A stretch of 55,395 bases of DNA. It comes from an uncultured Thiodictyon sp. GTDB taxonomy: Bacteria > Pseudomonadota > Gammaproteobacteria > Chromatiales > Chromatiaceae. Below the pieces are notes generated by a model that was not told where the DNA came from, did no database searches, and saw nothing but the letters and a program-made list of their open reading frames with translations. Location of the stretch: positions 1 to 55,395 of the forward strand of contig CAILVI010000405.1 of the NCBI GenBank assembly GCA_903837595.1. The letters are read 5' to 3'. Positions within the stretch are counted from its first letter, which is position 1, and every line of letters starts with the position of its first letter. Below, piece after piece: positions 1 through 55,395 of the stretch. The position numbers were made by a program, and so were the translations under genes.

Positions 1-1
1 C

Positions 2-124
2 CACGACACCGTCGCCGCGACCATCCAACGCCTGGCGCGCAACGTCCGCCTCGTGTTTGACTACCTACGCATGACCGAGAACTCCCGCCGCCGCCCGCGG
101 CCGTTCCCAGCACTAGCGGGCTAG
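2..124 (+). CDS. C-terminal 40 residues of an unidentified protein (cut by window edge)
   Basis: An open frame enters from the left edge and ends at a TAG at 122-124. The readable tail contains LARNVRLVFDYLRM followed by an Arg/Pro-rich end. The basic, Pro-rich last residues look like a normal protein terminus. I do not recognise the family. The neighbouring downstream remnant looks like a type I restriction subunit, so this could be a broken piece of the same locus or an unrelated gene. Too little is visible to decide. Confidence 0.35.
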   Translation, partial: HDTVAATIQRLARNVRLVFDYLRMTENSRRRPRPFPALAG

Positions 125-799
125 AACGGATCTCCCGTGGCCCCGAGGCGCTGCCCTATTGCGGCGACGCCAAGCGTCTGGCCTATATCTACGCGCGGGC
201 GCGTAACCGGTACAAGGACACGCCGGTGTTGGGCAAGGATGTCGGCGCCAAGGTCCGTAGCTTCTGGATCTATACCAAACTGGCCGAGAAGGACCGGCTG
301 CATCGCCAGGTACCGCGCAAGCAATTCGTGGACGGCGAGGGCTTTCTGTATCTGCGGCGCAGCCATCGGCTGAAGTTGGTCGATGAAGAGGCGCTGGCGC
401 TGAAGCTCGCGAACGGCCGTTTTGCCCTGCGCCGCGATGCCCTGTCCCGGTGCCCGCGAGCACTTCATCCGCTGGTACAGTGAGCATGCACGCGCCTGGC
501 TGGGGGGCCGGGTCGCCGACGATCAGTCGCGCATGGAAGTGGCACCTGCCGGCGTGAAGGTGCAGGACCTGGGCTACCGCTGGGGCTCTTGCGGCAAGGG
601 TGATTGGTTATACTTTCACTGGAAGCCCATCTTGCTGCCGGCGCGCATCGCGGAATAGGTGGTGGTGCATGAGATCGCCCACCTGCGCGAGCCGCACCAC
701 ACACCCGCATTCTGGCTGCGCGTCGAGCGCGCCATGCCTGATTATGTCCAGCGCAAGACCTGGCTGGCTGAACACGGAATCGAGGTTGAAGGGATCTGA
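124..799 (+). pseudogene. Decayed hsdR tail joined to a YgjP-like (M48/DUF45) metallopeptidase
   Basis: The first frame (from about 124) reads ARARNRYKDTP then LGKDVGAKVR, which resembles the C-terminal part of type I restriction HsdR subunits. It then runs without a break into a YgjP-like sequence: WIYTKLAEKD, FVDGEGFLYLRRSHRLKLV, LKLANGRFALRRD. Near 445 the frame changes by one base, consistent with a single extra T. It continues as PGAREHFIRWY and YRWGSCG, hits a TAG at 656-658 where the family normally has Tyr, and then shows the zinc motif HEIAHL followed by HTPAFW, ending with TGA at 797-799. YgjP genes are often found next to type I restriction operons, so a deletion that fused hsdR to ygjP, followed by a frameshift and a nonsense mutation, is the simplest reading. 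The HsdR assignment is from memory of the family and less certain than the YgjP one. Confidence 0.65.
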
Positions 800-853
800 G
801 GTTGATCGTGCAGCGAATTTCCAACCTGCGACTAGCGGATGACGGAGGGTTTC

Positions 854-2125
854 ATGAAGTCTGACAACGAACGTGGGTCGACGATCGGGCGCCGGTCCGT
901 GCTCAAGGGGGTGGGTGCACTCACCCTGGCCCCGTTACTCTTGGGGCTGGGCGGCGATAAGGGGTATACCCTGTCCCCGGCGGTGGATGCGGACCGAGAC
1001 ATGGCAAAATACCGCACCAGGCTCGTGCTCCTGGGCACGACCGGCGGTATGACCTGGTGGCCGGGCTCGAAACGCGCCAGCGCCTCGCAGGTCCTGATGG
1101 TCGGGGACGCGATCTATATCATCGATCTGGGGTTCGGCTCCCTGGCCCGCTTGGCCGAGGCCTTCAACTTTGGGCAGTTCATCACCTACGAAGGCCACCC
1201 CATGCAGTTGGAGCTCAGCTCCTTTCTCACCAATCTGCGGGCGGTCTTCTTCACCCACATGCACATGGACCACCTCGGCGACTACCCGACCTTTCTGGAG
1301 ATCGGGGCCAGAGCCGGTTTCGGCTCCAAGGAGAAGCTCCCGATCATCGGTCCGGGCAACCGGGGGCGGCTCGAGGAAAACCACTCCGGCTACACTGGCA
1401 CCATCATCGAAGCGCAAAGCCGCGACCCCGCACTGGTCACCCCCAGCCCCGGCATCAAGCGGACCACGGAGCTCCTGTTGCAGGCCTTCGCCACGACCTT
1501 CAATGACAGTGCCCGCGACGAAGGGTATCCGGATATCCCGAAGATCATTGATGTGCGAGAGATCGGCGATCCGAAGGTCATCCCCTGGCCACCCGGCTTC
1601 AAGGTTCCGGACCCGGGCAAGCCCTGGTCCAGGGACGACACCTGCCCCGCCATGGAACCGTTTGAGATTTATCGCGACAACCTGGTCAAGGTCAGCGCCA
1701 TCCTGGTGGATCATTACCAGTTGTATCCGACGTTCGCCCTGCGCTTCGACACGGCTGACGGCTCGCTGGTGATCTCCAGTGACACCGGACCGGACACCAA
1801 GGGCAATCTGCAGAAGTTGGCCAAGGGCGCGGATGTGCTGGTGCACGAGGTCATCGACGAGGCCTGGGTGGATGTCGCGTTCAAGGGGGTCAAGGAGGGG
1901 GACCCGGCGTATGCGCTCTACCACCACGCGCTCACGGCGCATACCCCGATCAAGGACGTGGGCAAGGTCGCCGAACAATGTGGGGCCAAGACCTTGGTCT
2001 TGAGCCATATCGGTCCGGCCAATACACCCATGGCGCGACTTAAAGAGGCGCAGCAGGGGTTTTCCGGAAAGCTGATCATCGGCGAGGATCTATTGCAGGT
2101 CGGCGTGGGCAAGCCGCGCGGCTGA
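854..2125 (+). CDS. Tat-exported MBL-fold metallo-hydrolase
   Basis: A metallo-beta-lactamase-fold hydrolase of 423 residues. The N-terminus carries a twin-arginine signal (GRRSVLKG then a Leu/Ala-rich stretch, residues about 10-35), so the folded metalloenzyme is probably exported. The metal-binding motif THMHMDHLGD lies near residue 135, and later ligand regions appear as ISSDTGPD, VLVHEVIDE and VLSHIGPAN. The overall layout resembles RNase Z/arylsulfatase-like MBL proteins, and the substrate is unknown. I chose ATG 854 rather than the in-frame ATG at 839 because GGAGGG sits 5-10 bases upstream of 854. A T-rich hairpin terminator follows about 50 bp after the stop, so it appears to be a single-gene unit. 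Confidence 0.88.
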   Translation: MKSDNERGSTIGRRSVLKGVGALTLAPLLLGLGGDKGYTLSPAVDADRDMAKYRTRLVLLGTTGGMTWWPGSKRASASQVLMVGDAIYIIDLGFGSLARLAEAFNFGQFITYEGHPMQLELSSFLTNLRAVFFTHMHMDHLGDYPTFLEIGARAGFGSKEKLPIIGPGNRGRLEENHSGYTGTIIEAQSRDPALVTPSPGIKRTTELLLQAFATTFNDSARDEGYPDIPKIIDVREIGDPKVIPWPPGFKVPDPGKPWSRDDTCPAMEPFEIYRDNLVKVSAILVDHYQLYPTFALRFDTADGSLVISSDTGPDTKGNLQKLAKGADVLVHEVIDEAWVDVAFKGVKEGDPAYALYHHALTAHTPIKDVGKVAEQCGAKTLVLSHIGPANTPMARLKEAQQGFSGKLIIGEDLLQVGVGKPRG

Positions 2126-2176
2126 GGCAATTTCGGTCGCGCACCAACGAAGCCATTGCCTGCGTCATCAATTGAT

Positions 2177-2209
2177 GGGCCTGCGAGTCATCTCTCAGGC
2201 CCTTTTTTT
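2177..2209 (+). terminator. Rho-independent terminator after the MBL gene
   Basis: The stem GGGCCTG (2177-2183) pairs with CAGGCCC (2196-2202), with extra inner GAG/CTC pairing, and is followed by seven T residues (2203-2209). It lies between the MBL gene and the first patatin gene, both on the plus strand, and should separate the two transcripts. Confidence 0.85.
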
Positions 2210-2319
2210 GGCGCGCTGATCTTGCGCCGATGGGCGCTCCAGTTCATGCGCCGGGGTCCGGACTGCCGGGTCGGGTATCATCGCGCACACGCCGCTTCCC
2301 CACCCCTGGAGTACCGCTG

Positions 2320-4623
2320 ATGCGACGCCTGATGATCCTGCTGTTGCTCTGCTGCTGGATCCTGCCCAATGCCAGTCATGGCGCCACACCCGGCCCCGCA
2401 GCCTACCCGCGCATCGGGCTGGTGTTGAGCGGCGGCGGCGCGCGCGGGGCGGCCCATGTGGGGGTGCTTAAGGTGCTGGAGGAACTGCGCATCCCCATCA
2501 GTGTGGTGGTTGGCACCAGCATGGGCGCCCTGGTCGGTGGGGCCTTCGCGAGCGGCGTGAGCCCGGCGCAGATGGAGCAGCACTTGAGCTCCGCGGACTG
2601 GAACCACCTGTTCGTCGATGACCCGCCGCGGGCCGATTGGCCCATCAGGCGCAAGGAGCAGGACCAGCAACCGGCCTTCGACTTCAGCATCGGCGTGAAT
2701 GCCAACAAGCGCCACTTACCCAAGCACACCGTGACCGGGCAAGCGCCCCAAAAACCGGCCGGGACCTTCTTGAGCGACCTGATCCAGTTGCCCCAGGGCG
2801 CCCTGGCCGGCCAGAAGGTCGAGCTGTTTTTCAGCGACCTGGTGAATAACGCGCAGGGGGTGCGGCGCTTCGATGACCTGTCGATCCCGTTCCGCGCCGT
2901 CGCCACGGACCTTGAGAACGGCGACATGAAGGTCTTCGACTCCGGTGCGCTTCCGGAGGTGATGCGCGCCAGCATGTCGGTCCCCGGGGTCTTCGCCCCG
3001 GTGGAGATCGACAACCGCCTCTATGTGGACGGCGGCCTGGTGCGCAACCTTCCGATCGATGTCGCGCGCCGATTGGGCGTCGATCTGGTGATCGCGGTCA
3101 ATCTGGGGAGCCCCCATCTGCCGCGTCGGCAACTCAATTCGGTGGTCGGGGTGATCGGGCAAATGGTGAGGCTCTTCACCGTGCAGAATGTGACTCGCTC
3201 GCTCAAGACGCTACGCCCCGGCCGTGACATTTTGATCTCACCCGACCTGGGTGACATTGGCGCCGGCGACTTCGCTCGCGCCACCGATGCCATCCGCATC
3301 GGGGTCGCCGCCGGACGCGCCGCTGCCACGCGCCTGCGGCACCTGAGTCTGAGCCCGGAGGACTGGGCCGCCTGGCGGACGAGCCACCGGCTTCCCGCCC
3401 CGGATAGCGCCCCGATCACTGAGGTGACGGTCGCGGGCCTGAACCGGGTGAATCCGGCGATATTCAAGGCGCTCATCGAGCACCAGCAGGGGCGGCCACT
3501 GGCGCCGGCGCAGTTGGATGCGGACATCTCCGCGATCTATGGGCAGGGTGACTTTGCCAACATCAACTATCACCTGGATCGCCAACCTGGGCGGCCGGGA
3601 GAGGTGTCCGGGAACGCCAACCGCCTGATCGTCAATGCCCGTGAGAAGCCCTGGGGACCCGGCTATCTCACCTTCGGGGCCGGGATCATGACTGATTTCG
3701 AGGGCTACACCGCGGTCGGGTTGCATGGGACCTATCGGCGCGCCTGGGTCAATTCACTCGGTGCCGAGTGGTACACAACCGCCCAGCTCGGCAACACGGC
3801 CGATCTCTACAGCGAGTTCTACCAACCGCTCGGAGTCGCCGGCCGGACCTTTATCGTGCCGAGCCTGGGGATCACCAGCACCCCGCTCAGCGTCTTTGCG
3901 GGCAATTCACGCATCGCGCGCTATGACGTGACCCGCAGCACACTCGCTCTGGATTGGGGGATGAAGCTGTTCGGCCCGAACGCGCAACTGCGCCTGGGCC
4001 TGGCCCTGAGCACGGTCATCACCAGGAAGGACACCGGCACCCCCGTGCTCCCCGAGGCGACACGCAACGAGAGCGGGCTGCGCGGGCGCTTTGTCTATGA
4101 CACCCTGGACAACGCCATGTTCTCCCGCCACGGGAACCGTCTGGTCTTTGATTCATGGGCGCCCCAGCGGGCTATGGGGGCGAATCAGACCTTTAACCGG
4201 GTATCGGGTTCCTGGACCGCGGCCGTCAGCCGGGGGGCCAATACCCTCAGCACACAGGTCATGGGCGGCGCGGCCATCGGCAACCCCATGCCCTACTACG
4301 ACCAGTTCGCACTGGGTGGCTTCCTGCAATTGTCCGGTTATCCCATCGAGCAATTCCGCGCCAACCGGTTCGCCTTCGGCTCGCTCGTCTACGCGCGCAA
4401 GATTGCCAGCCTGACACCGCCGCTGGGTCGCGGCATCTATCTCGGCGGCTCGTTGGAGGTCGGCACACTGGAGCACACCGATGCAGGATGGACCCGCCCC
4501 GGGACCCGTTTCGGCAGCAGCCTCTTCCTCGGGGCCGATACCTGGCTTGGCCCCGCGTTTCTGGCCCTGGGTATCGCCGGGGACGGGTCCACGACTACCT
4601 ACATCATGGTCGGACGACCCTGA
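2320..4623 (+). CDS. Patatin-like phospholipase with POTRA/outer-membrane barrel (PlpD-type, type Vd), copy 1
   Basis: A 767-residue protein with a Sec signal peptide (MRRLMILLLLCCW...ASHGA), then a patatin lipase domain from about residue 28: oxyanion motif GGGARGAAH, nucleophile elbow GTSMG and catalytic DGG in YVDGGLVRN. A POTRA-like segment follows around residues 365-430 (ITEVTVAGLNRVNPAIF...). The C-terminal half is a BamA/Omp85-like beta-barrel (residues about 450-767) ending in VGRP. This order matches PlpD of Pseudomonas aeruginosa, a type Vd autotransporter. It should be a phospholipase A that inserts in the outer membrane and exposes or releases its passenger. ATG 2320 has GGAG eight bases upstream, whereas the longer frame from 2230 would place 30 non-signal residues ahead of the signal peptide. 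It is closely similar to the next gene. Confidence 0.9.
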   Translation: MRRLMILLLLCCWILPNASHGATPGPAAYPRIGLVLSGGGARGAAHVGVLKVLEELRIPISVVVGTSMGALVGGAFASGVSPAQMEQHLSSADWNHLFVDDPPRADWPIRRKEQDQQPAFDFSIGVNANKRHLPKHTVTGQAPQKPAGTFLSDLIQLPQGALAGQKVELFFSDLVNNAQGVRRFDDLSIPFRAVATDLENGDMKVFDSGALPEVMRASMSVPGVFAPVEIDNRLYVDGGLVRNLPIDVARRLGVDLVIAVNLGSPHLPRRQLNSVVGVIGQMVRLFTVQNVTRSLKTLRPGRDILISPDLGDIGAGDFARATDAIRIGVAAGRAAATRLRHLSLSPEDWAAWRTSHRLPAPDSAPITEVTVAGLNRVNPAIFKALIEHQQGRPLAPAQLDADISAIYGQGDFANINYHLDRQPGRPGEVSGNANRLIVNAREKPWGPGYLTFGAGIMTDFEGYTAVGLHGTYRRAWVNSLGAEWYTTAQLGNTADLYSEFYQPLGVAGRTFIVPSLGITSTPLSVFAGNSRIARYDVTRSTLALDWGMKLFGPNAQLRLGLALSTVITRKDTGTPVLPEATRNESGLRGRFVYDTLDNAMFSRHGNRLVFDSWAPQRAMGANQTFNRVSGSWTAAVSRGANTLSTQVMGGAAIGNPMPYYDQFALGGFLQLSGYPIEQFRANRFAFGSLVYARKIASLTPPLGRGIYLGGSLEVGTLEHTDAGWTRPGTRFGSSLFLGADTWLGPAFLALGIAGDGSTTTYIMVGRP

Positions 4624-4734
4624 GCCCAAGACTGCCCCGTGAAATCCATCCAGCATTTGGCCTCACCACTGCTGCGCTGATATGAGCGGTCGGTCCTTGG
4701 ACATTCATCCGGTCAGATCCCGGCTGACATTCGT

Positions 4735-4782
4735 CGCGGCCTGGGGGCCGCTCCGACGGCGTAGGAGCGGCCCCCGGCCGCG
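4735..4782. repeat. REP-like palindromic repeat (head GTAG)
   Basis: A near-perfect 19-20 bp inverted repeat: CGCGGCCTGGGGGCCGCTCC at 4735-4754 pairs with GGAGCGGCCCCCGGCCGCG at 4764-4782 around a 9-nt loop, with a single bulge. The right half begins GTAGGAGCGG, the usual head of REP units mobilised by RAYT transposases. It lies in the 292-bp gap between the two patatin genes. It has no T-tract, so termination is possible but not the main reading. Confidence 0.75.
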
Positions 4783-4915
4783 ACCAGGCACCGCGAGGTT
4801 GGCGGTCAGAGTATTAGTCAAAGCCATCCCGTCCAGGGGTCGGGGTTCGCATCGCCGGCTCGGGTATCATCGCGCAGATGCGCCCTTGCGCCACCCTGTC
4901 CCTGGAGTACCGCTG

Positions 4916-7219
4916 ATGCGACGCCTGATGATTCTGCTGTTGCTCTGCTGCTGGCCCCTACCCAATGCCACACATGGCGCCCCTCCCGGCCCCGTCACCC
5001 ACCCGCGCATCGGCCTGGTGTTGAGCGGCGGCGGAGCCCGCGGCGCGGCCCACGTGGGGGTGCTCAAGGTGCTGGAGGAACTGCGCATTCCAATCAGTGT
5101 GGTGGTCGGTACCAGCATGGGCGCGCTGGTCGGTGGAGCCTTCGCGAGTGGCGTGAGCCCGGCCGAGATGCAGCAGCGCCTGAGCTCCGCGGACTGGGAC
5201 CAACTGTTCGTCGATGACCCGCCGCGGGCCGATTGGCCCATCCGGCGCAAGGAGCAGGACCAGCAACCGGCCTTCGACTTCAGCATCGGCGTGAATGCCG
5301 ACAAGCTGCGCCTACCCAAGGGCGCCTTGACCGGGCAAGCACCCAAGCAAGCGGCCGGGGCCTTCTTGAGCGACCTGCTCCAGCTGCCCCAGGGCGCGCT
5401 GGCCGGTCAAAAGGTCGAGCTGTTTTTCAGTAACCTGGTGACTGGCGCGCGGGGGGTGCGGCGCTTCGATGACCTGCCGATCCCGTTCCGTGCCATCGCC
5501 ACCAACCTGGAGAACGGCGACATGAAGGTCTTCGACTCCGGTGCGCTGCCGGAGGTGATGCGTGCCAGCATGTCGGTCCCCGGGGTCTTCGCCCCGGTGC
5601 GGATCGACCACCACCCCTATGTCGATGGCGGGTTGGTGCGCAACCTCCCCATCGATGTGGCGCGGGGCATGGGTGTGGACCTGGTGATCGCGGTCAACCT
5701 GGGGAGTTCCTATCTGCCACCGGAGCAATTGAATTCGGTGGTCGGGGTACTCGGGCAGATGGTGCAGATCCTCACCCAGCAGAACGTGGATCGCTCGCTC
5801 AAGCTGCTGCGTCCCGGCCGGGATATCTTAATCTCACCCGACCTGGGTGACATTGGCTCAGGCGACTTCGATCGCGCCACCGATGCCATCCGCATCGGGA
5901 TGGCCGCCGGACACGCCGCCGCCGCGCGCCTGCGGCACCTGAGCCTGACCCCGGAGGCCTGGGCCGCCTGGCAGGCGAGCCACCGCCACCCCGCCGCGGA
6001 TACTGCCCCGATCACCGAGGTGACGGTCGCAGGCCTGCACCGGGTCAATCCGGCCGTGTTCAAAGGGCTCACCGAGCACCAGCAGGGACGGCCACTGGAT
6101 CCCCAGCAGTTGGACGCGGACATCTCCGCGATCTATGGCCAGGGTGACTTCGCGAACATCAACTATCACCTGGAGCGCCAACCGGGACGCCCGGGAGACC
6201 CGCCCGGCAACGCCAACCGTTTGATCGTCAATGCCCGCGAGAAGCCCTGGGGACCCGGCTATCTCACCTTCGGGGCCGGGATCATGACTGATTTCGAGGG
6301 CTACACCGCGCTCGGGGTGCGTGGGACCTATCGGCGCACCTGGGTCAATCGACTCGGTGCCGAGTGGTACACGACCGCCCAACTCGGCAGCACGCTCGAT
6401 CTCTACAGTGAATTCTATCAACCACTCGCGGCCTCTGGAAGCACCTTTATCGTGCCCAGCGTCGGTATCGCGAGCACCCCGCTCAGCGTCTTTGCGCGGG
6501 ACACACGCATCGCGCGCTATGATGTCACCCGTACCATACTCGCCCTGGACTGGGGGACGAAGCTGTTCGGCCCGAACGCGCAACTGCGCCTGGGCGCGGC
6601 CCTGAGCACGGTCGTCAGCCGGGAAGACACCGGCACCACCCCATTCCCCGAAGGGACGCGCAACGAGAACGGACTGCGTGGGCGCTTTGTCTATGACACC
6701 CTGGACAGCGCCTTTTTTTCCCACCACGGAAACCGTCTGGTCTTTGAGGCATGGTCGCCTCATCGCGCCATGGGGGCGGACCAGAGCTTCAACCGGGTGT
6801 CCGGGTCCTGGGAGGCGTCCGCCAGCCGCGGGGACAACACGCTGAGCCTGCATGTCATGGGCGGCGCGGCCATCGGCAATCGGATGCCCTACGAGGACCA
6901 GTTCGCACTGGGTGGATTCCTGCAATTGTCCGGCTATCCCGTCGAACAATTCCGCGCCAACCGATTCGGCTTCGGCTCGCTCGTCTACGCCCGCAAGATT
7001 GCCAGCCTGCAAGCGCCGGTGGGCCGCGGCATCTATCTCGGCGGCTCACTGGAAGTCGGCCGACTGGAGCATACCGATCCCGGCAGGACCCGACCCGGGA
7101 CCCGTTTCGGCAGCAGCCTGTTCCTCGGTGCCGATACCTGGGTTGGCCCGGCGTTTCTGGCCCTGGGTATCGCCGGGGACGGGTCCACCACCACCTATGT
7201 CATGTTCGGACGACCCTGA
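4916..7219 (+). CDS. Patatin-like phospholipase with POTRA/outer-membrane barrel (PlpD-type, type Vd), copy 2
   Basis: Same length (767 residues) and domain order as the preceding gene: signal peptide MRRLMILLLLCCW, oxyanion motif GGGARGAAH, GTSMG elbow, YVDGGLVRN dyad, POTRA-like link, and an outer-membrane barrel ending in FGRP. The pair is clearly a tandem duplication, because even the leaders match (GGGTATCATCGCGCA 40-50 bases upstream and CCTGGAGTACCGCTG just before each ATG). Substitutions cluster in the stretch after GVNA (residues about 125-150) and in the barrel, so the copies have diverged in surface-exposed positions more than in the catalytic core. The stop is only 10 bp before the V-ATPase subunit B start, so it may be co-transcribed with it. 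Confidence 0.9.
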   Translation: MRRLMILLLLCCWPLPNATHGAPPGPVTHPRIGLVLSGGGARGAAHVGVLKVLEELRIPISVVVGTSMGALVGGAFASGVSPAEMQQRLSSADWDQLFVDDPPRADWPIRRKEQDQQPAFDFSIGVNADKLRLPKGALTGQAPKQAAGAFLSDLLQLPQGALAGQKVELFFSNLVTGARGVRRFDDLPIPFRAIATNLENGDMKVFDSGALPEVMRASMSVPGVFAPVRIDHHPYVDGGLVRNLPIDVARGMGVDLVIAVNLGSSYLPPEQLNSVVGVLGQMVQILTQQNVDRSLKLLRPGRDILISPDLGDIGSGDFDRATDAIRIGMAAGHAAAARLRHLSLTPEAWAAWQASHRHPAADTAPITEVTVAGLHRVNPAVFKGLTEHQQGRPLDPQQLDADISAIYGQGDFANINYHLERQPGRPGDPPGNANRLIVNAREKPWGPGYLTFGAGIMTDFEGYTALGVRGTYRRTWVNRLGAEWYTTAQLGSTLDLYSEFYQPLAASGSTFIVPSVGIASTPLSVFARDTRIARYDVTRTILALDWGTKLFGPNAQLRLGAALSTVVSREDTGTTPFPEGTRNENGLRGRFVYDTLDSAFFSHHGNRLVFEAWSPHRAMGADQSFNRVSGSWEASASRGDNTLSLHVMGGAAIGNRMPYEDQFALGGFLQLSGYPVEQFRANRFGFGSLVYARKIASLQAPVGRGIYLGGSLEVGRLEHTDPGRTRPGTRFGSSLFLGADTWVGPAFLALGIAGDGSTTTYVMFGRP

Positions 7220-7229
7220 GGCAAAGACA

Positions 7230-8609
7230 ATGAGCATCAAAGAATACCGGACGGCAATCCAGGCCCGCGGCGGACTCCTGGTGGTCAAGGACGCCCCGGG
7301 TATCGCCTTCGGCGACCGGGTGCGGATCGAGAACCACGCGGGCGCAGTGCGCAACGGGCAGGTGATCCGCAGCGCCGACAGCGAGGTGCTGATCCTGGTC
7401 TTCGAGGGCACCGACGACCTGGATCTCGACCATACCTGGGTGCGTTTCCTGGACGAACCGGTAGAAATAGCCCTGTCACCCGAGCTGCTGGGTCGTGAGT
7501 TCAACGGCCTGGGCGAGCCCCGCGACGGCCGCCCGCCGATCCTCGCCAACCTGCGTCGGCCGGTGAGCGGTTCCGCCATCAACCCGGCCGCCCGCACCTA
7601 CCCGCGCGAATTCATCCAGACCGGCATCTCGACCATCGATGGGCTCAACAGCCTGGTGCGCGGCCAGAAGCTGCCGATCTTCTCCGGCTCCGGGCTGCCC
7701 CACAACCGGCTCGCCGCCCAGATCGTGCGCCAGGCCAAGCTCAAAGACGAGGACACCAGCTTCTCCATCGTTTTCGCCGCCATGGGTGTCTCTTACGCGG
7801 ACGCCCGCTTCTTCCGGGAGGAGTTCGCCAGCTCCGGCGTACTGCGCAATGTCGTCATGTTCATCAACCTGGCGGACGATCCGCCAGTGGAGCGCCTGAC
7901 CCTGCCACGCACCGCGCTCACCGCCGCCGAGTACCTGGCCTATGATCTCGACCGCCATGTACTGGTGGTGATGACCGACATGACCTATTACGCCGAGGCC
8001 CTGCGCGAGGTCGCCACCGCCAAGGGCGACGTGCCGGCACGCAAGGGCTATCCGGGCTATCTCTATTCCGATCTGGCCGAGATCTATGAACGCTGCGGGC
8101 GCATTCACGAGCGCCACGGCTCTATCACCATGATGCCGGTGGTCTCCATGCCGTCGGATGACATCACCCACCCCATCCCCGACCTTACCGGCTATATCAC
8201 CGAGGGTCAGATCGTACTCTCGCGCGAATTACACAATCAGGGGATTTACCCCCCGGTGCATATCTCACCGAGCCTGTCGCGCCTGATGAAGGACGGCATC
8301 GGCAAGGACGACACCCGCGAGGATCACCCACGGGTCGCTGGCCAGATTTATGCGCTCTATGCCCGCGCGCAGGAGACCCGCAACCTCGCCTCCATCATCG
8401 GCGCGGATGAACTCTCCGAGCGCGACCGCCGCTTCCTCGCCTTCGCCGACGCCTTCGACCAGCGCTTCGTCGGCCAAGGCGAGTCCGAGGACCGCTCCAT
8501 CGACGCGACCCTGAACCTTGCCTGGGAACTGATGAGCGCCTTCCCGCGCGACAGCCTCACGCGTATGAACGAGACCGATCTGGCGAAATATTACACGGGG
8601 ACGGATTGA
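7230..8609 (+). CDS. atpB: V-type ATP synthase subunit B
   Basis: Non-catalytic nucleotide-binding subunit B of a bacterial/archaeal-type V/A-ATPase, 459 residues, the usual length. Diagnostic stretches include IQTGISTIDGLNSLVRGQKLP, the degenerate P-loop FSGSGLPHNRLA (subunit B lacks the catalytic Walker A), VVMTDMTYYAEALRE, RKGYPGYLYSDLA and the LSRELHNQGIYPP/SPSLSRLM region. The start ATG 7230 has a GAGGCAAAG-like ribosome site. The catalytic subunit A, normally directly upstream, is missing; a patatin gene ends 10 bp before this start. Subunit D lies at 10937. The holoenzyme would be a sodium or proton pump in the cytoplasmic membrane if the other subunits exist elsewhere. Confidence 0.95.
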   Translation: MSIKEYRTAIQARGGLLVVKDAPGIAFGDRVRIENHAGAVRNGQVIRSADSEVLILVFEGTDDLDLDHTWVRFLDEPVEIALSPELLGREFNGLGEPRDGRPPILANLRRPVSGSAINPAARTYPREFIQTGISTIDGLNSLVRGQKLPIFSGSGLPHNRLAAQIVRQAKLKDEDTSFSIVFAAMGVSYADARFFREEFASSGVLRNVVMFINLADDPPVERLTLPRTALTAAEYLAYDLDRHVLVVMTDMTYYAEALREVATAKGDVPARKGYPGYLYSDLAEIYERCGRIHERHGSITMMPVVSMPSDDITHPIPDLTGYITEGQIVLSRELHNQGIYPPVHISPSLSRLMKDGIGKDDTREDHPRVAGQIYALYARAQETRNLASIIGADELSERDRRFLAFADAFDQRFVGQGESEDRSIDATLNLAWELMSAFPRDSLTRMNETDLAKYYTGTD

Positions 8610-8645
8610 GCGCCCCGTGCCGCTTGCCCCCCACGGGCATCTCAA

Positions 8646-8730
8646 GCCCCGAAGGGGCGCGACATAGCAGCCCAGGGCAACGCCCTGGGGTAACACCAGC
8701 CAACCCATCAGCCCTTAAGGGGCGTGACAT
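8646..8730. repeat. Intergenic repeat cluster: two 20-bp direct repeats flanking a tight hairpin
   Basis: A 20-bp unit (GCCCCGAAGGGGCGCGACAT, 8646-8665) recurs at 8711-8730 with three differences; each contains a small palindrome around AA. Between them lies an 8-bp perfect hairpin, CCCAGGGC-AAC-GCCCTGGG (8671-8689). The cluster fills the 133-bp gap between subunit B and the DUF29 gene. The hairpin could stop or attenuate transcription here, but no T-tract follows. It looks more like a dispersed repeat at an insertion boundary. Confidence 0.6.
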
Positions 8731-8742
8731 TTGGTGTCGAAC

Positions 8743-9222
8743 ATGACCCTGGTCCCAACTCCCATCACGATCAGCGACCTCTACGAGATCGACTTCAGCC
8801 GGTGGCTGTTCGAGAACGCCGCCCTGCTCCGCCAAGGGCGATTCGCCGAAGCGGACATCCCCAACATCGCCGAGGAGTTGGAGTGTCTTGGACGCGGCGA
8901 AAGACGGGCCGTCGAAAACCACCTCGTGGTGTTGCTCCTACACCTGCTCAAGTGGGAGCTTCAGCCCGAGCAGCGCAGCCGCAATTGGCGGGCCTCGATC
9001 TACAATGCTCGGGACGGTGCCAACGACCTGCTCCGGGACAGTCCGAGCCTGGTCAGCCGCGTCCCCGAACTGGTTGCGGAGAGTTATGAGGAGGCCCGCG
9101 ACAACGCTATCCTGGAGACGGAGTTGCCGGAGTCCTCTTTTTCGGAGGTTTGCCCCTATACTGTCGAACAAGTGTTGGACGAGACATTCTGGCCGGGGCC
9201 GGGCGGGGCTGAGCTACCATAA
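8743..9222 (+). CDS. DUF29 domain protein
   Basis: 159 residues matching the DUF29 family pattern: an N-terminal LYEIDFSRWLFENAALLRQGRF, then IAEELECLGRGERRAVENHL, LLLHLLKWELQPE, SWxxSI-like NWRASIYNAR, and a late YTVEQVLDETFWPG ending. DUF29 proteins are small, of unknown function, and abundant in cyanobacteria and purple bacteria, often next to mobile elements. The start is uncertain: ATG 8743 lacks a clear ribosome site, and TTG 8731 or GTG 8734 are in frame. It stands between V-ATPase genes in a segment that interrupts that operon. Confidence 0.8.
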   Translation: MTLVPTPITISDLYEIDFSRWLFENAALLRQGRFAEADIPNIAEELECLGRGERRAVENHLVVLLLHLLKWELQPEQRSRNWRASIYNARDGANDLLRDSPSLVSRVPELVAESYEEARDNAILETELPESSFSEVCPYTVEQVLDETFWPGPGGAELP

Positions 9223-9276
9223 GGACCAGACACGAAAAGGCCACGAATTGCCGCAGCATGAACGCTGGAAATTACT

Positions 9277-10086
9277 ATGCTTCGAGTGCTCTTCTGGAAC
9301 ATCAACGGCAAACCGCTGGCCGAACCGCTACGGCAACTGTGCGATGAACACGAGGTCGACCTGCTGGTGCTCTCGGAATGTAACATGCCGGCAGAAATCT
9401 TGTTGCCAACACTCAACCGCGATAGTCATCGCACCTTCTGCGGTGTCTTCAGTTTGTGCGAGCGAATTTCGTTGTTCAGTCGGCTTCCGCCCGAGGCGAT
9501 CATGCCGGTTTCGGATGATAGGCGCTACTGCTCGATCCACGCCGTCGCTCCGCCATTCGGGAAAGAAATTCTGCTCGTGGCCGCGCACTATCCCAGCAAG
9601 TTGCATATGTCCGATTCAGATCAGTCACACCTGATGCCGCGCATCGCCATGCAGCTACAGGAAGCCGAAGCGCGCCGCGGCCATACCCGAACAGTCCTTG
9701 TCGGCGACCTCAACATGAACCCCTTTGAGACGGGAGTCTGCGGCTCCGAAGGACTTCATGCAGTGATGTGCAAGCAGATCGCAAAAAAGAAAACGCGCAA
9801 AGTTTACGGCGAAGAACGCAGGTATTTTTACAATCCGATGTGGAATTTTCTCGGCGACGAGACGCGCGGCCCGCCCGGGACATATTATTACGATTCGGGC
9901 CGGCCCACGAATTACTATTGGAATATCTTTGATCAAGTCCTGTACCGGCCCGCCTTGCTGGAGGACTATCGCGATCATGACGTCAGTATCATCACCGCTG
10001 TCAACGGCGCAAGCCTGTTGCGCAACGGGCGACTAGCAAAGGAGTTTTCCGATCATCTGCCTATCACCTTCACCGTCAGAACCTAG
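9277..10086 (+). CDS. Endonuclease/exonuclease/phosphatase (EEP) family protein
   Basis: A 269-residue EEP-fold (DNase I / exonuclease III-like) protein. Visible active-site motifs are FWNINGK near the N-terminus, LLVLSECN (metal-binding Glu, residue about 36), LVGDLNMNPFE (residues about 148-158) and the C-terminal KEFSDHLPI. There is no signal peptide, so it acts in the cytoplasm. Family members cut DNA, RNA or phosphodiester/phosphoinositide bonds, and the substrate cannot be read from the sequence. Base composition is visibly more AT-rich than the flanking ATPase genes. The stop is 15 bp before the next small gene, suggesting a two-gene cassette. Confidence 0.85.
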   Translation: MLRVLFWNINGKPLAEPLRQLCDEHEVDLLVLSECNMPAEILLPTLNRDSHRTFCGVFSLCERISLFSRLPPEAIMPVSDDRRYCSIHAVAPPFGKEILLVAAHYPSKLHMSDSDQSHLMPRIAMQLQEAEARRGHTRTVLVGDLNMNPFETGVCGSEGLHAVMCKQIAKKKTRKVYGEERRYFYNPMWNFLGDETRGPPGTYYYDSGRPTNYYWNIFDQVLYRPALLEDYRDHDVSIITAVNGASLLRNGRLAKEFSDHLPITFTVRT

Positions 10087-10101
10087 AGCGAGGCCAAGAC
10101 A

Positions 10102-10521
10102 ATGACCCAAGCAGTTACCCAAACGGTAACCCCGGACAGTATCCGCCCCGTTGCGAATCTTTGGGGGGCTCTCCCCGAGGTCTCACCGGTTCTTGCCCCT
10201 GTCGCGATCCTGCGGGAACAGGGGCAAATGCTGGCACAGGCGACGAAAGGCTTACTGTATGCTGACGCCCGAATTCAGGCCGACCGTTCTGGTTTTGAGG
10301 TGGCGATGCGCATCGTCGCACCGAGCCTCAATAACTACACCTACGAAATCCTCCGAGTCGGACATGGCGTTGAACTTTACCCTGCCTGGGTAACAGCCGA
10401 CGCCGAGCCAATCGAATGCCGCGACGAACGAGCATTTGAAGAGGCCGTGGCAAAGGTTCTCCAATCGGATCGCGTCCGCCGGGCGATTTCCGGACTATTG
10501 GCACAGATCCAAGCGAACTGA
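10102..10521 (+). CDS. Small protein paired with the EEP nuclease gene, function unknown
   Basis: 139 residues, not recognised. The start is preceded by GAGCGAGG about 8 bases upstream of ATG 10102, and only 15 bp separate it from the EEP gene, so the two are probably translated from one message. The protein has no signal peptide or membrane segment. It contains a middle stretch that looks like an alpha/beta fold (GFEVAMRIVAPSLNNYTYEI) and a helical C-terminus (FEEAVAKVLQSDRVRRAISGLL). The coupling suggests a partner, chaperone or inhibitor of the nuclease, but this is inference from position only. Confidence 0.7.
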   Translation: MTQAVTQTVTPDSIRPVANLWGALPEVSPVLAPVAILREQGQMLAQATKGLLYADARIQADRSGFEVAMRIVAPSLNNYTYEILRVGHGVELYPAWVTADAEPIECRDERAFEEAVAKVLQSDRVRRAISGLLAQIQAN

Positions 10522-10603
10522 TGTATATAGTCGTGACCCAGTGCGCACTATGCTCGATCCGGTCTGAAAATACGTAGCGTTGCAGCGTAGCGACCTCTAA
10601 TCC

Positions 10604-10912
10604 ATGCCCAAGACACCCGACGAACTCTTGTCTGCCGCGCCGCAGTCCCCCATCACCTGCGACACCTGCGCCGCCGTCTGCTGCCGGCTCGAAGTGCTGT
10701 GCATCACCGAGACCGGAGTCCCTCGCCGTTTCACCCGCTCGAACCCGGGGGGCGTCGCGTCGATGGACCGCCTGCCGGACGGCTGGTGCGCCGCGCTGGA
10801 TCGCGACACCCTGCGTTGCCGCATCTATGCGCAGCGCCCGCTGATCTGCCGCGAATTCGATGAGGGCGGACCTGACTGTATTGATGAGCGCGCAAACTGG
10901 GCTGGCGACTAA
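10604..10912 (+). CDS. YkgJ-family cysteine cluster protein
   Basis: 102 residues with the YkgJ/CxxCxxxCC pattern: CDTCAAVCCRLEV near residue 20, then WCAALDRDTLRCRIYAQRPLICREF. The conserved cysteines are expected to bind zinc or an iron-sulfur cluster. The biochemical role of the family is not established. It lies 25 bp upstream of the V-ATPase subunit D start and so may be part of the ATPase transcript, while the EEP pair upstream is separated from it by 82 bp. Confidence 0.85.
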   Translation: MPKTPDELLSAAPQSPITCDTCAAVCCRLEVLCITETGVPRRFTRSNPGGVASMDRLPDGWCAALDRDTLRCRIYAQRPLICREFDEGGPDCIDERANWAGD

Positions 10913-10936
10913 CCGCTGCATCACCGCCGAGACACC

Positions 10937-11560
10937 ATGACCCAACCACTGATCAAAGTCCCACCCACTAAGAACACCCTGCTCAAACTCAAGAAGCAGG
11001 TCACCTTCCTCGAGAACGGACACGATCTACTGGAACGCAAGCGCGAACTCCTCACCCGCCTGGTCTACGAACGCATCGGCGAATACCGCAGCCTGCGCGC
11101 GCAGGCGCAGGAGGCACTGGCGGGTGCCTTCCGCTGCTTGAGCCTCACCCACCTGCGCATGGGCAGCCGCGGTATCCGCCAAGCGGCCTTCGGGGCCGAA
11201 CCGGCGCTCAAGGTAGACATACTCCCGCGGCGCGCACTGGGCGTGGAATACCCCGCGGTGACGGCGCAGCGGTTGCCGCTGAAACCCGTGGGCCTGCTCG
11301 GCACCGACGCGAGCTTTGACACCAGCCGCGACAACCTGGCCAACGCCGCCGTCCTGCTGGCCCGCCTGGGGGAGGTGGAGACCGCCCTGCACCGGCTGAT
11401 GGAAGAACAGCGCAAGGCGCAGAAGCGGGTCAACGCGCTCAAGTACAACATCATCCCGCGCTACCGCCGGACCATCCATTTCATCCAGTCGGCCTTGGAG
11501 GAGGATGAGCGCAACACCCTGTTCCAGGTGAAGCTCCTGCGCGAGCGAACCAGCGCCTGA
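10937..11560 (+). CDS. atpD: V-type ATP synthase subunit D
   Basis: 207 residues, typical length for the central-stalk subunit D. Recognisable features are PPTKNTLLKLKKQ at the N-terminus, the long helical hairpin (LLERKRELLTRLVYE...) and the C-terminal KAQKRVNALKYNIIPRYRRTIHFIQSALEEDER motif that is highly conserved in the family. It transmits rotation between the A3B3 head and the membrane ring. Normally it directly follows A and B; here it is 2.3 kb beyond B. The next gene is convergent and ends 4 bp away. Confidence 0.93.
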   Translation: MTQPLIKVPPTKNTLLKLKKQVTFLENGHDLLERKRELLTRLVYERIGEYRSLRAQAQEALAGAFRCLSLTHLRMGSRGIRQAAFGAEPALKVDILPRRALGVEYPAVTAQRLPLKPVGLLGTDASFDTSRDNLANAAVLLARLGEVETALHRLMEEQRKAQKRVNALKYNIIPRYRRTIHFIQSALEEDERNTLFQVKLLRERTSA

Positions 11561-11563
11561 GGT

Positions 11564-12427
11564 TCACAAGCAGGACGGCAATCCGTCGGCCAGACTCGGA
11601 TAGCGCAGGCGCAGCCCCAACTCCTCGCGCAGCTTGCAATTGCTCAGTCGCCGAGACTCGGCGAGATAGGACAGCATCGCCGCCGAGACCTGGCCCGGCG
11701 CCTGCGCCAACGGGATCAGGGGCGGCCGCGGCAGGCCGGCGGCGTCCGCGATGGCAAGGAAATAGTCGGTCATGCTGCTCGGGGAGTCGTCACAGGCGTT
11801 GTAGACTGCACCGGGTTGGCCGCGCTGCATGGCGAGCATGCAAGCCGCCACCAGGTCATCGACATGGATACGGTTGCTGAAGGGCGAATCCTCCGAACGC
11901 ACCATGGGTACCCCCTGACGGATGCGCTCTAGCGGCAGGCGCCCCGGGCCGTAGATCCCGGCGACCCGCAGGATCACGAGTTCACCCCCGCTCACCTCAC
12001 TCCAGCGCCGCAGGGTCTCTTCGGCGTCCCAACGGCGGTGCGACCGGTCCACACCCGGGCGGGCGGGCCAGGACTCGTCGACCCAGGCCCCGCCGCAGTC
12101 CCCATAGACCCCGGTGGTACTGATATAGACCAACCGCCGCGGCTGGCCGGCCCGGGCGAAGGCGTCGACCAGGCGGCGCGTGCGCAGGTCCTCGCGCCCC
12201 TGATCCGGGGGGGGTGCCAGGTGGAAGACCAACGCACCATCCAACGGCAGCGCGTCCAGGTCGTCGCCCGCCAGGTCGGCGCGCCAGGCCGTGATCCCGG
12301 CCGCAGCGAGCCGCTGCGCCCCCGCCTGGGTCTGAACCACGCCGAGGACCGGCTGACCAAGCCCCAGGTATTGGCGCGCGAGCGGCGTGCCCACATATCC
12401 ACAACCAACGATGATCATCTTGCTCAC
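11564..12427 (-). CDS. NAD(P)-dependent epimerase/dehydratase (SDR superfamily, YeeZ-like)
   Basis: 287 residues with an N-terminal Rossmann motif (IIVGCGYVGTPLAR), VFHLAPPP, the SDR region YISTTGVYGDCGG and a late FSNRIHVDDLVAA motif characteristic of extended SDR sugar-nucleotide epimerase-like proteins. The active-site region has TTGVYGD rather than a clear YxxxK, as in the YeeZ-type subgroup of atypical SDRs. The substrate is unknown. It is encoded convergently to subunit D and divergently from the lipoprotein gene at 12534, with only about 106 bp between the two starts. Confidence 0.85.
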   Translation of the reverse strand: MSKMIIVGCGYVGTPLARQYLGLGQPVLGVVQTQAGAQRLAAAGITAWRADLAGDDLDALPLDGALVFHLAPPPDQGREDLRTRRLVDAFARAGQPRRLVYISTTGVYGDCGGAWVDESWPARPGVDRSHRRWDAEETLRRWSEVSGGELVILRVAGIYGPGRLPLERIRQGVPMVRSEDSPFSNRIHVDDLVAACMLAMQRGQPGAVYNACDDSPSSMTDYFLAIADAAGLPRPPLIPLAQAPGQVSAAMLSYLAESRRLSNCKLREELGLRLRYPSLADGLPSCL

Positions 12428-12533
12428 TCAATTCACTCCACAGCGCCGACCGCCTTGCTTTCGATGCCCTGAAGCGGTCAAACTCGTCGCCAGACCGGGG
12501 GTTGCCCCGACCAAGTCCTTAAGGATCGACCCG

Positions 12534-13166
12534 ATGCGTCCAGCCCGAACCGGCATCGCCCTCTTGTTGATGTCCCTGCTCGTCGCCCTCCTGGGTGGCG
12601 GCTGCTCCTCGACCCCCATCGTCGCCTCCTCCTGGAGTGACCCCACGGTCACCCCCAGGCCCTACCGCAACCTGCTGGTATTCGGCATTGCCGCGAACGC
12701 TCGAGTCCGAGACGCCTATGAAAACAACTTCGTCGCCGCGCTGCGCCAACAGGGGGTCAAGGCGCGCGCCGGCCATCGCCTGCTACCCGCGGGCGGTCTG
12801 GGCGATGTCAAGGCGGTCAAGAAGGTGGTCGAACAATCGGGGGCCGACGGGGTCATCGTCACCCACCTGGTTGGCGCACGCGCCCAGACCGTCTATATCC
12901 CGGCCGGCACCTATGTGAATCCGAACCTCTACGGCAGCCTCTACCCTTATTACCAACGGGTCTATAGCTATGTCACCGAGCCCGGATATTACGCCACCTA
13001 CCCGGTGCTGCAACTGGAGACCAACCTCTACGACGTCCCCCGTCAGAAACTGCTCTGGTCCACCCGCTCCGAGACCATGGACCCGGGCTCCGAGAAGACC
13101 ACCATCAACGAGGTGATCGAGTCAGTGACGGACAGCATGGACAGGGCCGGCTACCTGCCCCATTAG
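12534..13166 (+). CDS. Putative outer-membrane or periplasmic lipoprotein
   Basis: 210 residues. The N-terminus is a lipoprotein signal with the lipobox LGGGCSST (Cys about residue 23). The rest has a Rossmann-like pattern (NLLVFGIAANARVRDAYENNFVAALRQQGVKA) followed by GADGVIVTHLVG, a Tyr-rich loop (YGSLYPYYQRVYSYVTEPGYYATYP) and a C-terminal helix. It resembles DUF4136-type lipoproteins, an assignment made from general pattern only. ATG 12534 has AAGGA about 10 bases upstream; the longer frame from 12387 overlaps the divergent gene and lacks a ribosome site. Confidence 0.75.
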   Translation: MRPARTGIALLLMSLLVALLGGGCSSTPIVASSWSDPTVTPRPYRNLLVFGIAANARVRDAYENNFVAALRQQGVKARAGHRLLPAGGLGDVKAVKKVVEQSGADGVIVTHLVGARAQTVYIPAGTYVNPNLYGSLYPYYQRVYSYVTEPGYYATYPVLQLETNLYDVPRQKLLWSTRSETMDPGSEKTTINEVIESVTDSMDRAGYLPH

Positions 13167-13331
13167 TACCGCGAAGCGGAACTCCCGGTCCCACTTCGTC
13201 GGTCGAGCGGGCGGCGGGAAATTGGACTGGATTAACAGGATTGCGCAGGATTAACAGGATTCCCAGCTGCAATGCCCAGCACGAGCAGTTCCTGTAAATC
13301 CTGTTAACCCTTTCTATTTCTTGATCTCACG
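13164..13331. repeat. Dispersed repeat, copy 1
   Basis: After the lipoprotein stop, the gap up to purN contains TACCGCGAAGCGGAACTCC, GGCGGGAAATTGGA, two tandem GGATTAACAGGATT-like units, an inverted AATCCTGTTAACC arm and TTTCTTGATCTCACGC. The same ordered blocks recur at 41808-42191. No reading frame is supported. The tandem and inverted AACAGGATT units can fold into a hairpin, so it may also end the lipoprotein transcript. Confidence 0.7.
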
Positions 13332-13375
13332 CTGACTCCCGGATGGTAGCGGGATCTGCGCTTCACTGTCTTCGT

Positions 13376-14053
13376 TCACACCTGCTCAACCGCTGGCAGC
13401 GCGTTGAGATCGAGCGGCGCACCAAGCGCCACCCCGTCGAACTGCACCTGCCCGTCGCCCCCCAGCCGCAGTCGTCCCTGCGCGAACCAGCCGACCGTGC
13501 GCGGGTAGAGCCGGTGCTCCTGCACCAGCACCCGCGCTGCCAGGGTCTCGGGCGAGTCCCCCGGCAGCACCGGGAGGCGCGCCTGCATGATCACCGGGCC
13601 ACCGTCCAACTGCGCGGTGACAAAGTGCACACTTGCCCCATGCGCGCGCTCCCCCGCCTCCAGTGCGCGGCGGTGGGTGTGCAGACCGGGGTACTTGGGC
13701 AACAGTGACGGGTGGATGTTGAGCAGGCGCCCAGGATAGCGGGCGACGAAGGCCGGCGTGAGGATGCGCATGAAGCCGGCCAGCGCCACCAGGCCGGGGT
13801 CATGGCGGTCGATCGCCGCGGCCAAGGCCAAGTCATAGGCCGCCCGGTCCGGATAGGCACGATGATCAAGAACCTGCGCCGGGATACCCGCCGCGCGCGC
13901 CCGCTCCAACCCCCGAGCCCCGGGCTGGTTGCTGATCACCGCGACAATCCGATAGGGCCAGCGCGACTGCTCCGCGATCAATGCGCCCAAATTGCTGCCG
14001 CCCCCGGAGATCAACACGACCACCGGCAGCAGAGCGGCAGCCGCCTCAGTCAT
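13376..14053 (-). CDS. purN: Phosphoribosylglycinamide formyltransferase (GART)
   Basis: 225 residues. Transfers a formyl group from 10-formyl-THF to GAR, the third step of de novo purine synthesis. Motifs: [14 protein letters not shown] at the N-terminus, [36 protein letters not shown] (containing the catalytic Asn/His region), then [17 protein letters not shown]. The start ATG at 14053 lies inside the end of purM (8-bp overlap, ATGACTGA), indicating translational coupling. A slightly long C-terminal extension ([15 protein letters not shown]...) is common in gammaproteobacterial PurN. Confidence 0.95.
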
Positions 14054-15119
14054 GGTCGGCCGCGTCACCGTAGACCACCCGCGGCGCCCCCGTGGCGGAC
14101 TCGATCTCACCCAGCACCCAGGCCTCCTCCCCGGCAGAGCGCAACATGGTGAGCGCGGTATCGGTATCCTCACGCGCGACACAGAGCACCATGCCGATGC
14201 CGCAATTGAAGGTGCGGCGCAGCTCCGCCTCGGTGATGCCACCCTGGGTCTGGAGCCAATCGAAAACCGCCGGGCGCCGGAAGCTCGCCATATCCACCCG
14301 CGCCTGGGTCCCCGCCGGCAAGACGCGCGGCAGGTTCTCGGTGATCCCGCCGCCGGTGATATGGGCCAAGCCATGCACATGCAGCGCCCGGGTGAGCGGC
14401 AGCACCGAGCGCACATAGATGCGGGTGGGGGCGAGCAGCCGCTCACCCAGGGTCGCCCCGTCCAGGTCCGCTGCCAGATCCGCCCCGCTTACCTCGATCA
14501 CCTTACGGATCAGGGAGTACCCGTTGGAGTGCGGCCCGGAGGCGGCGAGCCCGATCAATTGGTCCCCCGGGCGGACCCGCTCGGGCAGGATCAACGCCGA
14601 GCGCTCGGCGATGCCCACACAGAAGCCCGCCAGGTCATAGTCCCCGGCGCTGTACATCCCGGGCATCTCGGCGGTCTCCCCGCCGGTCAGGGCGCAGCCC
14701 GCCAGTTCGCAGCCGCGGGCGATGCCGGTGATTACCGCGGTGGCGACCTCCAGTTCCAGCCGGCCGGTCGCGTAATAATCCAGGAAGAACAGCGGCTCTG
14801 CACCACTCACCAGGATATCGTTGACACACATGGCCACCAAGTCGATGCCGATGGTGTCGTGGCGCTTCAGCGCGATGGCCAGCCGCAGCTTGGTACCCAC
14901 CCCGTCGGTCCCGGAGACCAGGACCGGCTCCCGATAGTCCCGCACGGGCAGTGCGAAGAGTGCCCCAAAGCCACCCAGGCCGGATACAACCCCGGGGCGG
15001 GTGGTGGCGGCGGCCAGTGGCTTGATGCGCTCGACGAGGGCCGCACCGGCGTCGATATCGACGCCGGCATCGCGGTAACTGAGTGATCGGGAGGGTTGTG
15101 GTTCGGTTTCCTGGGACAC
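14046..15119 (-). CDS. purM: Phosphoribosylformylglycinamidine cyclo-ligase (AIR synthetase)
   Basis: 357 residues. Converts FGAM to AIR in purine synthesis. Key segments: [97 protein letters not shown] and [17 protein letters not shown] chose GTG 15119 because GGAG lies about 8 bases upstream and the resulting length matches the family; the open frame extends upstream to 15209 with unconserved residues. It is transcribed divergently from the phosphatidyltransferase gene and is coupled to purN. Confidence 0.95.
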
Positions 15120-15251
15120 GCGGGGGCTCCGGTGGGGTACATGGTGTGATTCTACCCGCAACCCGCGCCCGTCACCGCCTTGGACAGCGCGGCCCCATCG
15201 GGCTAGCATATCGCTTTAGAGCCGATTACCGGCGCCATCGGTCTATCCAAC

Positions 15252-15809
15252 GTGAGGCCCAGCGACATCCCAAACATCATCAGTGCGTTGCGCCTGGTCG
15301 CCGTGATCCCGGTGGTGTGGCTGTTGCTGACCCAACAATTTGGCTGGGCACTGGTGCTGTTCGCGGTCGCCGGTATTTCCGATGGGGTCGACGGCTTTCT
15401 GGCGAAAGGCTACGGCTGGCAGAGCCGGTTGGGCGGAATCCTCGACCCCTTGGCGGACAAGGCCCTGCTGGTGAGCTGTCTGCTGGTCTTAGGCTCCATG
15501 GGCCTGATCCCGGTGTGGCTGGTGATGGCGGCCATCTTTCGGGACCTGCTCATCGTGGCCGGGGCACTACTGTACAACTACCGGGTCGAGGAGCTGGAGG
15601 CCGCACCGACCCTGAGCAGCAAAATCAACACCCTGTTTCAGATCGTGCTGGTGATCGCCGCGATCACGGACGCCGGACCCATGCCGATGCCCAACTGGGT
15701 GATCACGGCCCTGACCTGGGCCTGTCTGATCACTATCCTGGTCAGCGGCGTGCAGTATGTTCTGGTATGGTCGGCCAAGGCCCGCAGCCATGGTTGGCGG
15801 GAGGAGTAG
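15252..15809 (+). CDS. CDP-alcohol phosphatidyltransferase (PgsA-like)
   Basis: 185 residues, several membrane segments. The family signature is present as DGFLAKGYGWQSRLGGILDPLADK. The canonical pattern DG-x2-AR-x8-G-x3-D-x3-D is satisfied except that Lys replaces the usual Arg, a conservative change. An additional Asp three residues before the signature (SDGVDG) completes the metal site. It makes phosphatidylglycerophosphate or cardiolipin precursors in the inner membrane; the exact product cannot be told. The start is GTG 15252, shortly after the divergent purM promoter region, and no nearby in-frame ATG is available. Confidence 0.85.
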   Translation: MRPSDIPNIISALRLVAVIPVVWLLLTQQFGWALVLFAVAGISDGVDGFLAKGYGWQSRLGGILDPLADKALLVSCLLVLGSMGLIPVWLVMAAIFRDLLIVAGALLYNYRVEELEAAPTLSSKINTLFQIVLVIAAITDAGPMPMPNWVITALTWACLITILVSGVQYVLVWSAKARSHGWREE

Positions 15810-15865
15810 ACGGCGCTCCAGAATCGCGTGCGGGCTCACCTCCAAGAGGGCGCTGTCGTCGGCCA

Positions 15866-16681
15866 TCAGAAGCGCAGTCGCACGAAGAGCCGCTCCGGGA
15901 GGTGGCGGATAATGAGCATGATCCCGCGCCAGAACCAAGGCGTGTAGATCACGGAGCGCCCCCGATCCATGGCCCGGACGATGTCTTGGGCGACCCGTTC
16001 GGGACTCGCCCACAGCGGCCCCTTGGCAAAACCCGCCGTCATCGGCGTGTCGACAAAACCCGGTTTGACCAGCAGCACCTGCACGCCGCTCTTATGCAGG
16101 CGTTGGCGCAGCCCCGACATGAAGATCTCCAGCGCCCCTTTGGCGGCCCCGTAGGCATCGTTGGCCGCGCGGCCGCGATCACCGGCCACCGAGCCGATGG
16201 CGACGAGCTGACCGTGGCCCTGGCGCTCGAAGTAAGCGGCGGCCGCGTTGAGCACCACCATGGCGCTGATGGCGTTGACCTCCAGCGTCAGGCGCAGCAG
16301 CGCCGGATCGGTCTCGACCTGGGTCTGATCCGGCAGCAGGCCGGCGGCAAACAGTACAGTGTCGAGGCTGCCGAGGGCTTGGGCGGCACGCGCGACGATA
16401 CCGTTCAACGCGGGACGGTCGATGACATCGAGTTGCTCAATCGCCACTTCAGCGGCACCGCGAATCCGCAAATCCGCCGCGATCACTGTGAGTCGTTCGC
16501 CGCTACGGCCGGTGAGATAAAGTGATGCGCCCCTCGCAGCCAGGTGACGCGCCAAGTGCTCAGCAATCGCTGAAGTTGCTCCCAAGACTAACACGCTTGA
16601 CGCACGCTTCAGACCAGAGATGCCGTGTAATCTCTTGTGATTTCCGCCAATGGCGATAACATTATGACGGTCATTTTTCAT
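15866..16681 (-). CDS. SDR family oxidoreductase, DprE2-like
   Basis: 271 residues: classical SDR with glycine motif LVLGATSAIAEHLARHLAARGA, the NNAG-equivalent LFAAGLLPDQ, catalytic Ser in AIGSVAGDRGR and Tyr-x3-Lys as YGAAK. The motif GATSAIAE plus LTGRSGERLTVIAADL resembles DprE2-type decaprenylphosphoryl-keto-ribose reductases. The next gene upstream on the same strand is a HAD-UbiA fusion related to the prenyl-phosphate phosphoribosyltransferase of the same pathway. The DprE1-type FAD oxidase that would complete the set is not in the window. The N-terminal 25 residues before the Rossmann fold are unusual, so a later start is possible. Confidence 0.8.
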   Translation of the reverse strand: MKNDRHNVIAIGGNHKRLHGISGLKRASSVLVLGATSAIAEHLARHLAARGASLYLTGRSGERLTVIAADLRIRGAAEVAIEQLDVIDRPALNGIVARAAQALGSLDTVLFAAGLLPDQTQVETDPALLRLTLEVNAISAMVVLNAAAAYFERQGHGQLVAIGSVAGDRGRAANDAYGAAKGALEIFMSGLRQRLHKSGVQVLLVKPGFVDTPMTAGFAKGPLWASPERVAQDIVRAMDRGRSVIYTPWFWRGIMLIIRHLPERLFVRLRF

Positions 16682-16808
16682 TAATTGAACCTCTGCACGC
16701 GCTCAATACTCGGATGATGCGCGAAGACGCGGCAAGAATCCCCGCGGATGTGTTCTGACAGACCGAAGACTAAAGCGGGTTGTGCCATACCTTTGCCTGT
16801 TGCAGTGG

Positions 16809-18242
16809 TCACGGCGCAACCCAGAGCGTGGCCAGGATGACAATGCCGGCGCTGAGTGCACCAATGAGGAGGCTCACGGGATCACGCAACGCGAACACCA
16901 CCGGGTCATCGTGCATCTCGCCGCGGTGGGTCTTGAACCAGAGGCGGCTGATCCAGTAGAGCAGCAGCGGACAGACCAGCCAGAGCGCCTCGGGGGTCGC
17001 ATAAAGGCGCTGCGCCGGGGCGCTGTCGATATAGAGCGCCAGCACCAGCACACAGGCCAGGCCGGCAGAAGTCCCCAGGCTTTGCACCAGCGGCAGGTCA
17101 TCGACGTGCCAGCCGCGCCCGGCGGCGGTCAACTCACCGCGTTGCGGCAAACCCTGCAGTTCCGTGTAGCGCTTGCTGAGCGCCAGGCTCAGGAAGATGA
17201 ACATGGAAAAGGCGAGCAGCCAGAAGGAGGCCGGAACCGCCACCGCGGCGGCGCCCGCAATCACCCGCACCGTATAGAGCGCAGCCAGCAGCATGACATC
17301 CAGGATAGGTTTGCGCTTGAGTCCAACGGAGTAGGCGCTGCTCAACAAGACATACCCCCCGAGTACCAGAGTAAAAGCCGGCGGTAAGACCAGCAGACTC
17401 AGGGTCGCGGCGGTCAACAGCAGAAGCGGCGTGAGCAGCAAACCCCAGGCCAGCGGCAGGTCACCGGCGGCGAAGGGGCGGCGGCACTTGCGCGGGTGGC
17501 GCCGGTCGGCGGCCAGGTCGAGCAGGTCGTTGAACAGATAGACCGCGGAGGCGCTCAGCCCGAAGGCGAGGAAGGCGAGAGCGGCGGCGAGCAGACGCGC
17601 TCCGTCGGTCGCCGCGTGCGCGGCAACCAGCGGCAGAAAGAGCAGCAAGTTTTTCACCCATTGGTGGGGCCGCATGGCGCGCAGCAGCGCCGTCGCGCGA
17701 CCGTGCTGCGGCGCGAAGACCCGCTCGACCTCGGCCACGCGGCGCGCCGCGCGCTCCAACCCAGGCCCACCCACGACGATGGCCCGACGCGCCTCCCGCC
17801 ACACCGGCAGGTCGGCATGGGAGTCTCCGACATAGTCGAAACCATCCTTGCCAAAGCGTTCAACCAACTCGAACGCCTTGGCCTCGCCCTTGAGATTGCG
17901 CCCCGCCTCGGTCGCCAACACCGTGTCGAACAGACCCACGCGCGCGGCCACCGCCTCGGCGATCCGCCGGTCGGCGGCCGTTGCCAGCACCAGCCGACGG
18001 CCGGCCGCGCGTTCGGCCTGCAACCAATCCAATAAGGGGGTATTGAGCGGTAGCACCGCGACGTCCAGTCGTGCGCTGTCGGCCACCCAGCCCTTGAATG
18101 CGGCACGTCCCCGCGCCAACCTCAGGACCCCGCGACCCAACGCCAGGGGGCGCTCACGCATCAACAAGAACAGCGATTCGAGCAAGCTGTCGGTGCGCAG
18201 CAGGGTGCCGTCGAGGTCAATGGCCAGAACAACATCGGTCAT
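16809..18242 (-). CDS. HAD phosphatase-UbiA prenyltransferase fusion
   Basis: 477 residues. Residues 1-190 form a HAD hydrolase (DLDGTLLRTDS nucleophile loop, LATAADRR, KGEAK and YVGDSHADLPVW). Residues about 190-477 are a multi-spanning UbiA prenyltransferase with the Asp-rich motif NDLLDLAADRRHP and second motif YSVGLKRKPILDVMLLAALYTVRVIAG. Such fusions are thought to attach phosphoribose (or a similar sugar phosphate) to polyprenyl phosphate and then dephosphorylate it, feeding decaprenylphosphoryl-pentose to cell-envelope glycans. Together with the DprE2-like gene downstream this points to a polyprenyl-phospho-pentose pathway. The substrate is inferred, not shown. Confidence 0.9.
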   Translation of the reverse strand: MTDVVLAIDLDGTLLRTDSLLESLFLLMRERPLALGRGVLRLARGRAAFKGWVADSARLDVAVLPLNTPLLDWLQAERAAGRRLVLATAADRRIAEAVAARVGLFDTVLATEAGRNLKGEAKAFELVERFGKDGFDYVGDSHADLPVWREARRAIVVGGPGLERAARRVAEVERVFAPQHGRATALLRAMRPHQWVKNLLLFLPLVAAHAATDGARLLAAALAFLAFGLSASAVYLFNDLLDLAADRRHPRKCRRPFAAGDLPLAWGLLLTPLLLLTAATLSLLVLPPAFTLVLGGYVLLSSAYSVGLKRKPILDVMLLAALYTVRVIAGAAAVAVPASFWLLAFSMFIFLSLALSKRYTELQGLPQRGELTAAGRGWHVDDLPLVQSLGTSAGLACVLVLALYIDSAPAQRLYATPEALWLVCPLLLYWISRLWFKTHRGEMHDDPVVFALRDPVSLLIGALSAGIVILATLWVAP

Positions 18243-18417
18243 CCGTTCGTTACCTCATACTCCGTCATGGCAAGAAAAATGCCGTAAGGCGCTTGCGAAA
18301 ATCCGCGTCTGATCGCAACGCCGGCTTGCGGAGCGTCCAACACACCCATCACACCGCTGGAGCGGTGGTCGTGAAGGAGAGCGAGAGCGGTTCACGAGGA
18401 CGAAATCCACACAACCG

Positions 18418-19221
18418 CTAGGAAAACCGCTGGGAACCGCCAACAGCGGGGACTGCCCACCCCCGCCACCGGTACATCCACAGCCCCAGATACTCCCTGA
18501 GTGCGCGGGTGCTGGCGGCCAGTGCGTCGGCATCGGGCAACCAGCGCAGCAAACTGGGCGGTTCGGGCATCACCTCGAAATCGGTGGGGGCCGGGATCGC
18601 CTCGATCCCCACCGCCCGGAAGCTTTCCAGCGCGCGTGACATGTGCAGGGCCGAGGTCACCAGCAACACGCGCTGAAAACCGCGCGCGCCGATCAAGTCG
18701 GCACTGTAGAGCGCATCCTCGCGGGTACTGCGACTACGCCCCTCCAACAACACCGCCTGCTCGGGTACCCCCAACTCGACCAGGAAGGCACGCGTGGCCT
18801 CGGCCACCGAACCGCGCTCACCGCTCCAGGGCATCGTGCCACCCGTCACGATCACCCAACGGGCCTTACCGGCGCGCGCAATCCGTGCCCCTTGCCACAC
18901 CCGATCGGCGGCCGCACCCAAGTCCGGATAGGGCCAGTGGGGCGGTCCGACGCTCACCCCCCCGCCCAACACCACCACCACATCGGCCTGCGGCAACCCG
19001 GCCACGGGATTGTTGGCAAACCGCCCCTCCAGCGACAGCCGCAGTGCATTGGAAACCACCGGCAACGACCAAGCCCCTAACCAGAGCACCGCGACCAGCA
19101 CCGCACCACCCCCCAACCGCCGTCGTCCGAACACCAACAGCAGCAGGGCCAGCACGCACAGAGCGAGCGACAGGCCCAACGGATAGGCCAGCTGCGCAAT
19201 CAGTTTATCGAGATAGAGCAT
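18418..19221 (-). CDS. YdcF/ElyC-family envelope protein (DUF218)
   Basis: 267 residues with two N-terminal membrane segments (residues about 7-50) and a DUF218 domain: ADVVVVLGGGV, ADRVWQGARIARAGKARWVIVTGG, EGRSRSTREDALYSADLI and LLVTSALHMSRALESFRAVGIEAIPAPTDF. ElyC relatives act in envelope biogenesis and in recycling of the shared undecaprenyl carrier. ATG 19221 has GGAG ten bases upstream and overlaps the heparinase gene end by 17 bp; an in-frame ATG at 19251 is the alternative. The overlap indicates an operon with the heparinase and glycosyltransferase genes. Confidence 0.85.
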   Translation of the reverse strand: MLYLDKLIAQLAYPLGLSLALCVLALLLLVFGRRRLGGGAVLVAVLWLGAWSLPVVSNALRLSLEGRFANNPVAGLPQADVVVVLGGGVSVGPPHWPYPDLGAAADRVWQGARIARAGKARWVIVTGGTMPWSGERGSVAEATRAFLVELGVPEQAVLLEGRSRSTREDALYSADLIGARGFQRVLLVTSALHMSRALESFRAVGIEAIPAPTDFEVMPEPPSLLRWLPDADALAASTRALREYLGLWMYRWRGWAVPAVGGSQRFS

Positions 19222-20986
19222 CAACACCAGGCTCCCGCCAGTCCAAATCAAAGCGACATCCGTGCCCCGTGAACCTCAGTTCCAGACACCGCGTCGGCAC
19301 CGCCCGACCGAACGCCGGATGCCACACGCTGGACGCCAGGCCAGCGTGACCACCGGTGAGCTGCCAGTCCACCAAATGACCGCCCGGCAAGCGCAGGCAC
19401 CCCCGCCCGCCGTCATCCGCAATCTCGGCAATCACCTCTGGATGCAGATGGAAACGGGCCACGGCCGCGCCGCACTCACCCTCGATCGCATCGGTGACCG
19501 TCAGCCGCTCCGATGTCAATTCCCAGGTGCGCCGATGCAACGGCCGCCCCGGCAGGCGGCGATAACCGTCGTGGGCGGCGCAGACCCTCAGCGCGCGCTC
19601 CGCGGTGAACTCGGTGCGCGTCCCAGACCGCCGTGCGCCGCGGTCAAGCTCCGGCACCGAGTCCACCCGCACATCCAGGGGCCGCGCGCGCCGCGCCACC
19701 CGGAAGCCACCCCAGACCTCGCTCGAATCCGCGCCGTCGATCTGCACCGTACTGTGCGCCGCAGTGCCCCGCTGGGCCAAGCGCTCCGGACCGCTGCCGT
19801 AGCGCGAGGTCCCGCCGTTGACGATCACCCGCTGCCCGAACAGCGACAGCTCGAACGACAGCGTATCGGCGTGGGCATGACCCGGCAGATAGTCAGCTCC
19901 AAGCGGCGCCACGTCCAGCAGCGCCACCGCTGAGCCGGCCTCAAGACGGCAATAGCCGGAGTCACGCAGCCAGACCACTGCGCCATTGCTGGACATCGGG
20001 ACGCAGAGCGTCCGCCCGACGCTCCCACGCTGGAGCGTGGGAGCGCGAGTGGCGAGCGTGGTCGCGGCGCCATCGAGACCCAGCCGCTGCCGATAATCAA
20101 CCAACTGCGCCAGCGTCGGGGCAATGCCCAACGCCGCGTCGTTGAAAAAGCCGATCTCGCCATCGGGATGGCACATGACGGTGAGCCAACGCGTCATGGA
20201 CTGCACACACTCACGGTATAAGCCCAGCATTGCCGGCACCGCCGTCTCCGGATAGGCAGCGACCAGATTGATCAGGTCCAGCACATCTTCCAGCACGATG
20301 GCGTGGTACATGGGGCTGCGCTCAAAATGCCCGCCGTCGGCCAGGGTCTGTTCGCGCAGCTCACGCGCCAGCAACCGCTCTGCACGGGCACGCCACGACT
20401 GCGCCTGCGGCCCAGCGAAAAAGGCCCCGGCAAAGGCCAGGGCCTTGGCATTCGCCAACAGATGGTTACCGAGTAGATGATGCTCCAGGCGTCGGCGCAG
20501 CCAGCGTGCCTGCACCGCCAGGCTCGCCACACACTCGGGTGGTAGCGCATTGCCCGCCAGCGACCACTTGACCCAATTGACGATGCGCAGCGAGGTCGGA
20601 TAGGGCTCCCAACCGGTGCCGACCCCCGGCGGATTCTCCGCCACCCAGCGCCGCAACAGCCCCTGCTGCCAGGCGACCCGTTGCGGCCCAGTGGCCGCAC
20701 TCAGGTCATCGAAATAGTGCAGGTTATACAGCCACAGCTTGTCACGGGCGGGATTGTTCCAGGCCCCCGGCCCAAGGAGTGCGTGCGTCTCGTTCAGCAA
20801 GCGCAAGCTCGCCGGCCCCAGCAGCGACACCGGCCGCAGCGCCGGGGCAACCCAGTGCGACTGCGCTCGCCGCAGCGGCGGGGCCGGGCGCGTATCAGGA
20901 TGGGGTCGGTACAACCGAAACCAGACGCGCCCATAGAACTGCACCGGACGCAAATGGCGCAGCGTATGAAAATACCGCCGCAGCAT
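19205..20986 (-). CDS. Heparinase II/III family polysaccharide lyase
   Basis: 593 residues: an alpha-helical toroid N-terminal domain (WNNPARDKLWLYNLHYFDDL, GWEPYPTSLRIVNWVKW, HHLLGNHLLANAKALAFAG, HFERSPMYH) and the C-terminal beta-sandwich Hepar_II_III domain (GHAHADTLSFELSLFGQRVIVNGGTSRYG). It probably cleaves a uronic-acid-containing exopolysaccharide during assembly or turnover. No signal peptide is obvious. Residues about 314-330 (APTLQRGSVGRTLCVP) are encoded by a palindromic element and interrupt the otherwise conserved passage between the helical and sandwich domains. Stop and start overlap as TGATG with the upstream glycosyltransferase gene. Confidence 0.9.
   Translation of the reverse strand: MLRRYFHTLRHLRPVQFYGRVWFRLYRPHPDTRPAPPLRRAQSHWVAPALRPVSLLGPASLRLLNETHALLGPGAWNNPARDKLWLYNLHYFDDLSAATGPQRVAWQQGLLRRWVAENPPGVGTGWEPYPTSLRIVNWVKWSLAGNALPPECVASLAVQARWLRRRLEHHLLGNHLLANAKALAFAGAFFAGPQAQSWRARAERLLARELREQTLADGGHFERSPMYHAIVLEDVLDLINLVAAYPETAVPAMLGLYRECVQSMTRWLTVMCHPDGEIGFFNDAALGIAPTLAQLVDYRQRLGLDGAATTLATRAPTLQRGSVGRTLCVPMSSNGAVVWLRDSGYCRLEAGSAVALLDVAPLGADYLPGHAHADTLSFELSLFGQRVIVNGGTSRYGSGPERLAQRGTAAHSTVQIDGADSSEVWGGFRVARRARPLDVRVDSVPELDRGARRSGTRTEFTAERALRVCAAHDGYRRLPGRPLHRRTWELTSERLTVTDAIEGECGAAVARFHLHPEVIAEIADDGGRGCLRLPGGHLVDWQLTGGHAGLASSVWHPAFGRAVPTRCLELRFTGHGCRFDLDWREPGVDALSR
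19999..20045. repeat. Palindromic element inside the heparinase gene (copy A)
   Basis: Two adjacent hairpins: GGACGC-AGA-GCGTCC (19999-20013) and GCTCCCACGC-TGGA-GCGTGGGAGC (20021-20044). The reverse complement matches, block for block, the element at 24173-24221. It is a multiple of three in effect, being read through without a stop, and adds about 16 residues to the protein. Confidence 0.8.
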
Positions 20987-22230
20987 CAGCCGCCCCGCGC
21001 GCCCACCACGCCTTTCAGCACCACCAACATGCGCCGCGCCAGCGCCGTGCGGTCATAGTGGGGCGCGGCCTGCAGACAGCGCGCACGCAGGTGTTGGCAG
21101 AGCATGGGGTCTTGGGCCAAGCGCAGCACGCCCGCGCACAGGGCCTGCGCATCCTCCGGCGCCAACACCAGGCCCACGCCCTCACGTTCGACGATCTGGG
21201 CAGACTCGCCCGCCACGCCGTGTAACACCGGCAGCCCCATGCCCATGCACTCGAACAGCTTCGAGGGAATCACCTTGGTAAAAGTATCACACTTTTTCAG
21301 ATGGATAATCGCCACATCCAGCAGCGACCAGTAACGCGGCATATCGGCCTTCGGCACCGAGTCAAGAAACAGGACATTATCCAACCCCATCCGCGCGGCG
21401 GTCGCCTTCAGCGCCAGCTTGCGCGCACCGTCGCCCAGCAGCACGAAACGCACCCGAGCGCCCTGCGGATGCGCACGCATCAGCGCCGCCGCCTCCAGCA
21501 CCGTCTCCAATACATGCGCCATCCCATGCGTGCCGATGTAGCCGGCGACAAAGCGACCAGTCAGCCCGAACCGCTGGGCCAACGCCGCATCCCGCTCCAC
21601 CGGGTGAAAACGCGTCAGATCAACGCCATTGGTGACGACATGGACCTTGCTGCCGTCAATGCCGCGCGCGATCAAGTTGCGCCGGAACGACTCGGTCACC
21701 GCCACCACCGCGGCCGCTCGCCGATAAAGAAACAGCTCCACGCCCTCCACCAACCAGAGCAACGCAGGGTCCTTCATAGCCCCGACGGTCTTGATCGACT
21801 CCGGCCAAAGGTCGCGCAATTCGAACACAAACGGCCGCCAGTGGAACACCGACAGCATCCAGGCCGCACAGTTGGTGAAGAACTGCGGCGAGGTACCCAC
21901 GATCACATCCGGCCGCCGCTGCGCCAACCCGACCAGCAAGCCCATCACCATAAAGGACAGATAATCGAGCGTCCGCCGCGTAAAACCCGCGTTGGCGATC
22001 ATGTAGGTCCAGCCCCGTATGACCTCAATGCCGTCCATCGTCTCGCGCTGCCACAACCGGTTACGGTAACCAGGAAAGACCTTCCCGGTGGGAAAATTCG
22101 GCACGCAGGTAATCACCGTCACCCGATGCCCCGCCCGCACCCACTCGCGGCAATGCTCAAAGGTGCGTGACGCCGGGGCATTCACCTCCGGCGCAAAGTT
22201 ATCGCTCAGAAACAGGATGTGCACGTCCAC
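20986..22230 (-). CDS. Glycosyltransferase family 4, WbuB-like
   Basis: 414 residues, GT-B fold. The N-terminal part reads ILFLSDNFAPEVNAPASRTFEHCREWVRAGHRVTVITCVPNFPTGKVFPGY, characteristic of WbuB-type fucosamine/N-acetylhexosamine transferases of O-antigen loci. The C-terminal donor domain shows GYIGTHGMAHVLETVL, FVLLGDGARK and SKLFECMGMGLPVLHG. It acts at the cytoplasmic face. The start is GTG 22230; a second GTG is six bases downstream. A pair of 12-bp direct repeats lies 18-45 bp upstream. WecB (UDP-GlcNAc epimerase) is the next gene upstream, consistent with an amino-sugar donor. Confidence 0.9.
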   Translation of the reverse strand: MDVHILFLSDNFAPEVNAPASRTFEHCREWVRAGHRVTVITCVPNFPTGKVFPGYRNRLWQRETMDGIEVIRGWTYMIANAGFTRRTLDYLSFMVMGLLVGLAQRRPDVIVGTSPQFFTNCAAWMLSVFHWRPFVFELRDLWPESIKTVGAMKDPALLWLVEGVELFLYRRAAAVVAVTESFRRNLIARGIDGSKVHVVTNGVDLTRFHPVERDAALAQRFGLTGRFVAGYIGTHGMAHVLETVLEAAALMRAHPQGARVRFVLLGDGARKLALKATAARMGLDNVLFLDSVPKADMPRYWSLLDVAIIHLKKCDTFTKVIPSKLFECMGMGLPVLHGVAGESAQIVEREGVGLVLAPEDAQALCAGVLRLAQDPMLCQHLRARCLQAAPHYDRTALARRMLVVLKGVVGARGG

Positions 22231-22247
22231 TCCGCAAGATCGGTTGA

Positions 22248-22275
22248 GTGTTAACTTTTCTTGGTGTTAACTTTT
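22248..22275 (-). promoter_or_regulatory. Pair of direct repeats upstream of the WbuB-like gene
   Basis: GTGTTAACTTTT occurs at 22248-22259 and again at 22264-22275, a 16-bp spacing, in an AT-rich patch within a GC-rich region. On the coding strand this reads AAAAGTTAACAC twice, 18-45 bp before the GTG start. GTTAAC is itself palindromic. It is a candidate regulator-binding or promoter site; no known regulator is assigned. Confidence 0.4.
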
Positions 22276-22375
22276 ACAATTCGAGTACCACTTGCCGCCC
22301 GAGCGACAAGGATCACATCCCGTGGATGGGGTCATCCCAACTGGAATGACGGACGGCGATGAACGCCGTTGACAA

Positions 22376-23476
22376 TTAAGCCTCAACCGCTAAGACGTCC
22401 TCAAGCCCTGCCACAATCCGTGCCCCCGCCCGCCCATCCCAGAGCGCCGGAATGCCGCCCCGCGGCCAGTCCCCGGCGAACAGCCGCTCCAGCGCGGGCG
22501 CCAGCTTAGCCGGGTCGGTGCCGATCAATGCATTGGTACCGATACTCACCGTTTCCGGCCGCTCGGTGCTGGCGCGCAACGTCATGCATGGCACGCCCAG
22601 CACCGTCGTCTCCTCGGTGATGCCGCCGGAATCGGTGATCACGGCCTTGGCGTGCCTGACCAGATAATTGAACTCCAGATAAGCCTGGGGTTCAACCAGC
22701 TGCAGGCTCGTCGGCAGGTCCGCCAATGCACGCAACGTCTTCGCCGTACGCGGATGTACCGGAAAGATGACCGGCAGACCCCGTGTACCCTCACCGATCG
22801 CCCCCAGCATCTGCGCCAGGGAATCGGCCGAATCCACGTTAGCCGGTCGATGCAGCGTAACAACAAAATAGCCGCCTGGCCGCAACCCCAACACCTCCCA
22901 GAATGCCGGCGGCCGCAGCCGCTCCAGGTTGGTCAGCAGGGAGTCGATCATGGTGTTACCGACAAAAAAGATCCGCTCCTCCCCCACCCCCGCGCGGCGT
23001 AGATTCGCGTTGGCGAATTCACTGGTGGTGAAGAACCAGTTGGTGATGGCATCCGTCACCATCCGATTGATCTCCTCCGGCATGCTCCAGTCTCCGGAGC
23101 GAATTCCCCCCTCAACGTGCGCCACCGGGACCCCGAGCTTTTGCGCCGCAATCGCACAGGCCATGGTCGAGGTCACATCGCCGACGACCAGACACAGGCG
23201 GGATGGCGCCGCCAACAGCAGCCGCTCGTAGCCGAGCATGATCGCCGCCGTCTGCTCCGCCTGGGTGCCCGACCCTACCTCCAGATTCACATCCGGCTGC
23301 GGGATGCCAAGCTGGGAAAAAAAATCGCCCGACAAGCGGGCGTCATAGTGCTGACCGGTATGCACCAACCGGTACCTCAGGCGCCCGCCCGCCGCTGCCC
23401 TGGCCTCTAAGGCACGGATGATGGGCGCGATCTTCATGAAATTCGGACGGGCGCCAGCGATGATGTCGATCAGCAC
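22376..23476 (-). CDS. wecB: UDP-N-acetylglucosamine 2-epimerase (non-hydrolysing)
   Basis: 366 residues. Interconverts UDP-GlcNAc and UDP-ManNAc for surface polysaccharide synthesis. Clear motifs: IAGARPNFMKIAPI, HTGQHYDARLSGDFF, GDVTSTMACAIAAQKLGVPVAHVEGGIRSGD, PEEINRMVTDAI, VTLHRPANVD and ITDSGGITEETTVLGVPCMTLR. The start is GTG 23476. It shares strand with the WbuB-like and dehydrogenase genes but is separated from each by about 105-145 bp. Confidence 0.95.
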   Translation of the reverse strand: MLIDIIAGARPNFMKIAPIIRALEARAAAGGRLRYRLVHTGQHYDARLSGDFFSQLGIPQPDVNLEVGSGTQAEQTAAIMLGYERLLLAAPSRLCLVVGDVTSTMACAIAAQKLGVPVAHVEGGIRSGDWSMPEEINRMVTDAITNWFFTTSEFANANLRRAGVGEERIFFVGNTMIDSLLTNLERLRPPAFWEVLGLRPGGYFVVTLHRPANVDSADSLAQMLGAIGEGTRGLPVIFPVHPRTAKTLRALADLPTSLQLVEPQAYLEFNYLVRHAKAVITDSGGITEETTVLGVPCMTLRASTERPETVSIGTNALIGTDPAKLAPALERLFAGDWPRGGIPALWDGRAGARIVAGLEDVLAVEA

Positions 23477-23581
23477 AATTTCAGAATCTTCAGTGTCAAC
23501 GATTCGTGATTATACCGCGGCTGTGCTAAACAGCTTGTGAACCGTGCAGCAAAGTACGGCAGGCAGCCGACAGCGCTAGCC

Positions 23582-25747
23582 TTAGGCGGCCACCTCAAGC
23601 GTCACCCGACTGACCTCCAGGATCTCCGCCAGCGGGATCGGCGCCGACCCGCCCGTGCGCAGGGCCGTCACAAAGGCTGCCGCGCAGGCACGCTGGCCCT
23701 TGTCCTGGCGCCATAGATTGAGCCGCTTGAAACCCGGCCAACCGAAACCGGTCAGGCGACGGAAATTGTCGAGTTGCAGCACCCTCCCGGCGGCGAACAC
23801 CTCCAGCCGCTCCTTGGGAAAGGCCTTACTGCCGTTGGCCAGATAGTGGATGGTCCCGAGCGAGCCGTCGTCAAAACCCAGGCTGATGCTCACGCAATCC
23901 CCCGTGGCCGAGTCCATGACCAGCCGTTGTGCCCGCACGATCGGCACCCCGGCCAGAAATCGCAGCAGGTCGATAAAGTGACAGGCCTCGCCGATGATCC
24001 GCCCACCGCCCACCGCCCGGTCCTGGGTCCAGTGCCCCGCCGGGATGGCCCCGGCGTTGACCGTCATCACGAAGGCCTTGGGCCCGGTCACGCCGGCCAG
24101 CAAGGACTTGATCTTCTGCACCTGGGGCGCGAAACGGCGGTTGAAACCGACCATCAGCAAAGGCGCCTCGTTCTGGCTCCCACGCGCCAGCGTGGGAGCC
24201 AGCGCGGACGCTCCAGCGTCCAGTTGGATGGGAGCGACCGCCGCCTCAATGCGACACAACTCATCAAGGGTCAGACACAGCGGCTTCTCCACAAACACCG
24301 CCTTGCCCGCGGCCAGCGCCTGCAACACCAACCGCGCATGACTGTCATGCCGCGTGGTAATCACCAGCGCGTCGGCCTGCGGATCGGCAAATAGCCCCTC
24401 GGTGTCCGTCGTGGTGTGCGCAAAGCCAAACTTGCGCCCGGCATGCACCCCGCTCACCCCGCCGCTGGAGGCCACCGCCACCAGCCGTGCGCCCGCCGCC
24501 TTGAACGCCGGGATCAACACCCCGGTCGCGTAATTTCCCGCACCGATAAAGCTCACCGCCCCAGCCGCTGCCCCCACGCCGGGGTGCAGGGAGGCCGGGG
24601 TAACCTGCACGGTGCGCGCGCGTAACCGCTGCTCCTCCCCGCCCGGGTACTCCAGCACAATCCCCAGCGACGGCTCGGCCCCGCCGACCACCGCGTAGGC
24701 GCGCGGCGCATCCGCCAGCGCGAACCGATGCGAGATCAGTGGCGCCACATCAAGGCACCGATCGGCCAGCATATCCAGCACCGCCTCGAAATTGCGCTGT
24801 TCGGTCCAGCGCACAAAGCCCACCGGATAATCCTGCCCCTGCTCCTCATAGCGCGGATCATAGCGCCCCGGCCCGTAGGAGCAAGAGACCTGAAAACTCA
24901 GCTCTTTCTCGTAGAAATCCGCCCGCGACAGCTCCAGCCCCACGACCCCGACGAGCACGATCCGCCCGCGCTGGCGACACATCAGCGCCGCTTGGTGCAC
25001 CGGCTCATTGCTGCGCGTGGCCGCCGTGATGATCACCGCATCGACGCCCCGCCCGCGCGAGAAGGTGTGCGCCACCGCCACCGGGTCCTGCCCAGCCTTG
25101 AGATCGACCGTCTCGGCACCGAATTGGCGGGCCAGCTTGAGCTTCGCCGGGTCCATATCAATGCCCAGCACCCGACACCCCTGCGCGCGCAGCAGCTGCA
25201 CCGCCATCAGCCCGATCAGCCCGAGCCCGGTCACCACCACCGCCTCGCCCAGCGACGGTGCCACCAGCCGAATACCCAGCAACGCGATCGCCCCGATCAC
25301 CGTAAAGGCCGCTGACTCGTCCGACACGCCATCCGGGATGCGGGCACACAGGTTCACCGGCACGCACGCCATCTCCGCGTGCCGGCCGTTGGAGGCCACC
25401 CGATCACCCACCGCGAAGCCCGTCGCCCCGGCACCCAACTCGGCCACCACCCCGACGTTGCAGTAGCCCAACGGCAACGGCTGACCCAGCTTGTTGAGCA
25501 CCGCCTCCACGGTCTGCACCAGGCCGTCGGTGCGCACCTTCTCCAGCACCTGCCGCACCTTGTCCGGCTGCTGGCGGGCCTTCTCCAGCGGATTGGCCTT
25601 GCCGAAATCCACCAGCATCCGCTCAGTCCCGGCGGAGATCAGCGTGCGGGTGGTGCGGATCAACAGTGCACCGCGCCCCAGGCGCGGGCACGGCACCTCC
25701 GCCAACTGGGTGTGGCCGTCCTTGAGATTCTGCAGAATTTGTTTCAC
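23582..25747 (-). CDS. Bi-domain oxidoreductase: zinc-type alcohol dehydrogenase plus Gfo/Idh/MocA
   Basis: 721 residues. Residues 1-370 are a medium-chain dehydrogenase/reductase domain (GYCNVGVVAELG, VVVTGLGLIGLMAVQLLRAQGCRVLGIDMDP). Residues about 390-721 are a Gfo/Idh/MocA domain (AVSFIGAGNYATGVLIPAFK, VFVEKPLCLTLDEL, GEACHFIDLLRFLAG). Such fusions sit next to heparinase II/III and WecB genes in exopolysaccharide loci and probably oxidise a sugar nucleotide. The start is GTG 25747 (VKQILQNLKDG), since the 22 upstream residues are not conserved in pattern. Residues about 507-524 derive from an inserted palindromic element located between the conserved EKPLCLT helix and the MVGFNRRFAP strand. 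Confidence 0.9.
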   Translation of the reverse strand: MKQILQNLKDGHTQLAEVPCPRLGRGALLIRTTRTLISAGTERMLVDFGKANPLEKARQQPDKVRQVLEKVRTDGLVQTVEAVLNKLGQPLPLGYCNVGVVAELGAGATGFAVGDRVASNGRHAEMACVPVNLCARIPDGVSDESAAFTVIGAIALLGIRLVAPSLGEAVVVTGLGLIGLMAVQLLRAQGCRVLGIDMDPAKLKLARQFGAETVDLKAGQDPVAVAHTFSRGRGVDAVIITAATRSNEPVHQAALMCRQRGRIVLVGVVGLELSRADFYEKELSFQVSCSYGPGRYDPRYEEQGQDYPVGFVRWTEQRNFEAVLDMLADRCLDVAPLISHRFALADAPRAYAVVGGAEPSLGIVLEYPGGEEQRLRARTVQVTPASLHPGVGAAAGAVSFIGAGNYATGVLIPAFKAAGARLVAVASSGGVSGVHAGRKFGFAHTTTDTEGLFADPQADALVITTRHDSHARLVLQALAAGKAVFVEKPLCLTLDELCRIEAAVAPIQLDAGASALAPTLARGSQNEAPLLMVGFNRRFAPQVQKIKSLLAGVTGPKAFVMTVNAGAIPAGHWTQDRAVGGGRIIGEACHFIDLLRFLAGVPIVRAQRLVMDSATGDCVSISLGFDDGSLGTIHYLANGSKAFPKERLEVFAAGRVLQLDNFRRLTGFGWPGFKRLNLWRQDKGQRACAAAFVTALRTGGSAPIPLAEILEVSRVTLEVAA
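24173..24221. repeat. Palindromic element inside the dehydrogenase gene (copy B)
   Basis: The hairpin CTGGCTCCCACGC-GCCA-GCGTGGGAGCCAG (24173-24202, 13-bp perfect stem) is followed by GGACGC-TCCA-GCGTCC (24206-24221). This is the same two-hairpin arrangement as in the heparinase gene but inverted relative to it. It is read through in frame as DAGASALAPTLARGSQ. Confidence 0.82.
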
Positions 25748-25876
25748 GGTACAACCTAGATCACATGAACACCCACCGACGGCAGCCGTCCTGCGGCCAC
25801 GCGACAGATGCAAGAAATCGGGATGAGTGGCCGCCGTCCTTCGGGTATCTGAGCGTCCCAGCCGGTTGGCACGGAC

Positions 25877-26626
25877 TCAGATCTGGCCGCCACGCCACAG
25901 CACGCAACCCACAACTTGAACGTGTATCCCTTGATCTGCGCGAGGGACCGTCTCGTCCGGATAGCGCTCGCGATTTTCGGAGCGCAAGATGAGGCATCCA
26001 TCATAGCGGCGATAGAGGCGCCGCACCCGCAACTCGCGGGCGTAGCGAAGCGCGAAGATCTGTCCATCCCGGACCGCGCGGTCACCGAGATTGACGAGCA
26101 GCACATCACCCTCATGGATCAACGGCGCCATGCTGTCTCCCTGGGCGTCAATGACAGCAGCATTGTCCACGCTCAGTCCGATCCGGCTGAGCCAGTCAGC
26201 GTCAAATGCCAGTGGGGGCGTCTGCGGCTCAAACACCAGCTCGCCGCTGCTCGCGGAAAACACTAACCGCCGCCTGGGAATCAGCACCGAGCGATCGGTC
26301 GGCACGTCCCCCGATGCCAGGGAACGACCGCGCGCATCCGGATCTGCGGTAGCCACCTGGCAGCCACTCACGGGCTCCGCAATCGCCGGCCCAGGCGCGC
26401 ACTCGGTTGCCGGCGGCGAGGTGATCGAGCACGCGGCGTCGTCAACGAGCAGGTGGTCCAGGGTCCAGCCGAGCGCGTCGGCGACCAGCCTTTGTCTGGT
26501 TCTGGGGAGCCCTCGCTTCTTCCAGTTATTGAGGTCCTGACTGCGCACGCCGATCCGCGCCGCAAACGCGGACAGGGATTCACCCCGCGCCCGAAGCGCC
26601 GCCTCCACTTTGATCATGGCTGTCAT
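25877..26626 (-). CDS. XRE-family repressor with S24/LexA-like peptidase domain
   Basis: 249 residues. The N-terminal helix-turn-helix is LSAFAARIGVRSQDLNNWKKRGLP. The C-terminal S24 domain is DAQGDSMAPLIHEGDVLLVNLGDRAVRDGQIFALRY, with the catalytic Ser in GDSM and the Lys/Arg region RELRVRRLYRRYDG. In the expected Lys position of S24 proteases the stretch reads RYARELRVRRL without an obvious Lys, so self-cleavage is doubtful. It is the CI-like repressor type used by prophages and integrative elements. No phage operon follows; the surroundings look decayed. A palindrome upstream is a likely operator. Confidence 0.87.
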   Translation of the reverse strand: MTAMIKVEAALRARGESLSAFAARIGVRSQDLNNWKKRGLPRTRQRLVADALGWTLDHLLVDDAACSITSPPATECAPGPAIAEPVSGCQVATADPDARGRSLASGDVPTDRSVLIPRRRLVFSASSGELVFEPQTPPLAFDADWLSRIGLSVDNAAVIDAQGDSMAPLIHEGDVLLVNLGDRAVRDGQIFALRYARELRVRRLYRRYDGCLILRSENRERYPDETVPRADQGIHVQVVGCVLWRGGQI

Positions 26627-26671
26627 GGACCCTCAGTCTAAACAGTCTGCACACGGCAGCAACAAACATCA

Positions 26672-26688
26672 TGTTTACATTATAAACA
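26672..26688. promoter_or_regulatory. Candidate operator of the XRE/S24 repressor
   Basis: TGTTTA-N5-TAAACA (26672-26688), a perfect 6-bp dyad in an AT-rich patch, 46-62 bp upstream of the repressor start. The repressor would bind here to control itself and any divergently transcribed gene. Nothing convincing is encoded on the plus strand immediately after it. Confidence 0.55.
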
Positions 26689-27038
26689 CAATGAGATGAT
26701 CTAAGACCGGCCGCTTCTCTCGCCCCCCTCATGGAGGAGGGTTGGGGTGGGGGCTGAACGGTCACGTGGCGTCCAATCCAGGTCCGTAAGGCGGATGGCA
26801 TCGTCTCAATCGCCTGATCGAGGCGGTCAGTTCCAGGTCGGCAGGCACCCAACTCACTCCAGACCAATGACAATGCGGACTTACTTCGGCGCAACCTGGC
26901 GGGCAGCGGCGCGGTTGGGGAATAAATTGGCGAACGCAGGCCCCTTCGGCAGGCCTACCCGCACATCTGCCGATTCGGTATGGACGATGTTCACCTGGAA
27001 TTCAGTACGGCGGTGCGGATGCCCGGCCACTGCCAAAC
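26689..27038. other. 350-bp stretch without a supported gene
   Basis: Short frames are open on both strands but show no family motif, signal peptide or credible ribosome site. The area divergent to the repressor is where an early phage gene would be expected, and it may have been lost. Confidence 0.5.
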
Positions 27039-27407
27039 TTAGTGCTTGTACTCACGGATAACCTTCTTTACGGAGTCTGGCGAAAGTGGTGCGCCCTCAT
27101 GGACTGCGGCCTTTGATGCGCCAGCGCCAACACCAAGCTCAACAAACACACGGCACTCCACTGGCGTCACTCCACCTTCCATGAGTTCCATCGGGTGAAC
27201 TAGCACCTCTGGTGCCCTAAGCCCACGGCGGACGGACTTCACCGCCTCCTTGAGTTGATGCTGCGCCATGGTAAAGTCTGCAATCAACATCCTGGGTGAT
27301 GCATGGCTCATGTCGCGGCTGACCTCTTTGGCAGCGCCGGTGTCCATATTCTTGACAACGAATCGGTCACGGAAGACTTGGACGTAGATCGCATCGCGTG
27401 TAAGCAT
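27039..27407 (-). CDS. Small conserved-looking protein of unknown function
   Basis: 122 residues. It starts MLTRDAIYVQVFRDRFVV, then an RMLIADFTMAQHQLKEAVKSVRRG segment, then VLVHPMELMEGGVTPVECRVFVELGVGAGAS. The pattern (a basic beta-strand start, an ADF-x-AxxQL helix, the HPMELMEGG turn and a GAGA loop) looks like a folded family I have met as a conserved hypothetical, but I cannot name it with confidence. There is no membrane segment. It follows the amidase gene on the same strand with a 126-bp gap. Confidence 0.65.
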   Translation of the reverse strand: MLTRDAIYVQVFRDRFVVKNMDTGAAKEVSRDMSHASPRMLIADFTMAQHQLKEAVKSVRRGLRAPEVLVHPMELMEGGVTPVECRVFVELGVGAGASKAAVHEGAPLSPDSVKKVIREYKH

Positions 27408-27533
27408 GAGGTATCCAGTGGTATTGGCTAATGTTTGTCACCGGGCTCTAGCGACTACCCAGGTGGGAGTTCCACCCACTCGATTACGCGACCTTGCCGA
27501 GCCGCACCGGCCCCTTTTCCTCCCTTTACCAGC

Positions 27534-28109
27534 TCAAGGATCGGGATGAGTCAGATGTGCACCATGGTGCCTGGCTTCAATGAGATCCTGGACATCCTGA
27601 ATGACTTCCAGCTTTCGGACATGTTTACCAGGGCAAGCATGCGTGGTCTTCGGATCCTCGCGATGTATCTTCATCGTTCCGGCATCAAGCCCAAGAACAG
27701 CGGATAACGTGGCGATGGCGGAAACAGTATGCTTACGTACCGCTAATCCGCGGCCACTATCGAATGCCTCCGTATCATAATCGCCCAACATCTCTATACC
27801 GATGGAAACAGAATTCCAAGACGGAGAGTGGACGCCAGAAACCGTTAAAGGCGTGAACACCCATATCTGACGGTCGTCGATAAAAAGGTGGGGGCCGGCG
27901 CTCCACTTCTGTGTGTCGCGATAGAAAGCTTCAAGGTTTTGAATATGCTTGCCCGTCAACCCGTCAGGTCGTTGCGCCAGCGACGGAGCCCCCGTGTTAT
28001 GTAAGACAATGAATGAAGGACGCCATGCACTCCAGTGCAGCGTGTGGCAATAGGCATCGAATTCATCCGATGTATAGCTCTTACCGACGATACCTTTCCA
28101 AGCAGCCAT
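27534..28109 (-). CDS. N-acetylmuramoyl-L-alanine amidase (Amidase_2/PGRP fold)
   Basis: 191 residues. Conserved elements: FIVLHNTGAP (zinc His about residue 37), AGPHLFIDDRQIWVFTPL, NSVSIGIEML (Glu), and KIHREDPKTTHACPGKHV with the second zinc His (about 149) and Cys ligand (about 159). The Cys ligand and CPG motif match T7-lysozyme-like and effector-type amidases. I took ATG 28109 because GAGGTG lies 8-13 bases upstream; the frame upstream is a run of GPF/GF repeats. There is no signal peptide, so release would need a holin or a dedicated secretion route. Divergent from the RAYT relic. Confidence 0.88.
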   Translation of the reverse strand: MAAWKGIVGKSYTSDEFDAYCHTLHWSAWRPSFIVLHNTGAPSLAQRPDGLTGKHIQNLEAFYRDTQKWSAGPHLFIDDRQIWVFTPLTVSGVHSPSWNSVSIGIEMLGDYDTEAFDSGRGLAVRKHTVSAIATLSAVLGLDAGTMKIHREDPKTTHACPGKHVRKLEVIQDVQDLIEARHHGAHLTHPDP

Positions 28110-28223
28110 GTCTCGTTTCACCTCTTTGTTGAAGACAGGATCTTTATGGCCAAAAGGGCCCAGGCCAAAAGCACCAAAAGGGCACCAAAAAGGGCCAGGC
28201 TCAATTCTTGCGATACTTGCCGC

Positions 28224-28636
28224 ATGGCCCGCCGCCGTGTCCATCTCGATGCCGTCCCGCTGCACACTGTGCAGCGGGGACATAATCGTGGACCGTGACT
28301 CTTCGACGAACAGGACGACCATGCCTGCTTGCAGTGACTCGTGAAGACGTGCTCGCACGCGAGCGCTTCGCGCCTACGTGCGGATGACCAAGCACGTCCA
28401 TTTGCTGGTCACGGGCGCAATCGCCGAATCGATTCCGCGGGTCATTATCGCCGCGGAGCGCCGGTACCAGCGATACATCAACCACAGCGACCGGCGCACG
28501 GGAACCCGCTGGGACAGCAGGTACAAATCCTCCCTGATGCAGGCCGCGATGTATCTCTTGTTGTGCCAACACGACATCGAGACGAACCCGGTGCGGGCGA
28601 CCATGGTCGCCGACCCGGCGCAGTATCGCTTCGTTC
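28224..28636 (+). pseudogene. Broken REP-associated tyrosine transposase (RAYT, Y1_Tnp)
   Basis: The frame opens as MARRRVHLDAVPLHTVQRGHNRGP, matching RAYT N-termini, then hits TGA at 28296-28298, where Cys is usual. It continues LFDEQDDHACLQ to a second TGA at about 28335, where Trp is usual. After a frame change near 28370 it reads MTKHVHLLVTG, RRTGTRWDSRYKSSLMQAAMYLL and CQHDIETNPVRATMVADPAQYRF. The HVHLL histidine motif and the ETNPVRA block are diagnostic. At least two nonsense changes, a frameshift and a lost C-terminus make it non-functional. RAYTs mobilise REP sequences such as the palindrome at 4735. Confidence 0.85.
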
Positions 28637-28690
28637 CTACTGGAGATAGTATACTGTGCCGTGGTAACGACGTTGACCGACGATATTGCT

Positions 28691-29320
28691 CTAATTCGTA
28701 TTCAATGCCGGGCTGCAGACAAAGGTATTCGTCTGAGGATCTAACCCGATCAGTGCCTGTTGCCCCGAAGGGCACACATGCATCCCATTCCTTTGCGTCG
28801 GTATCGGTTGCGTTGGGTTGGCGGGGCAATCGATACGAAATGTCTTACATAGCCAACCCGGCGGCCCAGGCAGAATTGGATCACCCGGGTCTCTTGTCAA
28901 TCGTTCGTTCGAAGGCTTCGCGAACGGAGCACAAAGGAACTGTTGCCGGTCGAGCCGAATGCCGGTAATCGCAGATCCGATCGGGCAGGCCGGAATACCA
29001 TATTCAGCGTGCGTGGCAAACGACACAACAGCTTCCGCGCCAATTGTCGACGCAATGCTGTATCCAAGCGGTCCATCGCAGAGGAGTATATTATTCGCCG
29101 CGTGCAAACCGGTGACATACCGGAGTGCGCCGTTGGGTTGTGGAAGGCAAGCGTGCATATCGTGGCGCTGGGTCCCAGGAGATCCATCAACACATTCGCC
29201 AGGTGTTCCATTTGCATTTGCAGCCGCGCAGGTCGGCGGCTGCGCCGTCGCCATCGTGGCAACGAGCAGCAGATTGATGCCGCAAGCCCAGCGCAACGCG
29301 CCTCGAAGGAGAGGTTTCAT
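28691..29320 (-). CDS. Secreted cysteine-repeat protein of unknown function
   Basis: 209 residues. A signal peptide (MKPLLRGALRWACGINLLLVATMATAQ) is followed by three repeats of a motif: a Cys, a short Pro/Gly turn, hydrophobic-G-hydrophobic, then an aromatic or Leu followed by a second Cys (HACLPQPNGALRYVTGLHAANNILLC; PACPIGSAITGIRLDRQQFLC; HVCPSGQQALIGLDPQTNTFVC). The paired cysteines are consistent with disulfides in the periplasm or outside the cell. The family is not recognised. Codon use and GC are lower than in the polysaccharide genes on either side. The start at 29320 has only a weak ribosome site. Confidence 0.7.
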   Translation of the reverse strand: MKPLLRGALRWACGINLLLVATMATAQPPTCAAANANGTPGECVDGSPGTQRHDMHACLPQPNGALRYVTGLHAANNILLCDGPLGYSIASTIGAEAVVSFATHAEYGIPACPIGSAITGIRLDRQQFLCAPFAKPSNERLTRDPGDPILPGPPGWLCKTFRIDCPANPTQPIPTQRNGMHVCPSGQQALIGLDPQTNTFVCSPALNTN

Positions 29321-30297
29321 AGTTTTCGCCCTGCCCGCGACAACCGGTTATATTGCCGCCAGCCTGTTTATGATGAGTGGTGCCATGACAAAGGATCGGG
29401 AAGTAACGGCATCGCTCGTCAAACTGCAATACCGGTTGCTGCCTGCCAAAACGGGAGTCGCGTACCCCCAATAGACTACGGGTTAGCACATGTCACAAGA
29501 AGTCCGCTGGCCGCGGGTGACTGCCGGCGCTGCTGAACATTCTCTTGTCACGACGCAAACGTTTGCTGATGCACGAAAGGTCAGCGCCCTCGTCCATCCC
29601 CGTTGCCTTGCCGGTCACTCCGCTCATCGGCACACATGTCGCACATCGCCCGTCGCAGGCGAGACACCGCCGCAGCGGTGTCTCGCGCGGGTCGGGGTGC
29701 CGCGACCGGGATAATGACTAAGGTCGCCCCGGGCAATTGCAAACGAGGCTAGACTATGGCTTAGAGCCTGTCAAGGAGCGAAGCGACAATCGGTTCTTTC
29801 TGCGCTCGGTGTATTAATAGATTTAATGACTCAGGCGTCAAGCCCCCCGTCGACCGCTGGATGGTAATCCGGGCCGAGCAAGGCCACCAAGGAAAATGGC
29901 TGGCTGGCTGAACTCGGCCGCAATCCGGGCCGCAAGCCCTGGCAGTTCCACGCGGCGGTCGGTGCGATCCAGATCGGCGTGTAAACTCGCGCCGAACCAT
30001 CCGAGGCTGCTGCCGGACTGTCAGCCGGTACCGAGTGTTGTGGGCGCAGCCGCCCCCCCGGTCTTTCCCCACGAGCGCGACGGGAGAAGAAGCCGCCCCT
30101 TTTTCCGTCTGTTACCTGCGAGCAGGCAGGCGCGGAAGGGGACTCGGTGCCGTGCCATCGCCGCATCCGAGCGGTCAATGCGTTTAGCGCTTACCCGGCC
30201 GGACATGCCGCCTGATTAAATTTCCAACGGACCCCATATACTAGCGGCTAGATTCCTGTCCGCTGATCTTTCGGCATCGATGTAGGCAACCCTAGGC
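29321..30297. other. About 1 kb with no supported gene
   Basis: No frame here shows a signal, motif or ribosome site that convinces me. A 12-bp perfect hairpin (29659-29686, stem GCGAGACACCGC) lies in it. A short plus-strand frame near 29870-29980 reads like a real protein tail (ENGWLAELGRNPGRKPWQF), so it may be a gene remnant. Together with the RAYT relic and the lone repressor this marks a degraded insertion zone before the polysaccharide locus. Confidence 0.5.
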
Positions 30298-31170
30298 ATG
30301 GCCGGTACCTCTGAGCGACGACTGACCGCACACAACCCACCGACACCACCCTTCGACAACACCCGCGACACACGCTATTTCTTCCCGTCGGCGGGACATG
30401 CGGAGGCCTTGTCGCGCCTGATGTTTCTCGCGGAGGACCGCAACATGGGCATGGGTCTGCTGACCGGCGAGATCGGCTCGGGCAAGACCATGCTGCGCAC
30501 CGTGCTGCACGCCCGCCTCTCACCCGAGACCCACGCCCGGGTCAGTATCGAGAACAGCCTGCTCGGCTTCGACGACCTGCTGCTGGAGGTCTTAAGCCAG
30601 ATCCAGGGCCAGCGCCTGCGCGCCGCGGACTACCCGGACCGCTACAGCCGCCTGGCCGCGTTCAAGCGCGTGCTCACCGAGCAGGTCGCCGGCCGCGGGC
30701 GCCATCTGGTGATCCTCCTGGATGAGGCCCAGCAGCTCGACCTACCCTGCCTGGATGCCATCAAGGGACTGACCAACATCGCCTCAGAACGCCAGAATTT
30801 CCTGACCGTTATCCTGGTCGGCCAACCGGAACTGCGCGAGCGACTGCAACGTCTGCCCCAGGTGGACCAGCGGGTCAGCCTGCGCTTTCACCTCGGCGCC
30901 CTGACGGCGGACGAGACCCGCGAGTATGTGCGCCACCGCTTGACCGTCTCTGGTTATGAAGGCGAGTTCCCCTTCGACCCGCCGGCCCTGGATGCACTGT
31001 ATCGCGCCAGCCGGGGCATCCCCCGCGAGGTTAACCGCATCTGCAAGATCGCGCTGACGCATGTCCTGGGCGAGGGACTGGGGCGCTTTAGCGGGTCCGC
31101 CATCGCCACCGTCGTGGACGATCTGCGCCGCCATGGCGGCCTGTTCGACGGTGGGATCGATCCGCCGTGA
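30298..31170 (+). CDS. ExeA/GspA-type AAA ATPase of the exopolysaccharide locus
   Basis: 290 residues. Starts with a YFFPSAGHAEALSRLMF box typical of ExeA-like ATPases, then Walker A GEIGSGKT (residues about 57-64), Walker B HLVILLDEAQQL, sensor VGQPELRERL, and the arginine-containing C-terminal lid GIPREVNRICKIAL. ATPases of this type are encoded beside Wzz/Wzc-like and Wza-like genes in many exopolysaccharide clusters, including PEP-CTERM/EpsH-type ones, and probably assist secretion or assembly. There is no C-terminal peptidoglycan-binding domain, unlike classical ExeA. The stop overlaps the next GTG start (GTGA). Confidence 0.9.
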   Translation: MAGTSERRLTAHNPPTPPFDNTRDTRYFFPSAGHAEALSRLMFLAEDRNMGMGLLTGEIGSGKTMLRTVLHARLSPETHARVSIENSLLGFDDLLLEVLSQIQGQRLRAADYPDRYSRLAAFKRVLTEQVAGRGRHLVILLDEAQQLDLPCLDAIKGLTNIASERQNFLTVILVGQPELRERLQRLPQVDQRVSLRFHLGALTADETREYVRHRLTVSGYEGEFPFDPPALDALYRASRGIPREVNRICKIALTHVLGEGLGRFSGSAIATVVDDLRRHGGLFDGGIDPP

Positions 31171-33638
31171 GCCAGGAACTGCGCATCCGCGACAGCGTCC
31201 CGGACCAAACCGGACGCGGGGGTGACGCCGAGCGGTCTAGCCCGGACCCGGGCGAGGCCGCCTGGGACCTGCCGGAGCCTGCCGAACCCGGCTTCAGCTT
31301 GGCCCCCCTGCCCGTCGCTCCGCAAGCCGCGGGGGACGAGCGGGACGAGCCTCCCCTACCCTTCGCCGGCTTCCCGGGCATGGGGGGTGACGAGGAAGAG
31401 GAGCCGCCGAAGGGCCCGGGGCTCGACCTCCAGCGCCTGGTCCGCGGCATCGTGAAGCGCCTCTGGCTGGCGCTGGGGATCGCCTTGGCCATCGCCAGCC
31501 TGTTCCAGGTGGCCGCCAGCAGGATCAAGCCCAAGTGGGAGGCATCGGCCTCCGTCATCCTGCACACCCGCCAAGACAAATTCTCCCTGGGCGGGACCAC
31601 GCCCTACGAGATGCAGAACTACAACGTCAAGACCCTGCTCGACACCATCAAGCTGCCAACCGCACTGCAGGAGGTCTACGACACACTCAAGCTCAAGGCC
31701 CCCCCGGGCGCCCTCGGCCCGGCCATCAACGCGACGATCACCAAGGATTCCAATATCTTTCCGATCACCGTGGTGTGGGATGAGGCACTCGGCGCCGTCA
31801 ACATTGCCAACACAGTGGCCAAGCTGCTGGTCGAGCGCAGTCGCGACCGGCGACGCGAGGAGGCCGCAGCCGCCTACGCCAACTACAGCGAGCAGGTGGC
31901 GTCCGCCCGCACGAATCTCAGCGCCGTCACGGATGAGATGCGCGCCTTCAAGGCCAGCCACCAGGTCGTCGACTTCAAGGCCGAGATCCAGGTCCTGCTC
32001 GGCAGCCTGAGCGGCCTGGAGACGGACCTCAACACCAAAATGGCCGAGGTGCAAGCCTACAAGGAGACCTTGGCGGAGGTCGAGAAGGCGGTGAAGGGGG
32101 AGCCGGAGATGGTGGTCACCTCCAGCGTCTACCGTAATCCACTCAAGAACCGGTTGAGCGAGTACGAATGGCAGTTGCAGGAGGCGCGCAGCCGCTACAC
32201 CGAGCAGAATCCCAAGGTCATCAAACTGCAGACCCGGGTGGATACGCTCAAGCAGATGATTACCGAGAGCAAGGATGAGGGCGCACCCGAGAACCTCTAC
32301 TCCGCCAACATCAAGCTGAAAGACCTCCTGGAGCGCCGACGCGGACTCACCAATGACATCCGGATACGCGAGGCGCAGATCGCCGCACTGACCGAGACGC
32401 TCGCGCGCAACCGCACCAAGCTCGCCGCCCTGAGCGCCGCGGAGAAGGACTTCCAGTTACTGCTGGCGCGCATGATGTCGGCGGAGAATCTGGTAACCGG
32501 CTTGGTGGGGCGGCTGGATGAGGCCGAGATCATGAAGAAGCGCAACGAGTCGGCCTTCGAAGTGTTAGAGCCGGCCCGAACGGCTGCCCCAGTTCCAACG
32601 AAGAAGAAGCTCATCGCCATCGCCGGGGTGGTGCTCGGCGGGGGTATCGGGCTCGCGGTGGTGCTGGTGCTGGAACTGCTGGACCCCTTGGTGCGCACCC
32701 GCCGCGACGCCCTGGGTATTGCGGGGATCGAACTCGCCTGGGAGTTCCAACAGGTCCCCGTGGGGGAGTCGGCGGTGATCGACCGGGACCGCAGTGCCGA
32801 TCCGGTCGCCGATCTGTTCCGGCGCCTGCTCAACGAGCTCGACACCACGTTGGAGCCAGAGCAGTGGCGCTGCCTGGGGGTGAGCAGCGCCGACCCCGCG
32901 GCCGGCCGCACCCTGATCGCCACCAACCTGGCCCAGGCATTGGCGCTGAAGGAATACCCGATGATCCTGGTGGACGCGGACCTGCGTGCGCTGGCCGGGA
33001 AGCGCCCGGCGGCCTTGTTGGGTCTGCCAGCGAGCCAACCCGGGTTGCTGCAGGCACTGCGCGGCGAGGCCCCGCTTACCAGCCTGGTCACCGTCACCGG
33101 GACCCCGGACCTCGCCCTGCTCACCGCCGGAGACTTACAATCTGATCTGGCCCTGGAGCGCCGCACCCAAGACACCCCGGCAGTCACCCAGCCGCCGGTT
33201 GACCCCGATCCGGATCAGCTCGCTACCCAGCCTCCAGACCCCAACCTGACCGCGCTGGGCAGCCGGCAATTTCGCGCCACTCTCGATACGCTGCGCCAAA
33301 CCGGGCGCCACCTGGTCTACGATCTACCACCCATCGGCGCCCAGGAGACGGTGTTGGAGGCCGCCGCCAGCCTGGGCAACCTGCTATTGGTGGCGCGCAG
33401 CGGACAGACGACGCGCACCCAGTTGCGCGAGGCGGTCGAGCTATTGGACGAGCGGGGGGCCAAGGTCCATGGCATCCTGGTCACAGACGTCCCGCCCGAA
33501 CTGCTGGAGGACAAGCCGCTGTTCCCGCCCAAGCCTGACAAGAAGACCCGCAAACACTGGTTCGGCCGCGCCGCGCCCCAAGCGCCGTCAACCGCCGCAC
33601 CGGACCCCCAACCCGATCCCGAACCGCATGCCAGCTAA
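31167..33638 (+). CDS. Wzc-like chain-length determinant with degenerate tyrosine-kinase domain
   Basis: 823 residues. A long Pro/Glu-rich cytoplasmic N-terminus (about 90 residues) precedes TM1 (about 95-117) and a periplasmic Wzz domain with coiled coils (about 225-460). TM2 is at about 480-505. A C-terminal BY-kinase-like domain carries the A' motif MILVDADLR. The Walker A position reads SADPAAGRTLIATNLA, so the conserved Lys of the GxGKS/T loop is replaced by Arg within GRT. The tail is Pro-rich (TAAPDPQPDPEPHAS) without a Tyr cluster. It is therefore probably a structural chain-length regulator, not an active autokinase. GTG start overlaps the ATPase stop and its end overlaps the Wza-like start. 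Confidence 0.9.
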   Translation: MSQELRIRDSVPDQTGRGGDAERSSPDPGEAAWDLPEPAEPGFSLAPLPVAPQAAGDERDEPPLPFAGFPGMGGDEEEEPPKGPGLDLQRLVRGIVKRLWLALGIALAIASLFQVAASRIKPKWEASASVILHTRQDKFSLGGTTPYEMQNYNVKTLLDTIKLPTALQEVYDTLKLKAPPGALGPAINATITKDSNIFPITVVWDEALGAVNIANTVAKLLVERSRDRRREEAAAAYANYSEQVASARTNLSAVTDEMRAFKASHQVVDFKAEIQVLLGSLSGLETDLNTKMAEVQAYKETLAEVEKAVKGEPEMVVTSSVYRNPLKNRLSEYEWQLQEARSRYTEQNPKVIKLQTRVDTLKQMITESKDEGAPENLYSANIKLKDLLERRRGLTNDIRIREAQIAALTETLARNRTKLAALSAAEKDFQLLLARMMSAENLVTGLVGRLDEAEIMKKRNESAFEVLEPARTAAPVPTKKKLIAIAGVVLGGGIGLAVVLVLELLDPLVRTRRDALGIAGIELAWEFQQVPVGESAVIDRDRSADPVADLFRRLLNELDTTLEPEQWRCLGVSSADPAAGRTLIATNLAQALALKEYPMILVDADLRALAGKRPAALLGLPASQPGLLQALRGEAPLTSLVTVTGTPDLALLTAGDLQSDLALERRTQDTPAVTQPPVDPDPDQLATQPPDPNLTALGSRQFRATLDTLRQTGRHLVYDLPPIGAQETVLEAAASLGNLLLVARSGQTTRTQLREAVELLDERGAKVHGILVTDVPPELLEDKPLFPPKPDKKTRKHWFGRAAPQAPSTAAPDPQPDPEPHAS

Positions 33639-34704
33639 CCGCCACCCGCCATCGCCCCCGTTCGCGATCCTCGTCCTGTCCGCCGCCCTGCTGGCGGGCT
33701 GCCACGGCATCCCCACGGCACCCGCGGGCGCTGCCCCGCCCCCGCTGGCGGCCACGCCAGCCCCCCCGACTCAGATCAGCCAACACAAGAGCGTTGACGA
33801 GCAACTGGCGGAACTGCAACGGGTGGTCGCCGAGACGACGATGGTGCCTCACCTGGGCAAGGGCGACGTGTTGAGCATCTCGGTCTATGACGAACCGGAG
33901 CTGACCATCGCCGGGGTGCCGGTACGCCCCGACGGTATGATCTCCTTCCCCTTGGTCGGGGACGTGCAGGCCGATGGTCGCAGCGTCGACGAGTTGACCG
34001 CGGACCTCACCACGCGCCTGCACCAGTTCCTGCTCGCCCCAAAGGTCTCGGTGATTGTCACCGCCTTCAACAGCCTCTCCTATGTCATCAACGGTGAGGT
34101 GGCCAAACCGGGCGTCTATCCCCTGGTCACCGACGTGACCCTCACCGCCGCACTCGCAGCGGCCGGTGGACTGAGCAAGGGGGCCTTTCGCGGCAGTTCG
34201 GTGGAACTGGCCGACCTCACCCATGCCTTCTTCTCACGCCAGGGCAAGCTGCTGCCGATCGACTTCGTCCGCCTGGTCCGCGAGGGCGACCTGCGCTTCA
34301 ATGTGGCCATGCAATCCAGAGACTATGTCAGCATCCCTTCGGGTCTGTCCAAGGAGGTCTACATCATCGGCGAGGTCAACTCCGCGGCCGTCTTCGCCTT
34401 CCGCGATGAGATGCCAATGTCCAAGACGGTCGCCCTGGCCGGGGGCTTCACCCATGATGCGGACCTCTCGCGCATCCATGTCATCCGCGGCTCCTTAAGC
34501 AACCCGACGCTGATCGTCACCGATTTCAACAAGGTGAACGCCGGCCAGGAACAGGACGTACCGCTCCAGCCCGGTGACTTGGTCTATGTCCCGCCCACCG
34601 CGCTGACGACTTGGACCCGGATGCTCGACAAGATCGTGCCGACCGTGACCGCCCTCCAGACCGGCATCATTCTCGGCAACACAGTGAAGACGACCAAGCC
34701 TTAA
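33628..34704 (+). CDS. Polysaccharide export lipoprotein (Wza/OPX family)
   Basis: 358 residues. Lipoprotein signal with lipobox LLAGC (Cys about residue 25), a Pro-rich linker, then the Poly_export domain (GKGDVLSISVYDEPELT, RPDGMISFPLVGDVQADGRSVDEL) and two SLBB-type domains (YVINGEVAKPGVYPL; VYIIGEVNSAAVFAF), ending with a short amphipathic segment. It should form the outer-membrane channel for the polymer made by this locus. ATG 33628 overlaps the previous gene by 11 bp, so ATPase, chain-length protein and channel form one translationally linked unit. The longer frame starting at 33469 lies inside the previous gene. Confidence 0.93.
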   Translation: MPANRHPPSPPFAILVLSAALLAGCHGIPTAPAGAAPPPLAATPAPPTQISQHKSVDEQLAELQRVVAETTMVPHLGKGDVLSISVYDEPELTIAGVPVRPDGMISFPLVGDVQADGRSVDELTADLTTRLHQFLLAPKVSVIVTAFNSLSYVINGEVAKPGVYPLVTDVTLTAALAAAGGLSKGAFRGSSVELADLTHAFFSRQGKLLPIDFVRLVREGDLRFNVAMQSRDYVSIPSGLSKEVYIIGEVNSAAVFAFRDEMPMSKTVALAGGFTHDADLSRIHVIRGSLSNPTLIVTDFNKVNAGQEQDVPLQPGDLVYVPPTALTTWTRMLDKIVPTVTALQTGIILGNTVKTTKP

Positions 34705-34837
34705 TCATGGCGCCAGCCACGCCCCCCCAACGGCGCGGCGCGGGCTGCGCGCGCCAATGATCAATGATCGGTCCTGCGCCCCCCCCCATCCGAAGCCAGC
34801 ACCAGTGGCCGGAGCGTTGATCAAGGCCGGCGCAGGC

Positions 34838-35299
34838 TCACCACGAAAACAGCTTGCGGATTATATTCCATACATCCACCAAGTGCAAACTGGTAAAAAA
34901 ATCAATCCCGAGCGCCGATTTAACCAAATAGGCGAATAAAAAAATCACAATGCTTATCAGTAAGTTGAGCACCGCCAGTACAATCATAGCGGCGATCAGA
35001 TTCGCGATTCGCACCAGCGGTTCCGGCAGCGACCGGAGTCCTTGCCGGCGGCGATCTTTCCCCACCAACAGCACGACATAGAATCGGGAAATCAGCAGGT
35101 CGACACTGAATTTCAAATTGAGCAGTTTCGGCGTGGACTCGGGAATCGCCGCCGCCAACAACTGCGTCATGGCTTCGAGTTGCGGCGCGGTAAAGCTTGA
35201 TCGCATCTCCGGAGCCAGCGACGCCAGGTAATGCGCCGGTGTCTTGTCCAGGTAATGCGGTTGACTGCTAACGTCTTTAGTCAAAGGACTGGTCTTCAT
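34838..35299 (-). CDS. Small membrane protein of unknown function
   Basis: 153 residues from ATG 35299. An acidic-to-neutral N-terminal half (HYLDKTPAHYLASLAPEMRSSFTAPQLEAMTQLL) precedes a basic loop (KDRRRQG) and one or two membrane segments (LIAAMIVLAVLNLLISIVIFLFAYLV). It ends in an aromatic helix. It is the second gene of a minus-strand pair, 20 bp after the larger membrane protein. No family recognised. AT content is higher than the export genes. Position inside the exopolysaccharide locus suggests an accessory envelope role, by context only. Confidence 0.7.
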   Translation of the reverse strand: MKTSPLTKDVSSQPHYLDKTPAHYLASLAPEMRSSFTAPQLEAMTQLLAAAIPESTPKLLNLKFSVDLLISRFYVVLLVGKDRRRQGLRSLPEPLVRIANLIAAMIVLAVLNLLISIVIFLFAYLVKSALGIDFFTSLHLVDVWNIIRKLFSW

Positions 35300-35319
35300 T
35301 ATTGCAGCACTCGCCCACA

Positions 35320-35796
35320 CTAACGCCAGTATACCAAGCGGCCACCCGCCATCGCCGCCACCACCAATAACACCAAGGCATAGGCAACATGTTTACCGGG
35401 TCGCCCGAGGGCGCGGGTTACAAATTGCGGGGCACCGGCCAATAGCACAACACAGCCGATTGCACCAATCCAGATACCCAGCAGCCCCAGCGCCCACAAT
35501 TGCGCGTTGCTATAGGGTAAGCGGCTGTTCCCTAGCGGCGTCCATGCCTTCATTACCGCCGCGACGAACATCACGCCCGTCACCCACGTGCTTGCCAGCG
35601 CAATGGCCGCCGGACCTGAGCGGATCAGATGCAGTGTCACCGCAAACGTCACCAACCAAATCCACCAAGGAACCTGAAAGGCCGCCAGCATCCACCCGAC
35701 CAAGGTATAGCTCAGCAGCAAAATACTCAAATATCCCCAGCCCAGCAGGTCCGGGGAAATGAGCCTGTTGATGAACTTGGCGGTCTGCGCAATCAT
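35320..35796 (-). CDS. Multi-spanning membrane protein with MIAQTAKFI leader
   Basis: 158 residues from ATG 35796 (MIAQTAKFINRLIS). Four or five hydrophobic segments follow, including YLSILLLSYTLVGWMLAAF and AQLWALGLLGIWIGAIGCVVLLAG. Not recognised. An upstream frame extends to 35871, but that part matches the leader of the gene at 42213-43208 and contains a promoter-like TTGAAA-N17-TACCAT, so I read it as 5' regulatory DNA. The shared MIAQTAKFI start in two otherwise unrelated proteins is unusual. It probably forms an operon with the gene at 34838. Confidence 0.7.
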   Translation of the reverse strand: MIAQTAKFINRLISPDLLGWGYLSILLLSYTLVGWMLAAFQVPWWIWLVTFAVTLHLIRSGPAAIALASTWVTGVMFVAAVMKAWTPLGNSRLPYSNAQLWALGLLGIWIGAIGCVVLLAGAPQFVTRALGRPGKHVAYALVLLVVAAMAGGRLVYWR

Positions 35797-35827
35797 TTGG
35801 TATACGCCGGAGTGCTGGATCGCCGTC

Positions 35828-35856
35828 ATGGTACGCGCCGGCCCGGCACCTTTCAA
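35828..35856 (-). promoter_or_regulatory. Sigma70-like promoter, copy 1 of a duplicated leader
   Basis: On the minus strand TTGAAA (35851-35856), 17-bp spacer, TACCAT (35828-35833). The -10 box lies 32 bp before ATG 35796. The same boxes, spacing and distance occur in front of the gene at 43208, which supports their function. Confidence 0.6.
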
Positions 35857-35859
35857 CAC

Positions 35860-36516
35860 GGGTCCCAGCACCCGCTGCTGCCGCGGGACTCTTCAGCTGC
35901 ACTCGACCCAGGAGCCTGGAACCTGGAAAGCGTCGTCAAGCCGCAGATGAACGCGCAACAACACACCATAACACCACGGCTACCGGGTGTATCTCGAACA
36001 AGCTCGGCCCGCCCGCCGGGCGAACTGCCTCCTTCAGCATGCAACGGATAACCTATTGTATTCCTTATCGTTCGTTTCGGTTCATTAGCGCTCTAATACG
36101 CGTTCCAGGTTGCGCAGCTATGCCAAATCTAACCTTACCCCGTGTGCGATCGCTCCCTGCCCTTACGCGCGGCCGGTCATGCCCCAGGCGCCGTGCCGCG
36201 GCGCCCATTGCGATAACCTCGGGCGCACTGGCGACCAACTTGCGGTCGGACAGGTGGCGCGAGGTGTCGCGAATGACCTTGCTCAGAACGCCCCCCGTAA
36301 GGTCTTAGACTTGGAGCGGATGGAGCCTTGAGGCGGCCGCCGAGCGGGCGTAAGATTCACGCTATCCGCACGCCCGCTTGGCTACCCGGCGCAGACACGC
36401 TAGGCCGCCGCCAAACGCCGCCCGATGCTGGGCGGGTATCTCGTTGTTCCTCCCGCCAGACCGTTGGCCCGAGCCGATCGCCGCCCTCCCAGTCACTCAC
36501 TGACCGGAAACTGCAA
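35860..36516. other. Long divergent intergenic region with an extra segment
   Basis: Compared with the paralogous divergent region at 43200-43375, the block ending near 35860 and the block starting near 36340 (GCGGGCGTAAGAT, 36344-36356) are adjacent in the other copy but here are separated by about 470 bp. The extra DNA has no supported gene. A minus-strand frame around 36150-36290 (VIRDTSRHLSDRKLVASAPEV) may be a gene relic. The region also holds the upstream part of the GT87-like gene, whose start at 36517 is set by GGAAA six to ten bases before it. Confidence 0.5.
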
Positions 36517-37851
36517 ATGTCAATCTTCAGTGCCTACGCCAGTGTTATTTCCACACACCGGACGAGAATCCAACTGGCTATCGGCGTCATTCTGCTGGCA
36601 GCAACCTTGCTGCGGCTCGGCAGCCTCTTCCAGAATACTATTTTCATCGATTATCTGGCCTACTGCGACACCACTCAAGCCATCATGGGTGGGCGCAATC
36701 CCTACGTGTTACAGAATCTGCGCTATCACGACTGGGGCGAGGTCCCGATCGTCTATCCCGGTTATGTCTTATTTTTCCAGTTGATCGCCAAGAATCCACA
36801 ACAATTTCAAATTACATACCTCCTTCTATCAATCATTTTCTTATTCGGTACTCTAACGTTACTGCTAACCAAGACCTGCCTACGAAACGAAATCCAGCCG
36901 CTGCGCCAGGCGCATGGTTTTCTCATTTACAGCCTCGTGATATTCGCCTTTTTCAACGCCAGTCCGACGCTGGCCACGCTGCGCCAAGGGCAAACCACGT
37001 CCATCATTTTCTTCTGTTTATTTATGATGCTGATTGGCCCTCGACAATTCCCCCGCTACCTCCTCTTTGGCACCGCCGCGATTATGAAGTATTCCCTTCT
37101 GACCATCTGGGCGCCGCTCCTTTTTTTTAAGAAATACTATACACTCTGCCTCATCGCTTTTCTCTTTTTCATCGGCGCTGGTCTTTATTGCGTAGTGTAT
37201 TACCCCGACATCATCGCGCTGATCGCGGCCTATCTTCATGAGCTGACCCAGAGCACCAGCGGCGGACTGAACACCTACAGCGTCAGCGGCTACAACATGC
37301 TGCACCTTGACTTCATAAAGAGCAGCGGGCTTGCCGCAAGCTTGAAAATCGCGTTCCTGATCGGCGGCATCGGGCTTTTTCTCAAAGAAAGAAAGCAGCA
37401 ACAGATTTCGCTGTATCTGCTGTTTTCAGCCACCTGTTTGACCATGCTGATATCCTATCATCGCGTCTATGACGTGATCATTCTGCTGCCGTTTCTCAGC
37501 CTGTTTTGTTATGAGTTTCTAGTAACAAGAAAATACCGTCTGCTCGCGATCTGCTTGGTTTTTCAGGTCTATTTTCTGATCCCGGAGAGCATGGTCTTCA
37601 AGATCAGCGATCTGCTCGGCATGCACGTGATATTTCTGGAACAATGGCTTCATCTCAGCCATTATGAAGAATGGCATCACCTGTTACCGACCCATGCCAT
37701 CGTGATGCTGCTGATGACCGGCTTTGCCTATTATCTGAACCTAGCTCACACCGGGCTTTACTGCTTCGATCTGGTGGGCAGCGGCATAAAATGCGCCGCG
37801 ACTGCGCCGCACGACGAGCACTCAAACTTCCACGCAACGCCAGTCGGTTAG
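36517..37851 (+). CDS. GT87-like (DUF2029) membrane glycosyltransferase
   Basis: 444 residues with about ten membrane segments. After TM1 there is the acidic loop FIDYLAYCDTTQAIMGGRNPYV followed by VYPGYVLFFQL. A later LRQGQTTSIIFFCLFM motif (the RxGQ block) and MKYSLLTIW are typical of DUF2029/GT87 mannosyl- or arabinosyl-type GT-C enzymes, which use polyprenyl-phosphate sugars outside the membrane. This fits the polyprenyl-phospho-sugar genes elsewhere in the window. Composition is distinctly AT-rich (runs of TTT and AAA) compared with neighbours, suggesting separate acquisition. Confidence 0.8.
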   Translation: MSIFSAYASVISTHRTRIQLAIGVILLAATLLRLGSLFQNTIFIDYLAYCDTTQAIMGGRNPYVLQNLRYHDWGEVPIVYPGYVLFFQLIAKNPQQFQITYLLLSIIFLFGTLTLLLTKTCLRNEIQPLRQAHGFLIYSLVIFAFFNASPTLATLRQGQTTSIIFFCLFMMLIGPRQFPRYLLFGTAAIMKYSLLTIWAPLLFFKKYYTLCLIAFLFFIGAGLYCVVYYPDIIALIAAYLHELTQSTSGGLNTYSVSGYNMLHLDFIKSSGLAASLKIAFLIGGIGLFLKERKQQQISLYLLFSATCLTMLISYHRVYDVIILLPFLSLFCYEFLVTRKYRLLAICLVFQVYFLIPESMVFKISDLLGMHVIFLEQWLHLSHYEEWHHLLPTHAIVMLLMTGFAYYLNLAHTGLYCFDLVGSGIKCAATAPHDEHSNFHATPVG

Positions 37852-38068
37852 ACTGACCCGTGTCACCATCACGAGGATTTGCCGAATGACTGCGCGGTCA
37901 ACGCCACTTTCTGAAGCTGTATCAGAGCGGATAGGACACCTGCGATGTTGAGCTGGCCGTCACGACCATCGCCAGTCATGACGGTCTTGCCTTGCCAAGG
38001 ATAGTCCCATCCGTTTACCGGACATTGACCGGTTCCCGTTCAGTCCGCCAGACCAGGACCCGCACACG

Positions 38069-39769
38069 ATGAATGCCAACTCGAACCGTCTCGACGACCG
38101 CCGCCCGCTGGCGAGCACCAATACGACGATGCTCATTGCGGGAGTCCTGATCCTGGCAGGGCTCCTGTGGTGGGTGCTGGAACCTGCGATCCCCACCGTA
38201 TGGTACTTGGCCGCCATCAAGTTGCAACTGGCTGCGGCTTCGGGACTCTTTCTGCGTGGGCTGCGGCGGCGGGTGTTTTTCGGCCGCCGCCTGTCGCTGC
38301 ACCAGTCACTGTCATTCGAGGTGGTGGTCCAGATCCTCCAGTGTGCGAGTCCGCTCCTACCGCGCAAGGCCTTCGAGGCTGAATTCATCGTCCGCGAGAC
38401 CGCCCTGCCGCGCGCACTGGCCCACGCCTGGATTCGCAGTCGCAGCGCCAGCGTCTGGTTGATCGCACTTGCCGCACTGAGCATATTGTGCTTGCTCCAT
38501 GGCGCCCCGGCAGCGGCCGCCTTGGCCGCGGCACTCGCTGTGGGCGGATTCTTCTATAGCCTCCGGGCCTTGGCACGCGAATCGGGCGAGGCAAGCCCAC
38601 CGGTGGGTTTCGCCCGACACGCCGCCAACGTGGCGATGGGCGCACTCACCTGGGGCCTGGAGGGCGCATTGTTTGTATGGGCGGTCAGTGGCTTGCTGCC
38701 CGCTGCGGGTGCACTCCTGCTGTATGTCGCGTTCACTGGCATCGTCGAGCTCTCGCCCGTGCCCTATGCCATCGGGGTGGCAGAGCTTCCCGCACTGCTC
38801 GGTATGTTCTCCGGCCAGGGGCCGGTGGCCCTCGGCGCCCTGCTGGTCTTTCATGTCGCCCGCCTCTGGCCCCTGCTGCCGCTGGGCGTCATCTACCTGG
38901 CCCGCTACAAATTGCAGGTCGCCGACTTTCAGGATGCCGGCATCATCGGCCGCATCACCCGCAGTCAACGCCCCACCGCGGGCTGGACCTTTGCCGGGCA
39001 GGACGCCGATCTGGACGCGCAGCTGGTGAGCCTGGTGATCCCCGCCTATAACGAAGAAGAGCGGCTACCCGCCTATTTGAACGACATCCGGGCTTACCTC
39101 GACCTCAGCCCACAGCGTGCCGAGGTACTGGTGGTCAACGATGGCTCCCGCGACGGCACCGCAGACTATGTGCGCGGCGTGGCCGCCGTGGACCCGCGCG
39201 TGCGCCTGGTCGAGCAACCCACCAATCAGGGCAAGGGTAACGCGGTCAAACGCGGGGTGCTGGAGGCCCGGGGCCGCTACGTGCTCTTCACCGATGCCGA
39301 CGGCGCCACCCCAATTGAGGAACTGGATAAACTGCTCGCCGCCATCGGCGAACGCGCGGAAATCGCCATCGGCTCGCGACGCCTGGTGTCCGCCGAGGCC
39401 GAGCGGGAGCGCACTGGGCTGCGCAACCTCATGGGGAAGGTTTTCTACTCGGTCGTCAATTTCCTCGCGGTCCCAGGCATCCACGACACCCAGTGCGGCT
39501 TCAAGCTGTTCCGCACGGACGTCGCCCGCGAACTGTTTCGCGACCTCAACGAGTCCGGCTGGGCCTTCGACGTCGAACTCCTGTACCGCGCCCAGTTGTT
39601 CGGTTATGGGATCGCTGAGGTCCCGGTCAACTGGCACGAGGTGGCGGGGTCCAAGGTCAACCCGATGAAGGATGCGCTCAAGATGTTTCTCGCCATCTTC
39701 CGCATTCGCCGCCGCAATGCCGGGCTGTTACGACACGCCCCGAGCGGACCGGCAGCCACGGCGCGCTGA
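38069..39769 (+). CDS. Fusion: flippase-like membrane domain plus ALG5/GtrB-type glycosyltransferase 2
   Basis: 566 residues. Residues about 20-290 contain six or seven membrane segments resembling the LPG_synthase_TM/AglD2 (UPF0104) flippase-like domain. Residues about 310-550 are a GT2 domain: LVSLVIPAYNEEERLPAYL, VLVVNDGSRDGTADYVRG, FTDADGATPIEELDKLL (metal-binding DAD), IAIGSRRL and DTQCGFKLFRTDVA. The GT2 part resembles dolichyl/undecaprenyl-phosphate glucosyltransferases (ALG5, GtrB). In archaeal AglD the order is reversed, GT2 first. The protein likely makes and may help translocate a polyprenyl-phosphate hexose. It lies 10 bp upstream of a GtrA/GT-C fusion. Confidence 0.85.
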   Translation: MNANSNRLDDRRPLASTNTTMLIAGVLILAGLLWWVLEPAIPTVWYLAAIKLQLAAASGLFLRGLRRRVFFGRRLSLHQSLSFEVVVQILQCASPLLPRKAFEAEFIVRETALPRALAHAWIRSRSASVWLIALAALSILCLLHGAPAAAALAAALAVGGFFYSLRALARESGEASPPVGFARHAANVAMGALTWGLEGALFVWAVSGLLPAAGALLLYVAFTGIVELSPVPYAIGVAELPALLGMFSGQGPVALGALLVFHVARLWPLLPLGVIYLARYKLQVADFQDAGIIGRITRSQRPTAGWTFAGQDADLDAQLVSLVIPAYNEEERLPAYLNDIRAYLDLSPQRAEVLVVNDGSRDGTADYVRGVAAVDPRVRLVEQPTNQGKGNAVKRGVLEARGRYVLFTDADGATPIEELDKLLAAIGERAEIAIGSRRLVSAEAERERTGLRNLMGKVFYSVVNFLAVPGIHDTQCGFKLFRTDVARELFRDLNESGWAFDVELLYRAQLFGYGIAEVPVNWHEVAGSKVNPMKDALKMFLAIFRIRRRNAGLLRHAPSGPAATAR

Positions 39770-39779
39770 GAGGCCCAGG

Positions 39780-41804
39780 ATGAACCCCTTCGCGCAGCTT
39801 GCGGGCCAACTCACCCGATTCGGTTTGGTGGGGGTGTTCAACACCGGCGTCGATTTTGCCATCACCAATGCACTCTTCCTGCTACTGCGCCCGGTCGGTG
39901 ACCTCGGGCTGCTGACCATCTCAGCGATAGCCTGCGCGGTGGCGGCCGTCAACTCCTACTGGATGAACTCGCGCTGGACCTTCCAGCAAGGCGCCGGGGA
40001 AGACCGGTCCGTGACCGGCTTCGCCTTGGTCGCGGCGCTCGGACTGGTGGTGAACTCCGCCACGTTTCTCTTTTTGGTCAAGTATCTCCACCTGTTGGTC
40101 GAGACTGGACCGGTGCTCACGATCAATCTCGCCAAGCTCGGCGGCGTCGGCGCGGCGATGGTCGTGACCTTCCTCGGTTATCGGTTGGGTGTATTTCGCA
40201 CCGAGGGCACGCGCACCTTCCGCCAGCTCACTCGGCTGGAACCGGCTGACGGGCCACCGCGCTGGCATTGGCTCGGCGGCATGATCCTGCTCGCGCTGCT
40301 GGTGCGACTCGGATTCCTCGCCCTGGCCCCGGTCGCCTATGGGGATGCGATCAGTTATTCCTGGGTGGCCTGGTTCACGGCCCACGGCGAGTTCGCCCAG
40401 GTGGACACCTTCTGGCATAGCCTGTTCGACTTCTGGCAGGCGCTACTGATCGTTGCCGGTCTGGAGCGCTACCCGGCACTCGTGGTGTCATCCCTCATTC
40501 CAGGGCTGTTACTTGTACTGCCGGTTTACCTCATCGGCCGGCGTCTGTATGGCGAGACCGCGGGGCTCATCGCGGGGCTCTTGATCGCGCTGCATCCGCG
40601 ATTGGTGGAGTATTCGGTGAACGGCTACCCCGAGTCGTTCTATCTGTTAGCGGCGGCCTGGGGAATCTGGGGATTGACCGCGCTCTATCAGGGGCACCGG
40701 GGCTGGGCATCGGTGCTGGCGATCGGCTGTGGCCTGGGGGGGTACTTCCTGGTACGTAACGAGGGGATGCTGCTGCTTGCCCTGTTGCTCGGGACGGCGT
40801 TCTATCAGGTTGGCCGGCGAGATCCCCGCGCCCGCCGCGCACTGCTCTTCAGCGCCGCCATCATCGCAGCCATGACCATTGGTTACGTGGGGGCGACGCA
40901 ATCGTTCTGGGGCTCTTCGGGACTCTTCGCCAAGAGCAGCGATCTCGCCAAGCAACACCTTGAGACACTCGACATCGGGACGGCCGCCCGTGAGACCTAT
41001 GGCGGTGGGGAGCGCCCGGTCACGGCAGCCGGCTGGAGCGCTCAGTTCCCCAATCTGCTGGAACGCTGGCCGCGCAACCTGCGTTACGCCGCCGAGCGAC
41101 TGCCCGGAGTACTGCTCTCGCCGGTGGTGCTGTTTGCCCTGGCCCTGCCGCTGCTGGTGGCAAGGCGTGGGGGGGCGCGTCACGCCGAAATGCCGTTACT
41201 GCTCTTCACCGTCTGGCCGCTCGCCTTCTATCCCTTGCTCCAGCTCGAGCCTCGACTCCTGTTTCCCACCCTGATCGGGGCCTGTCTCTTCGGCGCCGCG
41301 GGGGTGGTCGCCGGCGGGCGGTTCCTGGCACACGAACTGGCGGCTAGACCTCGCCTGGCCGCCGCCACGACCTCCGCATTGGCCACCGCCATCCTGGTCC
41401 TGCTACTGCCCCTCACGCCACTACTGGCCTGGAACTCCGAATCAGAGCGCGGATATCACCGGGCGGTCGGGCATTGGATCGCCGAGCATCTATCGCCGGA
41501 CCTGAAGATCGCGGGCGACGGCTATGGCTATGTGAGCGCGTCCACCTTCTGGGCTGGCCGCAAAGGTGAGCCGCGACGCTGGACCGAGACTCCTGAGGAA
41601 TTGGCCACCTGGGCCCGGGAGCATGACTTCACGGTGCTGATCTGTTACGAAGATTATCTGCGGCAGGCCAATCCGCAACTCCTTGCGACGCTCGATCAGG
41701 GCTTTCCCGGTATGACCCAACTCCACCAATTCGAGTTTCCACGGGTCGGTCGCGTAACTCTGTGGGGCAGCGCGTCAGCGACCCCCGAGGCGTTGAAGCC
41801 ATGA
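39780..41804 (+). CDS. Fusion: GtrA-like flippase domain plus GT39/ArnT-like GT-C glycosyltransferase
   Basis: 674 residues from ATG 39780. Residues 1-135 are a GtrA domain with four membrane segments (FGLVGVFNTGVDFAITNALF, NSYWMNSRWTFQ, FLGYRLGVF). Residues about 150-560 are a PMT_2/ArnT-like GT-C domain: the first loop has AYGDAISYSWVAWF with the expected Asp, then PVYLIGRRLYGETAGLIAGLLIALHPRLVEYS, ending with a periplasmic C-terminal domain. It would flip a polyprenyl-phosphate sugar and attach it to an acceptor outside. With the preceding gene it provides the GtrA, GtrB and GT-C activities in two proteins. Confidence 0.88.
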   Translation: MNPFAQLAGQLTRFGLVGVFNTGVDFAITNALFLLLRPVGDLGLLTISAIACAVAAVNSYWMNSRWTFQQGAGEDRSVTGFALVAALGLVVNSATFLFLVKYLHLLVETGPVLTINLAKLGGVGAAMVVTFLGYRLGVFRTEGTRTFRQLTRLEPADGPPRWHWLGGMILLALLVRLGFLALAPVAYGDAISYSWVAWFTAHGEFAQVDTFWHSLFDFWQALLIVAGLERYPALVVSSLIPGLLLVLPVYLIGRRLYGETAGLIAGLLIALHPRLVEYSVNGYPESFYLLAAAWGIWGLTALYQGHRGWASVLAIGCGLGGYFLVRNEGMLLLALLLGTAFYQVGRRDPRARRALLFSAAIIAAMTIGYVGATQSFWGSSGLFAKSSDLAKQHLETLDIGTAARETYGGGERPVTAAGWSAQFPNLLERWPRNLRYAAERLPGVLLSPVVLFALALPLLVARRGGARHAEMPLLLFTVWPLAFYPLLQLEPRLLFPTLIGACLFGAAGVVAGGRFLAHELAARPRLAAATTSALATAILVLLLPLTPLLAWNSESERGYHRAVGHWIAEHLSPDLKIAGDGYGYVSASTFWAGRKGEPRRWTETPEELATWAREHDFTVLICYEDYLRQANPQLLATLDQGFPGMTQLHQFEFPRVGRVTLWGSASATPEALKP

Positions 41805-41860
41805 ATCTAGTGCCGCGAAGCGCAACTCCAGATACCACTCTGGCGGTCGCACAGGTGGCG

Positions 41861-42065
41861 GCAATTCCAAATTTGGGCTGCATCGCGCGACCTATGGTGG
41901 ATGCGGCGCGCGCAACCCACGCGCCCGGTCCCGAAAACCGCGCGGCGCGCCTTATCCACCCTATGATGGAGCCGGTTTCGTAGGGTGGATAAGCGTAGCG
42001 CATCCACCGTCAGCCCCGCCGCCAGCACGATGCTGGCGGCGGTCGCGCAAATTTGGAATTGCTGA
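41861..42065. mobile_element. MITE-like element with 15-bp terminal inverted repeats and 10-bp flanking duplications
   Basis: Terminal inverted repeats GCAATTCCAAATTTG (41861-41875) and CAAATTTGGAATTGC (42048-42062) are perfect. The element is flanked by ACAGGTGGCG at 41851-41860 and 42066-42075. Internally it has a 13-bp stem CTTATCCACCCTA/TAGGGTGGATAAG (41951-41963, 41981-41993) and a 12-bp hairpin (42016-42042). No coding capacity. It sits inside a copy of the dispersed repeat found at 13164. Confidence 0.75.
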
Positions 42066-42191
42066 ACAGGTGGCGGGAAATTGGACAGGATTAACAGGAT
42101 TTGCCAGGATTAGCAGGATTACTGGTTGGGATTTATATCCACAACACATCTTGTAAATCCTTAGAAATCCTGTACATTTCTTGATCTCACG
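42066..42191. repeat. Dispersed repeat, copy 2 (right part)
   Basis: GGCGGGAAATTGGA followed by GGATTAACAGGATT, a second GGATTAGCAGGATT, an inverted AATCCTGTA arm and TTTCTTGATCTCACGC. This is the same order as at 13215-13331. Its left part (TGCCGCGAAGCGCAACTCC, 41812-41830) lies beyond the MITE-like element. Confidence 0.7.
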
Positions 42192-42212
42192 CGCAGTCCA
42201 AGCGGGTTCGCG

Positions 42213-43208
42213 CTATTTGCGGCGTTTGAGGATACGGGTCAAGCGCACCCATGGCCCGTTGAAACAACGCAAGCCGAACTTGTGGGTGAAATAGCTCGGC
42301 CATTCTGCCGCCACGTCACGCTGCACGCCGGCCCGATCGCAGATGTCCTGCAGGATGGCGATCAGTCGGCCGCGATGGGGGCGAAACTTGTCGATCGTAC
42401 GCTGCCGGATCTCCTCGGGGGTCAAGGCACAACGCGTCATCGCCTCGACCCCATCGCGGACCGACTCGACGCTGTCCTGCGCAATGTACGCATAGGCCGG
42501 CTCAAAAAAGGCGTCCCGGCCCCCCAGGTTCCGTGTCGAAACCAGCGGGCGGCCGGACAACAGATACTCGGCACTAACAAACATGGCCCCCTCTTCCGCC
42601 GACAGGCACAGCCCGCAACGGGCCTCGCAAATGGCGCGGGAGACGAACCGGGAAAAGACCTTGCGCTGCCAACTCGCGTGGGGGAACTGGCGCATCACCT
42701 CGGCAAAATAGGCCGCCTCCTGCGGCGAGTGATCCCCGATCAGCCGCAGCGACTTAACCCCCAAGGCCAAGTGATGACGCTTGAACGGCGTGATGCGGGC
42801 CAGGTAGATGGCATCGAATTTGATCGGCCGGTCGTAGATACGATACTTGCGCTCATCGAGAAAGGCGTTCTGATGGCAATACTCGGCCCGCAGCCCGACA
42901 CCCGAGATCAGGGCGACCTCGCGCTCGGAATTGCACAGGAAGACCAACTCCGCCTCCGGACAGAGTCGGCGCACCACGGCAGCCTCCGCCGCCACCTCCT
43001 GCGCTCGCGCCTGCGTCTCCCGGTGCCAGCCGAACTGGAACAGCAGGTGCGGCTTGGACCCGCCCAGGGCCTGGAGGATCGCGTCGCGATGTTTGACGAA
43101 ATCCTCAAAGTAACTGATGACCACCGCCGGCTCGCGAAAGATCACGTAAACCGGCAGGGCGTCGCCCTGGATGAGTTGCTTGATGAACTTGGCGGTCTGC
43201 GCGATCAT
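42213..43208 (-). CDS. Glycosyltransferase, GT4-like
   Basis: 331 residues from ATG 43208 (MIAQTAKFIKQLIQG). A GT-B layout is suggested by FQFGWHRETQARAQE, AIYLARITPFKRHHLALGVKSL (donor-domain start) and GLCLSAEEGAMFVSAEYLLSGRPLVSTRNLGGRDAFFEP, where the EExAMFVSAEYLLxG block matches the nucleotide-sugar site of GT4 enzymes. It ends in a basic tail. An upstream open frame to 43271 is more likely leader DNA, as it matches the region before the gene at 35796 and holds promoter-like boxes. Convergent with the upstream GtrA-type gene and divergent from the ligase. Confidence 0.78.
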   Translation of the reverse strand: MIAQTAKFIKQLIQGDALPVYVIFREPAVVISYFEDFVKHRDAILQALGGSKPHLLFQFGWHRETQARAQEVAAEAAVVRRLCPEAELVFLCNSEREVALISGVGLRAEYCHQNAFLDERKYRIYDRPIKFDAIYLARITPFKRHHLALGVKSLRLIGDHSPQEAAYFAEVMRQFPHASWQRKVFSRFVSRAICEARCGLCLSAEEGAMFVSAEYLLSGRPLVSTRNLGGRDAFFEPAYAYIAQDSVESVRDGVEAMTRCALTPEEIRQRTIDKFRPHRGRLIAILQDICDRAGVQRDVAAEWPSYFTHKFGLRCFNGPWVRLTRILKRRK

Positions 43209-43239
43209 GTGATTGACGCCCGGGTACTGGATCGCTGGC

Positions 43240-43268
43240 ATGGTACGCGCCGGACTTGCCGCTTTCAA
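43240..43268 (-). promoter_or_regulatory. Sigma70-like promoter, copy 2 of the duplicated leader
   Basis: On the minus strand TTGAAA (43263-43268), 17-bp spacer, TACCAT (43240-43245), with the -10 box 32 bp before ATG 43208. Geometry is identical to copy 1 at 35828-35856. Confidence 0.6.
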
Positions 43269-43371
43269 CATTGAGACGCCCGGCGCGCGGGCGTAAGATC
43301 AAAGCAGCCACCCTCCCAACGGCGAGCCTGGCCGCCGCCGAGCGCCGCCCCACGACCGACGGGTATCCCAG

Positions 43372-44829
43372 TTGACGCTCCCACCCGAACTCTGGTCCGA
43401 GCCGATCCTCGCCAAACACGTGGTCTTCGTGGCCTTGACGATCGGCTTCCTGTCCTTCGCCATCCCGCTAGCCATCAAGCACGCGTGGATGGACCGGGTG
43501 TGCATGGCCGGGATCTGGTTCATGGCCATCAACCCGGTGAAAATGACCCTTTTCAGCTATACGCTATATCGCGGCGACATCCGCGGCCTGGAGTTCGGCG
43601 TCACCGATTGGCTCGCCATCACCATGGTCGTGGCGATGAACAAGGCGCCGCGCTGGCGCAAGCGCAAGCTCTACACCCGCAACCCCAACGAGATCTTGTT
43701 GGCCCTCTACCTGGCCTATTGCATCTTCACCATCAGCACCGCACTGATACCGCAGTTCGCCGTCTTCGGCGTCAGTAAGATCATCCGTGCCTACGTGACC
43801 TTCTGGGTGGCTTATAACTTTATCCGCAGCGAGGACGACCTGCGCTTCGTGATCTGGACCGTGATCGGGATGACCTTCTACAGCTTCACCCAGGTCCTAA
43901 TGGACAAATATACCCGCGGGATCTTTCCGCCGCGCGGCTCTTTCGACCATCAGAACGGGCTCGCTACGTTCCAGAACATACTGAATTTTATCATTTTCGC
44001 CGTGCTCATGCAGGACAGCGAGAAGCTCTTCGACAAGCGCACCCTGATCTATTGGGCCGGACTCGGGGCGGGGGTCCTGACGAGCGTAGCCACCCTTTCG
44101 CGCGGGGGCATGGCCACCACCGTCATGGGCTTTACCATGATCATCGCGATGGCCTTTTTCCTAAAGCAGAAACCGGTCAAAATCAAGAAGAAGCTTTCGG
44201 CCATCGGCTTGCTGATACTGCTCGCCATTCCGGTCTTGATCATCATACTGCCGCCCATCATCCAGCGCTTCGAGACGGCCCCGGAGGAGTCCGGTGAGTC
44301 CCGCAAAGAAGCCAATAAGGCCTCCGGCCACATGGGTCACGACTATTTCTTCGGCGTGGGATTGAACAACTATTCTTATGCCATCAATTATCTGCCATAC
44401 GGCGAGGACCTGGCCCCCCTGGATCGCGGTATTGCCCACCACATCTTCTGGCTCCATTATGCCGAGTTGGGCATCATCGGCGTCATCCTTTTTACCCTGC
44501 TGACCGCCGGTTTCATGTTGATCGCGTTGCGTTTTATTCTGAAACGCCGCGATGGCCTGGAACGGGTCTTCGCGATCGGGATACTGACGGCCTTTGCAAT
44601 CAATTGGCTCGTCGGCACCCTGGAGTGGAACTTCCGCACCCTCCAGATTACCCTCACCTATTTCATGCTCGCGGGATTCCTTACCTCCCTGGACCGGGTG
44701 GAGCGTGAGCGGCTCAAACTGGATCAGGACAAGAAAAATCGGCTGGCCATGTTGTACTTGGTGATGACTCAGCGACGGGGCGCGTCGCCACCTGGCCAAC
44801 GGCCCGCTACCAAACCCCAACGGCGTTGA
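43372..44829 (+). CDS. O-antigen ligase / polymerase-like membrane protein (Wzy_C)
   Basis: 485 residues with about ten membrane segments. The central Wzy_C region includes GSFDHQNGLATFQNILNFIIF, LSRGGMATTVMGF, a large periplasmic loop RFETAPEESGESRKEANKASGHMGHDYFFGVGLNNYSYAI and HHIFWLHYAELGIIGVIL. The GH-x-YFFGVGLNNY and H-x2-FWLHYAELG elements are typical of O-antigen ligase/polymerase enzymes acting on undecaprenyl-linked glycan at the periplasmic face. The start is TTG 43372, since no closer ATG or GTG lies before the first membrane helix; this is moderately uncertain. Followed at 18 bp by an acyltransferase gene. Confidence 0.85.
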   Translation: MTLPPELWSEPILAKHVVFVALTIGFLSFAIPLAIKHAWMDRVCMAGIWFMAINPVKMTLFSYTLYRGDIRGLEFGVTDWLAITMVVAMNKAPRWRKRKLYTRNPNEILLALYLAYCIFTISTALIPQFAVFGVSKIIRAYVTFWVAYNFIRSEDDLRFVIWTVIGMTFYSFTQVLMDKYTRGIFPPRGSFDHQNGLATFQNILNFIIFAVLMQDSEKLFDKRTLIYWAGLGAGVLTSVATLSRGGMATTVMGFTMIIAMAFFLKQKPVKIKKKLSAIGLLILLAIPVLIIILPPIIQRFETAPEESGESRKEANKASGHMGHDYFFGVGLNNYSYAINYLPYGEDLAPLDRGIAHHIFWLHYAELGIIGVILFTLLTAGFMLIALRFILKRRDGLERVFAIGILTAFAINWLVGTLEWNFRTLQITLTYFMLAGFLTSLDRVERERLKLDQDKKNRLAMLYLVMTQRRGASPPGQRPATKPQRR

Positions 44830-44847
44830 ACCCGGGAGACTGACTCA

Positions 44848-45945
44848 ATGCGCGACCTCTCACTCGATCTACTCAAGGGCGTCGCCTGCATCCTGATGCT
44901 CCTGGCGCACACCCAACTCCAGATCGATCTGCCGTCGAAGGCAATGACCTTCCTCGGCAGCTTCGCCCCTATCCTGTTCTTCGCCGTGTCCGGCATCACG
45001 GCCAATTTTCAGGCACGTAAGTACCCGGTGACCGGGATCGTCATCACCTATGCGATGATCTTTCTGTTGGGTCTGAGCTTCGCCGCCATGGTCACCGGCA
45101 ACGTCTGGGTCCCGTTCGACATGGACATCCTCCAGATCATCGCCGTCGGTGTACTCACCCTTTACCTGGTGCAGCGCTTTCTCAACCCGGGGCACTGGTA
45201 TTACCTCGGCGCTGCCGTCCTCCTATTCGCGCTCAAGCTTGTCACCGATTCACTGCGTGATACCTGGTGGATGGCCTCGCTGGCCTATGTCGTCGTGGAA
45301 CCAGGTAACTTCGTCATCATCCCCTGGCTCTTTCCCTTCTTCCTCGGCATGTTCTGCTACCTTGCCCCCAACCGGCACAATGTTATACTTGCCGGGACCG
45401 CGCTACTCGCGATGGGAGTCGCCTGGGGGTTGGGTCTGACGCTCGGCATCGACAACCGCTGGGACATGACCATCGGCTATTTCCTGTTCGCGCTGTTCCT
45501 GACCTCGGCCACATTCTATAGCGCCCGCCGATTACCTCACGAATTCATGGCGCGGGCCTTCCCGCCTTTGATCTGGCTAGGGAAATATTCGCTCCTCTTC
45601 CTGTATGTGCACATCGCAGTGATCTGGCTGGTGCGGCACTATACCCATGGAATCTGGGGGACCTATTGGGTCTGGGCGGTGGTCGGGGCGGCCTCCATCG
45701 CGCTGATGTGGGTCCTGCCGCCGCTGCTCGGCGCCCTGCGCATCCCGGCCCTGATGGCCCGGTTCCCGGCCTGGATCGCACTGCTCATACTGGTCCTCGC
45801 CGCCCCGCTGGTGATGCCCCCCGGGACACCGCTGGTATTAACCGAGTTCGCCCTGGGACTGGTCTTCTCCTTGTACTATGCCACCATGACCCAGGTCCTC
45901 AAAGGCGTCACCTGGCCCGCGGCCCGACCGACACAGAGCAATTAA
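44848..45945 (+). CDS. Membrane acyltransferase (acyltransferase 3 / DUF1624-like)
   Basis: 365 residues, about ten membrane segments. The N-terminus LSLDLLKGVACILMLLAHTQL has the RDLSLDLLKG and conserved His arrangement typical of acyltransferase-3 and heparan-alpha-glucosaminide acetyltransferase-like proteins, followed by FFAVSGITANF. It probably O- or N-acetylates the polysaccharide, taking acyl groups from the cytoplasm. CGGGAG lies about 15 bases before ATG. The next gene, also an acyltransferase, starts 3 bp after its stop. Confidence 0.82.
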   Translation: MRDLSLDLLKGVACILMLLAHTQLQIDLPSKAMTFLGSFAPILFFAVSGITANFQARKYPVTGIVITYAMIFLLGLSFAAMVTGNVWVPFDMDILQIIAVGVLTLYLVQRFLNPGHWYYLGAAVLLFALKLVTDSLRDTWWMASLAYVVVEPGNFVIIPWLFPFFLGMFCYLAPNRHNVILAGTALLAMGVAWGLGLTLGIDNRWDMTIGYFLFALFLTSATFYSARRLPHEFMARAFPPLIWLGKYSLLFLYVHIAVIWLVRHYTHGIWGTYWVWAVVGAASIALMWVLPPLLGALRIPALMARFPAWIALLILVLAAPLVMPPGTPLVLTEFALGLVFSLYYATMTQVLKGVTWPAARPTQSN

Positions 45946-45948
45946 ACC

Positions 45949-47001
45949 ATGGCACAAGCACAACACGACGCGGCCGGCGGTCGCGACGCCTGGGTCGATT
46001 ACGCCAAGGCCATCGGCATCGTCCTGGTGGTCTATGGTCATGTGGCGCGCGGTGTGTTCAACGCCGGCATCCCGATGGACGGGCCGCTCTACCGGCTGGT
46101 GGACAGCATCCTCTACAGCTTTCACATGCCCCTGTTCTTCTTTCTCTCCGGGCTGTTCTTCTTTCACTCACTGCGGCGGCGCGGCCCAGTGGCCCTGGCG
46201 GCGAACAAGGTCGACACCATCCTCTACCCCTATGTACTGTGGTCCCTGATCCAGGGGTTGACCGAGGTCGGGCTCGCCAGCTACACCAACGGCAACGTGA
46301 CCCTCCCCGAGGTACTCGCGCTCTGGGACCCCCGTGCCCAGTTCTGGTTTCTTTATGCACTGTTCATGGTGATCATGACCGCCATCCTGGTCTACCGCCG
46401 CGATACCCGGGGGCTGCTCTGGGGGTTACTTGCCGTCTCGGCCCTCGCCTATGTCTTCCAGGCCAGCATCCCCTCTTTGCTACACTCCTACTTCGTCGTC
46501 AAGAACTTCGTCTTTTTTGCGCTGGGAGTCTGGTTCTACACTGTCAAGGACCGCCTGATGCTGCACCCGGGGGCTTGGGCGGCGGCCGGGGTCGCCGCCT
46601 TCGTGGCCGTGCAGTACGGCTTCCACGCCCAACTTGGACTGATATGCTCCGACACCGGGGTCGCCTCACTCGTGGTGGCCGTGGTCTCGATCCTGGCCGT
46701 GGCGAGCCTATCGATCTGGCTTGCCCGCTTCCCGGCACGCTGGGTGCTGGCCCTAGGCGGGGCCTCCATGGCGATCTACCTGATGCACGTCCTGGCCGCC
46801 AGCGGTGCCCGGATTTTTGTTTCGCGATTCCTTGGGATACATGACGCCAGCGTCCATCTCATGGTCGGGTGCCTGGTGGGCATCGGACTTCCCATGCTGG
46901 TCTTATTGATCATGGCACGCCTCAAAGTCCAGGGGGTGTTCGAGACCCCAACACGGCTCTCGCTCGAGACCTGGTACCGACGTCACGCCAGAGAATTATG
47001 A
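45949..47001 (+). CDS. Membrane acyltransferase (Acyl_transf_3 family)
   Basis: 350 residues with about ten membrane helices. Hallmarks are AWVDYAKAIGIVLVVYGHVARG, SFHMPLFFFLSGLFF, NKVDTILYPYVLWSLIQ and FWFLYALF. The catalytic His in YGH and the SFHMPLFFFLSG motif are typical of WcaH/OpgC-like O-acetyltransferases. It would add O-acetyl or O-succinyl groups to the exopolysaccharide. The stop overlaps the following glycosidase start (ATGA), so modification and degradation genes are translationally coupled. Confidence 0.88.
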   Translation: MAQAQHDAAGGRDAWVDYAKAIGIVLVVYGHVARGVFNAGIPMDGPLYRLVDSILYSFHMPLFFFLSGLFFFHSLRRRGPVALAANKVDTILYPYVLWSLIQGLTEVGLASYTNGNVTLPEVLALWDPRAQFWFLYALFMVIMTAILVYRRDTRGLLWGLLAVSALAYVFQASIPSLLHSYFVVKNFVFFALGVWFYTVKDRLMLHPGAWAAAGVAAFVAVQYGFHAQLGLICSDTGVASLVVAVVSILAVASLSIWLARFPARWVLALGGASMAIYLMHVLAASGARIFVSRFLGIHDASVHLMVGCLVGIGLPMLVLLIMARLKVQGVFETPTRLSLETWYRRHAREL

Positions 47002-50000
47002 TCATAAAAAAGGCACTTACCTCAACCGCCCGGTCTGGCGCGTTATTCGCTCTTGCGTTAATGGTCGCACCGGCCAACGCCGGCACGCCTGAACCCTTCA
47101 AGTACCTCTTTGGGATGGGGGCCGATCTGCATGACGGCGGACAGCTTGAAGTCGTCAACAAGGACTTGACGATCGACCCAAATGTCCCAATCGGCTGGCC
47201 TGAATACAATGCCGTCAGTGGTGAGGCGCGGATCGCCACCGGTGACATCGACGGTGATGGCAAAGATGAAATAGTCATAGGCTTTGCCCCCGTCGGTCAG
47301 AGCGGCCTGCCGGGCGGCCGGTTTGAAGTGCTTGATGACGATTTTTCATTCTTGACCTGGGGTCAGGTCGAGTGGGCTGACTACAATTCCAGCAATGGTG
47401 AAACACGTCCCGCCGTGGGTGATATCGATGGCGACGGCAAGGCCGAGATTGTGATCGGACTCGGACCCGGTGGCGGTGGGTTGGTCGAAACCTTCCGCTT
47501 CGCCAATGGCGCCCTCTCACCGATCGGCTGGGCCGATGTCAACTGGCCGGAATACAGTCAGGCCAATGGCGAGACCTGGCCGACACTCGGCGAACTCGAT
47601 GGCGATGGCCGGGCCGCGCTGGTGATCGGTTTGGGCCAGGGCGGGGCCGGCACCTTCCTGGTCAAGAAGGGCTTCGATGCGGCTCGCTTTGCCGCGGGAC
47701 AGGACCCCTGGATCGAGGAACTCCGGGGTACTCTGTCGTGGACCGACTACGCGACCGCAATGGGCGAGACTCGTCCTGCGGTTGGCGATCTCACTGGCGA
47801 TGGAACCCGGAAAATCGTTGTCGGTCTGGGAAAGTCCGGCGGTGGTAATCTCGAGATCTTCGATTATGTCGGGTCCTCCCTCGTACCCAGCGGATCGCTG
47901 AAGGTCGATTGGCCGGAATATAATGCAGCCAATGGCGAGACCCGTCCGGTCATTGGGGATAGCGACGGTGACCGACCAGCCGAGATCATGGTTGGCCTCG
48001 GCCGCGGCGGCGGCGGCTACGTCGATCTGTTTGATGATGCCAAGGCGCAATTTGTCGGTCTCGACCGCTTCCAGTTGGGTACGCCGGCCTATCAGGCAGC
48101 GAACGGCACCATTTGGCCCGCCTTCAAACGGGAACGCCCGCCCGTCTTGTACCAGCTCAGCGTGCTCAAGAACGGCACCGGGACGGTCGGCGGCGGGGGG
48201 CGTTACGTGGCCGGCACCCGGGTGGCCCCCACCGCGACCGCGGCGGACGGCTCGGCCATGGCCGGCTGGACGCCCAGCAGTTGCGGTGTCACGTTCGCCC
48301 TCACCGCCGATACCACCTGCTCCGCCACCTTCACGCAGCTGCCCGCCTACACCCTTGCCGCAAAACTCAGCGGGAGCGGAGCGGTCACCAGCACACCGGC
48401 GGGGATTTATTGCGGAGCCGATTGCACCGCCCCCTATGCCAGCGGCACGGCGGTGGCCTTGACCCCCACGCCCGCCATCGGCTACACGTTTTCCGGCTGG
48501 AGCGGTGCCTGCACCGGCACCGGGGGCTGTACCGTACCGATGAGCGCCGCCAAGACCGTCACCGCGACATTCAAGACGATCCCCGGATACATAGAACAAG
48601 GCACCACCGCGACCCTGGCCGACGCCTCCCAGCGCCAGGCGCAGCCACTGACCGCGGGATCGCCGCGCTACCTGGAAACGCGCTCCGCGCGCGCCCTGAC
48701 CATGGGCTTCGACGCACTGGATCTCGCCGTCGCCACCCGCGACCCGGCGGCCTATAGGCTCATCGCCCAGACCGATCCGGCCTATGCCAGCCCCCAGCCG
48801 GCCACCCGGGTGGGCGGCGACCGCCAGGCCGTCGGCGTCGACGGCGCCAATCAGCCGGTGGCCGAGACGCGGCTGCACCTGCTGTTGCCCTACCCGCTGC
48901 GCCCCGGTGTCGACTATCGCCTGGACGCCTGCGCCGCCGTGGGCGGCAGCGCCGATCCGGCGGCGCCCTGCCACGCGCTTGCGGTGCGCTACGACCCGAC
49001 GCTGGCCTCCGGCTCCATCCAGGTCGATCAGGTCGGCTATGCCCCGGGCACGACCAAAATCGCTTACCTCGGCAACTGGTTAGGCAGCGCCGGCCCCTTA
49101 CCGGTGGATGCCACGGGTTTTGAGGTCGTTGATACCTCGTCCGGTGAGTCGGTCTTCAGCGGCCAGGCCCGCCTCACCGCCGCCGCTGACCCCTGGAGCG
49201 GCAACGACGTGTACCAGGCCGACTTCAGCACCCTGGAGCGCCCGGGACACTACCGGCTGCGGGTCCCGGGGCTCGGGGTATCCGACCCCTTCGCCATCGC
49301 CGCCGACGTCTATGACGCACCCTATCGCGCCGCCCTGCGCCTCTTCTACCATGCCCGCAACGGCACGGCGGTGGTCGCGCCCTGGGCCGAGCCTGGCTAC
49401 GAGCGGCCCCAAGGCGGGGTCCCACCCGCCATGGATGCCGCCTTCCACGCCGCGGTGGCCGGCTCCCCCCTGAGCGCCGGCAGCACGACGGATACCGGGC
49501 CGACCGCCCGGCATGCGGTCCGCCATGGCTGGTTCGACTCCGACGACTATGGCCAGTACGTCCCCAACGCGGCCCCGGTCTGGTATCTGGTGGGCGCCGC
49601 CATGGACCTCGCGCCGCAGCGCTTCGGCGACGGCGATCTCAACATCCCCGAGTCCGGCAACGGCATTCCGGACGTCCTGGACGAACTCGATTGGGGCCTG
49701 GACTGGCTGCTCGGAATGCAGGACCCGGCGGATGGTGGCGTCTGGTTCCGGGTCGGCAGCCGCACCTGGGATTCAGTCCCGCCCTACCTGATCGCCACCC
49801 CGCGCCTGTTGTTTGAAAAGACCAGTCACGCCACTGCCGCCTTCGCCGCCGCCTGCGCGCTGCACGCCCGGCTGATCCGCCCCTACCACCCCGAGCGCGC
49901 CGATGCGGCCCTGGCCGCGGCACGCCGCGCCTGGGACTTCCTCGCGAGCCACACTGACTGGCCCGCCGAGGGACAACGCTACCTTGGCCCGACGGGCGTG

Positions 50001-53000
50001 CGCGCCGCCGACTACTCGGATGTCTCAGCACGCGACAACCGCCTCTGGGCCGCCGCCGAGTTGTACCGCACCACCGGCGAGGCGTCCTATCGAACCGCCT
50101 TCGAGACCCTGATGCCCCAGGTCAAGATCGACCCCACCGCGGGCATCGGCTTCCAGGACGTTTCACTGGCCGGGCTCTGGGCCTATCTGCTTAACGAGGA
50201 TGCGGGCAAGAACACGACGCTGGTCAAGCAGGCCAGCGACGTATTCATCGCGGCGGCGGATTGGCGGGTGCGCAATGCGACCGCGCACCCCTTCCGCGCC
50301 CCCAGCCACCCGACCATCGGTGTCGTCGGCTGGGGTTCCTTCGGGGTCTCCACCCGCGCCACCTTGCCGCTGCTGCAGGCCTATCGGCTCACCGGCAAGA
50401 TCGACTATCTGGACCGAGCCTGGCAGAGCCCCCACCCGCAGCTCGGGGCCAATCCCCAGTCGCTGAGCTATCTCCCGGGCTTCGGCGCCAGATACCCCCA
50501 CTTCCCGCTTTCCAAGCTCACCAAGGGCGCCGGCGCGGGCCCCGGCGACCCCATCAAAGGGCTGCCGGTCCTCGGGCCCCAGTTCCAGTCTTCCGCTGAG
50601 ATGACCGCGATGAACGCCGTCTACGCTCCCCCCGCGCAGATCGGCACGACACTGCCCACGAACCCGGCCGGGTACGCGCAACTCTACCCCGCGCTGCGCC
50701 GTTATACCGACGCCCGGGGTCTGCCGGCCATGTCCAAACCCACGGTAGTGGACTATGCCCAGGTGGGGCTAGCCTTCGGGCTGCTGCGCCGGGGCGGACT
50801 CAAAGAGGAGATCGACACGGCGGGTAAGGTCCAACACCTGCTCACCGTGACGAAAAACGGCACCGGTAGCGGTACGGTCGGCGGTGGGGGGCGTTATGCG
50901 GCCGGCACCGCGGCGACGGCGACCGCGATCGCGGCAGACGGATCGACCTTTGCCGGCTGGACGCCGTCGAGTTGCGGCACGGCCGTCGCCCTCAATGCGG
51001 ACACGACATGCATGGCCACCTTTACCTTGCTCCCCAAATATGCCCTGACCGTCATCCTGAGCGGAAGCGGCACAGTCACCAGCATCCCGGCCGGGATCAA
51101 CTGCGCAACCGATTGCGCTGAGGCCTATGTCAGCGGCACCGCGGTCAACTTGACCATGGCCCCGGCAACCGGCTATCTGTTTTCCGGCTGGAGCGGTGCC
51201 TGCGCCGGCACCGGCGGGTGTATGGTGGCGATGGGCGCCGTTCAGACTGTCACCGCGACCTTCAAGGCCATCCCGGCGACCGTCGAGCGGGGCATCACCT
51301 CGGACCTGGCCGACGCCTCCACGCGTCAGATCCAACCCCTGACCGCGGGGCCTGCCCGTTATGTGGAGACGCGCTCGGCGCGTGCCCTGACCCTGGGCTT
51401 CGACACCCTCGATCTCAGCGTCGCCACCCGTGACCCGTCCCTCTATACCCTTACGGATCCGAGCGATGGCAGCCCCCAAGCGGCCACGCGGGTGGGCGGC
51501 GACCGCCAGGTCGTCGGCTTCGACACCGCCAAGCAGCCTCAGCTGGAGACGCGCCTGCACCTGCTCTTCCCAACCCCGCTGCGCTCCGGTGTAGACTATC
51601 GGCTGGACGCCTGCGCCGCCCTGGGCAGCAGCGCCGATCCGGCGGCACCCTGCCACGCAATGGCGGTCCGCTACGACCCGACCCTGGCCTCGGGCTCCAT
51701 CCAGGTCGATCAGGTCGGCTATGCCCCGAGAACGACCAAGATCGCCTTCCTCGGCAACTGGCTGGGCAGCGCCGGACCCCTGCCGGTGGACGCGACCGGG
51801 TTCGAGGTTGTCAATGCCGTCACGGGCGAGTCGGTCTTCAGCGGCCAGGCCCCCCTGACTGCCCCCGCGGACCCCTGGAGCGGCAACGACGTGTACCAGG
51901 CGGACTTCACCGCTCTGGACCAGCCGGGGCGCTACCGGCTGCGGGTTCCGGGGCTCGGGGTGTCGGACCCCTTCGCCATCACCGCCGACGTCTACGACGC
52001 CCCCTACCGCGCAGCGCTGCGCCTCTTCTACCATGCCCGCAACTCCACGCCGGTGGTTGCCCCCTGGGCCGAGCCTGGCTATGAGCGGCCACAGGGCGGG
52101 GTCCCGCCCGCTATGGACGCGGCCTTCCACGCCGCCGTGGCCTCCTCGCCCCTGAGCGCCGGTAGTTCGACTGACACTGGTCCGACCGCCCGACACGCGG
52201 TGAGCCACGGCTGGTTCGACGCGGGCGACTACGGCCAATACGTCCCCAACGCGGCACCGATCTGGTACCACGTCGGTGCCGCCCTGGATCTGGCCCCGCG
52301 ACGCTTCGTCGACGGCGATCTGAATATCCCTGAATCCGGCAACGGCATCCCGGATGTCTTGGACGAGCTCGATTGGGGCATGGACTGGCTGCTCGGGATG
52401 CAGGACCCGGCCGACGGCGGGGTCTGGTTCCGCGTCGCCAGCCGCAACTGGGACGCCGTACCGCCCTACCTCATCACCACGCCGCGCCTGCTGGCCGAGA
52501 AGACCAGCCATGCCACAGCGGCCTTCGCCGGCGTCTGCGCACTGCACGCCCGGTTGATCCGGCCCTACCGGCCGGCGCGCGCCGACGAGGCCCTGGCCGC
52601 GGCGCGGCGGGCCTGGGACTTCCTCGCGAGCCACCCCGACTGGCCCGCTGAGGGGCAACGCTACAAGAACCCCGCGGACGTGCATGCCGGCGACTACTCG
52701 GATGCCTCAGTCCGGGACAACCGCCTCTGGGCCGCCGCCGAGCTGTTCCGCACCACCGGCGAAGCGGCCTATCGGAGCGCCTTCGAGGCACTCCTGCCGC
52801 AGGTCAAGATCGATCCTACCGCGGGGGTCGGCTTCCAGGGCTTTGAACAGGCCGGACTCTGGGCCTACCTGCTCGCCGATGGCGCAGGCAAGAACCCCAG
52901 TGTGATGGCCCAGGCCCGCGGCGTCTTCATCGCGGCGGCGGACTGGCGCATACGCGAGGCCAACACCAATCCCTTCCGCGCCCCGACCCATCACACCCTG

Positions 53001-53525
53001 GGTCTGGCTGGCTGGGGTTCATTCGCGGTCTCCACCCGCGCCACCCTGGCCCTGCTTCAGGCCTATCGACTCACCGGTAAGACCGACTATCTTGACCGGG
53101 CCTGGCAGAGCCCGCATCCGCAACTGGGGGCCAATCCACAATCACTGAGCTATCTCACCGGGTTCGGCGCCAGGTCGCCCCACTTCCCGCTCACCAAGCT
53201 CAATCGCAACGGCGTCCCCGGCGACCCACTCAAGGGCATCCCGGTCCTCGGGCCCATGTTCCACCTCCCCGCCCTGTGGGCCGAGATGATCGCGGTGAAC
53301 GGCGGCTACTTCCCGCCCGAGCAAATCGGCAGCACACTGCCCACAGACGCGGCCGGGTTCGCGCAACTCTATCCGGTCCTGCGCCGCTACACCGATGCCC
53401 GCGGGGTACCGCCCATGTCGGAACCCACCGTGGTGGACTACGCCCAGGTGGGGCTCGCCTTCGGGTTGCTGCGCCGGGGCGGGCTCAAGGAGGAGATCGA
53501 CGCACTGGGCCCGCTGCCCCATTGA
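46998..53525 (+). CDS. Giant secreted protein: FG-GAP repeats plus two tandem glycoside hydrolase family 9 modules
   Basis: 2175 residues. A signal peptide (cleavage about ANA-G, residue 28) is followed by five FG-GAP/VCBS-like calcium repeats (GDIDGDGKDEIVIG type, about 75-375). Two large copies of one unit follow, about 385-1275 and 1278-2175. Each has two bacterial-repeat (GYTFSGWSGAC type) domains, a Cys-paired linker, an Ig-like GH9 N-terminal domain (GSIQVDQVGYAP) and a GH9 toroid. Copy 2 has FDAGDYGQYV (D1741, D1744) and SEPTVVDYAQVG (E2142), matching the catalytic residues. Copy 1 has FDSDDYGQYV (D847, D850) and SKPTVVDYAQVG, with Lys 1247 in place of the acid Glu. One module is therefore predicted active and the other a binding or structural pseudo-domain. 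It probably trims a beta-1,4-linked exopolymer. ATG 46998 overlaps the acyltransferase stop. Confidence 0.9.
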   Translation: MIIKKALTSTARSGALFALALMVAPANAGTPEPFKYLFGMGADLHDGGQLEVVNKDLTIDPNVPIGWPEYNAVSGEARIATGDIDGDGKDEIVIGFAPVGQSGLPGGRFEVLDDDFSFLTWGQVEWADYNSSNGETRPAVGDIDGDGKAEIVIGLGPGGGGLVETFRFANGALSPIGWADVNWPEYSQANGETWPTLGELDGDGRAALVIGLGQGGAGTFLVKKGFDAARFAAGQDPWIEELRGTLSWTDYATAMGETRPAVGDLTGDGTRKIVVGLGKSGGGNLEIFDYVGSSLVPSGSLKVDWPEYNAANGETRPVIGDSDGDRPAEIMVGLGRGGGGYVDLFDDAKAQFVGLDRFQLGTPAYQAANGTIWPAFKRERPPVLYQLSVLKNGTGTVGGGGRYVAGTRVAPTATAADGSAMAGWTPSSCGVTFALTADTTCSATFTQLPAYTLAAKLSGSGAVTSTPAGIYCGADCTAPYASGTAVALTPTPAIGYTFSGWSGACTGTGGCTVPMSAAKTVTATFKTIPGYIEQGTTATLADASQRQAQPLTAGSPRYLETRSARALTMGFDALDLAVATRDPAAYRLIAQTDPAYASPQPATRVGGDRQAVGVDGANQPVAETRLHLLLPYPLRPGVDYRLDACAAVGGSADPAAPCHALAVRYDPTLASGSIQVDQVGYAPGTTKIAYLGNWLGSAGPLPVDATGFEVVDTSSGESVFSGQARLTAAADPWSGNDVYQADFSTLERPGHYRLRVPGLGVSDPFAIAADVYDAPYRAALRLFYHARNGTAVVAPWAEPGYERPQGGVPPAMDAAFHAAVAGSPLSAGSTTDTGPTARHAVRHGWFDSDDYGQYVPNAAPVWYLVGAAMDLAPQRFGDGDLNIPESGNGIPDVLDELDWGLDWLLGMQDPADGGVWFRVGSRTWDSVPPYLIATPRLLFEKTSHATAAFAAACALHARLIRPYHPERADAALAAARRAWDFLASHTDWPAEGQRYLGPTGVRAADYSDVSARDNRLWAAAELYRTTGEASYRTAFETLMPQVKIDPTAGIGFQDVSLAGLWAYLLNEDAGKNTTLVKQASDVFIAAADWRVRNATAHPFRAPSHPTIGVVGWGSFGVSTRATLPLLQAYRLTGKIDYLDRAWQSPHPQLGANPQSLSYLPGFGARYPHFPLSKLTKGAGAGPGDPIKGLPVLGPQFQSSAEMTAMNAVYAPPAQIGTTLPTNPAGYAQLYPALRRYTDARGLPAMSKPTVVDYAQVGLAFGLLRRGGLKEEIDTAGKVQHLLTVTKNGTGSGTVGGGGRYAAGTAATATAIAADGSTFAGWTPSSCGTAVALNADTTCMATFTLLPKYALTVILSGSGTVTSIPAGINCATDCAEAYVSGTAVNLTMAPATGYLFSGWSGACAGTGGCMVAMGAVQTVTATFKAIPATVERGITSDLADASTRQIQPLTAGPARYVETRSARALTLGFDTLDLSVATRDPSLYTLTDPSDGSPQAATRVGGDRQVVGFDTAKQPQLETRLHLLFPTPLRSGVDYRLDACAALGSSADPAAPCHAMAVRYDPTLASGSIQVDQVGYAPRTTKIAFLGNWLGSAGPLPVDATGFEVVNAVTGESVFSGQAPLTAPADPWSGNDVYQADFTALDQPGRYRLRVPGLGVSDPFAITADVYDAPYRAALRLFYHARNSTPVVAPWAEPGYERPQGGVPPAMDAAFHAAVASSPLSAGSSTDTGPTARHAVSHGWFDAGDYGQYVPNAAPIWYHVGAALDLAPRRFVDGDLNIPESGNGIPDVLDELDWGMDWLLGMQDPADGGVWFRVASRNWDAVPPYLITTPRLLAEKTSHATAAFAGVCALHARLIRPYRPARADEALAAARRAWDFLASHPDWPAEGQRYKNPADVHAGDYSDASVRDNRLWAAAELFRTTGEAAYRSAFEALLPQVKIDPTAGVGFQGFEQAGLWAYLLADGAGKNPSVMAQARGVFIAAADWRIREANTNPFRAPTHHTLGLAGWGSFAVSTRATLALLQAYRLTGKTDYLDRAWQSPHPQLGANPQSLSYLTGFGARSPHFPLTKLNRNGVPGDPLKGIPVLGPMFHLPALWAEMIAVNGGYFPPEQIGSTLPTDAAGFAQLYPVLRRYTDARGVPPMSEPTVVDYAQVGLAFGLLRRGGLKEEIDALGPLPH

Positions 53526-53612
53526 CATCCTCGCCGGCCTAAAGGCCAGCTGGCTAACGTGCGGCGCGCGCCCATCATGGTGCCTTGATCATCCCTCCGG
53601 CCACAGAGGCGG

Positions 53613-53638
53613 GTCGGTCGGCTTTCAGGCCGACCGAC
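53613..53638. terminator. Hairpin between the glycosidase and FHA genes
   Basis: GTCGGTCGGC (53613-53622), loop TTTCAG, GCCGACCGAC (53629-53638): a 10-bp perfect stem between two convergent genes. It could serve as a bidirectional terminator. No strong T-tract follows on the plus strand. Confidence 0.5.
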
Positions 53639-53752
53639 GGGCATTGCTTGCCCTATTGCTTATGGCACCCGACACGGGACTTCTGCATCCAGTAGTAACT
53701 GCGGAATAGAATTCAGTTGCGCTTGGCCCTTTATCTCCAACGCAAAGACGGC

Positions 53753-54457
53753 TCAGTGGCCGTCGATCGGCCGGTAGTAATATTTCAATGCGGTTCCCTG
53801 GATCTCCAAATCGGAATTATCCATCAGTCGAACGGGGTCTCGCGACGACTCGCCGTTGATCCGTACCCGCCCCCGCTTGGCGGGAATCAAATAGTGGCCG
53901 TCCTGGCGCCGCTGGATCGTGGCCGCCAATCTGGGGGCAAGCCAGCCGCCGCAGCGCAGGTCGCTGTAGCGTCCGCGGCCGAGGGTGAAGTTGATTTTTT
54001 CCAGCAGTATTTTGACGCCCGAGGCGATAACGACAATCTGCCCCATGCGCTGCTTCTCCAATTGCTTCCACCGCGAAGCCATGGCACCAGGCTTCATAAC
54101 GACCGTGCCCAAGTGCTTGAGCTCGGAGCGTTCGCTGATTTCGTGTCCCGTCGTCTCTCCGGACAATCTGGCGCCCGACATAAACACCAACTTGTAGGGG
54201 TAGATTTGAATCTCGTCCCAAAATTTCAGGATGTGTCTGGATACCTTCTGTTGATTGACGAAGACGCCATTCGCACTGCCGTCGTCCACCAGGACGTAGT
54301 GGCTCCCATCGGCTTCGATGTGCGCATGACGCTTGGAGATCCCGGGGTTCTCGAGCACGATATCGTTGTCCGCCGCGCGGCCGATATTGAGATCCTCGGC
54401 TCCCAGTTCCCACTGATCTTCGAGGTTGTCGCCGGAGTAGAGTCGCAGAAAAGGCAT
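53753..54457 (-). CDS. Tandem FHA-domain protein
   Basis: 234 residues with two forkhead-associated folds. The first (residues 1-95) has the classical core LNIGRAADNDIVLENPGISKRHAHIEADGSHYVLVDDGSANGVFVN, with the GR, S-x2-H and NG residues that bind phosphothreonine. The second (residues about 140-234) has FTLGRGRYSDLRCGGWLAPRLAATIQRRQDGHYL and RVRINGESSR; its GR is kept, but the SxxH is replaced by APRLA, so it is probably degenerate. It is cytoplasmic and should read Ser/Thr kinase signalling. No kinase or secretion gene is adjacent in the window. Confidence 0.9.
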   Translation of the reverse strand: MPFLRLYSGDNLEDQWELGAEDLNIGRAADNDIVLENPGISKRHAHIEADGSHYVLVDDGSANGVFVNQQKVSRHILKFWDEIQIYPYKLVFMSGARLSGETTGHEISERSELKHLGTVVMKPGAMASRWKQLEKQRMGQIVVIASGVKILLEKINFTLGRGRYSDLRCGGWLAPRLAATIQRRQDGHYLIPAKRGRVRINGESSRDPVRLMDNSDLEIQGTALKYYYRPIDGH

Positions 54458-55068
54458 GGGTCAAAGCCCTCTTAAGGTTGGATGCGGTCGCCGAAGGCCG
54501 AGCGCTCGATAGCGACGCGGCCACAGACCGCGAGGCGTCGATGGCATCGGGAGAAACCGGCGGGAGAAACCGGGGACCGGCCACAGTTTACTGCTACTTT
54601 GAAGCCAAGCGATCGTTTCCGTCAAGGTCTCAACATGCCCCGACAGGCTCGGATCGAGGCCGCCGGTTACCCCAAGCATGCGACTCTGCGACGCCTACCT
54701 GTTCGCTTGCCAGCGCCACATCGAGCCTAGATCGGAAACCGTGGTCTGCCCCTGAGGTATCCCCACGAATCGCTCCTCCGCTTATGAATCCAACAATAGC
54801 GCCTGGTGGAATTGGGCGACCAATTCTTCCGAGCGTACCAAGACCATCACGGCAGGCCATGGGTTGCTTTTGGCGCAATCGCCGATGCCGAGTCGAACGG
54901 GCTTGGCCCTTGCCTTCGGCAACAACGATTTGCCACTGATCCAATCGGCATACAGTGCGGATGTAGTCGCGCCCCCTCAAGGGTCCAACCCAGTGCCAAC
55001 CAAGTGCCCCGCTAAGCGCGCAACGGCCGCCCCACGCTGTTCCGCCCGCTCCAGGCGCGACCGGTGCT
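54458..55068. other. Gene-poor stretch with a possible RAYT 5' fragment
   Basis: A plus-strand frame at 54634-54730 begins MPRQARIEAAGYPKHATLRR, resembling the first residues of another RAYT subgroup, and then diverges and stops. No other frame in this interval has convincing motifs or ribosome sites. Lying between the FHA gene and a truncated intron reverse transcriptase, it is best read as debris from insertions. Confidence 0.4.
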
Positions 55069-55395
55069 TTACGACCAACCCCCGGCCCCCCGCGGTACCA
55101 CGTCCGATGACATCAACCCGGAGTTGCCCCGACGATGACTTGCCAAGGGTAATAAGGCGTAACTCTCCAGTGCGGTGCGACGCATCACCTGGGGGGTGCC
55201 GTTGCGGTCCGGAAACCAGAACAGCTCGAAACCCAAAAAGGTGACGCGCCGCCTTATGCTCGGATGAAAGCGGCTAAAACGCAAGATCTGCGTCTTCTCC
55301 GGGGCGACTTCGAGGCCGAATTTCTCCAGCCGCTTCGGTAGCACCGCGAAGAACCGCTGTGCATCGTCACGCAAGCGGAAGGCGCAAACGAAATC
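55069..55395 (-). pseudogene. Group II intron reverse transcriptase/maturase, partial and 3'-truncated
   Basis: Reading leftward from the window edge: DFVCAFRLRDDAQRFFAVLPKRL, then FGLEVAPEKTQILRFSRF, RVTFLGFELFWFPDRNG and QVMRRT. The first Asp fits the second D of the YADD catalytic box just outside the window, and the rest matches RT domains 5-7 of bacterial group II intron proteins. After about 55180 the sequence (ALESYALLPLASHRRG) no longer matches the thumb/maturase domain, so the 3' part is lost or replaced. The 5' part lies beyond the right edge. Confidence 0.82.

Follow-up and report, generated by a model that had tools for sequence, protein, structure and literature searches.

The window, by which we mean the whole stretch of 55,395 nucleotides analysed here, is contig C405 of the genome of an uncultured Thiodictyon species (G000; assembly of 7.79 Mb). 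Two genes of one cluster, both on the minus strand, each contain a copy of the same two-hairpin repeat (Table 1). The copy in the heparinase-like gene is read in the orientation of the repeat unit and encodes approximately residues 314-330 (RAPTLQRGSVGRTLCVP). The copy in the dehydrogenase gene is read against the unit and encodes approximately residues 531-547 (LDAGASALAPTLARGSQ), the two copies thus being opposite in orientation relative to their host genes. Counted as an ORF from a putative TTG start, the dehydrogenase has 743 residues with the insert after residue 524.

Table 1. Features of the window that bear on the repeat and its host genes
Feature	Position	Strand	Evidence
Half-unit 1 (CGCG foot, big hairpin, linker, small hairpin)	19999..20047	-	covariance model (70.8 bits), shuffles, folding, coding signal
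Big hairpin, copy 1: GCTCCCACGC-TGGA-GCGTGGGAGC	20021..20044	.	stem search, folding
Small hairpin, copy 1: GGACGC-AGA-GCGTCC	19999..20013	.	stem search, folding
Half-unit 2, inside the dehydrogenase gene	24173..24221	+	covariance model (62.4 bits), shuffles, folding, coding signal, orthologue comparison
Big hairpin, copy 2: GCTCCCACGC-GCCA-GCGTGGGAGC	24176..24199	.	stem search, folding
Small hairpin, copy 2: GGACGC-TCCA-GCGTCC	24206..24221	.	stem search, folding
Host gene 1, heparinase II/III-like protein, 593 aa	19205..20986	-	ORF, Pfam, structure model
Host gene 2, two-domain dehydrogenase (ADH_zinc_N + GFO_IDH_MocA)	23582..25813	-	ORF, Pfam, structure model
Glycosyltransferase, same gene cluster (context)	20986..22230	-	domain search
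UDP-N-acetylglucosamine 2-epimerase, same gene cluster (context)	22376..23476	-	domain search

The window contains exactly two occurrences of the big stem, written as TCCCACGC-N(2-8)-GCGTGGGA, at 20023 and 24178, and none was found in 100 shuffles. The small stem GGACGC/GCGTCC is also found twice (19999 and 24206) where 0.22 occurrences are expected, and two or more were seen in 2 of 100 shuffles. Both copies fold as two hairpins (z scores of -5.5 and -7.0), with none of 200 shuffles being equally stable. A known Rfam family was ruled out for the repeat, as a scan of positions 19000-26000 returned two matches of only 21-22 bits against a gathering score of 70, neither of them at the copies.

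Each host gene remains open through its copy, with coding signal in frame on both sides as indicated by a codon-usage score trained on 11 window genes from which both host genes had been left out. The observation made in the preliminary description, namely one two-hairpin repeat at these two places, in opposite orientations and read through without stops, therefore holds. Its further statement that the encoded peptides differ is correct for the small-hairpin part but not for the palindrome: the two genes use the same frame for the 24-nt big palindrome, and the peptide APTL(Q/A)RGS is consequently common to both proteins.

Domain matches and structure models place the inserts in linkers or loops of both proteins. 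The heparinase insert lies in a linker, since the Pfam match to Hepar_II_III_N ends at residue 286 and that to Hepar_II_III_C begins at 337, and in the predicted structure it occupies a low-confidence loop (residues 307-335) between the helical and strand domains, with a mean pLDDT of 61.8. The dehydrogenase model, which is poor (mean pLDDT 44.7), has the insert in a low-confidence loop (residues 527-549), preceded by a helix (516-526) and followed by a strand (553-555).

Other repeats are also present in the window. A second family is found at 13205-13339 and 42064-42199 (73-79% similar stretches with GGATTAACAGGATT motifs). Neighbouring similar stretches at 2293-2592 and 4889-5188 (88%) and at 48173-53501 (72-86%, within a 2218-aa ORF) suggest tandem gene or module duplication.

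A dispersed family of inverted dimers

A covariance model of the repeat was built from 17 units, both window copies among them. The basic unit of about 49 nt consists of a CTSG foot followed by two hairpins, of 9-10 bp and about 6 bp; the foot reads CTCG or CTGG in 14 of the 17 aligned units and CTTG, GTGG or CGCG in one each. The complete element is formed by two such units arranged head to head and measures about 109 bp. The two-hairpin pieces of the window, originally taken for the whole element, are thus halves of an inverted dimer.

The preliminary description had made its case depend on further copies in the genome, and these are numerous. G000 contains 40 exact palindromes with a 4-nt loop, and the model finds at least 80 units at 58 loci (E <= 0.001), comprising 18 head-to-head pairs, 37 single units and 3 loci of other arrangement. 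At E <= 0.01, at least 89, 135, 112, 5, 129, 100, 57 and 116 units were counted in G000 to G007, respectively, i.e. at least 57-135 in six congeners and at least 5 in a seventh, all of these being minimum counts, as scoring was limited to 150 candidates in each genome. The 108 units of G007 at E <= 0.001 were grouped into 64 loci which, combined with the 58 loci of G000, gave a set of 122. Of these, 57 have a length of 100-120 bp, which in 30 cases is exactly 109 bp. Across the class, 38 of 369 sampled genomes, G000 included, matched at E <= 1e-4 with 16 candidates scored per genome, several of them weakly.

The hairpins covary. In an alignment of 137 distinct units fitted to the model, nearly all taken from the RAYT loci described below and including partly overlapping reverse-strand matches, both sides change in 12 of 15 pairs, with a covariation score of 0.300; shuffles gave 0.093 and slid alignments no more than 0.056. 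When the partner was displaced by 1-3 columns, the share of paired positions fell from 95.9% to 34-47%. The fold obtained for a complete intergenic dimer is a single long hairpin (z -11.4). All six reading frames are open in 26 of 57 dimers, compared with 7.6% of dinucleotide shuffles, and in 44 of 57 short loci, compared with 36.7% of shuffles; as the copies are related, this openness is a property of the family and not the outcome of 57 independent trials.

Near-identical cores with differing flanks were found at 20 loci of G004, picked for a good match to one dimer, which suggests recent spread of the element in this genome. In the same genome, a larger MITE (CAATGCCATTAAGTTAAGC...GCTTAACTTAATGGCATTG) with 11-12 bp target duplications carries the core at L201-L205 and L207, and the duplicated target at L202 and L207 is the palindromic loop of another core copy. 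Target duplications were seen only for this outer MITE (G004). A search for an exact empty site, in which two 6.6-6.8 kb regions of G007 were compared with six congeners, showed only larger block differences where the comparison was inspected, in G005. Further, the terminal hairpin end is repeated in tandem in the dehydrogenase linker (L044 and L043), where repeats of 24 nt or 8 codons occur in G007 and, in larger number, in G005, and similar arrays lie beside other copies (L003 near 1600, L345 near 2050-2120). These repeats suggest slippage at element ends.

Copies inside genes and their orthologues

At 5 of the 122 loci from G000 and G007, the element is flanked on either side by coding signal in a single open frame (cut-off 0.12 on each side). 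In the training windows of the score, 5% of coding sequence fell below 0.206 and 1% of non-coding sequence above 0.164. A copy flanked on one side by less than 15 codons of frame was not callable, and insertions at gene ends are therefore missed by this census. The five loci are the two window copies, one copy in a DUF7948/SBBP protein of G000 (C292) and two sites in the dehydrogenase of G007. Based on this low fraction, genes are not the usual home of the element, most copies lying outside recognisable genes. This part of the earlier proposal is borne out: the palindromic repeat is dispersed and occurs in frame within protein genes in both orientations, and with the C292 copy, which is read in a third frame, several reading frames are represented. 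On C120 of G000 (L067 390-3047), two FGE-sulfatase domains share one open frame and have a full dimer between them; this is either a fusion or two in-frame genes, and the case was left ambiguous because the coding signal drops around the element.

At the window site of the dehydrogenase, a full 36-codon dimer, whose second half is matched by the window copy, is present in frame in G005, G006 and G007. Given this match to half of a dimer kept by three congeners, the window copy has probably changed since its arrival and was probably not inserted in its present half form. In G005 and G007, the interdomain linker of the enzyme contains a second full dimer, and in G006 half a dimer is visible there at the end of the contig. 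No unit is present in this linker in G000. A second dehydrogenase copy of G004 (C284, L365 1546-2000) carries single in-frame units at both the window site and the interdomain linker. At the window site, the unit of this second gene copy uses a different frame from the window copy and may for this reason represent a separate event. No unit was found by the model (E <= 0.1) in the dehydrogenases of G002 and G017 or in the first copy of G004.

At the heparinase site, G006 has a decayed unit in the same place and frame (36.1 bits), and no unit was detected by the model in G002, G004, G005 and G007. Alignment with orthologues, suggested in the preliminary description as a route to precise insertion borders, did not yield exact borders; those of the heparinase are inexact because its linker varies in length between orthologues. 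The 42% identical dehydrogenase of G017, from another genus, lacks the insert, and the same residues in distant genera, which would have spoken against insertion, are thus not present in this protein.

A RAYT clade as probable mobiliser

The first 42 Y1-transposase loci examined (12 from G000, 30 from congeners) lacked units in REPtron position. A good unit was seen at L221, at a distance of about 0.8 kb, and a weak unit at L234, and all 12 loci of G000 were without palindrome or unit nearby. These transposases therefore did not fit as neighbours of the element and appear to belong to other clades. The right clade was then shown by L251, one of 20 further loci, where a 197-aa ORF of G004 lies between element dimers, one of which begins 11 bp upstream of its start codon; at L252 and L253, units are located 3-4 kb from the Y1 gene. 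With 95.8 bits, the G004 ORF scores above the cut-off of 80 set for the NCBIfam model REP_Tyr_transpos, and NHCH, WQ and YIHNNP motifs were identified in it by eye. A search among solved structures returned no match at E 0.01.

Searching named genomes with the G004 protein alone yielded 44 related loci from Lamprocystis, Thiocapsa, Thiohalocapsa, Thiocystis, Thiodictyon, Gallionellaceae, Desulfobulbus, a cyanobacterium and many Planctomycetes. Units within 250 bp of the RAYT gene are present on both sides at 33 of these loci, on one side at 4 and on neither side at 7, some of the 44 being cut by contig ends. Unit density is 6.3 per kb near the RAYT gene compared with 0.24 further out. For 28 of the 33 loci, a plus unit upstream and a minus unit downstream correspond to the arrangement of the dimer, a count that has to be read with the reverse-strand matching of palindromic units in mind.

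As a control, 50 RAYT loci from eight congeners and 14 genomes picked for element match were analysed, 30 of them chosen by family search and 20 by hand. All 11 loci whose proteins share 46-76% identity with that of G004 have units on both sides; they represent 10 distinct places, among them the Lamprocystis locus already included in the set of 44 relatives. None of the other 39 loci has units at E <= 0.01; identity to the G004 protein does not exceed 42% in 29 of these, and the remaining 10 are unmatched at 1e-4.

One member of the clade is encoded by G000 itself (C562; L345 1180-2120). The protein is 54% identical to that of G004, with NHLH as its HuH motif and YIHWNP as its Y motif. Its flanking units keep the two-hairpin plan with other stems (GTGACACCGC, 22-28 bits), and the exact cognate RAYT of the window's element type was for this reason not found in the assembly. 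The unrelated stem sequence suggests that RAYT and element have diverged together. An exact RAYT partner for the element type of the window may be absent from the assembly, and the decay seen in copies of this type would be in keeping with such an absence. In ten loci inspected for autonomous long elements between distant units, no transposase was seen among ORFs of at least 80 codons with a coding score above 0.1, judged by eye from their first 60 residues. Based on its linkage to the units, this RAYT clade, extending from Chromatiaceae to Planctomycetes, is the probable mobiliser of the element.

Origin and fate of the inserts

We interpret the two window copies, with a probability of roughly 0.8, as in-frame halves of a RAYT-associated REP/MITE-like element that inserts and then decays. 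This reading builds on the repeat family and its dimer form, the covarying hairpins, the RAYT linkage, the in-gene sites shared between genomes and the occurrence of full, half and decayed states. The RAYT clade would catalyse movement of the dimer through single-stranded DNA. As inverted units lie on both sides of the RAYT gene, the dimer itself looks like a non-autonomous, internal-deletion derivative of a RAYT flanked by inverted units. Most copies would land outside recognisable genes and a few in protein linkers or loops, where they likely survive because all frames of the element are often free of stops and loops tolerate extra residues, presumably with no effect on protein function. In-frame dimers would subsequently decay by loss of one half or by mutation of the stems, with the reading frame being retained. 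More tentatively, and with more doubt than confidence on our part, the CTSG twin-hairpin 109-bp dimers of this cross-phylum RAYT clade, with most of their frames open, could be a recurrent natural source of new protein linkers, generated by insertion of about 36 codons and frame-keeping decay to half-units or altered loops, with the same surface-polysaccharide genes being hit repeatedly.

Alternatively, the inserts could be in host use, either as functional protein linkers or as RNA hairpins tuning expression in the polysaccharide cluster. Such a role would agree with the finding that five congeners, G000 included, have in-frame units in the same region of the dehydrogenase, and several of them a second insert in this gene. 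However, the inserted residues show no sign of constraint, albeit over few sites: between G005 and G007, 5 non-synonymous and 3 synonymous changes are found in 72 insert codons, compared with 46 non-synonymous and 73 synonymous changes in the 747 codons of the remaining dehydrogenase. The halved or decayed state of copies and the existence of dehydrogenases free of units further argue against host use, which we consider unlikely. Slightly less likely still is that the core is merely the passenger of the larger MITE (CAATGCC...GGCATTG ends, 11-12 bp target duplications), moved by another transposase. Several core copies of G004 do sit within such a MITE with clear target duplications, but nearly identical cores at L219 and L220 of the same genome are without the outer ends, none of 15 inspected G000 dimers has such ends within 30 bp, and the RAYT association concerns the core rather than the outer MITE.

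RPE-1 copies of Rickettsia lie largely inside ORFs. The resemblance to Rickettsia palindromic elements, whose normal niche is inside reading frames, had been noted in the preliminary description, and in-frame copies in three different G000 proteins, in both orientations and different frames, would fit it. Here, however, the clearly intragenic copies make up the small minority given above, from two genomes only and with two of the five in one congener's dehydrogenase gene, while the RAYT linkage points to a REP system instead. We therefore regard a Rickettsia-type element as improbable, marginally more so than a passenger of the MITE. Chance palindromes in variable GC-rich linkers, which both vary in length among orthologues, are refuted by the shuffles of the big stem and the dispersed near-identical copies.

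The RAYT-associated element favoured here shares with REP/BIME/REPIN systems (REPtrons), as characterised in passages of PMC3116915, PMC2817692, PMC6006769 and PMC3733652, a short palindrome in many, mostly extragenic copies, inverted doublets and a RAYT with units on both sides. Singlets are treated as doublet remnants in such systems (PMC3116915), and occasional in-frame insertion into proteins is known from them as well. The element differs by its CTSG foot, where theirs is GT[AG]G, by its two hairpins per unit, and in that one related unit type accompanies a RAYT clade from Chromatiaceae to Planctomycetes and a cyanobacterium. The foot places it outside the GTAG REP super-family. CGTC REPs are described in the relevant passages of PMC3733652 as having a CGTC tag, an 8-9 bp stem starting with A-T pairs and no transposase link, whereas the stem of the present element starts Y-R then T-A, lacks an unpaired CGTC tag and is RAYT-linked. 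Rickettsia RPE-4 and RPE-6, which are CGTC REPs, resemble it as palindromic repeats translated inside ORFs, but differ through the minority of intragenic copies and the RAYT linkage found here (PMC3733652, in part).

For the transposase, comparison by motif description shows that YIH[QN]NP, WQ and recurring non-GTAG structures of TnpA-Y1 subclass 2.6 (RAYT group 5) fit the G004 protein, and YIxNNP of subclass 2.4 fits in part; subclass 2.6 is, however, mostly from Bacteroidetes with NH[LIV]H as HuH motif, while the present clade comes from other phyla, with NHCH in G004 (passages of PMC6006769). Non-GTAG 'atypical secondary structures' beside subclass 2.6 are mentioned in the same passages. 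TIRtrons, compared by their description in part of PMC3733652, are also similar in having a RAYT-like gene between inverted repeats, possibly with two palindromes each, and in recurring as dimers.

Since in-frame REP insertions have been published, the phenomenon as such is known. Di Nocera and colleagues list in-frame intragenic REPs from many bacteria, e.g. in uvrA of Thioalkalivibrio and as RPE-4/6 in Rickettsia, and note that linkers and loops may tolerate them (PMC3733652, in part). Passages of PMC6006769 report that REPs have inserted in frame into RAYT genes of subclass 2.4. In-frame MITE insertions are mentioned in a passage of PMC5896051. The parts of PMC2817692 and PMC12306157 considered here make no mention of Chromatiaceae repeats. 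Among the matches listed in the literature and in the text covered here, no description of the twin-hairpin unit or of these host genes was found; for the strings GTTCCCACGC and CTCCCACGC, the matches listed had titles on other subjects, and a consensus written in ambiguity codes would escape such a search. In-frame insertion is thus a known, rare fate of REPs; what looks new is the variant itself, together with its probable transposase clade and the series of states found within genes.

In conclusion, an unlabelled repeat of purple sulfur bacteria is now tied to a probable mobiliser, and non-GTAG two-hairpin REP-like elements accompany one RAYT clade across phyla. For annotation, stretches of the type SAWECRADA...LDAGASALAPTLERGSQ should be recognised as translations of the element and not as conserved protein motifs. 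The orthologue series, with no unit, a full in-frame dimer, a half and a decayed unit, lets the fate of a translated mobile element be followed.
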